A stretch of 64,000 bases of DNA, taken from Tubiluchus corallicola (taxonomy: Eukaryota > Priapulida > Priapulimorpha > Priapulimorphida > Tubiluchidae). This document shows positions 1 to 64,000 of the stretch, piece after piece; the stretch's first letter is position 1, and each line of letters begins with the position of its first letter. Both the position numbers and the translations under genes were made by a program. Location: NCBI GenBank assembly GCA_030141605.1, contig JAQGDQ010000265.1, positions 216,001 through 280,000 on the forward strand. The letters run 5' to 3'. The notes under the pieces were generated by a model. It had not been told where the DNA came from and ran no database searches. It was given only the letters and a program-made list of their open reading frames with translations.

Positions 1-784
1 AAACTGGCAAACTAGCAGGCCACAAAAGAAGACAAATAGAAAGGTCATGCAGTTCAGACTTAAAGAATGATTTCACTGCTAATGAAAAAACATAATAAAA
101 AAATGGGAAAATGATACATCTGATTACATTTTCATCCAAGATAGGACATGACTCGACACAGCAAATGAAGGGCAGCCATTTAGGGAAAAACTGTACTGAT
201 TTCAGAATAAAAAAGCTGGCCTTTCTGATCTGGCCCCCAACATCATTTTATTTGGTATTGCACCGCAGAAGAGATGTCCAAAGTTCTGAGCCAAAATCGT
301 AATTGAAAAGTTACAAGTGAAATGTAGTTTTTATAACCTTCCAGCTTCAACTTCCATTGAACGACATTAATTCAAATATTGGGGCCTAGATATTCTTACA
401 TTACTCCTGCAAGTAAATCTGAATTCTGTGAATTCTATAATGGTTCAACCATTATCCAATTAACCAAAAACTACTTGAATTCTCAAGCTATTTTTATTTT
501 ACAATTTAAAGGTAGTTGTGTGTCTCTAAAACTAAGGATGCTAGCATGATTGCAGCTAACATCCAACTCTCAGGAAACAGTCGTACGGCTGCTGTAATCC
601 ACAAAACCTGCCAGAACGACAGGCAAAATGGCAACAACTGCACAAAATGCTCTACCACAAGTGTAACGCTAAATGGTCACTTACACAGAGCAAATAGCTG
701 ACTGACTTGTGGTTATGACTTAAAGAAACTGTGAAAAAAATCAGGCCGACAATAAAAATATCTCTGTTTCTGTCGAATCGCCTA

Positions 785-1320
785 GGTAATATTTTTTTAT
801 TGCACACCTAGCCGGGAATTTGATAAAAAAAATTTTTGTACGTTCATATACTTACTTGATATAATCATATAAAAGCGCATTTTTTTAAATTTAAAATCTA
901 AATGCGATGACTATTATAACATCATTCTTTCGAGGGACGCAGGAACCAACCATGTTTTCCTATACCTAACTCTTGGCCTGTGTTGCCATTTTGTATTATG
1001 CTCATCGTACAGGAGGTTAAACAGTATCGAAATTTCTGCCAAATCTGTGTATTAATGACCGAGTAGTGTTGCCGCTTATACCATAATTATCAGAACATTC
1101 GTTCATGATACAAAAGAGACTGTACGATAATCGGCAATTAAACGATAATTTAAAAATGAGAAACAAAAAACAAAGCATGAAAAAATTTCAAAACATTACT
1201 GCTAACCAGTGGGAACTAAACAAACTTTGATCCTCCCTCACTAACGAGCTCATGAGGTAAGACAAAAACATTTTTTTTCCAAATCAAATCAAATCAATTT
1301 TTTGTGGCCGACCTCAGCTA
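785..1320. repeat. Dispersed repeat, copy 1 (inverted relative to copy 2)
   Basis: This AT-rich noncoding segment matches the reverse complement of 4385-4916 over most of its length, with many substitutions and an indel of roughly 100 bases. Shared blocks include the GGTAATATTTTTTAT end, the TATGGTATAA block and the CCCACTGG block. It lies left of the last visible CCT7 exon. No coding capacity or clear terminal motif is seen, so the class (MITE or SINE-like) is undetermined. The remainder of 1-1467 holds no exon that I recognise. Confidence 0.75.
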
Positions 1321-1467
1321 TTTTACTGTTTGCATTCAATTTACATTTATAGTGACAACGAAAACAGTTTTCAATGCATTTCTTAGTTGAAAATACGTAT
1401 TTGAATGTCTTATCTAAACCTTTAAATATTCCAAAACTAGTACAATAACTAGGTCTTAGAAACATAC

Positions 1468-3912
1468 CTCAACATTATCTAAACGTATTTCTGCATTGTC
1501 TCGTTCGGACTTCAACTCCAGTTCAACATTTAGAAGAGCAATTTTTGGATTTTCGTATTTCTTCGGCTGCATTTCAAAACCAGCATAGGAAAATGTTTTC
1601 TTGAAAGCCACGCCAGCTATAAGCTGTGAGTCCTACAAGAAGAAATAATGTAAGTAATAAGACCAAACATATAAGATGCAAAGTATTTTCCATAACTTTG
1701 AGAAATTTATTGTAAACTATTCACACTACACTTGGATAATCAGCATCATAATCTAAAGTGCAACAAATGTAGATTTTAAGTGTTTGTATAATAATATACT
1801 AAGTAAGAAAATAGAAGACACAAATATTGAAATATCACACTTGGTGATAATGTCTCCTATATATATAAAACATTCTTTAAAAATGACATTTTAATAAGAA
1901 CTGTAAAAGTGAAATTCCATTCTGCACAGTATTTGTTACAGGATAACAAAAAAACAATGGATGAGACATTACCTCTAATGATCCTCCAGTAATTTTCTTT
2001 ATTCCGATCATGTTCAAGGGTAGCAACGTATCGAGGTGATTTACCGCATCCACGACCATTTTTGAGAAGAACTCTTTCTGCCGTGCAATCAGTTTTGAGC
2101 TGAGTGATGTTGCAGCACATCTCATTAGTAGCTTATTCTGCTCACTAAAATAGAACGGCATGTAAATTTGCTGTTATGCACTTCAACACGGAGAAACCCT
2201 TACACTGTGTTGCTATTAATCAAACATTAAAACCAGCATTCTTTGTAGCTTTCACATTTGGTTTACCTTGGAAAAATCATACATCATGTTTTCACTGATT
2301 AGTTGGAATCACCAGAGTTATGAATCACAATTTGTAGTTAGGACCCTAATGAAGCAAACACGAACAGCAAAGTACGATGCCAAAATTTATTATGACTTTA
2401 TGAGACACTCGGACTAGTCATTAACAGGCCTAGTTTCAAACAAGTAGGAGAATTACTAGTTGGACTAGCAACTATAATTGACTATATTAAAGACTTACCT
2501 AGGATCACCAGCCGCAATGGCAACAGCGATTTCTCTGATTCTATCCACTGCCTGCAAAATTGACACATTAAATCATTTGAACTTATTCAGCTTACTATGC
2601 TTCAAAATTCTACTAAGCAATAGAAAACAAATGTTGGTAACTATTAACTAATTAGATAATTTTTATACAAATTTGGAAACAACTGATTACAACTGTAAGA
2701 CAACTGTAGAGCTTCCTAACTGCTTTACAAGCTGAGCCATGGTCATTTTTCAAATAACCAAAAACATGTTACATAAACAAGAACAACAACAATGGCACAG
2801 CAAAACAGACCTCCAACTATAAGTTACTTTGCAATAACTATTCAGTTGACTGAATACAGCAGGGATGTAAAAATTTATTACACGAATGAGAACAACATCA
2901 TAGTGAAACAGACCTTTAGCAAGTAACCAAAATGAACTCACCATTTGTGCAGCTTTACGATACGATCGTACAATCACTTGTGGGTGAACAGATTCCTCAA
3001 CGAATGGTTTAGCTTGTTTTAAGAACTCGGCGGCTAAAAGCACAACAGATGTTGTACCATCACCAACCTGAAAATAATGTCTGATAAATTTATATGATCA
3101 GCAAGTATGTTCAAACTACATTCAAATGAGCAAAGCCAGATCACCAGATTCCATGGAACAAGCGCAGCCAATCCTAGTGACTTACCACGATCCTACATTT
3201 TGCAGAATCGATTGTGAGCCAAACAACCAACTTATCTGTACCCTGGGATACTCATACACGTCAATTTATTTTATTATTATTTCTTTTAAAAACAGCAAAC
3301 ATATAACCTCGGCATCTTGAGATTTCGCAATGTCGACTAACGTCTTAGCAGCAGGGTGCACAACATCCAATACTTTCATAATGGTTGCCCCATCATTCGA
3401 TATGGTCGTCTTTCCTAAAGACAATAAGAGTATGTTATAAAATGTTTTAAGTGCTTGCTGGCTAATTTTAACTGTGAGTGAACTATACTGTGCATATCAC
3501 ACAAGCTTATTATGAACAAGTATGAAAACAATCTTTCAATGATAGAACTCAATTCGCAACTTAGAAAAATGTCCAGGATATACTTATTTTAGTGATTTAA
3601 AAAGATTCTTTTGAATCTTTAAAAACGTGAAACACATTATGTCTACCACTTGGTACTTGTGTAAAAGCATGTGAAGATGGAATAAGTTTAAAAGCCTGTT
3701 TAAAGATCAAGTCTTATTATTAAGTTAAGGCAAAATTTAAAATAATTAAATTGCATACTGTTATTATCAACTATCAGCTTGTCCATTCCACGTGGTCCAA
3801 GTGTCGTTCGCACTGCATCGGCAATAATCTGACATGCATTGATGTTTGAAATAAGCTGTGGCTTTCCCTGAGATGTATCTGTTCCTTCCTTGAGCAGAAT
3901 TATCTGTGGCTG
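1468..3912 (-). CDS. CCT7: CCT7 (TCP-1 eta) chaperonin subunit, N-terminal half, split gene
   Basis: This is subunit eta of the cytosolic TRiC/CCT chaperonin, which folds actin, tubulin and other proteins using ATP. Six minus-strand exons join in frame: 3912-3759, 3414-3308, 3067-2942, 2551-2499, 2144-1973 and 1632-1468. All have AG/GT borders and compatible phases, giving 259 codons of a family of about 545 residues. Visible group II chaperonin signatures are TLGPRGMDK in the first exon listed, SNDGAT in the next and GDGTTSV in the third, all around the nucleotide site; the last exon carries the CCT7-like [10 protein letters not shown]. The reading begins [11 protein letters not shown]. The initiator Met must be on a separate 5' exon that I could not place; an ATG followed by a GTACGT donor on the minus strand near 9612 is one weak candidate. 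The C-terminal half lies beyond the left edge, since no further exon is evident in 1-1467. Animal gene; certain in family, subunit very likely. Confidence 0.93.
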
Positions 3913-4384
3913 CTAGAAAAAAAACAACATGCCAGGCAAATAAATGTAATTTATAACAAAGTAAAATGATTAAGTCAGTGAAACACGATTATGTCATACA
4001 ATGAAATCCTTACTTCAAAAGTTACAAGTGCACTAGAACGTAAAATGTTGTTAGCATACCCTTCTCAACATATGAGGCACTAACAATATCATTTACTGCT
4101 GTTCAGCACACTAGCCCATGTATCACACTTGCACTACAGTGTACCTACAAAATGGCTGGAAAACAAGTGCAGTATACGGGCTGCCCAGGTTCCGCACTGA
4201 ATTTCATTATACGTGAATTTTATTAATTAATCAAAATTTTAGGCAAACTTTACTTGTAAAGCGTTGTGGCATACAAACTTGGTGCACTTGACTACCTTTA
4301 ATGTTGTTTTATTTATGCGTACATTGCATAATTCAATTATCCAAAAACTTGATTATATTTATTTTGCCTGACCCCATACAATGA

Positions 4385-4916
4385 CAATAAGGGTAGCCAC
4401 ACAAAAAAATTGATCTGTCTTACCTTATGAGCTCAAAAGATGTCAGTAGGGAGGAAAATTTTTTTTATAAAAAATTGTTCAATTTTTTTAAAGCTTTGTG
4501 AATGTTTAAAGCTGAATCGTGGAATATTTAAAATCAGCTGTTGAAATCAAAATTTGTTTATTTCCCACTGGATAGCAGTAATGTTTCAAATTTTTTCAAT
4601 GTACATTTTTCATGCTTTGTTTTTTAGTTTCGCATTACTAAATTATTGTATAATTATCGATTATTGTATAGCTTCTTTTTGTATCAAGAATGTGTATGTT
4701 CAGATAGTTATGGTATAAATGGCAACACCACTCGGCCGTTAATACACCGATTTTGCTGAAAATTCCATACTTTTTAGTCCTGCATTCCCCGATAGAACGA
4801 TATTATAATAATTATTGCGTTTTACGTTTAAAATTAAAAAAATACGTTTTATATGACTGCGTCAATTAAGTAAAAATGATAAAGTTTCCGGCTGGGTGCA
4901 CGATAAAAAATATTAC
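4385..4916. repeat. Dispersed repeat, copy 2 (inverted relative to copy 1)
   Basis: This is the partner of 785-1320 in opposite orientation, upstream of the CCT7 coding exons. The two copies could pair in single-stranded DNA or RNA across about 3 kb. Divergence suggests an old interspersed family rather than a recent duplication. Confidence 0.75.
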
Positions 4917-5861
4917 CAGTGTGATTAGATGGAAACAGAAGTACTTTTATTGTTGGTCTAATGTAGTGCTTTTATAATAACAACAATAATAAATCACAGC
5001 AAAGTAACATAGCTAGGCCTATTTCTTTTAATAGTATGCTTGCTGACAAAATGAAAACTCAAAAGTTCACAACAACTGTCCCAGATTTAAAAATAACTGG
5101 GAGTAAAACTGTCTGTGAGTAAGAAATAGTCTGCAAATTACATAGTCATTTTTTATGCAACTTGTGCACTCACCAGGCCTCTATGTCATTTTACTCTGTT
5201 TTTGCATTTGCATCCCATCATGGGAAATTCTTTAGCATCAGCTTGTAATGAATAGTAATAGGTTTGTGAAAAGGTCTTCCACATTTATGTCTTCGAAATT
5301 TTTACATTTCTAATAAAATTTGTTTAAACTCTATCCCCTTTTTGATCTCAATTTTTTATTCTATTTAGTTCAACTTTTAAAATTTAGCAATGAAGGCGCT
5401 GTTCAGCCAAAAAAAGGAAAACAATCAGTAACTAAAAACGCCAAGCAGTTAATAATGCTGTATATATATTGATAATAATGAAAACAGCGTTTACAATAAT
5501 CTGTGAAAAATAAATGAATGTTTAAAATTGTGAATTAAATGTTGGTATTCTTACTTCATGTATAGCCAAACACATTTAACACAAATGCCTGACCTAGACT
5601 TTTTTTATTTACAATCTAATACACATTATATAATTTGATGGTAAATATTAGTTGTAGGGCCATGAAACTTCTAATTCCTGTGAAGCGGAATGAAACGGAA
5701 TTAACGATTTTTTGAAACAGAATTTGGTTCATTTGGAAATGGAAAATCAGTGCTGTACACTTATATGAAACAAAAATTGTACAAAAGTGCATTTGGCTTG
5801 CCAAATCATCCAATTTTGTGAATTATAATATTCCCATCACACACAATTAATGCATGAGTCA

Positions 5862-6615
5862 TACCGTATATGCTCGCATATACGCCGAATTTAGAACTAT
5901 AAAATACAATACTGAAATCAGGGGGTCGACTGATATGCGCATGAAACAAAATGAACACAAGGACAGACACTAATGCCAATTTTCCAGCCACACATTTTCA
6001 TCGCTATCTGACTCTTTATTTGGTTGTGGAGGGGGATCGTGGGAGATTGCCATCTACCCACTTTTTTGTTTAGAAAAATTCACATTTCAATAAATGTCTG
6101 CTTTTTGTATTCATTTGATAAAAAATATTAAAAATGTATACGAGTTTAATATTAAATCTACTTGTTTTCATTTTTTCAAAAAACGGTTTTAAATAATGTC
6201 AATTTCTTTCAAATTTGTGAATGTAAAATGGTAAGTCTTGAGACTAGCCGTCCACCTACTTTTTATTTAGCAATACACCACTGTGTGTTACCAGTTGCAA
6301 GCCGTAACCGAGCTAGAGCTAGTGGTGAAGCTGACGTCATCGGTACACGGTTTGATTTCTTAGAAATAACACGCTCAAACAAAGGGGGCCGAAGAGGGAA
6401 ATCAGAGGCAGCCAATTGGTAGGCAGCGCGGGGGGAGACGAGGGTCACGTGGCTTATAGGTGACAAAAAGGGATCAATTTTGTTGATTGGGTATGGAGTA
6501 AAATTAGACAAGTTGATGGTCGGCTTATATACGGGTTTTTCGCAAAAACTGGCCATTTTAAAGCAGTTTTAGGGGGTCGGCTTATATGCAGGCTTATATG
6601 CGAGTATGTACGGTA
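5862..6615. mobile_element. Non-autonomous DNA transposon (MITE) with ~26-bp TIRs
   Basis: The left end TACCGTATATGCTCGCATAT and the right end (reverse complement TACCGTACATACTCGCATAT) form inverted termini bounded by TA. Sub-terminal GGGGGTCG blocks are also inverted between the two ends. No transposase is readable inside; the open frames at 6162-6556 are too short and unrecognised. TA target duplication and the termini fit the Tc1/mariner-pogo superfamily. It sits in the gap between CCT7 and the nucleoplasmin-like gene. Confidence 0.75.
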
Positions 6616-8004
6616 ATATGCAAAAGACTGGGAGGTAAAAAAATAGTTCACCAGGCTGTGAACTTCAATGAACAGACCTTAACACTTAGAAGAGGCAAAT
6701 TAAATACTACAATAATCCAGGCTCGGAAACCCTTTGCAGACTGACGAATGTAATCCGCGAGACACTTCTTCTTCTGACAAAGGGAGACAAATTTTTACTT
6801 AAAATTCTGTTTCGAAAAATTTTAATAGAAAAGGTTTTGATATTTTCCTCTCTTTATTAGCAAGGATGACAAAACTATTCACATTCTAATAATTATAAAA
6901 GTTACACCATAATTATTGCTTGAGGTAATATTTTTTCTGAGCACATGTATATGCTGCATTTTGTCTCTACGTATACTGTCGTACTCAAAAACATGGCAAC
7001 GGTAGAATGTCTAGGTGTAAATTTATACATGTCCATCTGCACTACAAGTTACTGTGACAATCTCATTTTACAAGTCAGCCTGCTGCTATGAAGATGATTT
7101 TATACTGATTTTTGCAGCAGCACAGCTAGCCTATCAACTACCTATCTGCAGTACCAAAATTTCACTAGTTAAAAGCATTATCTTGCTTACTCACTGATAT
7201 GTGGTTGGCTTCAAATAATATTGTTACAGTTACAAATGTACTGGCCCTGCCACTTAGTCACCAACCAGTATAGATTATGCACTAATATCTTAAAAATTTC
7301 AGTGTAATTATCTTTATGACACTCAAAAATACTTCCATCAGTAGTTAAGCAACATACACAAGAAGTGCCCAGATAAGTGAGATACTTTGTAGACATGTTG
7401 TATCCCAGCAACTACGAGTTTATAAATGAATCACTATAGCTATTATAATGTGACGTATTTGGAGAAACTAACTACTTCTACATTGTCGATTTTAAGATCA
7501 TTTTATCACTCAGTTATCAGTCAACTATCGCATAATTCCTTAGCTAAAAAATTTACGGCAAAAATAAATTGAAATCAATTATCCATACCCAATGTTTAAG
7601 GCTAGAGAGATGTCCATGGATCACCTGTAATGCCTGTTCTCTACTAGCCTTTAAGATACAAGGAACTTTTTGTGATAGCACTCATGTTCCAAATTTCTTT
7701 TAACGTTACAGTTTTGCTGCTCAAACCATTCTAGCTGTTGAGTAATCGAACGCTGAAGGCATATTTCCTTACATCCTTACTAGAAGAGGACTAGACGATC
7801 CTCGGATGGTGAAAACCTGTTGTTCAATCACACTCAAAGACGTTCAGGGACAGAAGTGCACATTTTCGAAAAGTTGCGCTCAGCAAATCAATTTTCTAAC
7901 AGTAACATAATGCGACAAAATGATTTTGGAACATTCTCCAAGAGCAAACAATGAGTGTGAATAATGAGAAACCCCTGTCAGAGATACGAAAGAAGGCCAA
8001 AATG

Positions 8005-8835
8005 ATTACATTTATATTAATGGCCTCGGTCACAGTTACATGAGGGCTATACAGTAAACAGTATGCTTACATTAACATTAAGCAATGGGCAAGTTTACCA
8101 GGTGATTTAGATAGTCTTCAATGATGTACTAGAGATTGGCTGCTTGACTTTCATCCTGCTAAATGTTCAATAGTAAAGCTGAGGCATAATAAGTCTGATG
8201 GAACTTACCATATAATTAGTGAAAACCCTAAGAGAGAGGACCACGTTATGCATGAAGTTGACTATGTAAGCGATCTTGATATATCAATTGATAACAACCT
8301 CTCCTTTAAACAGCACATTGGTACCAAAAGCTAATAGGAATTGACAGTTGTGCAACGTTTTTGTATTTATCTTGATAAGGACATCATGCTTAAACTGTTC
8401 TGTGGACTTATCTGCCCGGTCGTGGAATATGGCCACAGGTCTCCATATCATACAGGCTTGAAAAGGCAAATTGAGCAGCCAAACTGATACCTGGTTTTAA
8501 GGATCTTTCTTACCCCGAACGTTTGCAACAGCTTTCTCTGTCATCGTTAGAATTTTGCGGCTTGCGGGGTGATTTCATTGATACGTTTATATTCATGACT
8601 TTTATATATTAAGCCTATGTTTGCATTACGTGAAGAGCATGCGTCGAGAGGACATCATTATAAAATTTATAAGTAGCAAATTCGCTTAGATGTTAAAAAA
8701 AATTTCTTTTCAAACAGAGTTGTATACACATGGAACTTTTACTGAGTCATGTTGTGGAAGCCGAGTCTGTGAATGCTTTCGATTTGTGATTTGGTAGCTT
8801 CAGGCAAAATGAAATTTTGTTGCATTATTTTACAT
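8005..8835 (+). mobile_element. Decayed non-LTR retrotransposon, reverse-transcriptase 3' part (Jockey/CR1-like)
   Basis: Conceptual translation in the plus strand gives the end of a LINE reverse transcriptase: an INxLxxSYMR block, then a DWLLDFHPAKCSIVKL-like thumb region, LDISIDNNLSFKQHI, a FCGLICPVVEYG segment and a PERLQQLSLSSLEF-like tail. Several stops and frameshifts interrupt it, and the 5' part, including the polymerase catalytic motif, is missing. This is the 5'-truncated, decayed form expected of an old Jockey/CR1-type insertion. Clade assignment is tentative. Confidence 0.75.
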
Positions 8836-9099
8836 TACATAACTACATTAATAATAATATTTGTTATACTAACTATGACTATGATGTAACTAACAGTGGT
8901 TGTGTGACACAGCCTATGAATACTCTGTAGATGAGTGATATGGCAACTTTAAAGTTGAAGATAAAGTCTGTGATATTACTGCCGTAGTGCCTCGGACAGA
9001 ATTGCTGCAATATGTTAATTTAATTACGACCGTGAATAATCTGTAAAACTAAAGTAAAGGCCAAAGTCTGTAATAAAACTAACATATATACTATTAATA

Positions 9100-9558
9100 T
9101 ACCGTATTTTCCCGTGTATAAGAGACCCTTGTGTATAAGAGACCCCTTCAATTTTTAGGCAAAAATTCTGGAAAAAAGTTTTTTCAGACGGACATTTTTA
9201 GAGGGTAAAGTACAACTTTTTTCAACTCAGTGCGGTACTGAAAACAAAATAAAACCAGTTAATGTGTTGTAGAAAAAGAGTACTGGTATATATTAAAGTG
9301 CGTACCTGCAAACCTGTAACAGGAAAAGAGAAAACGAGGAGATAATGCCTGTGTCACGATGCTTGTATTGCTTACAACCGCTTCATAGTCGAACGCGACA
9401 CGCAAAACAGTTGTAGAGCACTTATTTCTTTAAAATCATTAGTGTCACAATTTATGCATCTTATTGAAAAGACTTACTCCCATGTATAAGAGACCCCCTA
9501 TTTTTAAAGTGAAAATTCTGAGCAAAAAAGGGTCTCTTATACACGGGAAAATACGGTA
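9100..9558. mobile_element. pogo/Tigger-like non-autonomous element, copy 1
   Basis: TA-flanked inverted termini begin TACCGTATTTTCCCGTGTAT and are followed by AAGAGACCC repeats. The two ends match over about 30 bases, with an inner block (AAAATTCTG) matching again. The same termini bound 19766-20174, where a transposase tail survives, which identifies the family. This copy has no readable coding sequence inside. Confidence 0.85.
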
Positions 9559-10138
9559 AGTAAAGCTAACAAATGGTGAATTAAAAAAATGCAGTGATTT
9601 CTGTAACGTACCATCATTATTAAGTGTTATCTCGTGCTAATTACTTTCAGTAGTCCAAAATACCTTTCCTACCCTATTCACATTACAAGAATTTGACTGC
9701 AGAAAAGCAAAAATGTGCTTTTCACCAACGATGAGTGATCGTGACAAATCAACGAGGAGTAAAGCACTAACGCGTTTTCACGCAGAATAATTAATGATGA
9801 ATAAAATGTGACGATTTTAGATATTATTAAGAAGCGTTTGCGAAAAATGGATATATTCAGAACAAGTAATAGCACAGTTCTTATATGTAGTTTGGTTATG
9901 GGTTTTCCATAATTTTTACAATTTTTTGAAAATAATTTTCGTTCCTGTTTTTCCATAGACCCTTGCACGTGCAAAACCATTCACGTGTGTGACTCGCGGG
10001 AAGTTGTACCGGGGAACTTGACAAACACGCGGTTTGTGTTTCGAGAATCCGTTGTAGTTACTTGGTGTGAAAGTTTTTGCTAAATTTTGACTTATATTTA
10101 ATTTGCTGAGATATCGCTTTATATAAACTAGACACAAG

Positions 10139-13100
10139 ATGTCCAGATTTAGCAAAGAACATTTTTGGGGTAAGCAGAGCTGCCAACCATTTGACGTAAA
10201 AATGAGTGTGAAACATAGAAAGTCCAGGACTCGTCTCACCCCTGGCAGGGGTCTTGTGGGGGGGGAGGACCAAACTATGCCCAGAAAATTTTTGCTTTTT
10301 GTGTAGCAAAATCAAATACTTGCTTGAGAAATACTTGAAATTGAGGCTAGTGAGCTTTCTTATCCTGTTAGTGAACTTTTTTGAGAGTTCACCATATGCT
10401 GTATTAAAACTATTATAATTATATACAAATGTTCTTTTCTACATATGAATAAAGCTCAATAGCACCCAAAAGTGCTTAATTTTCATTAACTGTAATACCC
10501 TTTAGTGTAATATATACATCGTGAGACTCATGCACACTAATGTGTTATTGAGAGTATTGCTACACTAATTATGTTGTGTTGCTTGGTATGGTGGAAAAGA
10601 AGGCCATTCAAGTCAGTGATTTGTAAACTTAAATGTGAAGTTGTGGAATGTGTGAGAACTGAAATTTGGTGCATGTGCACGTGTTGAAGACTTAAAATGC
10701 GTGCAACACATGCCTAATGCGTAAGAGTTGGTAGGCCTGGGTAAGAGTCAATCAATGAATGAAACAATAAAAAAAGTGTCGAGTGAGCAAACTGGTTATG
10801 TCTGGAGAAGTGTGAGCTGTAGCTTTTTGCTGTGTTATATAAGCTGGACGCAATCTGTCCAAATTTAGCAAAGAACATTTTTCGGGTTAAAGTCGATCAA
10901 TTAATGAAAAAATAAGAAAAGTGTCGAATGTTAATTGTAACGATAGTACTAGTAGCAGCACGCTAATAGTTTCATCTAAAATACGCAAAAGGGTTATCAT
11001 CGTTAGACCGTGTTAGGTAAAAACGTTAATTAGCGGTAAAAGTAAAAAATATAACCTAAATCAAATTTATGATTGCTATCGCTTACATTTAGACTTGTAT
11101 GCATCTTTGTTTACATAGAATTATGATAATTTTTTATAATTTTGTTCTGTGTATTTGTGGTGCAGAAAATATCGGCTCCTGAATCTCTCACTTTTCGTCA
11201 AACTTGAAAGAAATTGGGGTTAGTTAACCTACATGGGCTTACTGTAAGTTGCGATACTATTAAATGTCAGGCAACAGAAATGTCGAAATGATTTCTTCCG
11301 AATAACAAAGTGTGGCTTGTACAATTCTCGAGTTTCGATATTTTTCATGTGGGCAATCCTTGGCATGCCTCATTGAGGGATTCAGTCGATTTATTCACTT
11401 AATTATACTTATTATAAAGTAGATGAATTTTATTTTTTCATAGGTTGTTTGTTATCTTCATCCAGCAGCAAAGAAACTTGGAGCTACAATGGTGATGCAG
11501 CAGAGTCAGATGACGATGAAGAAGATCCTGATTACCTTGATCATTCACTTTACGTTAAACAGGTTTTTGATTCTTAACTTGTGCGTTAACAGTGTATTAA
11601 GTAATTTAAAAAGTAAAGATGTCCTACAGTTTATTTATTAATTAATCATATTTTACCAGATTTTTTTCTAGTTTGGATTTTTGTTGCAAAACTTCACATA
11701 GCTAGATAATTCGGTAACAGGTAACATAACACAACGATTCCATTTCTTCTTGTAATACAACTTCACTTGTAAAGCTATTTGTCACGCTAGTCAATAATCA
11801 TGAGCGGATGACAAATCAAGAGAAAATGTAAAGTTTCATTACAACACAAGCACTGCAAGTTGATCGTTGAAATTTGGTACTAGATAGGGGACTGATTTTT
11901 ATGGGTGTAATCTGTGACTTTGATTCGGTGACAAGGTCATTAGTCATTTGCAATTCAAAAACTGTAAGAAGTTGGGTAAAAGTTCAAATGTATGGTTATA
12001 ATGTAAGACTAGGGATTGAGGTCAAGTTTCATAGATTGTTAGCATCTTGAGTGGCTGGTTCACTTTTTTAGTCACTAACGATTCAAAAAAATAGAGAGAA
12101 CTGGCAGTCAATTTGAGTAATTCAGTACCAGATGTGACATATTTTACCTTTAGTGAACAATCATTGAATAGTGACCTTCATTTACCAGACCACAACTTTA
12201 AGTTTATTTCAAATACAAAATCTGTGAGTAGTCAATCAAATTTGAGGGTTTGTAAGTACCAATTGCAAGAAAGAGTTTAGTAGTACAGTTTGCGGCCTTG
12301 CATAAGTAGTCACAGGTCATTTACAACTCAACAATTGGAAGGACTTGAGTAACTTAGGAGTCGATCACTTGTTGAATGAAACAATTTCTAGCAAATCAGT
12401 TATTGTGCAGGCAAGCGTAAAGCATTTAAACAAAGAAATCAAACCCGAAAAACAACGCAAATCTGTGTCATTTGAATTTTGAAGTCAAAAACAAAAGTTT
12501 AAGTTATCACTGGTCTTGAATGTATGCATTTCTAGGCACTGGAAACACGTCATAATCTATGCTTGCGACTATTAAACTTTACTTTTATGTTTACTGTTTG
12601 AGTTTTAATTTGCAAACTATTCACAATTTTTGTGCAGGCTGTTTTGGGTGCAGGAGCAAAACCTGGTCAAAGAAATTTGGTTGAAGTGGAAACAACAGAC
12701 TATGATGGCAAAATTATTAAAAATGTGATATTTGCTTTGATATCTAGCTCTTCGGAACAGGTTTGTGCTTTGAGAAGTTCAAAAATATGGTTCTTTGAAT
12801 TTTTTTTTTAAAAATTCAATTATGATTTAGCAAAACTAAAATTCAGAAAACTTTGATGTACGTGTAGTAATCTATCTGTGGTAGTGATAACTAGTTGGCT
12901 ATTGGTTCCTGACAACATCAGAAATTGAAGAGATTGCAATGTCTGTCTACTGACATTGTAAATAGATGTCAAAGGTCAGAATACCGCTGTTGTTTTCCCA
13001 CCCAGTGCTACCCATGCTCTGTTAGTTTTGTTACCTCACTTCGAAGTTCATTTGAATTATATAAGGAATTATATAGGAATAACTAGCAAATGACCTTGAC

Positions 13101-16100
13101 CCATTCATGCAATGTGTACAAAATCTGCATCATTATCTGATGATTATATGATTATTCATCCTGTCCATTCAGTGCTTTAATTTTGAAGATGTTAGAGGCT
13201 ATAGCTGAAATGGCAAATGCCAACTGACCTTAACATTTTGATCTAATATCACAGTATGCTACATCATTGTTTCAACTGCTATTATAGATACCTGCATAAT
13301 AAGTTTCCTGACCACCTATACTTGCCCCTGTATTTTTCACTTATTGATACAAACTTGTTTTAGCCCATTTGCCTGCATCACATGACCTGGGCATGCGCAC
13401 TTTTTTAAAAATACTTGGTACATATTTGCCCTCACGCAGGTACCCGTACGAAGAAGGCTAATATTGTAAGAAGAATCGAATGACAAAGCCATTTGCTAAC
13501 CATTTCTTGAGCTTTTAAAGTCCCAAGTGTATATCTTCTCCACTATGGTTAACTCAGTGGTTTAAAAGGAATTGAGTGACAATCTAAAAACTTACCGGTG
13601 CCCAGCATCTTAGTCTTAAGGTGTAATAAACACAGTGAATTTAAGGAAGATTTTGCTAGATTTGGCATAGATTTTAATTAATATTTTTAGTTTGCAAGTG
13701 ATATTGGATTCTTTGCACCAGCTACATTCAGGCTGGTAGAAGGAGATGGTCCTGTGCACTTGAGCGGCTGCCATATGGTTGGTAAGTGCTTTCATTGTTC
13801 AATGCTAATAATTTAAATTGTACATAATGTCAGGTAACTTGCATTTTTGTTTTGTGTGCCAGTATATGGATATTTTACATAGTTTACTTTGGGCGTTGCT
13901 TCAGCGTTGGATGTTGTCGGTGATGCGCAACTCGTTTTGGGAAGCAAGGAATGTCAATCTCTATCCTATAATGTGAAGCACACAAGGGAAATGTGTTCGA
14001 ATAGCCACAGTTAATTGAAGAGGTTTTAAATCTGACATAAAGCAGACACACATTGCAACAGACATGGCCTCATACAAAATCGATATTACTGGTGTGCAAG
14101 AAACGCACTTAACTGGATCTAGAGTTATAAATCTTATTTCTGCAAATGGTACAAAATTTGGTTTTTACTGTGCTGGAGCAAAAACTCGTAAAAATGACAT
14201 TGTAAGAATAATAGTATAGCAAGAATTTAAAGCCACTTTCAGAAATGACTGAAAGGATCTGCATGCTACAAGTAGATATTAATAACGACAAACGTGCAAT
14301 AAAGTGCACTTATGGGAAAAATAACGACAAACATGCAATAGTCAGCGAAAAATACCGATTTGCGAGAGAAATTTTACAGTGATTTAGATGTAGTCATGCA
14401 ATCTATAAGTAAAAGTCATATCCTATATTTAGCTGGAGTTTTTGATGTTAAAACAAGTTTAGGATGTTTGCATTATCCAACATATAACATTGGCAAATTT
14501 GATAAAGGACTCATGAACAGCAATGGGGAATATTTGAATAATTTGAGATTAACCAATTCAACACAAAATGGTTCGCAGAGCAACATAGGTAGCACCTAAC
14601 AGGCAAAGTCTGAAAAAATCAATCAGAAAACAGATAGACTACATAATAGTAAGAAGAGAGCACAAAATTTTTGTTAACGATTCTCGTTCGTATTCTGGAA
14701 CACAAACCTTCTCAGATCATCGATTAGTTATGGCTAAATACAATATAAACTGGTTTTTGAAGACCACTAAGAAACCTACCTTGCAGAAATTTGAGTTTAG
14801 TAAGCTAGAAGATCAAGAAGTTAAATTAAAATATCAACAGACAGTTGAACATCAACTGATGCAAAGTCTGGTGATGAGGTCCAACAGCAAAAGAATAACA
14901 TAGTGGATTCGTGTATGGAAATTTCAAAAAAATTCTGGTATATAATAAGAAACACAAATCAAAGAAAGTAGTCAGTGGTACACAAGTTGAGCAGTTATCC
15001 TATGAGAAAAAGAAATCAGGTTAAACTATAACGTGATCACAGACTTCAATATTAGAAGAGTTACAAGTATAAATGAATAATAAGATATGAGAACTAAAGA
15101 AAACTATTAAACAAATTGAAGAAGAAAGACTGCTAAAATTATTAAAGATATAGAGAAAAGTAAAAAAAGATTCCACTCTGGTGTTTAAAGCTGTGCTGTT
15201 AGAAACATTAACAGAAATAAACTGAAAGAAAAAATAGTAGTACAAACTACAAGTGGACTTACAACTGATGAAATAGAAGCAGCAGAATTAATTACTAAGT
15301 TCTTTGAAAAAAACATTCGTCATTGCTAATTGAAAACTCTGCCTGATTTGGAGCCTGTAGATATCGAACCACCTTTTAATGAAGAAGAACTATATTGTGC
15401 AATGAAATTTCTAAAGAACGACAAAAGTCCAGTCATTGATAATTTGGTAGCTGAACAATTAAAATATGGACCTAGTTTAGTAAGCTCAGGATTGCTAACT
15501 TGTTAAATGATGTTGCAAAAATGGGAAATTATCCAAAAGAAGCTAAGAAGGTGTTCTAGTACCAATTCCAAAACCAAAGAAGAAAAAAGGACCAGTAGAG
15601 AACTTAAGGCCAATAATTCTACTAAGTCTATTGAAGAAAATTTTGGCAATTTTTGTGATCACGCACACACGACCGACTAAACAACACTATACCAATTATC
15701 CAAACTGCATATAGAATAGGAAGGAATACTGCAGAATTAATCATGTCTGCAAAAATCTTAGCCGAAAAAGCTATAATTTCAATCAGTTCTAACCAGCAAG
15801 AAACTATCCCTCAAAACAAGGCCGAGACTCTTTCATGCATATGTAACCAGTATATTGACATACAACAGTGAAATGTGGTGCTTTACTACAATGCAGGAAG
15901 CAGAAATAGATGAGTTTCCCAGAGGCCTACTCAGAAAAATCTTAAAAATAAAGTTACCTTATATCATTTCAAAAGAGCAGCTATATAACAGAGCCAAAGA
16001 AGAACATTGGAGTACTAAAATCAGAATCAGCAGACTAAGATGGGTAGGACATTTAATGAGATCACCAGAAACAACACCAGTAAGATTAGCATTAAACGAG

Positions 16101-19100
16101 GCATTGAAACCTATTAAACGACCTCCAGGCAATCCAAAAACAACTTGGATATCGAGAATTCGTAAACATTTACAACAGCTGGAACCAAATCTAACAATAG
16201 CATTACAGAAATTAAAAATTTTAGCTGCACACAGGACACAGTGGAGTGCTGTAATAAAGGACAGCGGCTTCATGTCTACAATAGATGTTTAGAGCAACAC
16301 AAGAAGAAGAACTTTGGGAAAAAGTCGACATTTCTGTTGATTATTTTAGTGTCATAATTTTATTCACTAGATGGTGCCTGCCCTCATTGTTATGTTGGTT
16401 ACATTTACTTGTAGTTTTAATTTGTCATGCTGTGCAGATCTAATAGGTTCCATATAGTAGGTTATTCATTCAATATTATGAGCGAGTCAGAAATCTTAAA
16501 AATATTTTACCAGCTGTTGCTCGCTCTGATGCATGATCATTTCTATAGGTAGCAGTAGCTTTATTATTATTATTTTGTTTGTGATGTCTAAAAGCAGAAC
16601 AAATACAAATTTACAACACCTTACAAAAATAAGGCAGACAAAACAAAGTCATAATTAGTAGCCAGTTCAGACATCACAGGCAGACCCATAAGGTAAAAAG
16701 TTATTAAATGGGGTCCTAACACATAATGAATACACATAAGAGTTCACATTTTACCAAAAATTGTGACAGTGCTGAAATGAATGAGTAAATGGAGCTGAGT
16801 ACTAGACTAAAGCAAATATGTAAGAAATAAGAACAATACATTCATAGAAGTCACTGCTTCACTGATTACGATTTCAAAATTTACTTGGTACAAATTTTGA
16901 CTAGACATTTATGACAGGAACAGGTGGACAAGAAATTTTAATAACACATATATACACTCTTTTTCTTGTTTGGACACATTAGAAAGGTGTATTTCAGATC
17001 TTATATTTCAAGATAATATTTCAATCTTGCTTTTGATTTTACCTTATCAGATAAATATATATGTATATATTATTGTTATTAAGTTGGTGGTTGTAAGCAT
17101 GGTGATGATTCTTTCGAACAACATTTAAAATCAAGAATAGATGTGGTGTTTCTTCTACACTGTGCAGTACACAAAATAAATTTACATTACTCTAAGAAAG
17201 TGCTCTTTTTTCCACTTTACGTACCATATGCTTTGAGCTTTGGCGATTGGAGACCTTTTTATTTTTGTGCAAAGTCTTAACTTCGTCATTATCTAGTCAG
17301 AGGGTGCACTTATATAGGAACATATTTTTCACATTGCGTCATCTTTTTTCAGATGTATCATATGGAGATTTTGATGATGAAGACGAGTCGGATGATGAAG
17401 AAGACGATGAATCGAAACATGTCACTGAAATGAATGCGTTGGGCAAGCGCAAGGCAGCTAATGCTCAACAAGGAAAGAAAGCTAAGGTGAAAATCCCCAT
17501 TTATTTTGCATTAGTGGAAAATATGCTCTGACTAATTTTCTTCTCAGTTGTAACTAAATATTGGTATGCTTGGCACTCTTGAAAGTAACCAATCCCCTAG
17601 TAATGTTTAAGTTGTTTAGGAAATTTCAAAAACCGTTTGTTTGGTAGAAAACTGTAAGCAGTTTAGCATTAAAAGTGTAATCTCTGTATTATACGAAAAG
17701 TGAAGTGAGAGAGGAAGAATGTTAACAAGAGCGAGGTTAAAGAGAAGAGGAAAATGTAGGGAGGGAAGACCTAAGATAGAAAGGAAAAGGGAAGGGCAGA
17801 AGATTAACAGAAGTATTCAATACTGGAAAGTCAACACCATGAGCAAAATGAGGTAGGACAAAGATGGGAGGGAAAGAAAAGAAAAAGAGTAGAAAAGTCA
17901 ATATTGAATTTCGTAGGAAACAATACAATTATGCACAGAAAAGTTTAATGTTGCTGATTGTCAGCACTAAGCTGAATGAGGGTTATAGTAATGCCTCCGT
18001 TAGTCACTCCATAATTTTTATTATTGGCTCTGTGGACAACTTTTAAGCCAAACTGTCTGACCCAAAGCTTTCATCTTTGGATTCCTAGGGCATTTGTGAG
18101 GGTCTCAAGGTTCTCAATACTTGAAAAAAATTATGCACGCATTTTAAGCTTTGATCCTAAGCTTTCTGTTGCGATAATAGAGGCATGAATCTAAATAAAT
18201 CTTATTAATACACTTGCAAGTAAAAGAAACCGTGAAGCCCGAGTTGCTGGACACTTTGAAGTGAATTTTGTGTAGTTGATTCTATGCATTAAGTTTGCAA
18301 ACTTTTTTGTTATTTTGTAGAGGTGTTTGTCTAGAGAGGTGTTCTTAATTATGACAATGATTATAATGTACATACATGTATAAGCACTGTTCCTTTTTAC
18401 TTGTTAAAGGGTTTTTAAGGAAATGGTGGAATTTGATTAAAATTTTTCCTATAAGTAACATTGATCTGTATATTGTAAACAAGAGAAATTGACCACGATA
18501 ATTTGTCAACATGGCAAAAACTTTAAGTGACTGAAATATAATACGAAATAGTTCAGAGGAATTGAAGGAGAAAAGCACTTGTAAAAAGTGTAAGGAAGTG
18601 AAATAGCACATTTTTACAGATGCAAATTTTTGTTTTAAAGAAATTAAAGAAATACCGAACCCAACGTTAAACCAGATTGATCCCGCATAAAATACTTAAA
18701 GGGAAATATTGCTTTTTCAAGAATGACTTGTAGGAATGAATTATTACTGAGGATGTTTAATTTCACTTTTGTGCCATTAGTTTAATTTTGGCTGTTACAT
18801 GTATTTTGCCAGTCACCAATTAGATGGACAATAGCGCCTGCATCTCGGAAATGCAGTTGCACCAAAAACAGTCACTGTACCTGTCAATTCACAATTCAGT
18901 TTGATGTGGCATACACTTGTAGTGAACATGCACTTTGGCACAGGGATAAACTTGCAATTTAAATTTATGGACTTAAAATTGCCGAGTTGGTGTAAGTCAT
19001 AGTCAGTGCTGTGCAACTGCACTGTATTTCAATTTTTGCTTTTGCCAAGACGTACAACATGCTTGCTGAATATTTGTGCCATTACAAAATTATTATCAGT

Positions 19101-19627
19101 TGCTGCCACTGCTAATTAAGTTTTTAACTTATTTACTTGTCAGAAACAGTTTGACATTACTATATGTCATAATAATGTGTACTTTTTATTGTACTTCAAA
19201 ATGGGTCGGTCAGGATATCCTATTTATTAGCAATTTATCCTATTTTCCATGTAATAAGGTTAGGTATTCTGTCTTTGCCTATGTTTATTACATATAACAT
19301 AATTTATACATTTTTTTATTTGCTTACAGGTGATGAAAGTGGACAAAGGTGCAAAAGACCATCAAAAGGTGTGTGACAAATATTTATCGTTAAGTGTAGT
19401 ATATAAACAAATAAACATTAGTAAAAGGCAAAGTACTATAAAAGCAAAAATGTTAATTAGTATAGGATTTGAAAATTTTATTTGTGCACAACTTAAATTA
19501 CATTATATATATATATATATATATCATGTAATTTAAGTTGTGCGCAAATAAAATATTCAACTCCTATACTAATTAAAATTTAATTAAAGTTAAATAATTC
19601 AAATGTGTATATATATACAATATATAT

Positions 19628-19661
<34 letters not shown>

Positions 19662-22600
19662 GTATTTTAGTGTACAATATTTTAATCAATTTATGCAATA
19701 TCATTTATGCTGTATTAAGTGCTATAGATAATGAATAACCTAGATAATAAAAATATACATTAATGTACCGTATTTTCCCATGTATAAGAGACCCTTGTGT
19801 ATTAGACCCCTTCAATTTTTAGGCAAAAATTCTGGAAAAAAGTTTTTTGGTAATGAATAACTTTATTCATCATAGAAATCATTAAATTCCTCATCACTCT
19901 CATCAAAAATATCAACTGGAGTCAGACCTTCAGCAATTCCAGCCAGTTCATCATCAGAGGAGTCACTCTGCTCAAAAATGGCATTGTCCTCTGTGCCGTC
20001 CATGGCATTGGAGATGCCGCACTTCTTGAAAGATTTAATAATGACCTCTGGCTTTACACCATTCCATGCCTTGAGGACCCAGCTGCAGACTTCTCCAAGG
20101 TATAAGAGACCCCCTATTTTTAAAGTGAAAATTCTGAGCAAAAAAGGGTCTCTTATACATGGGAAAATACGGTAATTATTATAAACAAATTCTTAACTTT
20201 AGTGACTTTTTTTAGAATGGCGGCGGTGATTACTTTGACGACGAAGAAGAGAGTGATGAGGACGAAGATGATGAGGAGGCAGACAACGCAAACAATTACA
20301 GTATTGAAAACATGGTAACTTGCTATCATAAATTTTTCCAGTTTAGTCATTTCCACCGCTTTGTACCAAAGACATGATGTCGTGATATTTCACTTCACTG
20401 GAAAAACAAAATTTCTATTGGTTTTCTTTTTTGAAACACATTGTGCAACCCAAAGTAAACTTAAACTAGATCAATATTCATCATTATAATTTAAACTTAC
20501 TACATTTTTAAACGCTCTGGTATCATCAGCCCCGTCACTTGTTTTGCTGCACAGTCAGAGCTCGTTATAATGCCCTCCCACCTTTTAATGCCAACCTTGC
20601 TTAACGTCCAAATTTTTAGCAAAACAAAATATCTATATTCACCTTGTTTATGACAAAGTCATAAAAAACTTAAGATTCTGCATTATGACCAAAATTGCAA
20701 CTGTTGACAGTGAAAAACCTTTGCTAACTTCATCTTTGTCTCAATATCATAATTTTACTATTGCCGAATTCTCTCTTCGTGCTTGATTAGCTAGGAAATC
20801 CTTTTTATTGCAAGCCATTTTAACACTTGTCTGTCATGTGACCGGGCCAAGCCCACTTTTCGAAAAATTCTTAGTACACATCTTCCCTCGACCGCCACAA
20901 TAACATAGGCTTCTAGTCCAAATACTACAAGCGGCGTTGAGTGACAAAGTCATTCTCCCCAATTTTAACATTTTGGGGCCTGCTGCTATGACCTGCTTTG
21001 ACCCAGAGGTCACCATTCTTAGGTAGTTCTCTGGCCACCTATGTTAGGTGCCCACTCTGCAAGTTATGTGATTCTAGCTCTTATAGTTACAGAGTTATTA
21101 ACCAGACCTTATATTAACAGTTTCGCCTATGTCACGCCTGACCAGGTCACACCCACTTTTCGAAAAATACTTAATGCACATATGCAGCCACTCTCCTACC
21201 CACACATGGATAAACATTGACTCCTAGTCCAATACTGTAAGAGGAGTTCATTGGCAAAGCTGTTCGCCCTAATTTTCACGTTTTGGATCCTAACTCGGAC
21301 CTTTCCTAGACTCCAATTTCCGGAAAATACTTAATGCACATCTACCCCACAGCACCTAAGTACCTGTGAAAAATTTGAAACCTAACTTAAAGCCCTAGGA
21401 GGAGTTGAGCGACAAACAGAAAACTGACCGATGTCCATTGTACTTGACCCATTGACCCGAGGTCACTGTTCTCCATACCACTCTCTGTCCCCCACCCTGA
21501 CGTGTCTACCCACCAAGTTTGGTGACTCTAGGTACCATTGTTTTGGAGTTATTCACTGTCGTAGCACGGAAATAATAAATAAACGGTTCATTTCCTATAA
21601 GATTCTGCTATATGCAGAATCTTAATGTACCACGTTGTAATGCCAAACTCGCTATAATGCCAATTATTTTGTTTTCCCAAAGTAAGCGGTTATATAAACT
21701 AGTTAATTATAAAGTAGCCTAGAATTAGGAAAGACTGATTTACTTGTGAGTGTTGGTTTTGATTTTCGCAATGGCCTTGTTTGCGATAGATTTACACTGT
21801 TGTTCACTTATTTAACAGGAAGATGAAGAAAGTGAAGAAGAGGAATCTGAGGAGCCAACACCTGAGTAAGTGATAATAATATTCCTTTTCACGTTTCACT
21901 GTGCACATGCGCAGTTGCTGTAGGTCAAAGGTTAAGTGTACCACAGCAACGCGTCTTAACTACAACTTTCATATCACCAACGCCTCTTAATTACAACCGT
22001 CACGGTGACATGTGAGTAAAGTAAAGCATGTCAGTTCAGTAATTTCAGTTATTTTACGTGGACTATGCATTAGTCTGTGCATAGAGTGATTTATTAGCAG
22101 GGTCTTGCTCGTGCTAGCAGGAACAAGAAAAATAAAACTGTTACTGTTATGAGGTACGAGGTGTTGTACACAAATGCATTGTCTTGTACACTTAACCTTT
22201 GACCTTTTCACGATCATCAATTGATGGAACTGTGAAAAGGCTTATTATATACAGTATGCTTGTGGTATCAGAATTTTCTTCAAGGCTATACTGCTGTTTT
22301 TGAAATTTGTTCGTTTTTAATTTATACAAACTTATGTCTTTGCAAGGACGCTCCAATCAACTTGCATTTCAAGCTTAATACATGGACTTGTTTAAAACCG
22401 GGTTGATAGGGTTTGTAGAAAGATGGAGCTTCTCTTTGGGAGAATCATTGATGTAAAATTCTATTCAAATGACATAGTACTGAAATTTGATATTATAACA
22501 GTTGAAACTTTGAAGAGTACAACTTGCTGGATTAAGGAGATCGATGTTTAATAGTGCTGATAGCATGAAATTTTGCACAAAAAAATCCATTAGCAGAAAA

Positions 22601-25600
22601 TCCTCTGATTCAGAAAATGAGTCGATGGTTTTTTTATGGGATTTATCTTGCAGAAGGCAGACTGTGACGGTGCACATATATTTCTTGATTATTTTTGTCA
22701 GGATTCTGATTATTTATTTAATTAGGCTCGAAAGCGCACCTCACAAAAGAAATTGATTTTTATTAACCATCGAATTAAAGATGTGATAAGCTGAAACATG
22801 GATTTTCCTAAAGCACGTGTTATGGGTTCTGTGTTATTTCCCAAACGTGTAACGTTGTCACTGTTGTGATGTAGTATTTAGGAAAAATTACTGATTGACA
22901 ATCTCAATTAATCTAAATAAACTAGGCATTAAGTTCAATTGCTTTATTTAATTACAAATATAATACGCATGAAAAAACCTGTGCACTTATCATTAAACCA
23001 AAACTGTACAAGTGTATACGAGGTTACAAGCATACCGGTACCGGGTACCACGTCAGAGCTCCAGTCCTGGCGTTAACTGCGTCACCATTCCATTTCCATT
23101 CCATGACGATGGTTTCATCACTCCACTTTGTAAATGTATCTGCAACATTCCATTCCATTCCATGTGTTATCGATCCAAACCATACCATCCGTCATTCGAT
23201 TCCACCACGTTCCGACAGCTGCTGGCAGCTCACCTCACAGATCGCCACCTCTTCGCCTCACCACTGACATGGTAGCTACAGCTTTCTCGTGATACGACAG
23301 TCTAGCTTGCTTGACTCCGTCTCGCTGCTGGGAGTCTCGCCAATACAAGTCTAGATTAAGTTCCGTATTCCATTGACCATATTAACAAGCCGTTTCTATT
23401 CTGCTTATATCATTTGAGGAAGTTCTACAATAGTATAAATCAAAACATCCCAATTAATCTCGTTAGAGATGTTCTAACTGAGTGGACAGACTTTAAACGT
23501 GCCTACCACAAGTTACGATATGCTCAAAAACCAAGTATCAACTGTCTAGCTAGATTGAGAAATTCACTTCTCCACGACCTGTAGGAATCACATGTGTTTA
23601 TGCATTTTTAAAATAACCAATGAGAGGCAAGTATGAGTTAAACACAACTAGGTTACCTGTACCGATTTCACAACTGTACATATGCAAAACTGAACTGCTT
23701 CATCTCTTAAAGAAGTATTTTAAGTTCAAATAATCTCAAGACTATAATATCGCAACATATTGATATTAATCTAATTGTTAAGAATAAAAATTGTTAGGTA
23801 AAGCAGTGTTTATTTGGCTTGTGTACGCATTCAAAATAAAAAATCAAACTTGGTCAGTAGTACGTCCGATAGGGTACGAAAATAGGGCGCTATCACACAG
23901 ATGTTATTCTACCAAAACTCTGGAAAGTTAATGTTTGAATTAACAGGATGAGAAATAGCTGCAAGTAGAAATTTGCAACGAACTGACGTATGAGGGAAAA
24001 CCGTTCTAGTTTGGAGAAGATTCAGTGTAAAATGGAAAAGCTGTAAAAACAAGTTGAATGTATGAATGAATATTTTGTAAAGGGAAAGCTTATGTCAGCT
24101 TGAAAACAAGTAACAGTTATCTCACCTGTTGACTTTTCGTCTAATATTAGGTACTGAGATGGCGGCATCAGCAAAATTAAAAACTAACTAATGAGGACTA
24201 TTATTGTGCAAATCTGATCAGTTGCAGTTTTCTGATGATGTGATGACATTATTTTTGGTAATGGATGCAAATTACCTGATAGTAAATGCTTTTTACTTCT
24301 TACTCGAAAAATATTGTTGTGACGTAAAAAGTACAATTGTTTTCTCAATTGTAGGAAGAAACCGAAAGGGAAAGCGGGCAAAGTAGCAAGCAAAGAAAAA
24401 GCAAAGGTAAGTATTTACAGTATAATCCAATTATGACGACTTATTACGAGCGAATTTCAAAGTCCCGCCAAATTTTAGGGTTAAATGTATTTAAACCTTG
24501 CTTATAGCGAGCTCCGGCATTATGAGATTTTGCTTATTGTGAGGAAATTTATCCGCCCTGTGATTGTATTTACCCTGTGTATAACGAGGGTGAGTTCTAA
24601 AACAATGTGTTTGTAACATGTGCTGCATCACCATGGGAAAAAAAGGTCATGAACAACTAGGCGTGAGAATTCATTTATTGATCATGCATACATCTACGCT
24701 ACGTAAAACACTCAGCTATCAGTAGACATTGCATATAAATGAATCACATTCCCAGTAGGCGTTTAAAAAGGAACTTGCCAGCCGTTTTATGCAGCAATTT
24801 ATTGTAGAGTGAATTAAATGTACCTTAGTCATAGAAATAATAGTCCTATAGAGTCTAAATACCTGCCATACCAATAATTAGTTAAACTTAAGTAAGTTTG
24901 TGTGATATACAATATTTGATTCTTTTTTTGTTGAAAATACCTGGGCTTTCACAGTTAGTACAGCGACTTTGGCTTTGCGCCACCTCGATCAACTGTCTAG
25001 ATGTTCAATACTTTAGTTTCAGCACACTGAGTGCTGCAACACACTCAACCACAGGTCAAGTTATACAAATTATTGGAATTTATGAATGACAAGAGCGATG
25101 TCAACAGTTTCGAACCGTCTATGCAGGGTGGTTCTAAGCAAAGCAGCTAAACAATCAGAAGTTTTATTTAAAAACATAGTTATTGCTAAAGTGGTGAGTA
25201 GTCTAATTAAAAGATTAGGCAGAGTAGCTGCATTATAACCATACTCGTTAAGTACTATAAAAAGCAATCTGATCACAGCAACGTGTTACACGTATCTTTC
25301 CAACACTGTATGGGTAAAAGCTTTCACTTCTACATTTAAACAGTTGACCTCGGCTACAACCTGACTCAGTTATAGCGAGCAAATTTTCACGGTCCCTTGA
25401 ATCTCGTTATAAGCTGACTATAAGCACTGTATTTAATAATATGTTAGACCTAAAAAAATAAATATTTGTAGTGTTTTAATTGTGATACATTTTGTACACA
25501 TACTAGCATAATATGATGGAAAGTAAGTCACAACTGGCATAATTTAGCCAAACCATCTGTAAAAATGACGATGGTTAATGATACCAAGACAGTTTTCACA

Positions 25601-26833
25601 TTGTCAACCCGTGTTAAGTACATTAAAACAAACTTTTATTATGCGGCCAGGATGTATTGCAAGATTGTACATAACCTATCAGTTTCCTAAAAGGAAATTA
25701 GGTAACGGAAATAGAGTTGGGCTTATTCCAACGGCACCATTCAGACTAAAGAGTTTTCTCTCTGTGAACGGATTTGCGAGTTCTCTCAGCAAGTTATTGC
25801 AAACTCTCAGAGAGTAGACAAACTCTATTCATTGTGAGAACTCTAGAGAGAAAACTCTCTAGTCTGAATGCAGTGTACTGTAAGTATAAAGATCAATTTG
25901 TGTATTTCATGCTATCCATGTAATAAACTAGCAATCTAAGCGAAAAATATTTTTACTTGTTCGGTTGATTTCCTAATGTTTTCTGTGTAAAATATCATTG
26001 TAATGCATTGTATGCTTGTGGTAAATCTAATAAATTCTAAAATTATAAATGTTAATTTTTGTAGCCCATTGCAAGTGAATCAGCAAAAAAGAAGAAGGGA
26101 AAACCCCTAGAGGTGAGTTGTCTTGTTTGGTTTCATACAAGTTCTTCAATCATCCTATTAGTAATGTGGTGAGTATTACCATCGGCCAAGAGTGCATTAC
26201 TCGTGAGCAACATCAGCTCCTGAGCAGATAGGATTATAACTTCTGAATAATGACACATGATTAAGATAGATGAATTCTGACATTAACCTTCTCAATTATG
26301 AGAATAACAATATGAAGAAATTGAAAACTCTCGAGCAACTGTTATGCATGGAGAGAGACTACTAGCCCGCAGAGTGAATAGTACTTCAAAAGTGTGTCAC
26401 TCATAAACAATTAAATGCAGTTTTTGCATTGTGCAATTCAGTACCTATGCTTGCTATACAATTTGCTTGAATCTAGCAATCTGTCTTTGCCATTGCATAG
26501 CATTTAAATCTATGCTTGCGAGTAAAAGAAGCATAAATCAGACATACTAGCAACTTGCAAACATATCTAGTCAGACACGTACACGCATGTTGTAGTTCAT
26601 GAAGTATTTGATGTAAACTTATGTGCGTAATTTCGAGCTTACGGCTACAAAATTTTTTCTTTTTTGGTGGAATTTGCACAGAAATAGCTAGAGTTCCATT
26701 TGTGTTTAAAATAGACCTATTTTCTTGCACATTTTCAGCTTCACCTGATTTTTCAAAGCATTAAATTTTTCTATTATAGAGTAGTCCTAGCAAGAAAACA
26801 TCTAAGGCTGGTGCTAAGAAAGGAAAAAAGTAA
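10139..26833 (+). CDS. Nucleoplasmin/nucleophosmin-like histone chaperone, complete split gene
   Basis: Eleven exons join in frame: 10139-10169, 11444-11562, 12638-12760, 13691-13781, 17353-17486, 19330-19368, 20216-20314, 21819-21865, 24355-24406, 26065-26112 and 26780-26833 (stop TAA). All introns are GT-AG. The total is 837 nt, or 278 residues. Residues 1-120 form the nucleoplasmin core: it opens MSRFSKEHFWG, has a first acidic patch ESDDDEED, and shows the family landmarks LGAGAK, VEVET and GPVHLSG. Long acidic tracts (exons 5, 7 and 8) follow, then a Lys-rich basic tail with likely nuclear localisation signals. The family forms pentamers that bind histones and act in chromatin assembly and nucleolar ribosome biogenesis. 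The start fits because exon 1 ends in the conserved FWG. Intron 4 (13782-17352) carries a LINE remnant and intron 6 a pogo-like element. I did not choose between nucleoplasmin and nucleophosmin orthology. Confidence 0.92.
10855..10885 (+). pseudogene. Degenerate duplicate of nucleoplasmin-like exon 1
   Basis: This stretch in intron 1 copies the 31-base first coding exon with few changes (CTGTCCAAATTTAGCAAAGA against ATGTCCAGATTTAGCAAAGA), and some upstream bases (TATATAAxCT) also match. The start ATG is CTG here and the donor is weakened (GGGTTAAAG instead of GGGGTAAGC), so it is unlikely to code. It sits between two related direct repeats at 10745-10784 and 10891-10930, which suggests local duplication. 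Confidence 0.7.
14000..16310 (+). mobile_element. Decayed LINE with endonuclease, RT N-terminus and C-terminal tail, internally deleted
   Basis: In the plus strand, with many stops, one reads an APE-type endonuclease start (IDITGVQETHL near 14080), an RT N-terminal block (LKNDKSPVIDNLVAEQL near 15410 and ENLRPIILLSLLKK near 15600), and then, without the polymerase core, the C-terminal region at 15855-16292 (145-residue open frame containing LRKILKIKLP and RLRWVGHLMR, both LINE landmarks). The catalytic FADD part is missing, so an internal deletion is inferred. It lies in intron 4 of the nucleoplasmin-like gene. The 15855-16292 frame is the only long open piece and is not an independent gene. 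Confidence 0.8.
19455..19574. repeat. Near-perfect 49-bp palindrome with AT-dinucleotide loop
   Basis: Arms 19455-19503 and 19526-19574 are reverse complements with about four mismatches. They are separated by an (AT)n loop of 22 bases. The structure lies in intron 6, 86 bases after exon 6, and would form a strong hairpin in DNA or pre-mRNA. A further AT/TA microsatellite follows at about 19605-19660. Confidence 0.9.
19766..20174 (-). mobile_element. pogo/Tigger-like element, copy 2, with transposase C-terminus
   Basis: The TA-flanked termini are the same as at 9100-9558. Inside, on the minus strand, an open frame ending at 19863 reads AWNGVKPEVIIKSFKKCGIS, then NAMDGTED, then an acidic tail and a stop. 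This is the C-terminal end of a pogo/Tigger-type DDE transposase, the SFKKCGISN...DGTED signature of the CENP-B/jerky-related group. About 70 codons survive. The upstream catalytic domain is deleted, so this copy cannot move itself. It ends 41 bases before exon 7 of the nucleoplasmin-like gene. Confidence 0.88.
20830..21420. repeat. Two diverged tandem copies of an intronic repeat
   Basis: Blocks at about 20835-21130 and 21140-21420 share the CCCACTTTTCGAAAAAT start, the TAGTCCAAxTACT block and GAGTGACAAAG-like text. A third partial relative is at 13370-13560 in intron 4. It is a noncoding interspersed family. Confidence 0.6.
21922..22205. repeat. Perfect 20-bp inverted repeat bounding ~280 bp
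   Basis: The arm AGGTCAAAGGTTAAGTGTAC at 21922-21941 has an exact reverse complement at 22186-22205. No coding sequence lies between. The arrangement looks like a small MITE in intron 8, but no target duplication is clear. Confidence 0.7.
24416..25431. mobile_element. Probable Tigger-like non-autonomous DNA transposon
   Basis: Both ends begin TACAGT inward and carry imperfect inverted text of the GACTTATTACGAG / CAGCTTATAACGAG type, bounded by TA. The interior has no recognisable transposase. It begins 10 bases after the exon 9 splice site, in intron 9. Confidence 0.55.
25738..25870. repeat. Short palindromic MITE-like element, 25-bp arms
   Basis: Arms 25738-25762 and 25846-25870 are inverted copies (CATTCAGACTAAAGAGTTTT against CATTCAGACTAGAGAGTTTT) with one mismatch. 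The 83-base centre is rich in GAGAACTCT-type inner repeats. It lies in intron 9. Confidence 0.75.
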
Positions 26834-27174
26834 ACGAAGAGACAGCTGGCTTCCACCATTTCCATTTTGCTTTCTATGGGCATAAATACTCAGTACTGCT
26901 ATATATAAACCGGTGATCATTTCTGTTTCACTCCTTTTTGTTACGGTTACCAATATCTAGTGCCAATAACGATATGTAGGCACAACCAATAACAACAATT
27001 AAGATTGAAAATTTACGTAACTCGGCAATTTATATTTATAAAGGTTATAAAAGCAATCATTTTTGAAATTTAGTTTTGTTTATTTTTGGAAATAAGAGAA
27101 CTGGTACGTGGATAATGGTATGTAGTTACAATAGTCATATCTTAAGGTTCTACAGTTCTCCTTTTCCTGATGTT

Positions 27175-27434
27175 ATTACAATGTTTAATCAAGAGATAAT
27201 TGTTTCATTTTGTAAGGTAATATAAGCACCAATTTAACGTTATTTTATATAACTTTATACCATTTAATATCACGTAACTTGTAACTTTCGAAATATTATA
27301 TTGACATTACAATGTTTAATCAAGAGATAATTGTTTCATTTTGTAAGGTAATATAAGCACCAATTTAACGTTATTTTGATATATCCTTATACTTTTTAAT
27401 ATCACGTAACTTGTAACTTTCAAAATATTATGTT
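27175..27434. repeat. 131-bp tandem duplication
   Basis: Units 27175-27305 and 27306-about 27434 are nearly identical, differing by a few substitutions and a short indel. They lie about 340 bases after the nucleoplasmin-like stop codon. No open frame or RNA feature was recognised inside. Confidence 0.9.
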
Positions 27435-28001
27435 GACGTTATAAAGTTTTTTTGATGAGCATATTAAATAACAGTTGTTATTGCATTTTGTTTTTTCTAG
27501 CATTAGAAGACTAAACTGCTCTTCGATTTGTTCTATATCAAGAACTATTTTTGTTGCCCTATACAATTTACATAAGCATGTACAATATTCTATAGTACAT
27601 AGGTCCTTACATGGATACATATTCATACAAGAAAAAAAGTTTTCATATGTTAAAACTTTACAAATTAAAAATATTGATTAAATGCAAAATGAATGATGGG
27701 AAACATAAGTATTACAGATGCTTTTCGGAATACTCAACATAAACTACTCCCACAAAATTAATCTTCGTGATTTAAAATTTTGCTATTATATCTCGTCATT
27801 TTGTACGAGTGTTGAAAGGCATGGGTATATACAAGATCACTGTTTGAAACCTCTGCAGTTCTTTATATATAAAAATGTTACTTGGAATACAATTTTGCGA
27901 GTGGTAGGAATTGTGTGAGTATACCTCACTGCAGTCAGATTAATGTTCAAATAAAGAAAAGTGCAGTGCAGGCATGCATTTGTCTATGTTTACTGTTGTT
28001 G

Positions 28002-29372
28002 CTATGGACTGAATAACTGGAGGGTAGCAGATGCAAGAAGAATTGCAGTGGCAGAATGACATTGGTCGATTAGGTAAAGACGTATTGGACGCGATGAGAA
28101 CACATAGTGAGGCAATGCCAAGCACATTACCATAATAGCCAGCAACGACGACATGGTAAGACTTCCTCTTAATGTGTCTATTTGCAACACACCCCTGTAA
28201 TAGAAAATGAACACCTTACAAGCAGATCAGCTTTTTTGCCTTAGATTATTTTGAGAAGTTTTGAGAAACATTAACAGTTCCAGGCAAAAAAGCAATAAAT
28301 GTGATCAATCACAACTCTAATTCAAACAATTAACACAGTAGCAACGGTGGTTCGTCATCTGGCCCCTGTACCCTTTACATGATACGGAAGTCACTACCCT
28401 CTGCCTGCCCCATGTTCTAAGGTTGTTCAAGTTTTTATTGAAAACTTTGACCCATGCACTGTTTTATCTTGTTAGAATGTTATCCCTGCTTTCCAAGATT
28501 GTCTGATTCTATATTAATACATTCTAGATTTACTTGAGTATCTTTATGGGACGTGGATCTTAATAGCAATGCTGATGTATTTTGAAACTGGATAAAAATA
28601 GTTTTTAATGAACCTGTGATAGTCAGTAGCGTGATGTCTTGTACATTATGTATACTGTGAAGATCATATTCAAATAAATTGATTCTACTAGTCTATGATG
28701 CCAAATTCACCCCTTCAAAAGCTAAAATTCCTCTTGGGGAATTCCCCTTCGGTTGAGAACCACTGCATTATGGCCACATGATTTGACTGTATTTTAGCTT
28801 AAAGGTAAATTTTGTGCCTCTCCAATAAAATTCAAGCATTAGTTTTTTGAGTGTGATACAGCAGAGTGACATATAGTGCGTAGTGTACATATAGCCACTT
28901 AAAATTTTCTTAAGTTAAATTTTTAGCATGACAACACTAATTCTGTCATTAAGTAGTCGTGTCAAGTGATGTCTTTGGGAAACATAGCAGTTTTGCAAAA
29001 TAAAATAATACTGACTTGCCACAAAAAGTTTAAAATAGGATGCAATTCTTTTGGTGATGATTAGCAATTAGTATACATCTTTACATACCAGTGACCAATG
29101 AATTGTCAACTGTACTTTGATTATGTATATACTAGTAGCGTGGTTACCTGACGATATACTTCAGGACAAGAATCCAGATGGCACTACAAATGCTTGTGAT
29201 GATGAAAGGGCCACTGAAATTCTTGCCCACCTCACTACTGGACTTTCCTGGGTAGACGAGCCGAAGCCAGATGTTGCCAAATAGAAGAGGTGAGTACCAT
29301 AGCATTCCGACAGCAGTAACAGTAAGCCAGGTTAATACTATATCCAACATGGCTGGACCATAAATTATTGTC
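28002..29372 (-). CDS. DUF1761-like small membrane protein, two coding exons
   Basis: Exons 29372-29148 and 28194-28002 (stop TAG) join in frame at an Arg codon with a GT-AG intron of about 950 bases. The product is about 130-140 residues with several hydrophobic helices. Exon 1 has LWYSPLLFGNIW, the hallmark of DUF1761, and exon 2 has YVFSSRPIRLYLID, which fits the family's C-terminal motif followed by a last helix. The start is probably the Met of MLDIVLTWL at about 29350; a short overlapping upstream reading frame starts at an earlier ATG in the same exon. A minus-strand CAG/GTAAGT donor at 33100 may end a noncoding first exon. The function of this family is unknown. Confidence 0.75.
28341..28768. 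mobile_element. Possible hAT-like non-autonomous element
   Basis: The right end GGTTGAGAACCACTG matches the reversed terminal motif CAGTGGTTCTCAACC common to hAT/Charlie elements. The left end near 28350 (CGGTGGTTCGTC) is a weak inverted match. No 8-bp duplication was found, so the left boundary is a guess. Confidence 0.4.
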
Positions 29373-29579
29373 CTGCAAAACATTTTAAGCAGATATTTTT
29401 GTTAAGTCCCCTGACTTTAGTCAGTAAGAGAGAACCTATTGTCATCATGCGGCGTCTGTCGAGTGTTGTCCACAATTGACTTAATTTTCTATAATTAGCC
29501 AAAACCTTTTGTCTCAAGTCATAGACTTTTGGTGTGCAGTAACCTTGGCATAAGATGCATGTCGTGTGTCAAAATGAAT

Positions 29580-30600
29580 GAGCTAGTGTTAAAAGGTCAC
29601 GACCCAAAGGATCATGAATGCTCAAGTTATGTGGGATTTTGCCCGTTTTGCTAAAATTCTACGCGATGCATGCGGTAAACAAAATGTTCTTATAGCAATT
29701 TGGACACTAGATTGTATGACTTTTCAAAAGTCCTGCTGTTGCTATGGTGTACAAGGTCTTAATTTGGCAGTTGCTAGGGTGTAAACATGACCATTTCTTC
29801 CAAAACAGATATACATATTCTTTGACAGTTTTGAGACCAAACTGATGCAATATACAGAAAACATTGTAATGCTAGAATTTTTGACACTGCCAAAGTTTTG
29901 GCCCACCGGGGTCACCTTGTGGAAACTGGAATTGTACATTATAATTAGGTGCTGCCATCTATGGGCTAATCCTGTTACATTCTACAAGCTGACTTACCCT
30001 GAGTATAATTGATGGTCCAGCAAATGCATACACACTGCTCCTCTCCCTATTTTAAAGTAATGGTTGTTGTGAAGCCTGTATTCCAGATTTTTTATTCCTA
30101 TTCATACTTCTGTGCCTAAACTCAATCATAACAAAGTGAGTGAACAAGAACTTCAAAATGACTTTCACACACCTAAAGGTCATCTACAGCGAATCTCTCA
30201 GACATAATGTGTAATATATCAAATTAAAGCTTAGGGCGAGATGGGTTTGACACTGCCACTTTTTGGCCCAGCTGGGATCACCTAAAGGGCACCTACAGGG
30301 AATGTGCCAAATATATTGTGTAAGATATTCTAATAACGCTTATGCCGAGGCAGTTGACACATGGTTCATTAAAACATTAACAAATGACTTAGTTTTCTTT
30401 ATTTTGCCGAAACCTTTTGTCCTTCGTCTTAGATTTTTGATGTGCAGAGTAACCTTTGCATAAAATGCATGTCAAACTGAATGTCAAAATTTTGGGCCAT
30501 CTGGGGTCACCCAAAGGGCATCTAAAAGGAATGTCGCAAACAACTATTATAATAATTATAGCAAATTAAAGCTTACAGCGAGGTGTGTTCTCAAGGTTCA
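29580..30600. repeat. Cluster of diverged repeats with GGGGTCACC core
   Basis: Related blocks of about 100-110 bases (TTTTGGCCCAxxxGGGxTCACC, then a CAxCTACAGxGAAT-like block, then ATATxxAATTAAAGCTTA) recur near 29890, 30170, 30260 and 30490, with another partial relative near 31580. It is noncoding; the family is not recognised. Confidence 0.55.
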
Positions 30601-32501
30601 TGAAAAAGTCAGAGGTCAGTGGAAGAGCATCGCAACGAAAATGCTAAGGTCACAGGAATGAATTGTCACGGATTCCCGTGATTGAATTCTACTCTACAGC
30701 ATTGCAAACTAGTTTATTCCGGTTCTATAACCTTTGCAAATTTATCTAGAGTCATTCAATTAGGTTAACCTTGAATTATTCATACGGGCTTCATTCCGAA
30801 GCTATAAATTCCTTCGTCACCATTGTACAGGTGAGCATTTGACGCTTGCTTTTCCTACAAGCAGACGTTAAATGGTCCGCCTAATTCGTTAGGCTAATTT
30901 TTTTCCCCTTTCTTCAATAGTTTTTTTTATGGTTATGTGCTGATGTGTATCTATAATTAAGTTTACTGCTGTTATAAGTAGTAACTATGTAATTGCGACA
31001 AATCTTGTGAATTGAATAAATTTTATTTGGGTGGCCACTCCTTTTAAACCAATGGTTATGAAGTTTTTGTTAAGAGTCAAAATTTAGTCTAAATTATATG
31101 TTTCAGTAACAGCAAACCATTCTAATTATCAACTCGTAGACTTAAGCGTTATGCACCTTTCTCTATAAAAAATATACTAGACTATATACACTTCCACGTA
31201 ATTGTTTAATTAAGAACCAGGACGACGTCTCTCCCACAAAACTTCATGAAAAATTTTTGAGCTTTTTTCACATGAATATTCCTTTTCAAAAAATAATTGG
31301 TTTTTGAACTCACATTATTGTTTACTAATTCACTCATGCACTTACTTAGTCCGATAGTTACTTTTGTTCTCACAGCAATAATAACAAGAACTTCAAATGA
31401 GTGTACATTTCACTGCTATTTGCTGACCTGTGTGTTTTCTGTAATGCGGTTTTATGACTTTTCTGTATTATTAGAGTATGTACAATAGAATTAATTTCAC
31501 TTCAGAACTTCTTAGAGTCTCGTTATATCAATTTAACGACTTACAGAAACCATTATAATGTAACAATTCTTGACACTGCAAAATTTTGCACTATGCAGGG
31601 TCACCACCATTTTACATAATATTGTACAATTTTTCTTCAGGGGTCCTACACCGTCATTGGCAGTCTGGTTTCAATTATCATACTGTACATTAAATTTAAT
31701 TTTTTAAAATTTTCAATGCTGTGCTTCATGATGTGCTCATAGTGTTGTTGCATGTTTTTGTAACATGATAATATGAATTAAATAACTTGGGACTTATTAT
31801 TCATCTTATTCGACCGAGGACTGCACGGACCGCAAGCTTGGTATAAGCCTTATATATCATGAAGAAACAGTTTACGAGGTGTTTGTCCGAAATTAGAGTT
31901 ACATTTTAACAAATCAACATTGGTCTAAATGCACAAATTAGCAAAAATGATACTTGGCTTACTCCACTTTCTAAGTAACTTTGTTTTGTGCAACAGTAGA
32001 CATTTTGACCAATGGCATGCCTGGATTAATCTTTTAACCTGTTAGTGTTACATGGCAAATATGCTTGAGTAGTCATACTGCTGTTGAAAAAACCATGCAA
32101 TAGAAGTCTTTTATCACTATTATGCTGTAAAATTGTATTGTGTATCTTCCATTTTAGCCAATCAGCAGTGTAAATTTTTTCCTAATATTGAACAGTAATA
32201 CAATTTAGTAACAATAGTAACTTTTAATTAGTTAACAACCTTTCCGTACACAAACTAAGTTCAATAAACACGGACAAAGTTTGTTCCTAATTTTCTAGCA
32301 TCATTTTTAGCTCATTTTCTACTTGTTACAATACGTTCAAGCATGGGAGAGATTCAACTAATGTTAATGTATCTTTACACAGTTATTGATTATCTTATTT
32401 TTACTTGAGTTATAGGGCACTCGTTCGACTATTATTTCAACTATTGATAATTGGTTCTGCTGCTTTAAACCAGTGTTCAACTACTGCTAGGTACCTACAA
32501 A

Positions 32502-32730
32502 TACAGGATGTTTGGAAAGTCACTGTGACTTTTTCAATCGTGTTTTTTGCATTTCCGCTTTTGATCCAAACAAAATAAGAAGGATTCAAGCCTGTATTAA
32601 TGCCAACGGGAGTCACTTTTGACATTGTTTATAATTGTCATTCATATTCACCTCGTGTATTCTATATTAAAACATGTCTGTTAATAAATATTTTAAGTGC
32701 ACAGTGACTTTGCTTTCCGAACACCCTGTA
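32502..32730. mobile_element. 229-bp MITE, mariner-like termini
   Basis: The left terminus TACAGGATGTTTGGAAAGTC and the right terminus (reverse complement TACAGGGTGTTCGGAAAGCA) are inverted and bounded by TA, each followed by CACTGTG text. It is too short to code for a transposase. Confidence 0.8.
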
Positions 32731-33099
32731 GATTTCTTAGATTTTGATTTGTATTTCACATATTTGCGCTTGCTTGCCAATTTGTAAAAAGATTAAGTGT
32801 CTTGAACTCTACTGTTGACATTCAAAACTGATTTATTAATTGGTGGATGATTGTTTTTTAATTGCTACATTGGCTTTTTTTGTTCTTCTTTTAATTTTGC
32901 ATGTTACAGTCTTTGGGTCTACATTCAACTAAATATAAAACCAAGTTACCAAATATTTAGCTTTCTTTCTGTAATATACATTAAATTGGATCGCTCTATA
33001 TTAATTTATTAAGCTCGCGAAGCTGCGTTGTGCGACACGTAACTTCCAGTGACAGCGAGAACATTAAATCTACATCAAATTACATGCTTGCTAACTTAC

Positions 33100-33250
33100 C
33101 TGTGTGCTGTATCGAACTGAAATCGCACGTGACGAAACAAAAACCTAAAGTCAGCAAAAGCTATGTGAAAAGATTAAAACCCAGTGAAATGGTGTAGCAG
33201 TTCCAGACATAGCAAATTAATAACTCAAGTTCAAAGAATGGCACAAGGCC
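33100..33250 (-). promoter_or_regulatory. Possible noncoding first exon and promoter region of the DUF1761-like gene
   Basis: On the minus strand a strong splice donor (CAG then GTAAGT) ends at 33100. The sequence to its right has relatively many CpG sites and no long open frame. It would splice to the acceptor at 29373. This is the last stretch I can call animal; its 5' limit is arbitrary. Confidence 0.35.
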
Positions 33251-33969
33251 ACACACTACGTGTAGTTACGACGGTTGTCTTTTATACAGATAGCGGCGTG
33301 AGATCCAACAACTAATGCCAATGCGCAATGCCAAAGGGTTATAGAAGTCCAGAAAAGTAGCTGGAGCTCTTATAACTAAGTTAGATAGCAATGATGGAAA
33401 GTAATTGTTAAAAACGGGCAACAGGAAAAGCAGCATCAAGACGAATATCCCAATAGACACGAATAAGTGTCTTTGTCCTTTGTCCCTAGAGAAAACCTCA
33501 AAAGACACAGGACGAATTATCCCCAAGAGAGAGAGTGTCCCCGCTCTCTTCATGTTGTCACTAGCCCATCACTTAATACGCTCAATGTCAAATTGGATCA
33601 GTATTGGAGAAGATTTTGCTATATTCTTCCGCCAAGTGCGCCAAAGAGAAGAAAATGCCTGAAGAGGTCCTCTACTTTCCTGAAGTTATTCGTGTTAGAT
33701 CCAACTGGGAGCAGAAGCCTACCTGGATACTGCCTCATAAGAAACAATTTAAGAAGGATATCACTGACAAAGATGCCTCAGAAGAGCAGGAAAATCAAAG
33801 AGGCCAGAGACGCTAATTAGTCGCTCTTTAGCACTATCTCATAAACTGTGTAAATAGAAAATACCGAGGATTTGGCTCTATTTATAGCTGGACCCTTTTT
33901 TCAAGTAAAATTAAGAGCTGGTTCAGTACAACGAACACCCCAGCTTCGGGTTGGCAAGCACACTATTGC
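33250..33969. other. Transition zone between animal and bacterial DNA
   Basis: No recognisable gene. Two open frames, 33266-33553 on minus with a hydrophobic stretch and 33655-33816 on plus with 53 codons, match nothing I know and overlap other open frames, so neither is called. Base composition becomes less AT-rich to the right. The junction is somewhere here. Confidence 0.6.
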
Positions 33970-34110
33970 TTAAAGAGACTTGGAAACCTCCACTTCCTTA
34001 AAGGCTTCAATAAAATCTCCCACTTTTATGTCGTTATAAGAAGCTATATTTAGGCCACACTCATACCCGTGTGTTACCTCTTTGGTATCCTCTTTAAAGC
34101 GTTTCAGAGA
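33970..34110 (-). pseudogene. infB: 3' fragment of infB (translation initiation factor IF-2)
   Basis: The last 46 codons of IF-2 plus stop [21 protein letters not shown] and [12 protein letters not shown] are the conserved end of domain IV-2, which binds fMet-tRNA. The remaining roughly 900 or more residues of a normal IF-2 are absent. Reading upstream, the frame runs into sequence belonging to a different gene (34104-34238, another frame). The open frame starting at 34176 is therefore a fusion artefact, not a small gene. Confidence 0.88.
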
Positions 34111-34238
34111 CTCCTTAGAACCACAGGGGGAATGGTGTCTTTTGCTCCTCCCGAAGGCATTCCCATATTGGCACACGACAGGGAGAACACGGTGAATGCC
34201 CAGACACCAGCAGCGAAGTATAGTATTTTTTTATCCAA
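34104..34238 (-). pseudogene. 5' fragment of an Ig-like domain lipoprotein gene, truncated
   Basis: Starting at a TTG 36 bases beyond the DUF4270 stop, the frame reads a hydrophobic signal peptide, a lipobox FSLSC (Cys 22), then [18 protein letters not shown], the typical start of Bacteroidetes outer-surface lipoproteins with SbsA/Big_5 Ig-like domains. It meets a stop 44 codons in, exactly where IF-2 text begins; the two share the bases AGGAGTCTCTG. The intact family is several hundred residues long. Same strand and spacing suggest it was the natural downstream neighbour of the DUF4270 gene. Confidence 0.7.
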
Positions 34239-34273
34239 AAGAAGAGTATATAAGTATTTTTATTTTAATGAGT

Positions 34274-35626
34274 TTAGTATCTGGTGTATATAACTTCCAG
34301 TTTAATGGGCTTAGAGCTGTTTCCGCTTTTAAGAATAACTCTTCGCATTGATGACTTCCAGCTATTATGAGTGAGGTAGAATCCCAGGTTTTTTATTTTA
34401 TCACTCTCATCAACTTCTGAGTCCTCACGATTGCTGTCGATCAGGTTTTGTAAATGCTGTGTGATGTTAAATGAGTAAGCTGCATTTTCTGTGTCATATT
34501 GTCCTCCATAGTAGTCGCTTGCCAACTTATAGTCATCTGGGAAATCATACTCTTCATCATTAATAATGTATTTGAGGTATAGACTGCCCGGGTTTCTGTA
34601 TCTCTTTATGTCTGACATCATGGTGTCAGCATAGAAAGTGACTGTTGCCCTATTTATTGTTATATGCGTAGAGTCTGCCCAATCATCTAACGATGGGATT
34701 AAAACTTTGGCTTTGGTACCTGCGCATGGTTGTATGAATATCAAAGAGTCTTGCTCCTGTTCCTGATCGGTTTTACCATAAAAGACGGCCTTTTCAAAAT
34801 CATGCTCAAAGGAGGATACATTGGCGGAGTTTGAAGAAACATTATATTGATAACTTAAAGAGTCATTTTCGTTATTGTGAAAATATAGTTTTAACGCTAT
34901 TGATCCAGGAGATATTCCTATCAGAGTTCCCTTTCTGCTAACAGGTTCAGGCATTACAAGCAGCCCTTTAAAATATTTCAGAAAGTTTTCGTTATTGGCT
35001 ATATCCTCAGGCTCGACAGAGAGTAGCTTCTCTCCAATATCATTATTTAAGCGTACCTGTACATTCTGTGAGATAGTCTGATTATTAGTTGAGTCTATTC
35101 TAAATTTAGGAACAAAGCTACCTGTTCCTATGCTATTGTTCATATTGGCCATAGAAGATAGATCAAACGAAGAAAGGTATATTGCATTCGAGTTTAATGA
35201 TTCTTCAAGTTCGTAAATATTAAATGTTTGTTGTGTTAATGTGTCTCCATAAATGCCGTTATATGTAAATGTAAATACAAGAGAGTCAACAACTGCTTCT
35301 TCTCCGAAATCGGGTTTGCTAGGCAGTCTTAACTGCGCTGCAAAGCCAGCGTCTGTTCGCCCGAAAGCGGGGTCATAAAAGCTTCCAAATATGTTTGTGC
35401 TTGGGGATTCTACTGATACTCGACTGTCAGTAAATGTGAAAGCAGAGTTTGTAGATAATTCAGTTTTAGCATGAGCACTCAACAAGTCTTTATCTGGCAA
35501 TAAGTTAAGGGCAAGGGTACCATCTCCCTTTTTACATCCTGTAAAGAAGGCTGGTAAAATTACAAAAAGAACGAAGGAGGTTTTGTTCCTCCAGGCAGAA
35601 TAGCTATAGCGAGACAATCCAGCCAT
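34274..35626 (-). CDS. DUF4270 family lipoprotein
   Basis: A Bacteroidetes-specific surface lipoprotein of unknown function. The chosen start gives 450 residues: a hydrophobic signal ending LPAFFTGC (lipobox Cys), then the DUF4270 signature FGSFYDPAFGRTDAGF about 60 residues later, and a beta-rich remainder. Other in-frame ATGs up to 35683 would overlap the preceding gene; 35626 or 35632 avoid this. It follows the GT5 gene on the same strand by about 20 bases, so the two are probably cotranscribed. Next to GT5 and panC this is a common Bacteroidetes arrangement. Confidence 0.88.
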   Translation of the reverse strand: MAGLSRYSYSAWRNKTSFVLFVILPAFFTGCKKGDGTLALNLLPDKDLLSAHAKTELSTNSAFTFTDSRVSVESPSTNIFGSFYDPAFGRTDAGFAAQLRLPSKPDFGEEAVVDSLVFTFTYNGIYGDTLTQQTFNIYELEESLNSNAIYLSSFDLSSMANMNNSIGTGSFVPKFRIDSTNNQTISQNVQVRLNNDIGEKLLSVEPEDIANNENFLKYFKGLLVMPEPVSRKGTLIGISPGSIALKLYFHNNENDSLSYQYNVSSNSANVSSFEHDFEKAVFYGKTDQEQEQDSLIFIQPCAGTKAKVLIPSLDDWADSTHITINRATVTFYADTMMSDIKRYRNPGSLYLKYIINDEEYDFPDDYKLASDYYGGQYDTENAAYSFNITQHLQNLIDSNREDSEVDESDKIKNLGFYLTHNSWKSSMRRVILKSGNSSKPIKLEVIYTRY

Positions 35627-35645
35627 TATCATATAAAAAGTAAAG

Positions 35646-36449
35646 TTACGTAAGGGTGTCGTAAAACTTAGAGTATGCATCAATATACGAACTTTTTGGT
35701 TGAAAATCTAAAAAAGGCTTTCTAGCTTCTTTTACATAGCTTTCTACTTCATTATTGATGGTTTCACTCCCTTTTATGGTTGCATCTGAGTAGTCAATGG
35801 CCAGTTTGCAAAGGTTAACATAGCTTGGCTCTGAAAGTACTGATACATCGTCTGCAGGTATTCCGTCATAAGCAATTTTATTTACAACCTCTTTATCCAA
35901 AGGTGTCTCAAATTCTTCATCGTATATAGAGTATATGACTTGTGAGTTTTCGAACAAAGGGTTGTCTTTGTATATTTTTTTCACTAATAGCGGGACAAAG
36001 CCGGTAAACCATCCGTGGCAGTGTATTAAGTCAGGTGTCCATCTAAGCTTTATGACTGTTTCCAAAACACCTTTTGCAAAAAACATAGCACGTTCGTCAT
36101 TGTCTGCAAACCACTTTCCTCCTGAATCTTTCAGTACAGCTTTTCGCTGGAAGTAGTCTTCATTGTCGATGAAGTAAACCTGCATTCTGGCAGCTTGAAT
36201 AGATGCTACTTTTATTATCAGCGGATGGTCGACATCATTTATAACAAGGTTCATCCCTGAGAGGCGAATAACTTCATGTAGCTGATTTCTTCTTTCATTT
36301 ACACATCCGTACCTAGGCATAAACGTTCGTATCTCTTTCCCACGCTCCTGAATTCCCTGCGGCAAAGATCTGCCTATATCTGAGACTTCCGAACTTGGAA
36401 GATAAGGCGATATTTCCTGAGAAATAAACAAAATCTTCTTTTTTTTCAT
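35646..36449 (-). CDS. Short glycogen/starch synthase-like protein (GT5 N-domain only)
   Basis: The 267-residue product begins with the GT5 Rossmann start KKILFISQEISPY and contains DLIHCHGWFTGFVPL, a conserved GT5 segment. It stops before the C-terminal GT-B domain, which holds the nucleotide-sugar and E-x7-E catalytic residues in full synthases of about 480 residues. Such single-domain proteins are usual next to DUF4270 and panC in Bacteroidetes, so this is likely a natural short form. Whether it synthesises glycogen is doubtful on its own. The residue normally forming the KxGGL loop is replaced (SSEVSD), another sign of lost catalysis. Confidence 0.85.
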   Translation of the reverse strand: MKKKKILFISQEISPYLPSSEVSDIGRSLPQGIQERGKEIRTFMPRYGCVNERRNQLHEVIRLSGMNLVINDVDHPLIIKVASIQAARMQVYFIDNEDYFQRKAVLKDSGGKWFADNDERAMFFAKGVLETVIKLRWTPDLIHCHGWFTGFVPLLVKKIYKDNPLFENSQVIYSIYDEEFETPLDKEVVNKIAYDGIPADDVSVLSEPSYVNLCKLAIDYSDATIKGSETINNEVESYVKEARKPFLDFQPKSSYIDAYSKFYDTLT

Positions 36450-36700
36450 TCGTAGAATGATTTAATCTTTTATACTACAATGAGGACTATTGCTAAATTT
36501 CAACTGTTTTAAAAAGTCTGCAGCAAATAGAATGCTCCATATCCCCTGTTCTTCTCTTTAACTATAAAAATATTTTACAAAGTTAAGTAAAACCACTCAA
36601 TATTCAATACTAAAAAGTTCTATCGTTTAATTTGGCGCTAATATGGCAGTTGTTAAGGAACTATTTTAGAGTGATTTGTTGGATTTGACCTGCAGGTTTT

Positions 36701-37146
36701 ATGAAGTATAGCAGAATCAGTGATTATAAAGTAAAAAGATTCACCAACTGCTTTTGTAGTGGTATTGATGCTACAAAAGCTGCTGAGGTTTTATCCTTAA
36801 ATTGAAATAGTGTGTAAGGCGTTATTTTAGAATTTTCAGGAATGAAGTTTGTCAAAACAGATAAGAAATAAATAATTGTTTTTTGGTGATGTTAGCTGAA
36901 GTTTATTTTGGTACGAAAAGCTAGGGGGAGTAAATACGCCTCAAAAAATGGGAAGAGGTACTTAGAGGTAGCCCGTATTTGGAGTTTTACCGAAAGAAGG
37001 TTAGCTAACTTAATGGATAAATTTACATCTGTCCAGCACTTAAAAGAGTGTAAAAGGAGGTGGATAAAAGCCTTAAAGGTAAGGGAACCAGCAAAAAACA
37101 CAGGTGTATTTTGCAAAGACAGAAGCATAATAGTTTTGATAAAGTA
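36701..37146 (+). pseudogene. Broken IS1595-type transposase
   Basis: From ATG 36701 the frame reads MKYSRISDYKVKRF, then IDATKAAEVLSLN and a stop, which resembles the N-terminal helix-turn-helix of IS1595/ISXO2-like transposases. Further on, in other frames, EVYFGTK (36900) and KGKGTSKK (37077) recall the family's DExYFGGKR and GRGTSKKTPVFG motifs. At least three frames and several stops are needed, so it is dead. No flanking inverted repeats were found. It fills most of the divergent gap between the GT5 gene and panC. Confidence 0.65.
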
Positions 37147-37373
37147 GGTTTGTCTTTAGAGATTCTTTTTGAATGAAGGCCAAAAATCTCCTACTCTAGA
37201 GCTTTAATTATTACAGCTGGCAAAATAAGAGTTTATTTCTAAATAGGCATAATATTTTGTATATCAGGTCTGAATGCTTAGTGTGTCTCTGCTTTTATGA
37301 TTGCAGATAAGTAATAGTTTTTACCGTATTGGTATATTTCTTTACTTTTGGAGCCTTAATTTTGAATTGTAGG

Positions 37374-38222
37374 ATGAAGTTTTATACGACAAAACAGCAG
37401 CTTATTGCAGCTATTAAGGCTGGGAGAAAGCAAGGGTCATCAGTAGGATTTGTTCCAACTATGGGTGCTCTTCATAAAGGACATTTATCACTTGTGGAAA
37501 GGTCAGTCCGGGAGAATGAAACTACAGTAGTGTCTATATTTGTAAATCCTACACAGTTTAATGATTCGGATGATTATAGGAAGTACCCCCGAAGTATAAA
37601 CGAAGACACTGCTCTGCTTTCCAGCTCCGGGTGTGAATATGTTTATATCCCTGGAATAGAGGATGTGTACTCCCAGTCTGATACCCGACAGTTTCATTTT
37701 GGAGAGCTGGGAGAGGTGATGGAAGGGGTGTCCAGGCCTGGCCATTTTAATGGTGTAGCACAAGTTGTGAGCATTCTTTTTGATATTGTTGAGCCTGATA
37801 AAGCTTATTTCGGACTGAAAGATTTTCAGCAATTAAGTATTATTAAGAGTCTTGTTACACAACTTGATCTTGATGTTGAGATAGTTCCCTGTGAGACTGT
37901 AAGGGAAAGTGATGGGCTTGCGATGAGTTCAAGAAATACGCTTTTGACAAATACACACAGGATGGCAGCCCCACTGATATATCACACTCTTAAGAAGGCC
38001 AAAGAGCTTGTTGGTAAAAGGAGTGTAAGCGAGCTAAAAGAGATGGTTGTTGAGACAATCAATAAGAATCCCTTTTTAGAGGTCGAATATTTTGATATAG
38101 TTGATAGTAATAATTTAAAATCTGTAATTTCGCACAGTGGGCATGAAACGATGGTCGGCTGTATTGCCGTTTTTGCAGGGGATGTTCGATTGATAGATAA
38201 CGTATTTTTTGAAACGATTTAA
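37374..38222 (+). CDS. panC: Pantothenate synthetase
   Basis: Joins pantoate and beta-alanine with ATP to give pantothenate, the vitamin B5 precursor of CoA, in the cytoplasm. The 282-residue product carries [17 protein letters not shown] (HxGH nucleotidyl-transferase motif at residues 34-37), FVNPTQF, the [10 protein letters not shown] segment, YFGLKDFQQ and the SSRN (KMSKS-like) motif. The start is ATG 37374; an in-frame ATG 45 bases upstream adds a non-conserved hydrophobic stretch and is rejected. panD follows after 11 bases on the same strand. Confidence 0.97.
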
Positions 38223-38233
38223 ACTTTTTTATA

Positions 38234-38584
38234 ATGTTTATTGAAGTTTGCAAGTCAAAGATTCACAGGGTAACTGTTACCGGAGCAGATCTACAATATG
38301 TTGGGAGTGTTACCATTGATGAGGATATTATGGATGCTGCAGATCTTATTGAGAACGAGAAAGTACAAATAGTAAATATCAATAATGGGGAACGCCTTGA
38401 GACATATGTTATCAAGGGAGATCGTGGTTCGGGAGAGATATGTTTAAATGGGCCGGCTGCCAGAAAGGTTGCTGTTGGGGATGTTGTTATCATTATTTCT
38501 TATGCTATGATGGACTTTGAAGATGCTAAAAGCTGGAAACCCCACCTCGTCTTCCCCGATTCTGAGACAAACAGGTTGGTATAG
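38234..38584 (+). CDS. panD: Aspartate 1-decarboxylase
   Basis: Makes beta-alanine from aspartate, supplying PanC. The 116-residue proenzyme has the YVGSVTID site; self-cleavage is expected between Gly24 and Ser25, turning Ser25 into the pyruvoyl cofactor. LNGPAAR and [10 protein letters not shown] are family landmarks. Length is normal. It is cotranscribed with panC. Confidence 0.97.
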
Positions 38585-38686
38585 GATGCTTGTTTTTTGA
38601 TCTTGTTTGGCTGGGGTGCTGGTTGTTTGCTAGTGGAGCTTGTCTATTGAGATCTATTATTGTTTTGATTTCCACTTTTTAGTTTT

Positions 38687-40036
38687 ATGCTTAAAACAAA
38701 AACCATTTTTATTTGCCAAAACTGCGGAGTACAGTCTCCTAAGTGGGTTGGGCGTTGTGTTTCGTGCAACGAGTGGAATACATATGTGGAGGAGGCTGTA
38801 TTGAAAAAAAAGCCCGGACAGCCGTCTATTATTTCTAAAGGACTTTACCCTGTAAATTTACAGGATGTGGATTTATCAAAGCAAGAGCGTATTGACATGC
38901 TGAATGGTGAGTTTAACAGAGTTTTGGGGGGAGGTCTTGTTCCCGGTTCAGTTGTCCTTTTGGGAGGGGAGCCGGGAGTAGGTAAATCTACGCTAGTACT
39001 GCAGGTTGCACTTAGCTTAAAAGGGAAAAAAACGCTCTATATATCTGGAGAGGAAAGCCTTCAACAGCTTAAAATGAGGGCAAAACGTATTAGTAGGCAG
39101 AGTGAAGACTGTTACTTTTTGTGTGAGACCTCCGTAGAGATAATTATTTCCCGTATTGAAGAGTTAAAGCCAAATATGGTAATAGTTGACTCTATCCAAA
39201 CGCTGTCAACAGAGATGGTGGAGTCGTCTCCCGGTAGTGTTACACAAGTCCGTGAGTGTACAACAAGCATATTGAAATATGCAAAGATTAAGCATATACC
39301 GGTCATTTTGATAGGACATATAAATAAGGAGGGTAGCCTGGCCGGCCCTAAAGTTCTGGAACATATTGTTGATACAGTACTCCAGTTTGAGGGAGACAGG
39401 AACTACCTGTATAGAATATTACGTTCGATAAAAAACAGGTATGGTTCTACTTCGGGTGTTTTTGAAATGTGTCAGGATGGGCTGCGAGAGGTGCCAAATC
39501 CGTCGGAGATACTACTTTCTCATAATAATAAGGGGCTGAGTGGCACGTCTATCGCTTCCTCTGTAGAGGGAATGAGAGTGTTCATGGTTGAGACCCAGGG
39601 GCTTGTAAGTTCTGCCGTTTATGGAACTCCCCAACGTTCGGCTACCGGATTCGATCTGCGTAGGATGAATATGTTATTGGCTGTTTTGGAAAAAAGGGCA
39701 GGTTTTAGGCTGATGACAAAAGATGTGTTTCTGAATATTGCGGGTGGCTTGAGAGTTGATGATCCAGCAATGGATTTGTCTGTTATTGCTGCTATTCTTT
39801 CATCTAATTTTGATGTTGCTATTAACAAGCAAATATGTTTTGCCGGTGAGGTGGGGTTAACTGGTGAGATTCGCCCTGTAAGCAGGATAGATCAACGAAT
39901 CATGGAAGCTGAAAAGCTGGGTTTCGAAGAGATATATACTTCAAAATACAAAAATGGCAATAATTTTTCAAGGTTTAATATTAAGGTAACCCAAATTGAA
40001 AGGATAGAGAAGTTGATAAAGCTAATCTTTCGTTGA
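38687..40036 (+). CDS. radA: DNA repair protein RadA
   Basis: A RecA-like ATPase that processes branched recombination intermediates. The 449-residue product has a C4 zinc finger (Cys 10, 13, 24, 27), Walker A GGEPGVGKST at 93-102, the RadA-specific KNRYG motif at 249-253 (usually KNRFG) and a Lon-protease-like C-terminal domain lacking the catalytic serine. It starts 102 bases after panD on the same strand. Confidence 0.97.
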   Translation: MLKTKTIFICQNCGVQSPKWVGRCVSCNEWNTYVEEAVLKKKPGQPSIISKGLYPVNLQDVDLSKQERIDMLNGEFNRVLGGGLVPGSVVLLGGEPGVGKSTLVLQVALSLKGKKTLYISGEESLQQLKMRAKRISRQSEDCYFLCETSVEIIISRIEELKPNMVIVDSIQTLSTEMVESSPGSVTQVRECTTSILKYAKIKHIPVILIGHINKEGSLAGPKVLEHIVDTVLQFEGDRNYLYRILRSIKNRYGSTSGVFEMCQDGLREVPNPSEILLSHNNKGLSGTSIASSVEGMRVFMVETQGLVSSAVYGTPQRSATGFDLRRMNMLLAVLEKRAGFRLMTKDVFLNIAGGLRVDDPAMDLSVIAAILSSNFDVAINKQICFAGEVGLTGEIRPVSRIDQRIMEAEKLGFEEIYTSKYKNGNNFSRFNIKVTQIERIEKLIKLIFR

Positions 40037-40440
40037 TGGTACGTGCCATACAGGTACAACCCTGCCATCTTTTAATTTCTTTGCTGTATCTACCAGTTTA
40101 AGGCTGTAATAAGCACTAGTGTGTTTAATGCCGGTTTTTTTAGTAGTAATTGCACTTCCAGGAAGTTCGAGAATCAGGTATTCATCTGCTCAGTCATCAC
40201 TCAGGGTCATAATAAAGTCATGTTTTTGTTTTGGCGGAAATTCAGTACAGAAATCCCTTTGTTTATGCCGGCAGTTTTTACTTCCACCACTTTGTTATCC
40301 TCCATAATTTCATCCATCTTTCGAGGTCTTCACAATCGTGACCGCTTATTATGGCTATTATATTCTTGCTATCTGATTTTAAGGAGTTTAATAGGAAAAT
40401 ATTGCCTCAGGTCTGGCAATGATTGTAGCAGTTAACCTAT
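40022..40440 (-). pseudogene. Remnant of trehalose-6-phosphate phosphatase (otsB-like)
   Basis: Pieces of the HAD-type phosphatase can be read on the minus strand in two frames: NIIAIISGHDCEDLERW (motif 2 region), then NKVVEVKTAGINKG, then an ADEYLILELPGSAITTK-like segment and HTSAYY. Stops fall where GDD..DE should be, and about 90 residues are missing between the first two pieces. The frame ends TAG at 40022, overlapping the 3' end of radA. The intact homologue is either stand-alone OtsB or the C-terminal half of a bifunctional trehalose synthase/phosphatase. Confidence 0.7.
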
Positions 40441-40611
40441 CTGAGGGAGCAGGAAGTGGTCATCCTTTAAGGGTCAATTTTTGTTGAGATAAAAATTTAC
40501 TATTTGTATATTTTGATCTGATATACAATAAAGTCCTCTGGAGACTTAAAAAAGTGTACGATTCATATTGACGATTATACAGTTGTTTTTGAAGTAGTGC
40601 ATTCTTGGAAC

Positions 40612-40769
40612 AGAAGAGGCAAAGGTCAAGCTGGTAAAGGTTTTCTTTATGCTATTTTGTTTTGATGTAAAAGAGCCAAAAAAATCAAGTTTGTAAGTGT
40701 TTTTTACGTTCATTTTGTCTTAGTGCAAAAGAGCCCCAAGGTCAAGCGTGTAAGTGCTTTTGATGAGGA
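40612..40769. repeat. Three imperfect ~56-bp direct repeats
   Basis: The units share (A)AAGAGxCxxAAxxTCAAG, then xTGTAAGTGxTTTT, at about 40612, 40666 and 40722. They are noncoding and lie in the gap between radA and the ferredoxin gene, beside the phosphatase remnant. Nothing else is recognised between 40441 and 40834. Confidence 0.55.
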
Positions 40770-40834
40770 GAAAGGGTATGACTCAGGCTGAAAAAAAATT
40801 CTAGGAAATAGCAGCAGGGTGCTTAAGTAATAGG

Positions 40835-42448
40835 TCAAAATGGGAACTCGTCGTCTTCCAGATCTATTTTTGCTTTCTCTGTTTTTGGCTTTTGAGCATC
40901 AGCATGCACGTAGTTGCCGTCAACATATATCGCTTTTATGCCTGCATCCAGAGGGCATGCGTGTTCACAGGCACCGCAACCAACACAAGTTTCAGTCGTA
41001 ACTTCCGGAATAAATAGATCGCCATAAGGAACCATTGCAACAGCTTTTGTTGGACAGTGTTCAGAGCACGCTCCACAGTCAGTGCCGTCAGTTTCAACGA
41101 TACAGTTGTCTTTTACAAATTTAGCCTGTCCTACTTGCGTAATATGTTTTTGTTCCATTGTCAGCGGCTTTATTGCCCCTGTTGGGCACACGTCACCACA
41201 TACAGTGCAGTCAAAGCTACACAGTCCTGAGACAAAATCCATGTGAGGCTGCATAAACCCAATTAGTCCGTATTCACTAAAAGCAGGCTTCAGTACCTTT
41301 GTAGGACATGCACTGACGCACAGCGAGCATGCTGTACAAATATTATTAAATCGCTCTATTCCTCCTGAGCCGGGTGGAGATACAGGGTGATTCTTATTCT
41401 CAGGAAGCATTTGGTTATTTGCGGAGCTGTGGTTGTGCTTCCCACCTTTACCTCTTTTCCTATGCTGTGCCAGCGCTTTTTCCCCTCCACAAAGGGAGAC
41501 TATCCCTAATATCAAGAAAGCAATAAAGCTCCTTTTCTTTAAATCGGTAGTATCCACTTTCAGATCTGTTGTACTTAGTTCTGCACTTGTGCGTTTTTGC
41601 TTCATCCTATACAGCGCTCCACCCTCTTTGCATGCAGAAATACAGTTGAAGCATAAAACGCAACGACTATAGTCCACCTTTTTGTGTTTTAGGTTAATGC
41701 ACTCTGATTTGCAAGCACGCATACAGTTACCACATCGGGTACACAACTCTTTATCTAATTCAATTTTTAGTATAGAGAATTTGGATAAAAACCCCAGAGC
41801 TGTGCCTACTGGACATATCATATTGCAGTACAGTCTTCCGCGAGTGAAAGACATGAGTGCTACTGCCGTAAGTGATAAAAGGGTTATTGCCATTATTCCC
41901 CAATGGATTAGCTGCAAGTCATAGCGATATAAAACAGAGTATACTCCAGCTGAGATAAAAGCTTCTGCTCCAATATTGTTTAGCCAGATAACTACAGGTT
42001 TGAACAGGTATGATACAGTTCGGCCAAACAGGCTATACGGATCAAGAAGAGAAAGGAAAGTAATTCCTCCCATTACCGCTGCTAACACTGTTATGCCCAA
42101 AATGGAATAGCGTGTTGCTGTCCACGTCTTTCGATATTTATAGCGTACCTTTTTTACTCTTTTTGCTATTTGGGATATAATATCCTGTAATATTCCCAGG
42201 GGGCATATGGTTGAACAGTACACCCTCCCAAGCAGCAGAGTCAAAACCAGTATTACTATGAAACCTAGGTGCAGTATACCTAAAACAGAAATGCTTTTCA
42301 AAATAGAAGGCACAAATTGCAGATAAACGGCCCATTCATAGAACTGCTTGTCCAGTATACCCCTTAAGTCAATAAATAAAAATGTAATGGGTGCAAAAAA
42401 CAACAGGGCTAAGATAACCCTGAGTTTTTTAAGTAGCGATGGCTTCAT
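40835..42448 (-). CDS. Membrane-bound polyferredoxin (NapH-type membrane domain plus 4Fe-4S clusters)
   Basis: A 537-residue electron-transfer protein. The N-terminal half has several membrane helices and two CxxxCP motifs (CSTICPLG, CNMICPVG) as in NapH/CcoG-like proteins. The second half carries several 4Fe-4S motifs: CTRCGNCMRAC, CVLCFNCISAC, CTACSLCVSACP, CTVCGDVCP, CGACSEHCP and CVGCGACEHACP. The DUF362 gene is 12 bases upstream on the same strand, suggesting a two-gene operon. It probably passes electrons between a membrane carrier and a periplasmic or cytoplasmic partner; the substrate is unknown. Confidence 0.88.
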   Translation of the reverse strand: MKPSLLKKLRVILALLFFAPITFLFIDLRGILDKQFYEWAVYLQFVPSILKSISVLGILHLGFIVILVLTLLLGRVYCSTICPLGILQDIISQIAKRVKKVRYKYRKTWTATRYSILGITVLAAVMGGITFLSLLDPYSLFGRTVSYLFKPVVIWLNNIGAEAFISAGVYSVLYRYDLQLIHWGIMAITLLSLTAVALMSFTRGRLYCNMICPVGTALGFLSKFSILKIELDKELCTRCGNCMRACKSECINLKHKKVDYSRCVLCFNCISACKEGGALYRMKQKRTSAELSTTDLKVDTTDLKKRSFIAFLILGIVSLCGGEKALAQHRKRGKGGKHNHSSANNQMLPENKNHPVSPPGSGGIERFNNICTACSLCVSACPTKVLKPAFSEYGLIGFMQPHMDFVSGLCSFDCTVCGDVCPTGAIKPLTMEQKHITQVGQAKFVKDNCIVETDGTDCGACSEHCPTKAVAMVPYGDLFIPEVTTETCVGCGACEHACPLDAGIKAIYVDGNYVHADAQKPKTEKAKIDLEDDEFPF

Positions 42449-42460
42449 GTTGAACGCAAT

Positions 42461-43375
42461 CTATATATTAATCCGATTGATTTTCAACTTATTCATATCC
42501 ATGGTTCCAAAGCCTTCGTCATTACCACTTTTAATGTGCCCCACCTCTTCCGGTTCCATACCGAAAAACTTCGCAGCAGCAGCATCTGCTGCAACGATAT
42601 CTGCAGATATTACCTGTGTTTTCATGTTTACAATATCATCAAGCGATACGCCCATTGGTCCATTTTGAGTCATAACATAATAGGCATCAATGATATTCAG
42701 GTCAGGTTTTCGCAGATTAAGAAAGTCTGTGATACACTGGTGTAAGTCATTTTTATGGTAGAAGCCACGATCCCATACACATCCCATAAGGTTTTTCATA
42801 GCTATAGTTAATTTAGTAGAGCTATGGTGTTTTAGTATGGGAATATTGATAAATACATCACTATCAAGTACCAATTCATGGACAGAGATCTCTTTGAGCC
42901 GCTTACCACTCTTTATTTCAACTTTTCGATACATCTTCTCATCATTGCCTGGCACAATCTTCCCTCCTGCTTTTTTAACAGCGCTTTCAATCCCGGAGTT
43001 TTTATAGCACTTCGTCCACTCATGGCATGTGTGGTCAAAAACAAGTACCTCTTTGGCTCCAGCCTGAAAGCAGTGCTCTGTAACCCTTTTTACCAGTAAA
43101 GGGTGAGTATTGCCTCCCCTTTCAGGGATTCTGTCCCATCCAATATTGGGCTTAAGTAGTACTTTATCTCCTTTTTTTACAAATTTCTCCATGCCCCCAA
43201 GCGAAGCGATTCCTTTATCAAACATCACATCCGGCTCACCACCGCGAACAGCCACTAGGTCGTAGTTGCTATCAGCGCTTTTAGCAAAGATATTTTTCGC
43301 TCCTCCAAATGTTAGGGCTGTACTTGTTGCCACTCCTGCTCCTACACTTGTTCTAATAAAGTTTCTCCTTTTCAT
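42461..43375 (-). CDS. Tat-exported DUF362 protein
   Basis: A 304-residue protein starting MKRRNFIRTSVGAG, a twin-arginine signal followed by a hydrophobic stretch, so it is exported folded, probably with a cofactor. The DUF362 core shows VLLKPNIGWD, VFDHTCHEW and NIPILKHHSSTKLTIAMKNL. The family is often found with ferredoxin domains. Here the ferredoxin is the next gene (40835-42448). The reaction is unknown; the pair is presumably a redox unit. Confidence 0.88.
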   Translation of the reverse strand: MKRRNFIRTSVGAGVATSTALTFGGAKNIFAKSADSNYDLVAVRGGEPDVMFDKGIASLGGMEKFVKKGDKVLLKPNIGWDRIPERGGNTHPLLVKRVTEHCFQAGAKEVLVFDHTCHEWTKCYKNSGIESAVKKAGGKIVPGNDEKMYRKVEIKSGKRLKEISVHELVLDSDVFINIPILKHHSSTKLTIAMKNLMGCVWDRGFYHKNDLHQCITDFLNLRKPDLNIIDAYYVMTQNGPMGVSLDDIVNMKTQVISADIVAADAAAAKFFGMEPEEVGHIKSGNDEGFGTMDMNKLKINRINI

Positions 43376-43945
43376 CTGTTTATAATTTAATTTTCTATTG
43401 TCAAAGTAATCATTTATTTGTGTGTGTCCAAAAGCGGTTAGCTTCAGAAGTACAAATTGGTAGCAGAGCTTTTGTGAGTAATTATATTTTTATTTCCCCT
43501 ATTTAAATTGTTGCGGGCGTCCTCACTATTAGTTGTTTAAGCATTAGGAAGTCCGCGCCTTCTGAAGTTGAAGCTGCATTTACCACTGTACAGCATATCA
43601 CAAATATAATTCTAAAATGAGAGTTTTCCAAAATAGAGAGAAAGCTGCTAGAGTGCCTGAGTATACTTTTAATAAAAAGGGAAACAGGCTGTTCAAAGGG
43701 GTGGTTTTTTGCAGGGTGCAAAATATTGATTCAGGCTGGTGAAAAGCTTGATAATAAATGTTTGTTTGCAGGTAAAAATGAAAATTTTGATAGGAATGTT
43801 AATTAAAAGGATGAGTTTTGCAAAGACTTCAAGCTGTATTAATTGTGTTCAAGTTTTAAATAGCTATTTTTATGGTCGAGGAAGGTTGTCAGCAAATTGA
43901 TAGCAGGCGACTAGGTATTTATTATTTATAACAATATTTAAATTA
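43376..43945. other. Intergenic region between divergent DUF362 and fucosidase genes
   Basis: It holds no recognisable gene. Its right part contains copy A of a dispersed repeat (43704-43825). The open frame at 43503-43721 minus has no family signal and is not called. Confidence 0.6.
43704..43825 (+). repeat. Dispersed bacterial repeat, copy A
   Basis: About 122 bases, running from GGTTTTTTGCAGGG to GGATGAGTTTTGCAAAG. It is similar along its length to 59654-59776, with a nearly identical 3' end. It stands 120 bases upstream of the first fucosidase gene, same orientation relative to the downstream gene as copy B. Confidence 0.7.
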
Positions 43946-45421
43946 ATGAAAAAGACAGCTTTATTATTATTACTAGGTTTTTACACGGTAAATATTTTTT
44001 CTCAGGCCATATACGAGGATGAGCGTTATGTGCCGGAGACTGACCCTCTGGTGGTTGAAAAACTGAAAGATTGGCAAGATATTAAGTTTGGACTTTTAAT
44101 GCATTGGGGAACATATAGCCAATGGGGCATTGTGGAGTCCTGGTCGTTGTGTCCTGAGGATTATGGTTGGTGCAAGCGAAGAAAAGGGGAAAATCCCGAC
44201 AACTATTTTGCGTATAAGAGGGAGTATGAGGATTTACGAAAAACTTTTAATCCGGTTCATTTTGATCCTAATAAGTGGGCTGATGCTGCTAAGAATGCAG
44301 GTATGAAGTATGTTGTTTTTACAACCAAGCATCATGATGGGTTTTGTATGTTTGACAGCAAGTACACTGATTATAAAGTGACATCGAACGACTGCCCCTT
44401 TCATAAGAATGAAAAAGCCAATATAGCAAAAGAGGTGTTTGATGCTTTCAGGGCGGAGGGGCTATGGACAGGGGTCTATTTTTCCAAGCCGGACTGGAAT
44501 CATCCATCGTATTGGGATCCATACTTCCCCCCTCTGGACAGAAATGTGAACTATGATCCTGATGAGTATCCTGATAAGTGGGAAGCGTTTGTTCAGTTTA
44601 CGCATAATCAGATAGATGAGTTAATGACCGATTATGGGGATATGGATATTTTGTGGTTGGATGGTGGATGGGTAGCAAAGGTGCCAGAAGAGAGGCTTCA
44701 TAGGCATTATGAAGAGGCTAAAGAAAGTAAGAGTGGTTTTATAAAGAGGCGGAGAGTAAACCAGGATATTCGTATGGATGAGCTGGTGGAAAAGATCAGG
44801 GTAAAGCAGCCTGGCCTTATAGTAGTTGACCGCGCGGTATATGGTAAGAATCAGAATTACCTTACACCCGAAAACAGAGTTCCTGAGAAGACGCTTCCTT
44901 ATCCGTGGGAGTCATGCATTATTTCAGGTGGTGGCTGGTCTTTTAACCCCAATGCTAAATATATGAGTGGCAGGCAGGGTGTTCACACTCTGGTGGATAT
45001 TGTTGCTAAAGGGGGTAACCTTCTGTTGAATGTTGCACCGAGTCCGGAAGGTAAATGGCAGGAAGGAGCTTATAAGCTGCTTGAAGAGTATGGAGAATGG
45101 ATGGCAGTAAATAGTGAAGCCATTTACAATACTCAGCCGATTTATCCATTTAAGGAGAATAATATTTGCATGACCCAAAGACCAGATGGTAGCGTTTATT
45201 TTATTTATATGGCTGAAGAGGGGGAGAGGATGCCAACTGAAATTAGTATTCAGTCATTAAAGCCTGCGAGGGGTGCAAAGATAAAAATGCTTGGTAGTAG
45301 TAAAAAACTTAAATGGAATAGGAAGGGAGATAGTTTTGTTGTGTCTATACCACATGAGCTACAAAATAATCCTCCATGTAACTATGCCTGGGTATTAAAG
45401 GTTTCTAAGGTTGCTCAATAG
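43946..45421 (+). CDS. Alpha-L-fucosidase, GH29 (first)
   Basis: Removes alpha-L-fucose from glycans by a retaining mechanism. The 491-residue protein starts with a signal peptide ending about IFSQA, so it acts in the periplasm or outside. GH29 landmarks are FGLLMHWGTYSQWG (48-61), KHHDGFCMFDSKYTDY (128-143) and DILWLDGGW, where Asp 239 is the likely nucleophile. C-terminal beta-sandwich follows. Fucosidases at 45762 and 52535 and the sulfatase at 47111 are neighbours, suggesting breakdown of a sulfated, fucose-rich polysaccharide or host glycan. Confidence 0.95.
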   Translation: MKKTALLLLLGFYTVNIFSQAIYEDERYVPETDPLVVEKLKDWQDIKFGLLMHWGTYSQWGIVESWSLCPEDYGWCKRRKGENPDNYFAYKREYEDLRKTFNPVHFDPNKWADAAKNAGMKYVVFTTKHHDGFCMFDSKYTDYKVTSNDCPFHKNEKANIAKEVFDAFRAEGLWTGVYFSKPDWNHPSYWDPYFPPLDRNVNYDPDEYPDKWEAFVQFTHNQIDELMTDYGDMDILWLDGGWVAKVPEERLHRHYEEAKESKSGFIKRRRVNQDIRMDELVEKIRVKQPGLIVVDRAVYGKNQNYLTPENRVPEKTLPYPWESCIISGGGWSFNPNAKYMSGRQGVHTLVDIVAKGGNLLLNVAPSPEGKWQEGAYKLLEEYGEWMAVNSEAIYNTQPIYPFKENNICMTQRPDGSVYFIYMAEEGERMPTEISIQSLKPARGAKIKMLGSSKKLKWNRKGDSFVVSIPHELQNNPPCNYAWVLKVSKVAQ

Positions 45422-45434
45422 TTGAGGTTTTGAA

Positions 45435-45500
45435 AAGCAAGTGGCAATAGCGGGCTTTAAGTACACTCTTTGAGCAAGTATAAAGCCCGCCATTGCTTCT
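45435..45500. terminator. Bidirectional terminator hairpin
   Basis: GCGGGCTTTA (45450 area) pairs with TAAAGCCCGC at 45481-45490, extended by outer AAGCAA/TTGCTT pairs, followed by a T-rich run. It lies between convergent fucosidase genes and could stop both. The rest of 45422-45761 shows nothing else. Confidence 0.7.
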
Positions 45501-45761
45501 TTGTCTGTGTAATACAAAGAAGCAGGGGAGCGCAATAAGTTTAAAAAGGCCTTATAACAGGCGTTCTCTTTATGCGTGTGAAGAGAGGTGTCTTTGTGCA
45601 GAACGGATGGTTTAAGCCTGTCGCAATAGATTATCTAATTTAGTGTCAATCCAAAGTAGGAGACACCCGTATTATTTTATTTCCCGGCTAAAGTGGGTTT
45701 TCTTTCAAACTTTCCCTTAATAATCTGATAAGCCCTTTTGTCACGCGAAGGCTTCGTCCCT

Positions 45762-46859
45762 TTATTTAATTCTTTTGCCTGCTTCTTTTAGTGCTTTTAT
45801 GTCCTCTTCAGGGAAAGAGCCGTCAGCTTTTGGCCCGACATTTAGAAGTAGGTTTGCATTTATTTTTCTAGCATTTTCTAGCATTTTAATTATATCATCG
45901 GCCGTTTTATGATTCCCATCGTGTTTTTTACTGTACCCCCACGCGTGAGGTTGTAATGTGTTGCATATTTCGCGTGGTTTACCCTCATTTTTTTTGTATA
46001 CTGTTTTTGCTATTTCAAATTGCTGTCCAACCTTTGCATTCCCACCTCTTTCTGGTGCCATAAAATCTTCATCACCATTTGCTCCTTGTTTAAAAGATAT
46101 CAAAGCGTGAGGGGACATGCTTCGTATCAGAGCATAGGTCGAGTCAATAGGGAATAGGCTGGGACGTGCATAGTAGCCCATGATAGGGTCAAACCATATT
46201 CCTGCAATGTCGGGGTATTGGTTTAGCAGCTCTTTTAGTTGTTGATGAACAAAGTCAATATAGATTTCAAAGTCTTCATCTTTTTTGAATTTATACTCGG
46301 GTTGGGGCTCAGTGTATGCAGGCCTTCCACTAGCCCAGCCCTTTTCTCTTGAATAAAAGTAGGGGTGCTTCCAGTCAGCTCCATAAGAGTAGTACAAAAA
46401 TAGTCCAAGCCCTTTTCGTCTACAGGCATCGTAAAGCTCTTTTATTAGATCTCTCTTTGCGGGGGAGTTTAACACATTGAAATCGGTTGCTTTTGTATCA
46501 AACAGGCAGAAGCCATCATGGTGTTTTGTAGTGATTGTTATATACTTCATCCCGGCATCAATTGCGATATCTGTTATTTTATCGGCATTGAAGTTTTCAG
46601 CAGTAAATCTGTCTTTTAGTTTTGCATATTCCGCCACAGGAATAGTGTCTCTTAATTGAACCCATTCTCCTTTTTCTAAAATACTGTATAGGCCATAGTG
46701 GATGAACAGCCCATATTGCGCATCTTTAAACCATTGCAGGTTTGCAGCTTTTGGGTTCTCCCTGTACTCTTTTTTATAGTTCTGCAAATAGGATGGTACT
46801 TTTTTTGAACATCCGGCTAGTAATAAGAGTATAACAGGTATTAGAATAAGTTTTTTCAT
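45762..46859 (-). CDS. Alpha-L-fucosidase, GH29 (second), lipoprotein
   Basis: A 365-residue GH29 enzyme, shorter than the first because it has little beyond the catalytic barrel. The start MKKLILIP gives a lipoprotein signal with lipobox LLAGC; an upstream in-frame ATG at 46886 would only lengthen the leader. Motifs: YGLFIHYGLYS, KHHDGFCLFDTKATDF and GIWFDPIMGYY with the likely nucleophile Asp about 224. Probably anchored to the outer membrane. It points toward the first fucosidase and is divergent from the sulfatase. Confidence 0.94.
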   Translation of the reverse strand: MKKLILIPVILLLLAGCSKKVPSYLQNYKKEYRENPKAANLQWFKDAQYGLFIHYGLYSILEKGEWVQLRDTIPVAEYAKLKDRFTAENFNADKITDIAIDAGMKYITITTKHHDGFCLFDTKATDFNVLNSPAKRDLIKELYDACRRKGLGLFLYYSYGADWKHPYFYSREKGWASGRPAYTEPQPEYKFKKDEDFEIYIDFVHQQLKELLNQYPDIAGIWFDPIMGYYARPSLFPIDSTYALIRSMSPHALISFKQGANGDEDFMAPERGGNAKVGQQFEIAKTVYKKNEGKPREICNTLQPHAWGYSKKHDGNHKTADDIIKMLENARKINANLLLNVGPKADGSFPEEDIKALKEAGKRIK

Positions 46860-47110
46860 TATGTTTATATGTTTTATAAATATCATCGTTTGTTTGCTAT
46901 TTTGTAAAGTATAAGATTTAAAAGATATTCAATAATATAAAAAAATCATGCAATTTATTTTAAATTTGAAAATGGTTAAATTAAATGTAGTTTCGTCAAA
47001 TATATTAAATGTATTTCTGGAAAGCAATAAGAAATGAAGGTGAGTTTTTGGAAAAATACTTAAATCTGCCGGAATGAAGATAGAGGATAAAATTATTAAA
47101 TAGACTATAT

Positions 47111-48580
47111 ATGTTAAAAATTATGTTTAGTGGCTACCTGTTTTTTGCCGCACTTTTATTAGTGCCAACTTCAGTTATATCTATGTCATCCTCACAGTCT
47201 AAAAAAGAGAGAGAGCAACCGAATATTATATTTTTGTTTGCAGATGACCAGGCATATAATACGATTCATGTTTTAGGTAACCGTGAAGTGATAACGCCTA
47301 ATCTAGATAAGCTGGTTGAAAGCGGAGTAACTTTTACCCATGCTTATAATATGGGAGGGTGGAGTGGTGCGATTTGTGTAGCTTCACGAACAATGCTTAA
47401 TACAGGGCGCACTATTTGGAATGCACGCAAGATAGAAAAGCATTTGTCCCAAAGAGATTCGGTTTATATGTCACAGATGTGGGGGAACGTTATGGCTAAT
47501 GCCGGTTATGATACTTATATGGCAGGTAAGTGGCATATAAGAGCTAAGGTAGAAGACTGTTTTGAGTATATGGGCACCAAGCGGTCGGGAGGTATGCCTA
47601 ATCAGACTCCTGAGGGATATAATAGGCCGCTTCATGAAAACGATACAATCTGGCAACCGTGGCATAGGCAATATGGGGGATTCTGGAAAGGTGGTAAGCA
47701 CTGGAGTGAAGTATTGGGAGACGAGGCGGTTGACTTTATTAGTACGTGTAGGGAGCGTAAGAATCCATTTTTTATGTATGTGGCCTTTAATGCTCCCCAT
47801 GATCCGCGCCAGTCACCCAAGAGTTGTGTTGACATGTATCCTCTCGAAAATATTGAGGTGCCTAAAACATTCCTTCCTGAGTACCCTGATAAGGATGCGA
47901 TAGGGTGTGATAGGGAGTTGCGTGATGAGAAGCTGGCTCCTTTTCCCAGGACTGAGCACGCCGTTAAAGTTAACCGTCAAGAGTATTATGCGATCATTAC
48001 GCATATGGACAGGCAGATCGGGCGTATTATGGAAGCGTTAGAGAGTTCGGGACAAAAGGATAATACTTACATTTTTTATAGCGCAGATCACGGCTTGGCG
48101 TGTGGAGAGCATGGCTTAATGGGCAAGCAAAGTATGTACGATCACAGCATGAGATCTCCATTGATTGTGATTGGGCCAGATTTACCTAAAAATAGGCGAA
48201 TTGATTTGGATGTTTATATTCAGGATATTATGCCATCGACAATAGAGCTAGCAGGCTTTGAAAAACCTTATTATGTGGAGTTTAATAGTTTGCTGCCTCT
48301 TGCAAAAGGGGTGCAAACCCGAAGCTCGTATAAGTCAATCTATGGAGCATATATGGACAAGCAGAGAATGATCAGAGCTGAAGGCTATAAGTTGATCGTG
48401 TATCCACAAATAGCAAAAATGAAGTTGTTTGATCTTACTAATGATCCTTTAGAGATGAATAACCTGATCGGTAATGAAGAGTATTCAGCAAAAGCAAAAG
48501 AGCTGTTTGCCCGATTATTGATAAAACAGGATGAGATGGGAGATGGCCTGGACTTAAAAGGTATTTTTAAGGAGGATTAG
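47111..48580 (+). CDS. Type I sulfatase, exported
   Basis: A 489-residue arylsulfatase-like hydrolase that removes sulfate esters, most likely from the same glycan attacked by the fucosidases. A hydrophobic leader (about residues 5-25) indicates export. NIIFLFADDQ (metal-binding Asp 45/46) opens the domain. The formylglycine motif is CVASR (Cys 89 to Arg 93) followed by TMLNTGR, a CxAxR type needing an anaerobic-type or other maturase not seen here. GKWHI and a SADHGLACGEHGLMGKQ block complete the active site. The start may instead be ATG 47123. Confidence 0.94.
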   Translation: MLKIMFSGYLFFAALLLVPTSVISMSSSQSKKEREQPNIIFLFADDQAYNTIHVLGNREVITPNLDKLVESGVTFTHAYNMGGWSGAICVASRTMLNTGRTIWNARKIEKHLSQRDSVYMSQMWGNVMANAGYDTYMAGKWHIRAKVEDCFEYMGTKRSGGMPNQTPEGYNRPLHENDTIWQPWHRQYGGFWKGGKHWSEVLGDEAVDFISTCRERKNPFFMYVAFNAPHDPRQSPKSCVDMYPLENIEVPKTFLPEYPDKDAIGCDRELRDEKLAPFPRTEHAVKVNRQEYYAIITHMDRQIGRIMEALESSGQKDNTYIFYSADHGLACGEHGLMGKQSMYDHSMRSPLIVIGPDLPKNRRIDLDVYIQDIMPSTIELAGFEKPYYVEFNSLLPLAKGVQTRSSYKSIYGAYMDKQRMIRAEGYKLIVYPQIAKMKLFDLTNDPLEMNNLIGNEEYSAKAKELFARLLIKQDEMGDGLDLKGIFKED

Positions 48581-48754
48581 AACATACCTATAAAGCTACT
48601 ATTTTCATAGTCTCAGACAATTATTGTTTTTGTAATTCATCTTGAAAGCTTATCTAGCTGTTCGGTATTGTCCCGTCTGCTTTGAAGCTTTATCCCTGAG
48701 TTACCCCTGTATATAGAATAAAAGAGTAGTAAGTGTAATAGCACAAAAACTATA

Positions 48755-49864
48755 TTATTCGAATAGTAGTTCTACTTTAAGGTTTTCTGTTCCTCCGATA
48801 AACATATTTTCAACAATAAAGGGGACTCTCTTTCCGGCTTTTTGAGAAATCTGAGTTTCTGAATTTGCGGGAATTACTATTTTATTACTATTCTTTGTTG
48901 ACAGTGTGAATTTTATGTCAGAGTTATTTTTAACGGAGTAAACGGCCTCTTCCCTTCTCGCTGACCTACTGGTGACTTTACCTTCTCCTACCACCACACA
49001 AGCTTCAAAAATAGCTTTTAAGAATTCCTCTTTACCGATGAGAGTGTTGGTGAAGAATGCAACCGTTCTTTGATCAAACATTGCCTCTTTTATAGCCTCT
49101 TCTGAGCGGTCTTTTGCAAATACTAGGGTCATGGGGCGATGGTATTTATCCAGGTTATACATTTTTGACACCACACCGTGAATATCTGAGTTCCCTGTTA
49201 CAGCAAGATTTTTTTCTATACACCAGTCCAGAGCTATAGGGTACCATTCTACTTCATTGAAGACTTCGATCCCATGTATCAACCCTTTTTCGTACAGTTC
49301 CTGGTGTATATTCCACCACATTGTAGTGTCGGGTTGTTGTGCTTTCCATCCCGGGTGGTTCCACTTAATAAAAGCACCCTGTCTGGCGGCCTCTTTAAAA
49401 GCGTCCATGTAGTCTTCAGTATTTAGAGGGTTTACATCATTCACAAACAGGGCATTAAAGTGCCCGGGAGGCATGCCTCGTGAAATTTCACCGCCACGCA
49501 CAAGAATGATATTCTTTTCCAAAGCTCTGCCCAAAGCAATATCGTATGGGGAGTTATGGTCTCCTCCTACAAATCTTTTGGAAGGGTTGTTTTCAATATG
49601 ATCTGTTATAGAGATTGCATCCAGCCCCTCTTCCCATGCTTCATCAACTCTGAACGTGGGCCATACTGAGCCGTCGGAAAAGACCGTGTGCATATGAAAA
49701 TCACATTTAAGCGTTTTATATCCAAGAATGTCCGGTACTCGTATCTCTTTTCTTCCTGTAGCTGGTCGCCTCAGCTCTTCAGACAGGCGTATATTGTTCA
49801 TGTCCTGAGCAAAAGAGGAGACTACAAAAAGAGTGGTAATGGCAATAACAGTAATACGTTTCAT
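48755..49864 (-). CDS. Exported PHP-domain phosphoesterase-like protein
   Basis: A 369-residue protein with signal peptide (cleavage near SSFAQ). The PHP metal site is visible: HMHTVFSDGS (His 57, His 59, Asp 64), SITDHIE about residue 92, and GNSDIHG further on. PHP proteins use a multi-metal centre for hydrolysis, often of phosphoesters. Exported versions are common in Bacteroidetes glycan loci, but the substrate is not known. Convergent with the sulfatase gene. Confidence 0.85.
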   Translation of the reverse strand: MKRITVIAITTLFVVSSFAQDMNNIRLSEELRRPATGRKEIRVPDILGYKTLKCDFHMHTVFSDGSVWPTFRVDEAWEEGLDAISITDHIENNPSKRFVGGDHNSPYDIALGRALEKNIILVRGGEISRGMPPGHFNALFVNDVNPLNTEDYMDAFKEAARQGAFIKWNHPGWKAQQPDTTMWWNIHQELYEKGLIHGIEVFNEVEWYPIALDWCIEKNLAVTGNSDIHGVVSKMYNLDKYHRPMTLVFAKDRSEEAIKEAMFDQRTVAFFTNTLIGKEEFLKAIFEACVVVGEGKVTSRSARREEAVYSVKNNSDIKFTLSTKNSNKIVIPANSETQISQKAGKRVPFIVENMFIGGTENLKVELLFE

Positions 49865-50044
49865 GATTTGTCGCGGTTTTATTGTTTTAAAATATTTTTT
49901 TGGTTATTAAATTATCAGTTTGTATTTGGGGTATATTAAATTGTTTGGGCTGTATGGGAAATACCCATCCCCTCATTTTATATAGGTTGGATAGATGTGC
50001 AGCCATTAGTCTATTATTTATTATTATAAAGCTTCTTCACGCTT

Positions 50045-50257
50045 TTAATTGTATGGGTTCTTCGGGATTATAATCCACATTACCAGATATGCAATTGTGG
50101 CGGGGATAAGAAAGCTGAATACTGCCGCAATAGCAAATATAAGCCTGAAAATAGTTACATCTGCATTGAAGTACTCTGCAAGTCCTCCACATACACCACC
50201 AAGCTTAATCATGGTAGCTGAGCGACGAAGTTTTTTAGGTTCATTTTTTTGCTCCAT
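50045..50257 (-). CDS. PspC-domain membrane protein
   Basis: A 70-residue protein consisting of one PspC domain: LRRSATMIKLGGVCGGLAEYF followed by a hydrophobic helix AVFSFLIPATIAYLVMWIIIP. Related domains in phage-shock proteins sense membrane stress. No psp partners are nearby. Between 50258 and 50586 nothing is recognised. Confidence 0.9.
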   Translation of the reverse strand: MEQKNEPKKLRRSATMIKLGGVCGGLAEYFNADVTIFRLIFAIAAVFSFLIPATIAYLVMWIIIPKNPYN

Positions 50258-50586
50258 TTATTTGGTTGTAGTTTATATATAGGGTTTCTGGTTGAATCTA
50301 AAGTGTTGACATGTTTTACAGGTTGTAGAGTGTTAATATTTTCTACATAGTTTTTGTTAAAAAGAGTTCTGTTCTGTTCTGACTTTCATCCGGTGTTTTA
50401 GCAGTTCCTAGTTACATACATGATAGCTAAGATGCACGTCAAAGCTATAAATTTTTTGAAGTTAAACAATATTAGCCGGTTGCAATTTTTGGCTGTTATA
50501 GCAAAAATCTTACGCTGATATAATGTTTGATGATTAGATGTGACTTGTTTAGTTTTCGTCTGTGTGGAAGCCCCTTGCAGGGAGCA

Positions 50587-51120
50587 TCAGTTCATAGTTA
50601 GCTTGCGAACTATTTCCCAAAGTGTAATTCCGACACAAACAGATACATTGAGAGAGTGTTTTGTGCCATACTGGGGTATTTCAATAGCTTTGTCACACAT
50701 GTCAATGATCTTTTGCTGAACCCCTTTTACTTCATTCCCAAAGATCAACGCCGATTTTTGTCCTTTTTTTGGGGTATATTCAGGTAGCGAGATGCTACCC
50801 TCTACCTGCTCTACAGCTATAATGGTGTACTCTTCTTCTTTTAGCTTTTTCACGGCGTCTTCTGTGAATTCAAAATATTCCCATGGGACAGAATCTTCTG
50901 CACCCAGTGCGGTTTTATGTATCTCTTTATTTGGGGGGGTAGCTGTAATGCCACAAAGGATAATTTTTTGTACCGATAAGGCGTCGGATGTTCTAAAGAT
51001 AGAGCCTGTATTGTTGCCACTGCGAATATTGTCGATGATGATAGTAACCGGGAGTCTTTCCGCACTTTTAAACTCTTCAGTGCTCATTCTTTTTAGTTCA
51101 TCGTTTCGTAGTTTCCTCAT
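50587..51120 (-). CDS. SpoU/TrmH-family RNA 2'-O-methyltransferase
   Basis: A 177-residue SPOUT methyltransferase. IDNIRSGNNTGSIFRTSDA (motif 1), ALIFGNEVKG (motif 2) and IPQYGTKHSLNVSVCVGI (motif 3, knotted SAM site) are all present. It modifies tRNA or rRNA; the target cannot be told. Starting at ATG 51120 (MRKLRND) fits family length; the ATG at 51156 adds 12 non-conserved residues. Confidence 0.92.
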   Translation of the reverse strand: MRKLRNDELKRMSTEEFKSAERLPVTIIIDNIRSGNNTGSIFRTSDALSVQKIILCGITATPPNKEIHKTALGAEDSVPWEYFEFTEDAVKKLKEEEYTIIAVEQVEGSISLPEYTPKKGQKSALIFGNEVKGVQQKIIDMCDKAIEIPQYGTKHSLNVSVCVGITLWEIVRKLTMN

Positions 51121-51350
51121 ATACTGTGTGCCTGTAGATTCAGGGTGATTATGCAACAGGCATGTCTGCTACTTTCCCCCGTCATAATAATAGTGAAGTT
51201 CTTATCTGCTTTTACCTGTTTTTTTGTCGAGAGCTATCTCAATGTCCTAATTTTACATCGCTTTTCTTAACCTTGGCCAAAGTCCTTAGAGTTGTAGTGG
51301 GCTTTGATATATAATATGTTGTTTGCGTTCGAGTTGTTGCCTATCATATT

Positions 51351-52325
51351 TTACTTTTTTCTGGATGTAATATAGTTGACATATTCTATAAGCGCTGTTT
51401 TATATTTTGATTCGGGATATGTGTCAAGAAGTTTTATTGCTTTATTCCTGTATAGCAGCATCATGCTTTTGGCATATTCCATTCCCCCTTTTTTCCTTAC
51501 AAATTTGATGATTTTATCAATATCTTCAGATGATTTGTCATGCTTTTTCAGAGTTTTTAATATGCTACTTTTCTCCTTTTTTTTCGATACGGAAAGTGCG
51601 TATATAAAAGGTAGTGTCATTTTTCTTTCACGAATATCGTTACCTGCTGGTTTTCCTGTAAGTTTATTCTTTTCAAAGTCGAAGAGGTCATCTTTAATTT
51701 GATATGCGATTCCGGCATGTTCGCCAAATTTGCGCATTAGCGATATTTTTTTCTCATCATTGGTTACAGAGCATGTTCCCACGGCAGCACTTGTTGACAG
51801 CAATGATGCAGTTTTTTTCTTTATTATTTCAAAATATGTCTCCTCTGTCACATTGAATTTTCGATTTTTTTCGATCTGGAGAATCTCTCCCTCACTCATG
51901 TCTTTTACAGCTACAGATATATGCTTAAGAAGGTCATAGTTGTCATGGTCAAGTGACCATAGCAATCCTTTTGCAAGAATATAGTCTCCCACAAGTACAG
52001 CTAGTTTATTTTTCCATATAGCATTAATTGAAAAGAAACCTCTGCGCTGATGCGCCTCATCTACTACGTCATCATGTAGTAATGTAGCTGTATGTAAAAG
52101 TTCAATTGTAATAGCTGCGTGGTAAGCTTTTTCATTAAATTCTCCATTCAGTTTAGCTGAAAGAAACACTAAGATAGGGCGCATCTGTTTACCCTTTCTC
52201 CTCAGTATATAGTTGATTATGATGTCAAGAATGGGGATTTTCGTTTTTGTAGCGCGCCGATAATATGGCTCAAACCCTTTTAGCTCCGATTTTATTGGTG
52301 ATTTAATATCTTGCTTTGATGCCAT
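51351..52325 (-). CDS. Long-chain polyprenyl diphosphate synthase
   Basis: A 324-residue trans-prenyltransferase that extends isoprenoid chains, probably for menaquinone side chains. The first aspartate-rich motif DDVVD is at 85-89 within LLHDDVVDEAHQRRG and the second, DDLFD, at 212-216. The residue environment before the first motif (LLHTATLLH) lacks bulky aromatics, which favours long products of the octaprenyl/IspB type, an inference from family knowledge. Confidence 0.93.
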   Translation of the reverse strand: MASKQDIKSPIKSELKGFEPYYRRATKTKIPILDIIINYILRRKGKQMRPILVFLSAKLNGEFNEKAYHAAITIELLHTATLLHDDVVDEAHQRRGFFSINAIWKNKLAVLVGDYILAKGLLWSLDHDNYDLLKHISVAVKDMSEGEILQIEKNRKFNVTEETYFEIIKKKTASLLSTSAAVGTCSVTNDEKKISLMRKFGEHAGIAYQIKDDLFDFEKNKLTGKPAGNDIRERKMTLPFIYALSVSKKKEKSSILKTLKKHDKSSEDIDKIIKFVRKKGGMEYAKSMMLLYRNKAIKLLDTYPESKYKTALIEYVNYITSRKK

Positions 52326-52534
52326 AAACGGTTAACATTAACTTTAAAGCATTCCAAAGGTAAAACTAAATGTTTTAAGGATGGAATAAATTATTAAATT
52401 TGAGCTATTAATACTTTAATTGTGATCAAAATATACTGTAAGTAGCGTTAATGTTCGACATTCACATTGCTGCTATTTTTACAGTCTCAGCATAAATGTT
52501 ATTTCTTCATATAAGAGTGAGTATGTATAATATA

Positions 52535-54619
52535 ATGAAATGTTTTAGAGCCAGTTTGTTTATGCCGTTTTTTGTACTGGCAACGGTTACTTCATGTAGG
52601 CAGGCTGCTCCTCCTAACCCGTTTGGTCCCATTCCGTCAGAGAGGCAACTTGCGTGGCACGAGATGGAGTTTTACGCTTTTGTTCATTTTAATATGAACA
52701 CTTTTACCAATATGGAGTGGGGTTATGGTGATGAGTCGCCTGAGATCTTTAATCCGTCTGATTTGGATTGTCGCCAATGGTGTCGCATATTTAAGGAGGC
52801 TGGCATGACAGGAGTTATATTGACTGCCAAGCATCATGATGGTTTCTGTCTGTGGCCTACTAAAACAACTGAGCATTCTGTTAAGAATTCCCCCTATCGC
52901 AACGGAGAGGGTGATATAGTAGAAGAGTTGGCGGAGGCATGCAAAGAGTATGGGTTAAAGCTGGGGGTCTATCTCTCTCCCTGGGATCGTAATAGTCAGT
53001 ATTATGGTAGGCCTGAGTATATAGAAATAATGCGTGAACAGTTGCGTGAATTGCTATCCAACTATGGAGAGATTTTTGAGGTGTGGTTTGACGGGGCAAA
53101 TGGGGGGGTAGGTTATTATGGAGGGGCAAGAGAGAGAAGAGAAATAGATAGAAAGAGTTATTATGATTGGCCAAATACTTACAAGATAGTGCGAAACTTG
53201 CAGCCTAGTGCAGTTCTTTTTAGTGATGCGGGGCCTGATGTTCGTTGGATTGGCAATGAGGAGGGGTGGTCACCAGAAACAAACTGGTCACTGTTACGCA
53301 GGGATGAGGTCTGGCCGGGTTATCCACATTATAAAGAGCTACGTGAAGGGCATGATGATGGGACGCACTGGGTTCCGGCAGAGGCAGATGTATCAATAAG
53401 GCCGGGCTGGTATTATCATGAGTCGGAAGATCATAAAGTAAAAGATATTCCCTGGCTACTTAATATTTATTACAATTCGATAGGTAGAAATGCATCGCTA
53501 CTACTAAATTTCCCAGTTGATAGAAGGGGGCTTGTTCATGAGAATGATTCAGCAGCTCTTATGGGATTGGCAAAGACAATAAAAGCGGATTTTGCTCATA
53601 ATATTGCAAAGGGAAAAAGGGTAACTGCTACATCGGATAGAGGACGTGGGTATAGTGCAAAGAATGTAGTTGATGGGAATAAAAAAACATACTGGGCAAC
53701 GGATGATAATATTACCGAAGCGTCGCTGATTATAGATTTAAAGAGAGCGACAACAGTAAATCGTTTTCTGGTACAGGAGTATATTGCTTTGGGACAGAGA
53801 GTACAAGAGTTCACACTTGAAGCGATGGCCAATGGAGAGTGGGTAGAGCTGGCATCTGAAACAACTATTGGTTATAAGCGCATTTTACGGTTTGACCCGA
53901 TAACGGCTACGAAGGTGCGGTTTAGCATAAAGAGGTCTAAAGCCTGCCCTACTATATCAAATATTGAGATATATAATGCCCCCAAAGTATTGCTAGCTCC
54001 TGATATTAGCAGGGATAAGGTCGGACGTGTGAGCATGACTACTTTTGAGCGCACCAGCGAAATAAGATATACGACAGATGGTTCAGAGCCAAATGCCGGT
54101 TCTTCTCTCTATAAAGAGCCGTTTATGCAAAAAAGGAAAGGGGTGGTCAAAGCAGTTTCTTTCGATCCAGAAACCGAAGAATCAGGCCCTGTGACAACTA
54201 CTCTGTTTGATGTCTGCAAGGCCAAGTGGAAACTTCATGACACTCAAAGTAAGCATGCGAATAAGGCAATTGATGATGATCCTTCTTCAACTTATTTTAC
54301 TAATGCAGAGGATTTTCCTGTTGATATTATTGTTGATTTAGGCGAAGAGTTGGATATTGAGGGTTTTACCTATCTGCCTGATCAGAGTAGAGGTGAGAAG
54401 GGCCTTATTTTTAATTATAACTTTTATGTAAGCATGGATGGGAAAAGGTGGGGAACCCCGGTGTCTAAGGGAGAATTTTCAAATATAAAGAGTAATCCGA
54501 TATGGCAAAAGAGGCTGTTTAAGGCCGAGAGAGGGCGATTTGTCAAGCTTCGTGCTTTATCGGTAGTAGATGAAAATGGTGTAGTAGGGATAGCGGAGTT
54601 AGGGGTAGTTACTAAATAA
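52535..54619 (+). CDS. Alpha-L-fucosidase, GH29 (third), multidomain lipoprotein
   Basis: A 694-residue enzyme from ATG 52535 (MKCFRASLFM...VTSC, lipobox Cys); upstream in-frame ATGs at 52496 and 52523 are also possible. The catalytic GH29 barrel shows AKHHDGFCLWPTKTTEHSV and FEVWFDGANGG with the likely nucleophile Asp about 186. It is followed by a discoidin/F5-8C (CBM32-like) domain, a chitobiase-like/Fn3-like linker with YTTDGSEPN, and a second discoidin-like domain at the C-terminus. The binding domains should hold it on galactose- or fucose-containing glycans. Confidence 0.94.
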   Translation: MKCFRASLFMPFFVLATVTSCRQAAPPNPFGPIPSERQLAWHEMEFYAFVHFNMNTFTNMEWGYGDESPEIFNPSDLDCRQWCRIFKEAGMTGVILTAKHHDGFCLWPTKTTEHSVKNSPYRNGEGDIVEELAEACKEYGLKLGVYLSPWDRNSQYYGRPEYIEIMREQLRELLSNYGEIFEVWFDGANGGVGYYGGARERREIDRKSYYDWPNTYKIVRNLQPSAVLFSDAGPDVRWIGNEEGWSPETNWSLLRRDEVWPGYPHYKELREGHDDGTHWVPAEADVSIRPGWYYHESEDHKVKDIPWLLNIYYNSIGRNASLLLNFPVDRRGLVHENDSAALMGLAKTIKADFAHNIAKGKRVTATSDRGRGYSAKNVVDGNKKTYWATDDNITEASLIIDLKRATTVNRFLVQEYIALGQRVQEFTLEAMANGEWVELASETTIGYKRILRFDPITATKVRFSIKRSKACPTISNIEIYNAPKVLLAPDISRDKVGRVSMTTFERTSEIRYTTDGSEPNAGSSLYKEPFMQKRKGVVKAVSFDPETEESGPVTTTLFDVCKAKWKLHDTQSKHANKAIDDDPSSTYFTNAEDFPVDIIVDLGEELDIEGFTYLPDQSRGEKGLIFNYNFYVSMDGKRWGTPVSKGEFSNIKSNPIWQKRLFKAERGRFVKLRALSVVDENGVVGIAELGVVTK

Positions 54620-54656
54620 GGAGTTGCCTCAATATAGCAGATATTAAAGCCTTTGC

Positions 54657-54769
54657 GGGGCTTGTCTCTCTATTAATATTTTTGTCAAAACTCTCATTTA
54701 ACTGACAAGTTAAGGTTTTTTTGACTCCTCAACGTGGAAGCCAGTAAGTTAAGCTTCTTTACATGTTTT
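54657..54769 (+). repeat. 113-bp target-site duplication, left copy
   Basis: Identical over all 113 bases to 56417-56529. The two copies directly abut the left and right ends of the insertion sequence. Such long duplications are a known trait of IS1634-family elements. Confidence 0.92.
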
Positions 54770-56416
54770 CCTGTTTTGTGCACCACAACGACGCCCCAAG
54801 AATGCACTACTGATTATCAGCAAGATAGGAATTTCAAATTTGCATTTTGGGTGCTGCATGCTTAATTTTATGCATGTTTGTCCGAAAAAATAAGAATCGG
54901 AGTGGTTCTGTGAGTGTACAGATAATCTCAAAAAATCATGGTAAATATAAGGTTGTAAAAACCGTAGGTTGCGCAAAAACAAAGCGGGAAGAAGAATTGC
55001 TTTTATTGCTTGCCAACACAGAGATAGAGCGGCTTAGGGACATGCAATCGCTTTTTGTTGAACACGATGATTTGGTGGTTGAAAACTTTGTGGGCAGCAT
55101 TGCAAACAATCATTTACAAGTTGTAGGAAGTGAATTAATTTTAGGCAAAATTTATCAAGTCTTTAACTTTCCGGATGATGGGTGCTGCAATTATTTTCGC
55201 AACCTGGTATTATGTCGGTTAGTGTACCCGGGAAGCAAATTAAAAACCGTTGACTATTTTAGACAGCACCTGAATACAGATGTTAGCGTACACACTATTT
55301 ATCGTTTCCTTGACGAGCTAAATACAAGTTTAAAGCCACAAATTGAACAACTTACCTTTAAGCACACCAGGAAGCTACTAAAAGGAAAGATAAGTGTCGC
55401 ATTTTATGATATGACCACATTGTATTTTGAGGCATCAGAAGAAGATGACTACCGTATTCCCGGATTCAACAAAGATGGCAAGCATCAACAACCGCAAATA
55501 ATGATAGGTTTACTGGTGGGTAAATATGGATACCCGATTGGCTATCAAATATTCGAGGGAAACACCTCTGAAACAAAAACACTAATCCCTGTTCTGGAAG
55601 CCTTTCAAAATAAATTTAATATCGAAAGGCCTATTGTAGTTGCCGATGCAGCTTTACTCTCGCAGAAGAACATAAATGCCTTGATTGAAAACAAATACGA
55701 GTACATACTTGGAGGACGGATAAAGAATGAAAGTCAAAAAATAAAAGAAAAAATTATAGCTCTTGATATTAAAGAAAACAAGCCAGTTGAGTTGAAAAAC
55801 AAGAATGGAAGGTTGATTATCAGCTTCTCAGAAAAAAGAGCCTTCAACGATAAAAAAAACAGAGAGAAGGGCTTAAAAAGACTTGAAAAACGTGTTGCTT
55901 CCGGCAAGCTAACAAAGAATCACATAAATAATCGCGGGTATAATAAATATCTGAATCTGTCGGGGGAGATTGCCGTTAAAATCGACTACGATAAGTTCCA
56001 GTCAGATAGAGTTTGGGATGGGTTGAAGGGTTATGTAACCAATACCCATTTACCGAGAAAAGATGTTATCGGGAATTATAGTCAGTTGTGGCAAGTGGAA
56101 AAAGCTTTTCGTATATCAAAAACTGATTTACGAATACGGCCAGTTTATCACCGCTTAAAAGAACGCATTGAAGCCCATATCTGTATTTGTTTCACAGCCT
56201 ATGCCATTTACAAAGAGCTGGAAAGGTTATTGAGGGCAAATAATATTGATATCTCTGCTGAAAAAGCCTTGGAACAAATCCGGCAGATCAGGCAGCTGCA
56301 ATACACTCTGCCCAAATCGAAACAAGTCAGAACAAAAATATTACAGCCAACTGAAATGCAAAAAAAGTTGTTAAATATGAAATTATAAACTTGGGTGCTG
56401 CAATGCACAAAACAGG
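54770..56416 (+). mobile_element. Complete IS1634-type insertion sequence, 1647 bp
   Basis: Inverted termini start CCTGTTTTGTGCA on both sides and end inward with a shared CCCAAG block, giving imperfect inverted repeats of about 27 bases. One transposase gene fills the element. A perfect 113-bp direct repeat flanks it, so the insertion is recent. It lies between the third fucosidase gene and the cobalamin riboswitch, leaving both intact. Confidence 0.92.
54874..56388 (+). CDS. IS1634-family DDE transposase
   Basis: From ATG 54874 (MFVRKNKNRSGSVSVQII, the usual family start) 504 residues; an in-frame ATG at 54847 adds 9 residues read from the terminal-repeat region. The catalytic triad, numbered from the ATG at 54847, is Asp 188 in FYDMTTLYF, Asp 267 in VVADAAL and Glu 418 in LWQVEKAFR, all intact. 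Expected to be functional. Confidence 0.93.
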   Translation: MFVRKNKNRSGSVSVQIISKNHGKYKVVKTVGCAKTKREEELLLLLANTEIERLRDMQSLFVEHDDLVVENFVGSIANNHLQVVGSELILGKIYQVFNFPDDGCCNYFRNLVLCRLVYPGSKLKTVDYFRQHLNTDVSVHTIYRFLDELNTSLKPQIEQLTFKHTRKLLKGKISVAFYDMTTLYFEASEEDDYRIPGFNKDGKHQQPQIMIGLLVGKYGYPIGYQIFEGNTSETKTLIPVLEAFQNKFNIERPIVVADAALLSQKNINALIENKYEYILGGRIKNESQKIKEKIIALDIKENKPVELKNKNGRLIISFSEKRAFNDKKNREKGLKRLEKRVASGKLTKNHINNRGYNKYLNLSGEIAVKIDYDKFQSDRVWDGLKGYVTNTHLPRKDVIGNYSQLWQVEKAFRISKTDLRIRPVYHRLKERIEAHICICFTAYAIYKELERLLRANNIDISAEKALEQIRQIRQLQYTLPKSKQVRTKILQPTEMQKKLLNMKL

Positions 56417-56529
56417 GGGGCTTGTCTCTCTATTAATATTTTTGTCAAAACTCTCATTTAACTGACAAGTTAAGGTTTTTTTGACTCCTCAACGTGGAAG
56501 CCAGTAAGTTAAGCTTCTTTACATGTTTT
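56417..56529 (+). repeat. 113-bp target-site duplication, right copy
   Basis: Exact copy of 54657-54769. It ends about 48 bases before the cobalamin riboswitch, so the promoter of the B12 operon may lie partly within the duplicated DNA or just after it. Confidence 0.92.
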
Positions 56530-56576
56530 TATGCTGAAGTTTACCTTCTTTAAAAATTAAAGATGTAAATTCGCAC

Positions 56577-56778
56577 TGTATGGTGGAATTTTCCTTTTCA
56601 GGGAAATCCGTAATATGGGAATCCGGTGGCTTGTTATTTTAACAGGGAGTCCGGAGCTGTACCCGCAGCTGTAAGTCCGCCCTTTTTTGGGAAGCGGTTT
56701 TTCTATACCCTGCCACTGTCTGTAAGTTATGTAGATGGGAAGGCGCTGAAAACCGGGACGAGCCAGAAGACCTGCCAT
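56577..56778 (+). promoter_or_regulatory. Cobalamin riboswitch
   Basis: Consensus blocks of the AdoCbl/cobalamin riboswitch occur in order: GGGAATCCGGTGG, GTCCGGAGCTGTACCCGCAG (B12 box part), CTGTAAG, CCACTG, GGGAAGGCGC and GAGCCAGAAGACCTGCC. The following binding-protein gene begins 94 bases downstream. Binding of cobalamin is expected to turn the operon off. Confidence 0.95.
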
Positions 56779-56872
56779 ATTTGCTTTAAAAAATCGAGCT
56801 TCGGGAGGTTAAGATTCGTGATAGGCTGTTAAATACATGTAGTGTTTCCGAAGGTTAAAATTAATGTAGTGT

Positions 56873-57721
56873 ATGAAAAAGAGCAGCTATTATAACATTG
56901 CTATATTCACACTTTTCGTTGTGTCATTTTTTGTTACGAGGGCTAAGGGCCAAGTTAACTGCATTGTTTCTTTGTCTCCATCATTAACAAAAAGTATATG
57001 CGTGTTGGGGTCTGAGGATAAACTTTTCGGATATACAAAGTACTGTGGGATTGTGCACCCAGACAAGGGAAGGATAGTTGCTTCAGGGATGAATGTGAGT
57101 GTAGAGAGAGTAATATCTATGAGGCCGGATGTGGTTGTTGCTTCATTGTTAACAAAACCTGAAGTTATTGCAGTACTTAAAAGTTCCGGAGTAAGGGTTG
57201 AGGTATATCCTTTGCCGAAGTCGTACAAGGAAATATGTAGTCAGTTTATTGATATAGGAAAGCTTGTTGGTGAGGAACAGCTGGCCAAAGCTATTGTTGA
57301 GAGAGAGAATATCAGGTTGAAAGAGATAAGGAGTGCCATCCCTTCGGAAGATTCTCTCAGGATATTTTTTGAGATAGGAGCGAGGCCATTGTTTACAGCT
57401 ATTCCAAACAGTTTCTCGGACGATTATATACGCTACGCTAATGGTGTAAATATAGCATCGGACTTGACAATGGGAGCTATTACACGGGAGTGGGTTTTAG
57501 TAAAAGATCCTGATGTTATTATTATCGCAGTTATGGGTGCTGCCGGGGAAGATGAGAAGTTGGAGTGGGAGAGGTATCCAAACTTGTCGGCAGTAAGAGA
57601 GAATAGGGTATTTACTATAGATACTGATGATGCTTGCAGTCCAACACCCGGGCTATTTGTGAACATGGTAGAGCAAATGGTCAATTTTATTTACCGAAAG
57701 TCAGGTGCGGCTCTTAAATAA
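56873..57721 (+). CDS. btuF: Cobalamin ABC transporter, periplasmic binding protein (BtuF-like)
   Basis: A 282-residue helical-backbone substrate-binding protein with signal peptide (to about AKGQ). NCIVSLSPSLTKSICVLG and ERVISMRPDVVVAS are typical of the BtuF/FhuD group. The cobalamin riboswitch upstream and the permease and ATPase downstream support B12 as the ligand rather than iron chelates. Confidence 0.9.
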   Translation: MKKSSYYNIAIFTLFVVSFFVTRAKGQVNCIVSLSPSLTKSICVLGSEDKLFGYTKYCGIVHPDKGRIVASGMNVSVERVISMRPDVVVASLLTKPEVIAVLKSSGVRVEVYPLPKSYKEICSQFIDIGKLVGEEQLAKAIVERENIRLKEIRSAIPSEDSLRIFFEIGARPLFTAIPNSFSDDYIRYANGVNIASDLTMGAITREWVLVKDPDVIIIAVMGAAGEDEKLEWERYPNLSAVRENRVFTIDTDDACSPTPGLFVNMVEQMVNFIYRKSGAALK

Positions 57722-57734
57722 TAAACATATTTCA

Positions 57735-58769
57735 ATGAAAAAACGTATGGGGAGAAAACGGCTTATTGTTTGGGGTGGGTGGCTTATTGCATTTTGTATT
57801 GTGTCATTTGTTGTGTTTGTACATTCGGCATCAACGGGAGAGTTAAATATTCCATTTTTCAGTATTCCGAAAATACTTATACATGGGGAGGGAAGTATGG
57901 AGTACACTATTTTAACAAAGCTTAGGCTTCCACGCATCTGTTTGGGGATGGCAGTTGGTGGAGGGTTGAGCATTGCGGGAGTAATTTTGCAGGGAGTGTA
58001 CCGAAATCCATTGGTGGAGCCATATACACTTGGTATTTCAGGAGGTGCCGGCCTGGGTGTTACATTAATCATTGTTTTAGGGTTACATCACATAATAAGT
58101 GTTTATATGTTGCCGGCAGCAGGCTTTGCCGGCTCTGTATTAGCTATTTTTTTAGTGTACGTTCTAAGCACTAAAAAGGGTGGGATAAATGCCCACAATA
58201 TGCTGCTGATTGGTGTGATGATAAGTTTTATGTCTTCTGCTATGATGATGCTTTTAATGTCCATTACCACATCTGAAAGCCTTTACAGTATAATTTTTTG
58301 GATAATGGGGTCATTGGATGAGCCCAATCCGCTACTTGTAAATAGTGTGGTTGTTATATCACTGTTGGGGCTGGCCTTTTCATATATGTTTGTGAAACCA
58401 TTAAATGCATTGAGGCTTAGTGAGAATGAAGCCCGGCATCTGGGTATAGATACAGAGAGATCGATACGTGTTCTCTTTATAGTTGCATCATTGCTTACAG
58501 GGGTGTGTGTTTCGGTAACAGGTGTTATAGGCTTTGTAGGGTTGGTTATTCCTCACCTGGTAAGGCAGCTTGTTGGTAACGACCACCGAATATTGCTGCC
58601 GGGGTCGTTTATTATTGGGGGAAGTTTTCTTGTATTATGCAATACAGTAGCTCATACTATTGTGGCACCCAATGTTTTACCTGTAGGTGTGATAACAGGT
58701 ATAGTAGGGGGTGTAGCTTTTATTGTAATGATATGCAGACACAAAATGAGTATTAACAGAAGGAGATGA
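57735..58769 (+). CDS. btuC: Cobalamin ABC transporter permease (BtuC-like, FecCD family)
   Basis: A 344-residue polytopic membrane protein of the FecCD/BtuC family, about ten helices. Family motifs: LRLPRICLGMAVGGGLSIAG, YRNPLVEPYTLGISGGAG, and GFVGLVIPHLVRQLVGNDHR (contact loop for the ATPase). Start ATG 57735 avoids overlap with the previous gene. Its last four bases overlap the ATPase start (ATGA), implying coupled translation. Confidence 0.94.
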   Translation: MKKRMGRKRLIVWGGWLIAFCIVSFVVFVHSASTGELNIPFFSIPKILIHGEGSMEYTILTKLRLPRICLGMAVGGGLSIAGVILQGVYRNPLVEPYTLGISGGAGLGVTLIIVLGLHHIISVYMLPAAGFAGSVLAIFLVYVLSTKKGGINAHNMLLIGVMISFMSSAMMMLLMSITTSESLYSIIFWIMGSLDEPNPLLVNSVVVISLLGLAFSYMFVKPLNALRLSENEARHLGIDTERSIRVLFIVASLLTGVCVSVTGVIGFVGLVIPHLVRQLVGNDHRILLPGSFIIGGSFLVLCNTVAHTIVAPNVLPVGVITGIVGGVAFIVMICRHKMSINRRR

Positions 58770-59581
58770 AAGGATTTTTAAATATTGAAAGTTTTACGTG
58801 CGGGTATGGGAAAGGGTTTCATATTAGTAACGTCTGTTTGTCTATTAATAGGGGAAGCTTTACTGGGATCATAGGTCCCAACGGTTCTGGAAAGACAACT
58901 CTTTTTAAGGGAGTGACCAATGAGCTAAAGGCTAAATCAGGCTCGGTAAGTATTGATGGTAAGGATTTGGGGCTTATGTCTTTTAGAGAAAGAGCCAGAA
59001 ATATAGCTGTCGTTTCTCAGTTTATTGAGCCTGCAGCTATTACAGTTACGGACTATGTTTTAATGGGAAGGATATCTTACTCCCGGAGGTTTCAGTTTTT
59101 AGAAAGAGACAGTGATTTTGATATTGCTTATAAGTATATGAAGTTGACAGGTGTTTACCAGTTAAGGGATAAGTATATGTCAGAGTTGAGCGGAGGGGAG
59201 CAGCAGTTGGCAGGAATAGCAAAGGCTCTAGCGCAGGAGCCTAGTCTGCTGCTACTTGATGAGCCAACATCTCATCTTGATATATCGCACCAGACAATGA
59301 TTCTGGATCTTATTCACAGGCTTAATACAGAATTGGAACTTACAGTATTGATGATTATACATGATCTGAATATGGCAGGAGAGTACTGTAGTTATCTTGT
59401 AATGATGAATGATGGTTGTGTACACTCTCACGGAGCTCCTGATGAGGTGTTGACCTATAAGAACATTGAGGATGTGTATAAGACAGTTGTTATAACACAG
59501 CAAAACCCGTTGTCGGGTAAGCCTGTTGTTTTTCCCATTTCAGGTAGGGTGTGTAAGCCGACGGATACACTGTCAATATAA
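58766..59581 (+). CDS. btuD: Cobalamin ABC transporter ATPase (BtuD-like)
   Basis: A 271-residue ABC ATPase: Walker A GPNGSGKTT at 37-45, signature LSGGEQQ at 141-147, Walker B LLLLDEP at 161-167 and the switch His in IIHDLNMA. Powers import through the BtuC-like permease. Confidence 0.94.
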   Translation: MKGFLNIESFTCGYGKGFHISNVCLSINRGSFTGIIGPNGSGKTTLFKGVTNELKAKSGSVSIDGKDLGLMSFRERARNIAVVSQFIEPAAITVTDYVLMGRISYSRRFQFLERDSDFDIAYKYMKLTGVYQLRDKYMSELSGGEQQLAGIAKALAQEPSLLLLDEPTSHLDISHQTMILDLIHRLNTELELTVLMIIHDLNMAGEYCSYLVMMNDGCVHSHGAPDEVLTYKNIEDVYKTVVITQQNPLSGKPVVFPISGRVCKPTDTLSI

Positions 59582-59653
59582 CTATGGTGATGAGATTTAT
59601 AACTGGCAGTTACTACATAGAGCAGCTTTTTAGGCACCGATGATCAGGTTTTG

Positions 59654-59776
59654 AGATTTTTTGCGGGACAAAATATTTTGGTGCAGGTTAAGGAGATGTT
59701 CGATGAGAAGCCATAGTTTGCCGGTGTGAATGAGGATTTTGAAGAAAATATTAATAAAAAGATGAGTTTTGCAAAG
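59654..59776 (+). repeat. Dispersed bacterial repeat, copy B
   Basis: Similar along its length to 43704-43825 and ending AAGATGAGTTTTGCAAAG. It fills the gap before the TonB receptor and overlaps the most upstream possible start codon of that gene. Confidence 0.7.
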
Positions 59777-61961
59777 GTCTCATATTTTAACAATTAAAAT
59801 TAAGAGAAGCATTTTATATAAAGTGCATAGGTGTGCTTGGTTGTTTTTACTATTACATGCTGTTTTTGATGTAGCCGCCACCACAGGAAGCGATACACTT
59901 AAAAATTATGATATAGAGGAAGTGGTTGTAGAAGCAACCCGCATTAATAGTAAGTTGAGAAGTATTCCGCAAAAGGTGGAGGTTATTACTTCTCAGCTTA
60001 TAGAAAGTATTCCTTCTGAAAACCTCGCTGAGGCGTTAAAGCGATCTTCAAATCTTGATATTCTTCAGTATCCCGGGTTAATTGCAACTGTTGGTATGAG
60101 GGGGTTCTCTCCTGCAGCATTAACCAGAGGATATACTCTTATTCTCATCAATGGCAGTCCGGCCGGAACAACCAATATAGCATCTATTAGCATGGATAAT
60201 GTTGAGCGGGTAGAGGTTGTGAAGGGGGCATATTCTGTTTTGTACGGTTCCGATGCCATGGGTGGAGTAATAAATATTATTACTCAGCGGGGGAAAAGAG
60301 AGCCTCATGGAAGTTTTTCTTTAGAAGGAGGGAGTTTTGGTAGTTTTGGGATTAAAGCCTCTGCTGGCGGAAGTTTATCAAAGGACCTTATGTTTGCACT
60401 GGGTTTTTCACAACAAGAGCAGAGAAAGAACTATCGCATTGGGAAAAGAAATCTACTAGAAGTGTCTGCGCAGGAGGTGCTTATGCTTGATAAAAATTCG
60501 TATGGTGACATAATGCAGAACTCAGCTTTTGAGCTAAAGAGTGTAAACGGGATGCTTGATTGGCAGGTAAGCAGTTATTGGAGAGTTGGCACAGAGGTTA
60601 TGTATACCTTTGCGGAAGATGTAGGTGTCCCAGGTAATTATTGGGGAGGGTACGAGCAAACAAAGAAGGATATTGACAATCTGAATATTTATGGGCATAT
60701 TGAGCGGAAGCGTGGTAGTAATCTATTTATGCTCGCACCTTATTATACAAGGGTAGAAGATCCGAACTATTCAGATAATTCGGATGCTGGGTTTATCAAT
60801 TTTGAGAGCTGTATAACAAAGTATGGCTTTAGGCTGCAGGATAGTTTTGAACTCCCAGACATGAAAGTAGCTGTTGGAGTTGATTATGGTATTGACAGAT
60901 ATAAGTCGGAGAGATTTGGGGCAGATGGCACTCCTGAATCTCCATATGTGCCCGACAACCAAAATAGTAATGTAGGAGGCTTTATGCAGCTCACCTATTC
61001 AAACAACAGTTTTGATATAAATGGAGGGGTGCGCTATGACCATTTTTCTTACCATATAGTGCAAAGCGACTTGATGAGTGCACTGGGAGCCAGTGAGAGT
61101 TATAATACCTTTAATCCTGGGGTTGGGGTACAGTATAGGCCTTTGGAAGGGTTCAGGATACACTCTTCATTTGGAACGGCATTTGTTGTTCCTGACGCTT
61201 ATAAAGTTGCCGGTGAGTATAAGGTTTCAATGCCGGAATGGGGTTGGGAGCAATTATATGTTGGCAATCCTGCCCTGAGGCCCGAGAGGTCCCGCTCGTA
61301 CGATATAGGAGCGAAATACACTCTTGCAGGAAAGGGTCTGAGTGTTGATATAACCTGGTTTCAAACAAAACATTATGATAAAATTGTAGAGAGAGGGCTA
61401 AGTACCGGAGAGAAGACATATATTAATGCAGATGAGTCGGATATGAGTGGTATTGAAGTGGTTTCGGTTGTAAATTTGGGCTGTTTTTTTGATAATAGAT
61501 TTATATTGGAGTTATACTCAAACTGGACGTTTATGGTTAATGCAAGTGTTGTACAGACGCTGAGATCAAGTACAGAAAGAGATAGTATCGTTGTTCAGTA
61601 TATGAGACATGTCCAGCAGCTCAGTGGAAATTTTGGGATATATTACAAAAACAAAAATGGGTTTTCAACCAGGCTGCATGGTAGGTATATTGGACGCCGC
61701 CTGGGAGAGGATGATTTCAGTTATTTTCGTCCGGACATCACTCCTGGAGATTATTATACAGGGGGAGGGTATGTTGAGAGTGATATGATTTTGAGATATC
61801 CCGTATCTTTAGTTTTTGACTATTCGATAGCATACGCTTTTAACAGTAACTGGGCATTAAAGTTAGCTATCTCTAATTTACTGGACGAAAACTACGCAGA
61901 AAAAGATGGGTATAATATGCCTGGTCGACAAGTAAAAGGTTGTATAGAGTACAGGCTTTAA
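59769..61961 (+). CDS. btuB: TonB-dependent outer-membrane receptor, probable cobalamin receptor (BtuB-like)
   Basis: Brings cobalamin across the outer membrane using TonB energy. The longest frame starts at TTG 59769 and gives 730 residues; a GTG at 59823 just before the hydrophobic signal segment (WLFLLLHAVFDVAA) is an alternative start and would free it from the repeat. After the signal come a TonB-box-like stretch (EEVVVEATR), the plug domain (AEALKRSSNLDI, then VEVVKGAYSVLYGSDAMGG) and a large beta barrel ending with an aromatic-rich last strand GCIEYRL. Substrate is inferred from the riboswitch-led operon. Confidence 0.88.
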   Translation: MQRSHILTIKIKRSILYKVHRCAWLFLLLHAVFDVAATTGSDTLKNYDIEEVVVEATRINSKLRSIPQKVEVITSQLIESIPSENLAEALKRSSNLDILQYPGLIATVGMRGFSPAALTRGYTLILINGSPAGTTNIASISMDNVERVEVVKGAYSVLYGSDAMGGVINIITQRGKREPHGSFSLEGGSFGSFGIKASAGGSLSKDLMFALGFSQQEQRKNYRIGKRNLLEVSAQEVLMLDKNSYGDIMQNSAFELKSVNGMLDWQVSSYWRVGTEVMYTFAEDVGVPGNYWGGYEQTKKDIDNLNIYGHIERKRGSNLFMLAPYYTRVEDPNYSDNSDAGFINFESCITKYGFRLQDSFELPDMKVAVGVDYGIDRYKSERFGADGTPESPYVPDNQNSNVGGFMQLTYSNNSFDINGGVRYDHFSYHIVQSDLMSALGASESYNTFNPGVGVQYRPLEGFRIHSSFGTAFVVPDAYKVAGEYKVSMPEWGWEQLYVGNPALRPERSRSYDIGAKYTLAGKGLSVDITWFQTKHYDKIVERGLSTGEKTYINADESDMSGIEVVSVVNLGCFFDNRFILELYSNWTFMVNASVVQTLRSSTERDSIVVQYMRHVQQLSGNFGIYYKNKNGFSTRLHGRYIGRRLGEDDFSYFRPDITPGDYYTGGGYVESDMILRYPVSLVFDYSIAYAFNSNWALKLAISNLLDENYAEKDGYNMPGRQVKGCIEYRL

Positions 61962-61975
61962 GTTATCGGTTCAAG

Positions 61976-63343
61976 CTATATTTGAATGTGAAGCCAGTTG
62001 CTGTTTTTACCTGTATAACTGAAGTTTACATGTACTACCATCCAAGGGACTGTAGGAATCATAAGTTGTAGCCCGGTGCCAACACCAACGATTGGTTTTG
62101 TTGTATAAATGCTGAGGTAGTTGTCGTTTCCATTACCCCAGTTTACATATACGGAATGTTCTATTGCGCCCCAGTTTTTATTGAGATAGGTGAAGTGCCC
62201 TCCTATATATGCTGAGTAAAAAGCCTTTCCCGAAATTTCCCCAGTCCTTATACCAAGGACATCGGATGCACCCCTGTAGTAGATTAGTGAAGGAAGATTG
62301 CTGGTTGTATAGGAGCTATTGAAAGATGAGCTAAATTGTACTACTTTATTGAAAAGTTTATGATACTGCGCTTCAAAGTCCAGCGAGTAGTAGAAAAGGC
62401 TCTCGTTATTTAACCCTATTCCAAAGGTGTGGCTCATACTCGCCAAAGCTCCGTATTGTTGGTGGCGCATCTTATTTACTATGCCAATAGATTCACTAAC
62501 AGAGATGCTCAGGTAGCTCACATTATAATCATCACATGTTGCAACTCCTTCAGTTATTAGGGAGCTGTTCGTTTTATGCTGAAATAGTGATAATCCAATG
62601 TCAGGGGAAAATGTATAGTAAAAGTCCTCATGGTAAGGGTTCCCAATATCCAAAGAAAGCAGGTCTGCAGAGTATCCAACTCCTGATATTTTTTCACCTT
62701 CTGAATAGCGATAGTTTTGAAACTTTCCTACAGATGCTGTGAATGATAAGGTCATATTACCATACAGCATTTGCCTGGGTAAAGCGAAATTTAAATCATA
62801 ATTATTTCTAAGTGTTCCAAACTTACTTTCAATTCTGAAGTTAATATTTCTCCCAAGAAAATTACTATCATAAATTCCCAATTCTTTAACGTTATCTTCA
62901 TTGCTGCCGCTAAAACCTACAATAGGCATGATGGTAAAGGCATCCCTTGCTAATATTCTCATTACAACTGATTTGTCTTCGAGAGTGTCAATGTTATATC
63001 CGACATCAACAAAGTTGCCGATATTCCAGATTCTTACGACAGCAGTCTCCATCTGTTGTTTTGAAACAGTTTCTTTTGCTGTAAAATCCAGTTCTCTGAG
63101 TATAATTTTATCTCGAGTGTACCAGTTTTTTTCAATTGCGATAGAATCAATATAAATATTATCAGAACTTTCGTGCTGAGAGAGAGCAACCTGCATACTA
63201 ATGAGAAAAATACTTACTCCGGCAAGAAGACGCCTAAGATAGAGCTTGCTTAACGGGTATTTATCAAAGTTGCAGGTTGTATGAGCTTTTTTACTTCTGC
63301 AAGCAGCAAGCATAAAATACATTAAAAATAGTTCTCTGGCCAT
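61976..63343 (-). CDS. Omp85/BamA-like outer-membrane barrel protein
   Basis: A 455-residue protein with one POTRA-like N-terminal module (IYIDSIAIEKNWYTRDKIILRELDF) and a C-terminal barrel. Typical BamA family proteins have more POTRA units, so this is a short form, perhaps a secretion or lipid-related relative. The start is uncertain: a likely signal peptide LLAGVSIFLISMQVALSQ begins about 40 residues inside the longest frame. Ends 15 bases from, and convergent with, the TonB receptor gene. Confidence 0.75.
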   Translation of the reverse strand: MARELFLMYFMLAACRSKKAHTTCNFDKYPLSKLYLRRLLAGVSIFLISMQVALSQHESSDNIYIDSIAIEKNWYTRDKIILRELDFTAKETVSKQQMETAVVRIWNIGNFVDVGYNIDTLEDKSVVMRILARDAFTIMPIVGFSGSNEDNVKELGIYDSNFLGRNINFRIESKFGTLRNNYDLNFALPRQMLYGNMTLSFTASVGKFQNYRYSEGEKISGVGYSADLLSLDIGNPYHEDFYYTFSPDIGLSLFQHKTNSSLITEGVATCDDYNVSYLSISVSESIGIVNKMRHQQYGALASMSHTFGIGLNNESLFYYSLDFEAQYHKLFNKVVQFSSSFNSSYTTSNLPSLIYYRGASDVLGIRTGEISGKAFYSAYIGGHFTYLNKNWGAIEHSVYVNWGNGNDNYLSIYTTKPIVGVGTGLQLMIPTVPWMVVHVNFSYTGKNSNWLHIQI

Positions 63344-63512
63344 TGATTATTTTCAAATGGGAATTTTTGTGTAAAATTAGCAGACTTTCTTGGGTAATCA
63401 AATCAAAAGATTTTAAACAGCAAAGTATAACTGTTGCAATCTCAAATATAAAATTGTGGAATATCATTCAAAGTTTTACTTTTGTAGAAGTATTTTAATG
63501 TGATCATATTTT

Positions 63513-64000
63513 ATGTCAAAAAGTATTTCAAGCATATTACTGGGGTGTGGATTACTACTTTTTTCCCTAAGTATTTCTCAAGTAGGATATTCTCAAAGTA
63601 GAGTTGAGAAGAAAGACTATAAGGAGACCTTTGATACTTTGAGGTGGAGTATGGGAGTAGTGGGAAGGCTCCTGTATTCAGGTGGTGAGTGGTATGTTAC
63701 TGACAGTGCCTACCAAAAACCAATAAAAGGTATACTGGATCATGCAGAGAATGCACCCATTGATACTATTGCTATAGATATGAACAGGTTATTGGATGAC
63801 AATAGCGTAGTGTTTATTTTTGATCGTAACCCACAGGATATAAAAGACTTTGAGCCTGTTTCGGGTTACATTATGCCTGACGAGCTAGATAAAATGGTTA
63901 AGGAGAGAGCTTCTGTTGTTACTGACAGTCTCCAAAAGATACATATCCCTGTTCCCGATGAACTATTTGACGATATTGAGTTGAAAGCGGGTCTAATGCC
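63513..64000 (+). CDS. Exported protein of unknown function, cut by the window end
   Basis: An open frame from ATG 63513 to the last base, 162 codons without a stop, following a hydrophobic leader (SSILLGCGLLLFSLSISQ) that suggests a signal peptide. The readable part has regions rich in Asp and no motif I recognise. It is divergent from the Omp85-like gene, with 169 bases between. Confidence 0.75.
   Translation, partial: MSKSISSILLGCGLLLFSLSISQVGYSQSRVEKKDYKETFDTLRWSMGVVGRLLYSGGEWYVTDSAYQKPIKGILDHAENAPIDTIAIDMNRLLDDNSVVFIFDRNPQDIKDFEPVSGYIMPDELDKMVKERASVVTDSLQKIHIPVPDELFDDIELKAGLM

Follow-up and report, generated by a model that had tools for sequence, protein, structure and literature searches.

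The window analysed here, a stretch of 64,000 bases (C2237:216001-280000) from a contig of 314,940 bases in an assembly of 343.5 Mb and 2,344 contigs, starts in animal nuclear DNA and ends in bacterial DNA. Does this join record a transfer of bacterial genes into an animal genome, or a molecule that was never part of an animal chromosome?

Results

Animal nuclear DNA occupies positions 1-33641, with CCT7, nucleoplasmin-like and DUF1761-like genes and dispersed repeats; a repeat found at 30663-31275 is carried at about 40 places in the animal genome, and animal-like DNA is also present at the start of the contig (C2237:1). A sequence-only reading had described spliced animal genes on this side, and they are borne out: the CCT7 exons (3897-2942, minus strand) have AG/GT borders and match T-complex eta at 77 bits, and the nucleoplasmin-like exon at 12.6 kb and the DUF1761-like exon at 29.1-29.4 kb give weak matches slightly below the Pfam cut-off. 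The longest open frames per 1.5 kb measure 63-171 aa on the left, as against 137-499 aa on the right. A search for COX1 found none, and matches to the bacterial 16S model were fragments only, which fit the eukaryotic SSU model better. Eukaryotic SSU rRNA fragments were seen inside long contigs, next to coding frames (L111, L112 and L113, on C560 and C555), some of them covering the whole model in only ~1.1 kb; these are possibly rRNA pseudogenes.

The bacterial block (34115-64000, plus strand) continues to the contig end at C2237:314940. It carries BamH-like, glgA-like, panC, panD and radA genes, together with genes for an Fe-S protein, three fucosidases, a sulfatase, a binding-protein/ABC importer, a TonB receptor and a BamA-like protein. 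An IS1634-family insertion sequence (54768-56416, plus strand) has a second copy, 99.6% identical, at the very end of C2237, and this second copy therefore also lies at the start of two other contigs, C31 and C1798. These genes and the IS1634 element uphold the earlier call of bacterial DNA on the right, with RadA reaching 72% identity to Bacteroidia MAGs. Against MAGs of freshwater Bacteroidia and of Mariniphaga the identity is 70-72%, and against Draconibacterium it drops to 65%. Two relatives, L024 and L034, conserve the gene order Ig-like gene, BamH, glgA-like, panC, panD, radA. RadA identity and gene order provisionally suggest a Prolixibacteraceae-like bacterium near the freshwater Bacteroidia MAGs. 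The bacterium is genuine and present in the sample, and its lineage has no close genome among those searched; a literature search for an animal genome with this associate found nothing useful.

At 43946-54619, three alpha-L-fucosidase genes, of which one encodes F5/8 type C domains, are grouped closely with a sulfatase gene and with a gene whose product has an Ig-like DUF5001 domain at its C-terminus. This is likely a locus of the associated bacterium for degrading a fucose-polysaccharide or mucin. Across the assembly, four distinct full-length bacterial radA genes were seen (on C1531, C452, C402 and C2237), which means that at least four bacteria contributed DNA to the assembly.

The sequence-only reading had placed the join of animal and Bacteroidetes DNA between 33250 and 33970, and the exact position, 33641/33642 (joint 1), falls inside this interval. 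The two kinds of DNA meet base to base, without Ns, and have 0-1 bp in common. The animal side finishes with 92 bases (33550-33641, plus strand) from the end of a dispersed repeat that is cut by the joint, and 12 further copies of this repeat occur on other contigs at 81-88% identity. The copy on C138 aligns up to exactly 33641 and diverges beyond, which sets the animal border at this base; identity of the bacterial side to C31 begins at 33642. Judging by its motif, the plus strand of the repeat may correspond to the C-terminus of a LINE reverse transcriptase. By a k-mer changepoint, animal DNA would already end at 33255, and 33256-33641 would be a third bacterial piece. This candidate was rejected: 33550-33641 is the dispersed animal repeat, a 95-aa frame in 33256-33641 had no match in families or in the genomes of 14 relatives, and 33240-33645 had no match among the bacterial contigs. 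No intact copy of the animal site of joint 1 was found in the assembly.

The same bacterial DNA is present on C31, which is colinear with C2237 for 59.5 kb (position x of C2237 being position 314941-x of C31). The part compared base by base, C31:40000-59487 (window 39454-58941), is 100% identical, and the terminal 3 kb of C2237 are again colinear and 100% identical. A segment of 5.3 kb found only in this window (34115-39450, plus strand) fills a gap of 5,267 N in C31 (C31:59492-64758). Past its gap, C31 carries on with an Ig-like gene and then infB, running natively through the Ig-like gene that the window breaks. C1798 (59,491 bases) is the same as C31 from the start of C31 to the gap, at both ends tested. 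C31, C1798 and C2237 have a common block and an identical end base, which suggests that the assembler used this bacterial contig more than once. Repeat positions on C1800 agree with those of a part of C1597 as far as an 11-N gap. Apparent reuse was also seen in the groups C1800/C1597 and C1830/C1721/C1700, where repeat spacings and end distances are alike, as if the contigs were nested. Absence of a match in searches with long DNA queries was not counted as evidence, since one such query missed its own locus.

A second breakpoint, missed by the sequence-only reading, lies within the bacterial part at 34110-34114 (joint 2). The 473-bp piece between the joints (33642-34114, plus strand) is 100% identical to C31:66314-66786, contains the 3' ends of the Ig-like lipoprotein gene (plus strand) and of infB (minus strand), and is inverted relative to the bacterial block to its right. 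The 5' end of the Ig-like gene (34115-34235, minus strand) is broken at joint 2, with the rest on C31; in L024 and L034 this gene is whole and stands next after BamH. The inverted join is made over a common pentamer, GGAGT (ACTCC on the plus strand), from which the sequence jumps to the opposite strand ~2 kb away on C31. The native path reads GTTCTAA-GGAGT-ATTCCAG, and its continuation, GGAGTATTCCAG, is at C31:64759. The window, in reverse complement, has GTTCTAA-GGAGT-CTCTGAAACG, matching the reverse strand of C31 at 66786; on that side C31 reads CAGAGACTCC up to the break and AGTTC after it. Beyond joint 2 the window tracks the reverse strand to C31:66314, and then animal DNA follows at 33641/33642. 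A blunt join made at random would have five or more bases in common with p ~0.005. An intergenic repeat of ~120 bp at 33832-33956 recurs in dozens of copies on bacterial contigs, at ~80% identity, and is probably a non-autonomous element of this bacterium.

These joints bear on whether an assembler or scaffolder merely misjoined animal and bacterial contigs, with no chimeric molecule behind them. Contigs are indeed reused in this assembly (C1798 recurs at the start of C31 and within C2237, and C1800 matches part of C1597), as such an error would have it. However, the shared sequence is at most 1 base at joint 1 and 5 bases at joint 2, with no run of N at either, and an overlap or k-mer join would need far more; the inverted 473-bp piece, too, requires a physical molecule. 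Because the homology is too short for assembler overlap, there must have been a chimeric molecule, and a pure misjoin is the least probable reading, with very little chance of being correct.

At least four further contigs are part animal and part bacterial. C2218 is bacterial to ~44.9 kb and then animal, the break sitting inside a glycogen-branching-enzyme-like frame (named by eye). The switch falls between ~64.5 and 65 kb on C1247, between ~98 and 116 kb on C1720, and between 600 and 700 kb on C1820. Sampled pieces, some of which read N, gave these calls by their open-frame length and G+C, together with shared bacterial repeats. C2195 matches the animal side of the C2218 joint over 885 bp at 99.4%, up to a gap in C2195, and stays animal where C2218 turns bacterial, providing an uninterrupted animal version of the site. 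No bacterial block flanked by animal DNA on both sides was seen on the mixed contigs; blocks, where traced, reach the contig end.

One could also propose that the animal genome has very recently received an insert of 65 kb or more of bacterial DNA, with a template-switch scar at its left end and with the other mixed contigs as further insertions. The joints are without N, as an insertion would have them, and the animal site of joint 1 does not occur intact elsewhere in the assembly; natural end-joining insertions also show complex junctions with short inverted filler. However, animal DNA was seen on one side only, although a second border could lie unassembled, and the block ends at the base where the free bacterial contig starts. 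The 19.5 kb compared are identical to the free chromosome, with genes intact and no decay, although a very recent insertion would look alike at 100% identity. In addition, at least five separate large events would be required, and an empty animal site exists for one of the contigs (the C2218 site on C2195). Insertion at this locus is therefore very unlikely, and equally unlikely is the wider reading that template-switching repair has very recently brought DNA of a Prolixibacteraceae-like associate into the animal's nuclear genome several times, tens of kb at a time.

Discussion

We estimate a probability of about 0.93 that the joint is a chimeric molecule from strand-displacement amplification or library preparation that was kept by the assembler, and is not gene transfer. 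A chimeric contig or amplification artefact had been preferred from the sequence alone, and this preference is supported by the double breakpoint with its inverted piece primed by 5 bp, as well as by the intact C31, the at least four additional mixed contigs, and the uninterrupted animal version of one site. We infer amplification, and not an animal chromosome, as the source of the molecule. In a sample that held the animal and its associated bacterium, a displaced 3' end may have annealed first to a displaced strand nearby, which gave joint 2, and afterwards to an animal molecule unrelated to it, which gave joint 1, as in MDA, and the chimeric molecule would have been retained in the assembly. 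Some points count against a chimera. The assembler took the joint path despite the native one, which implies some read support for the joint path. Microhomology-mediated repair in vivo can give the same type of junction, and, if there is a heterozygous insertion, C2195 may represent its other allele.

An amplification chimera at this locus is a clear case, at base level, of how such molecules can mimic lateral gene transfer. It is also a warning about this assembly, which holds at least five animal/bacterium contigs that appear chimeric, together with DNA of several bacteria. Claims of gene transfer based on it require read support.

Transfers of the Wolbachia type into animal nuclear genomes leave a large bacterial block contiguous with animal DNA, and the window is like them in this respect. 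Unlike them, it shows no second animal border and no decay, and several further joins of the same kind exist. In contrast to the Wolbachia type, this bacterial lineage is not known to live as a germline endosymbiont.

The locus is like the chimeras of MDA with phi29 (Lasken and Stockwell 2007, PMC1855051) in its inverted segment, its deletion, its span of <10 kb and its few shared bases. Among MDA chimeras, 406 of 475 (85%) were inverted; 337 of these 406 joined sites <10 kb apart, and 93.5% of the 337 used at least 2 shared bases (PMC1855051). The dominant MDA chimeras are inverted, carry a deletion, connect sites <10 kb apart and are primed by 2-21 bases, and joins farther apart are mostly without shared bases (PMC1855051). 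Here, 33642-34114 (C31:66314-66786) is inverted, with the native continuation at C31:64759, ~2 kb away, and with an intervening deletion, and GGAGT provides shared bases within the 2-21 range at joint 2; joint 1, with 0-1 bp, resembles the far switches of MDA, among which this is common (PMC1855051). The native unrearranged sequence is present in the same sample as C31, agrees with the relatives' gene order and, for the C2218 site, is found as C2195. Unlike in a typical MDA chimera, the second switch here goes from bacterium to animal, the rarer intermolecular kind, and the amplification is presumed.

Bacterial contamination and chimeric contigs in animal assemblies have been mistaken for lateral gene transfer, for example in a survey of 43 arthropod assemblies (PMC7003083). 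Such contaminants are likewise intact, gene-dense blocks that an associated bacterium has left in an animal assembly. Unlike them, the chimerism here is at base level, with a dissected junction, and does not consist only of separate contaminant contigs.
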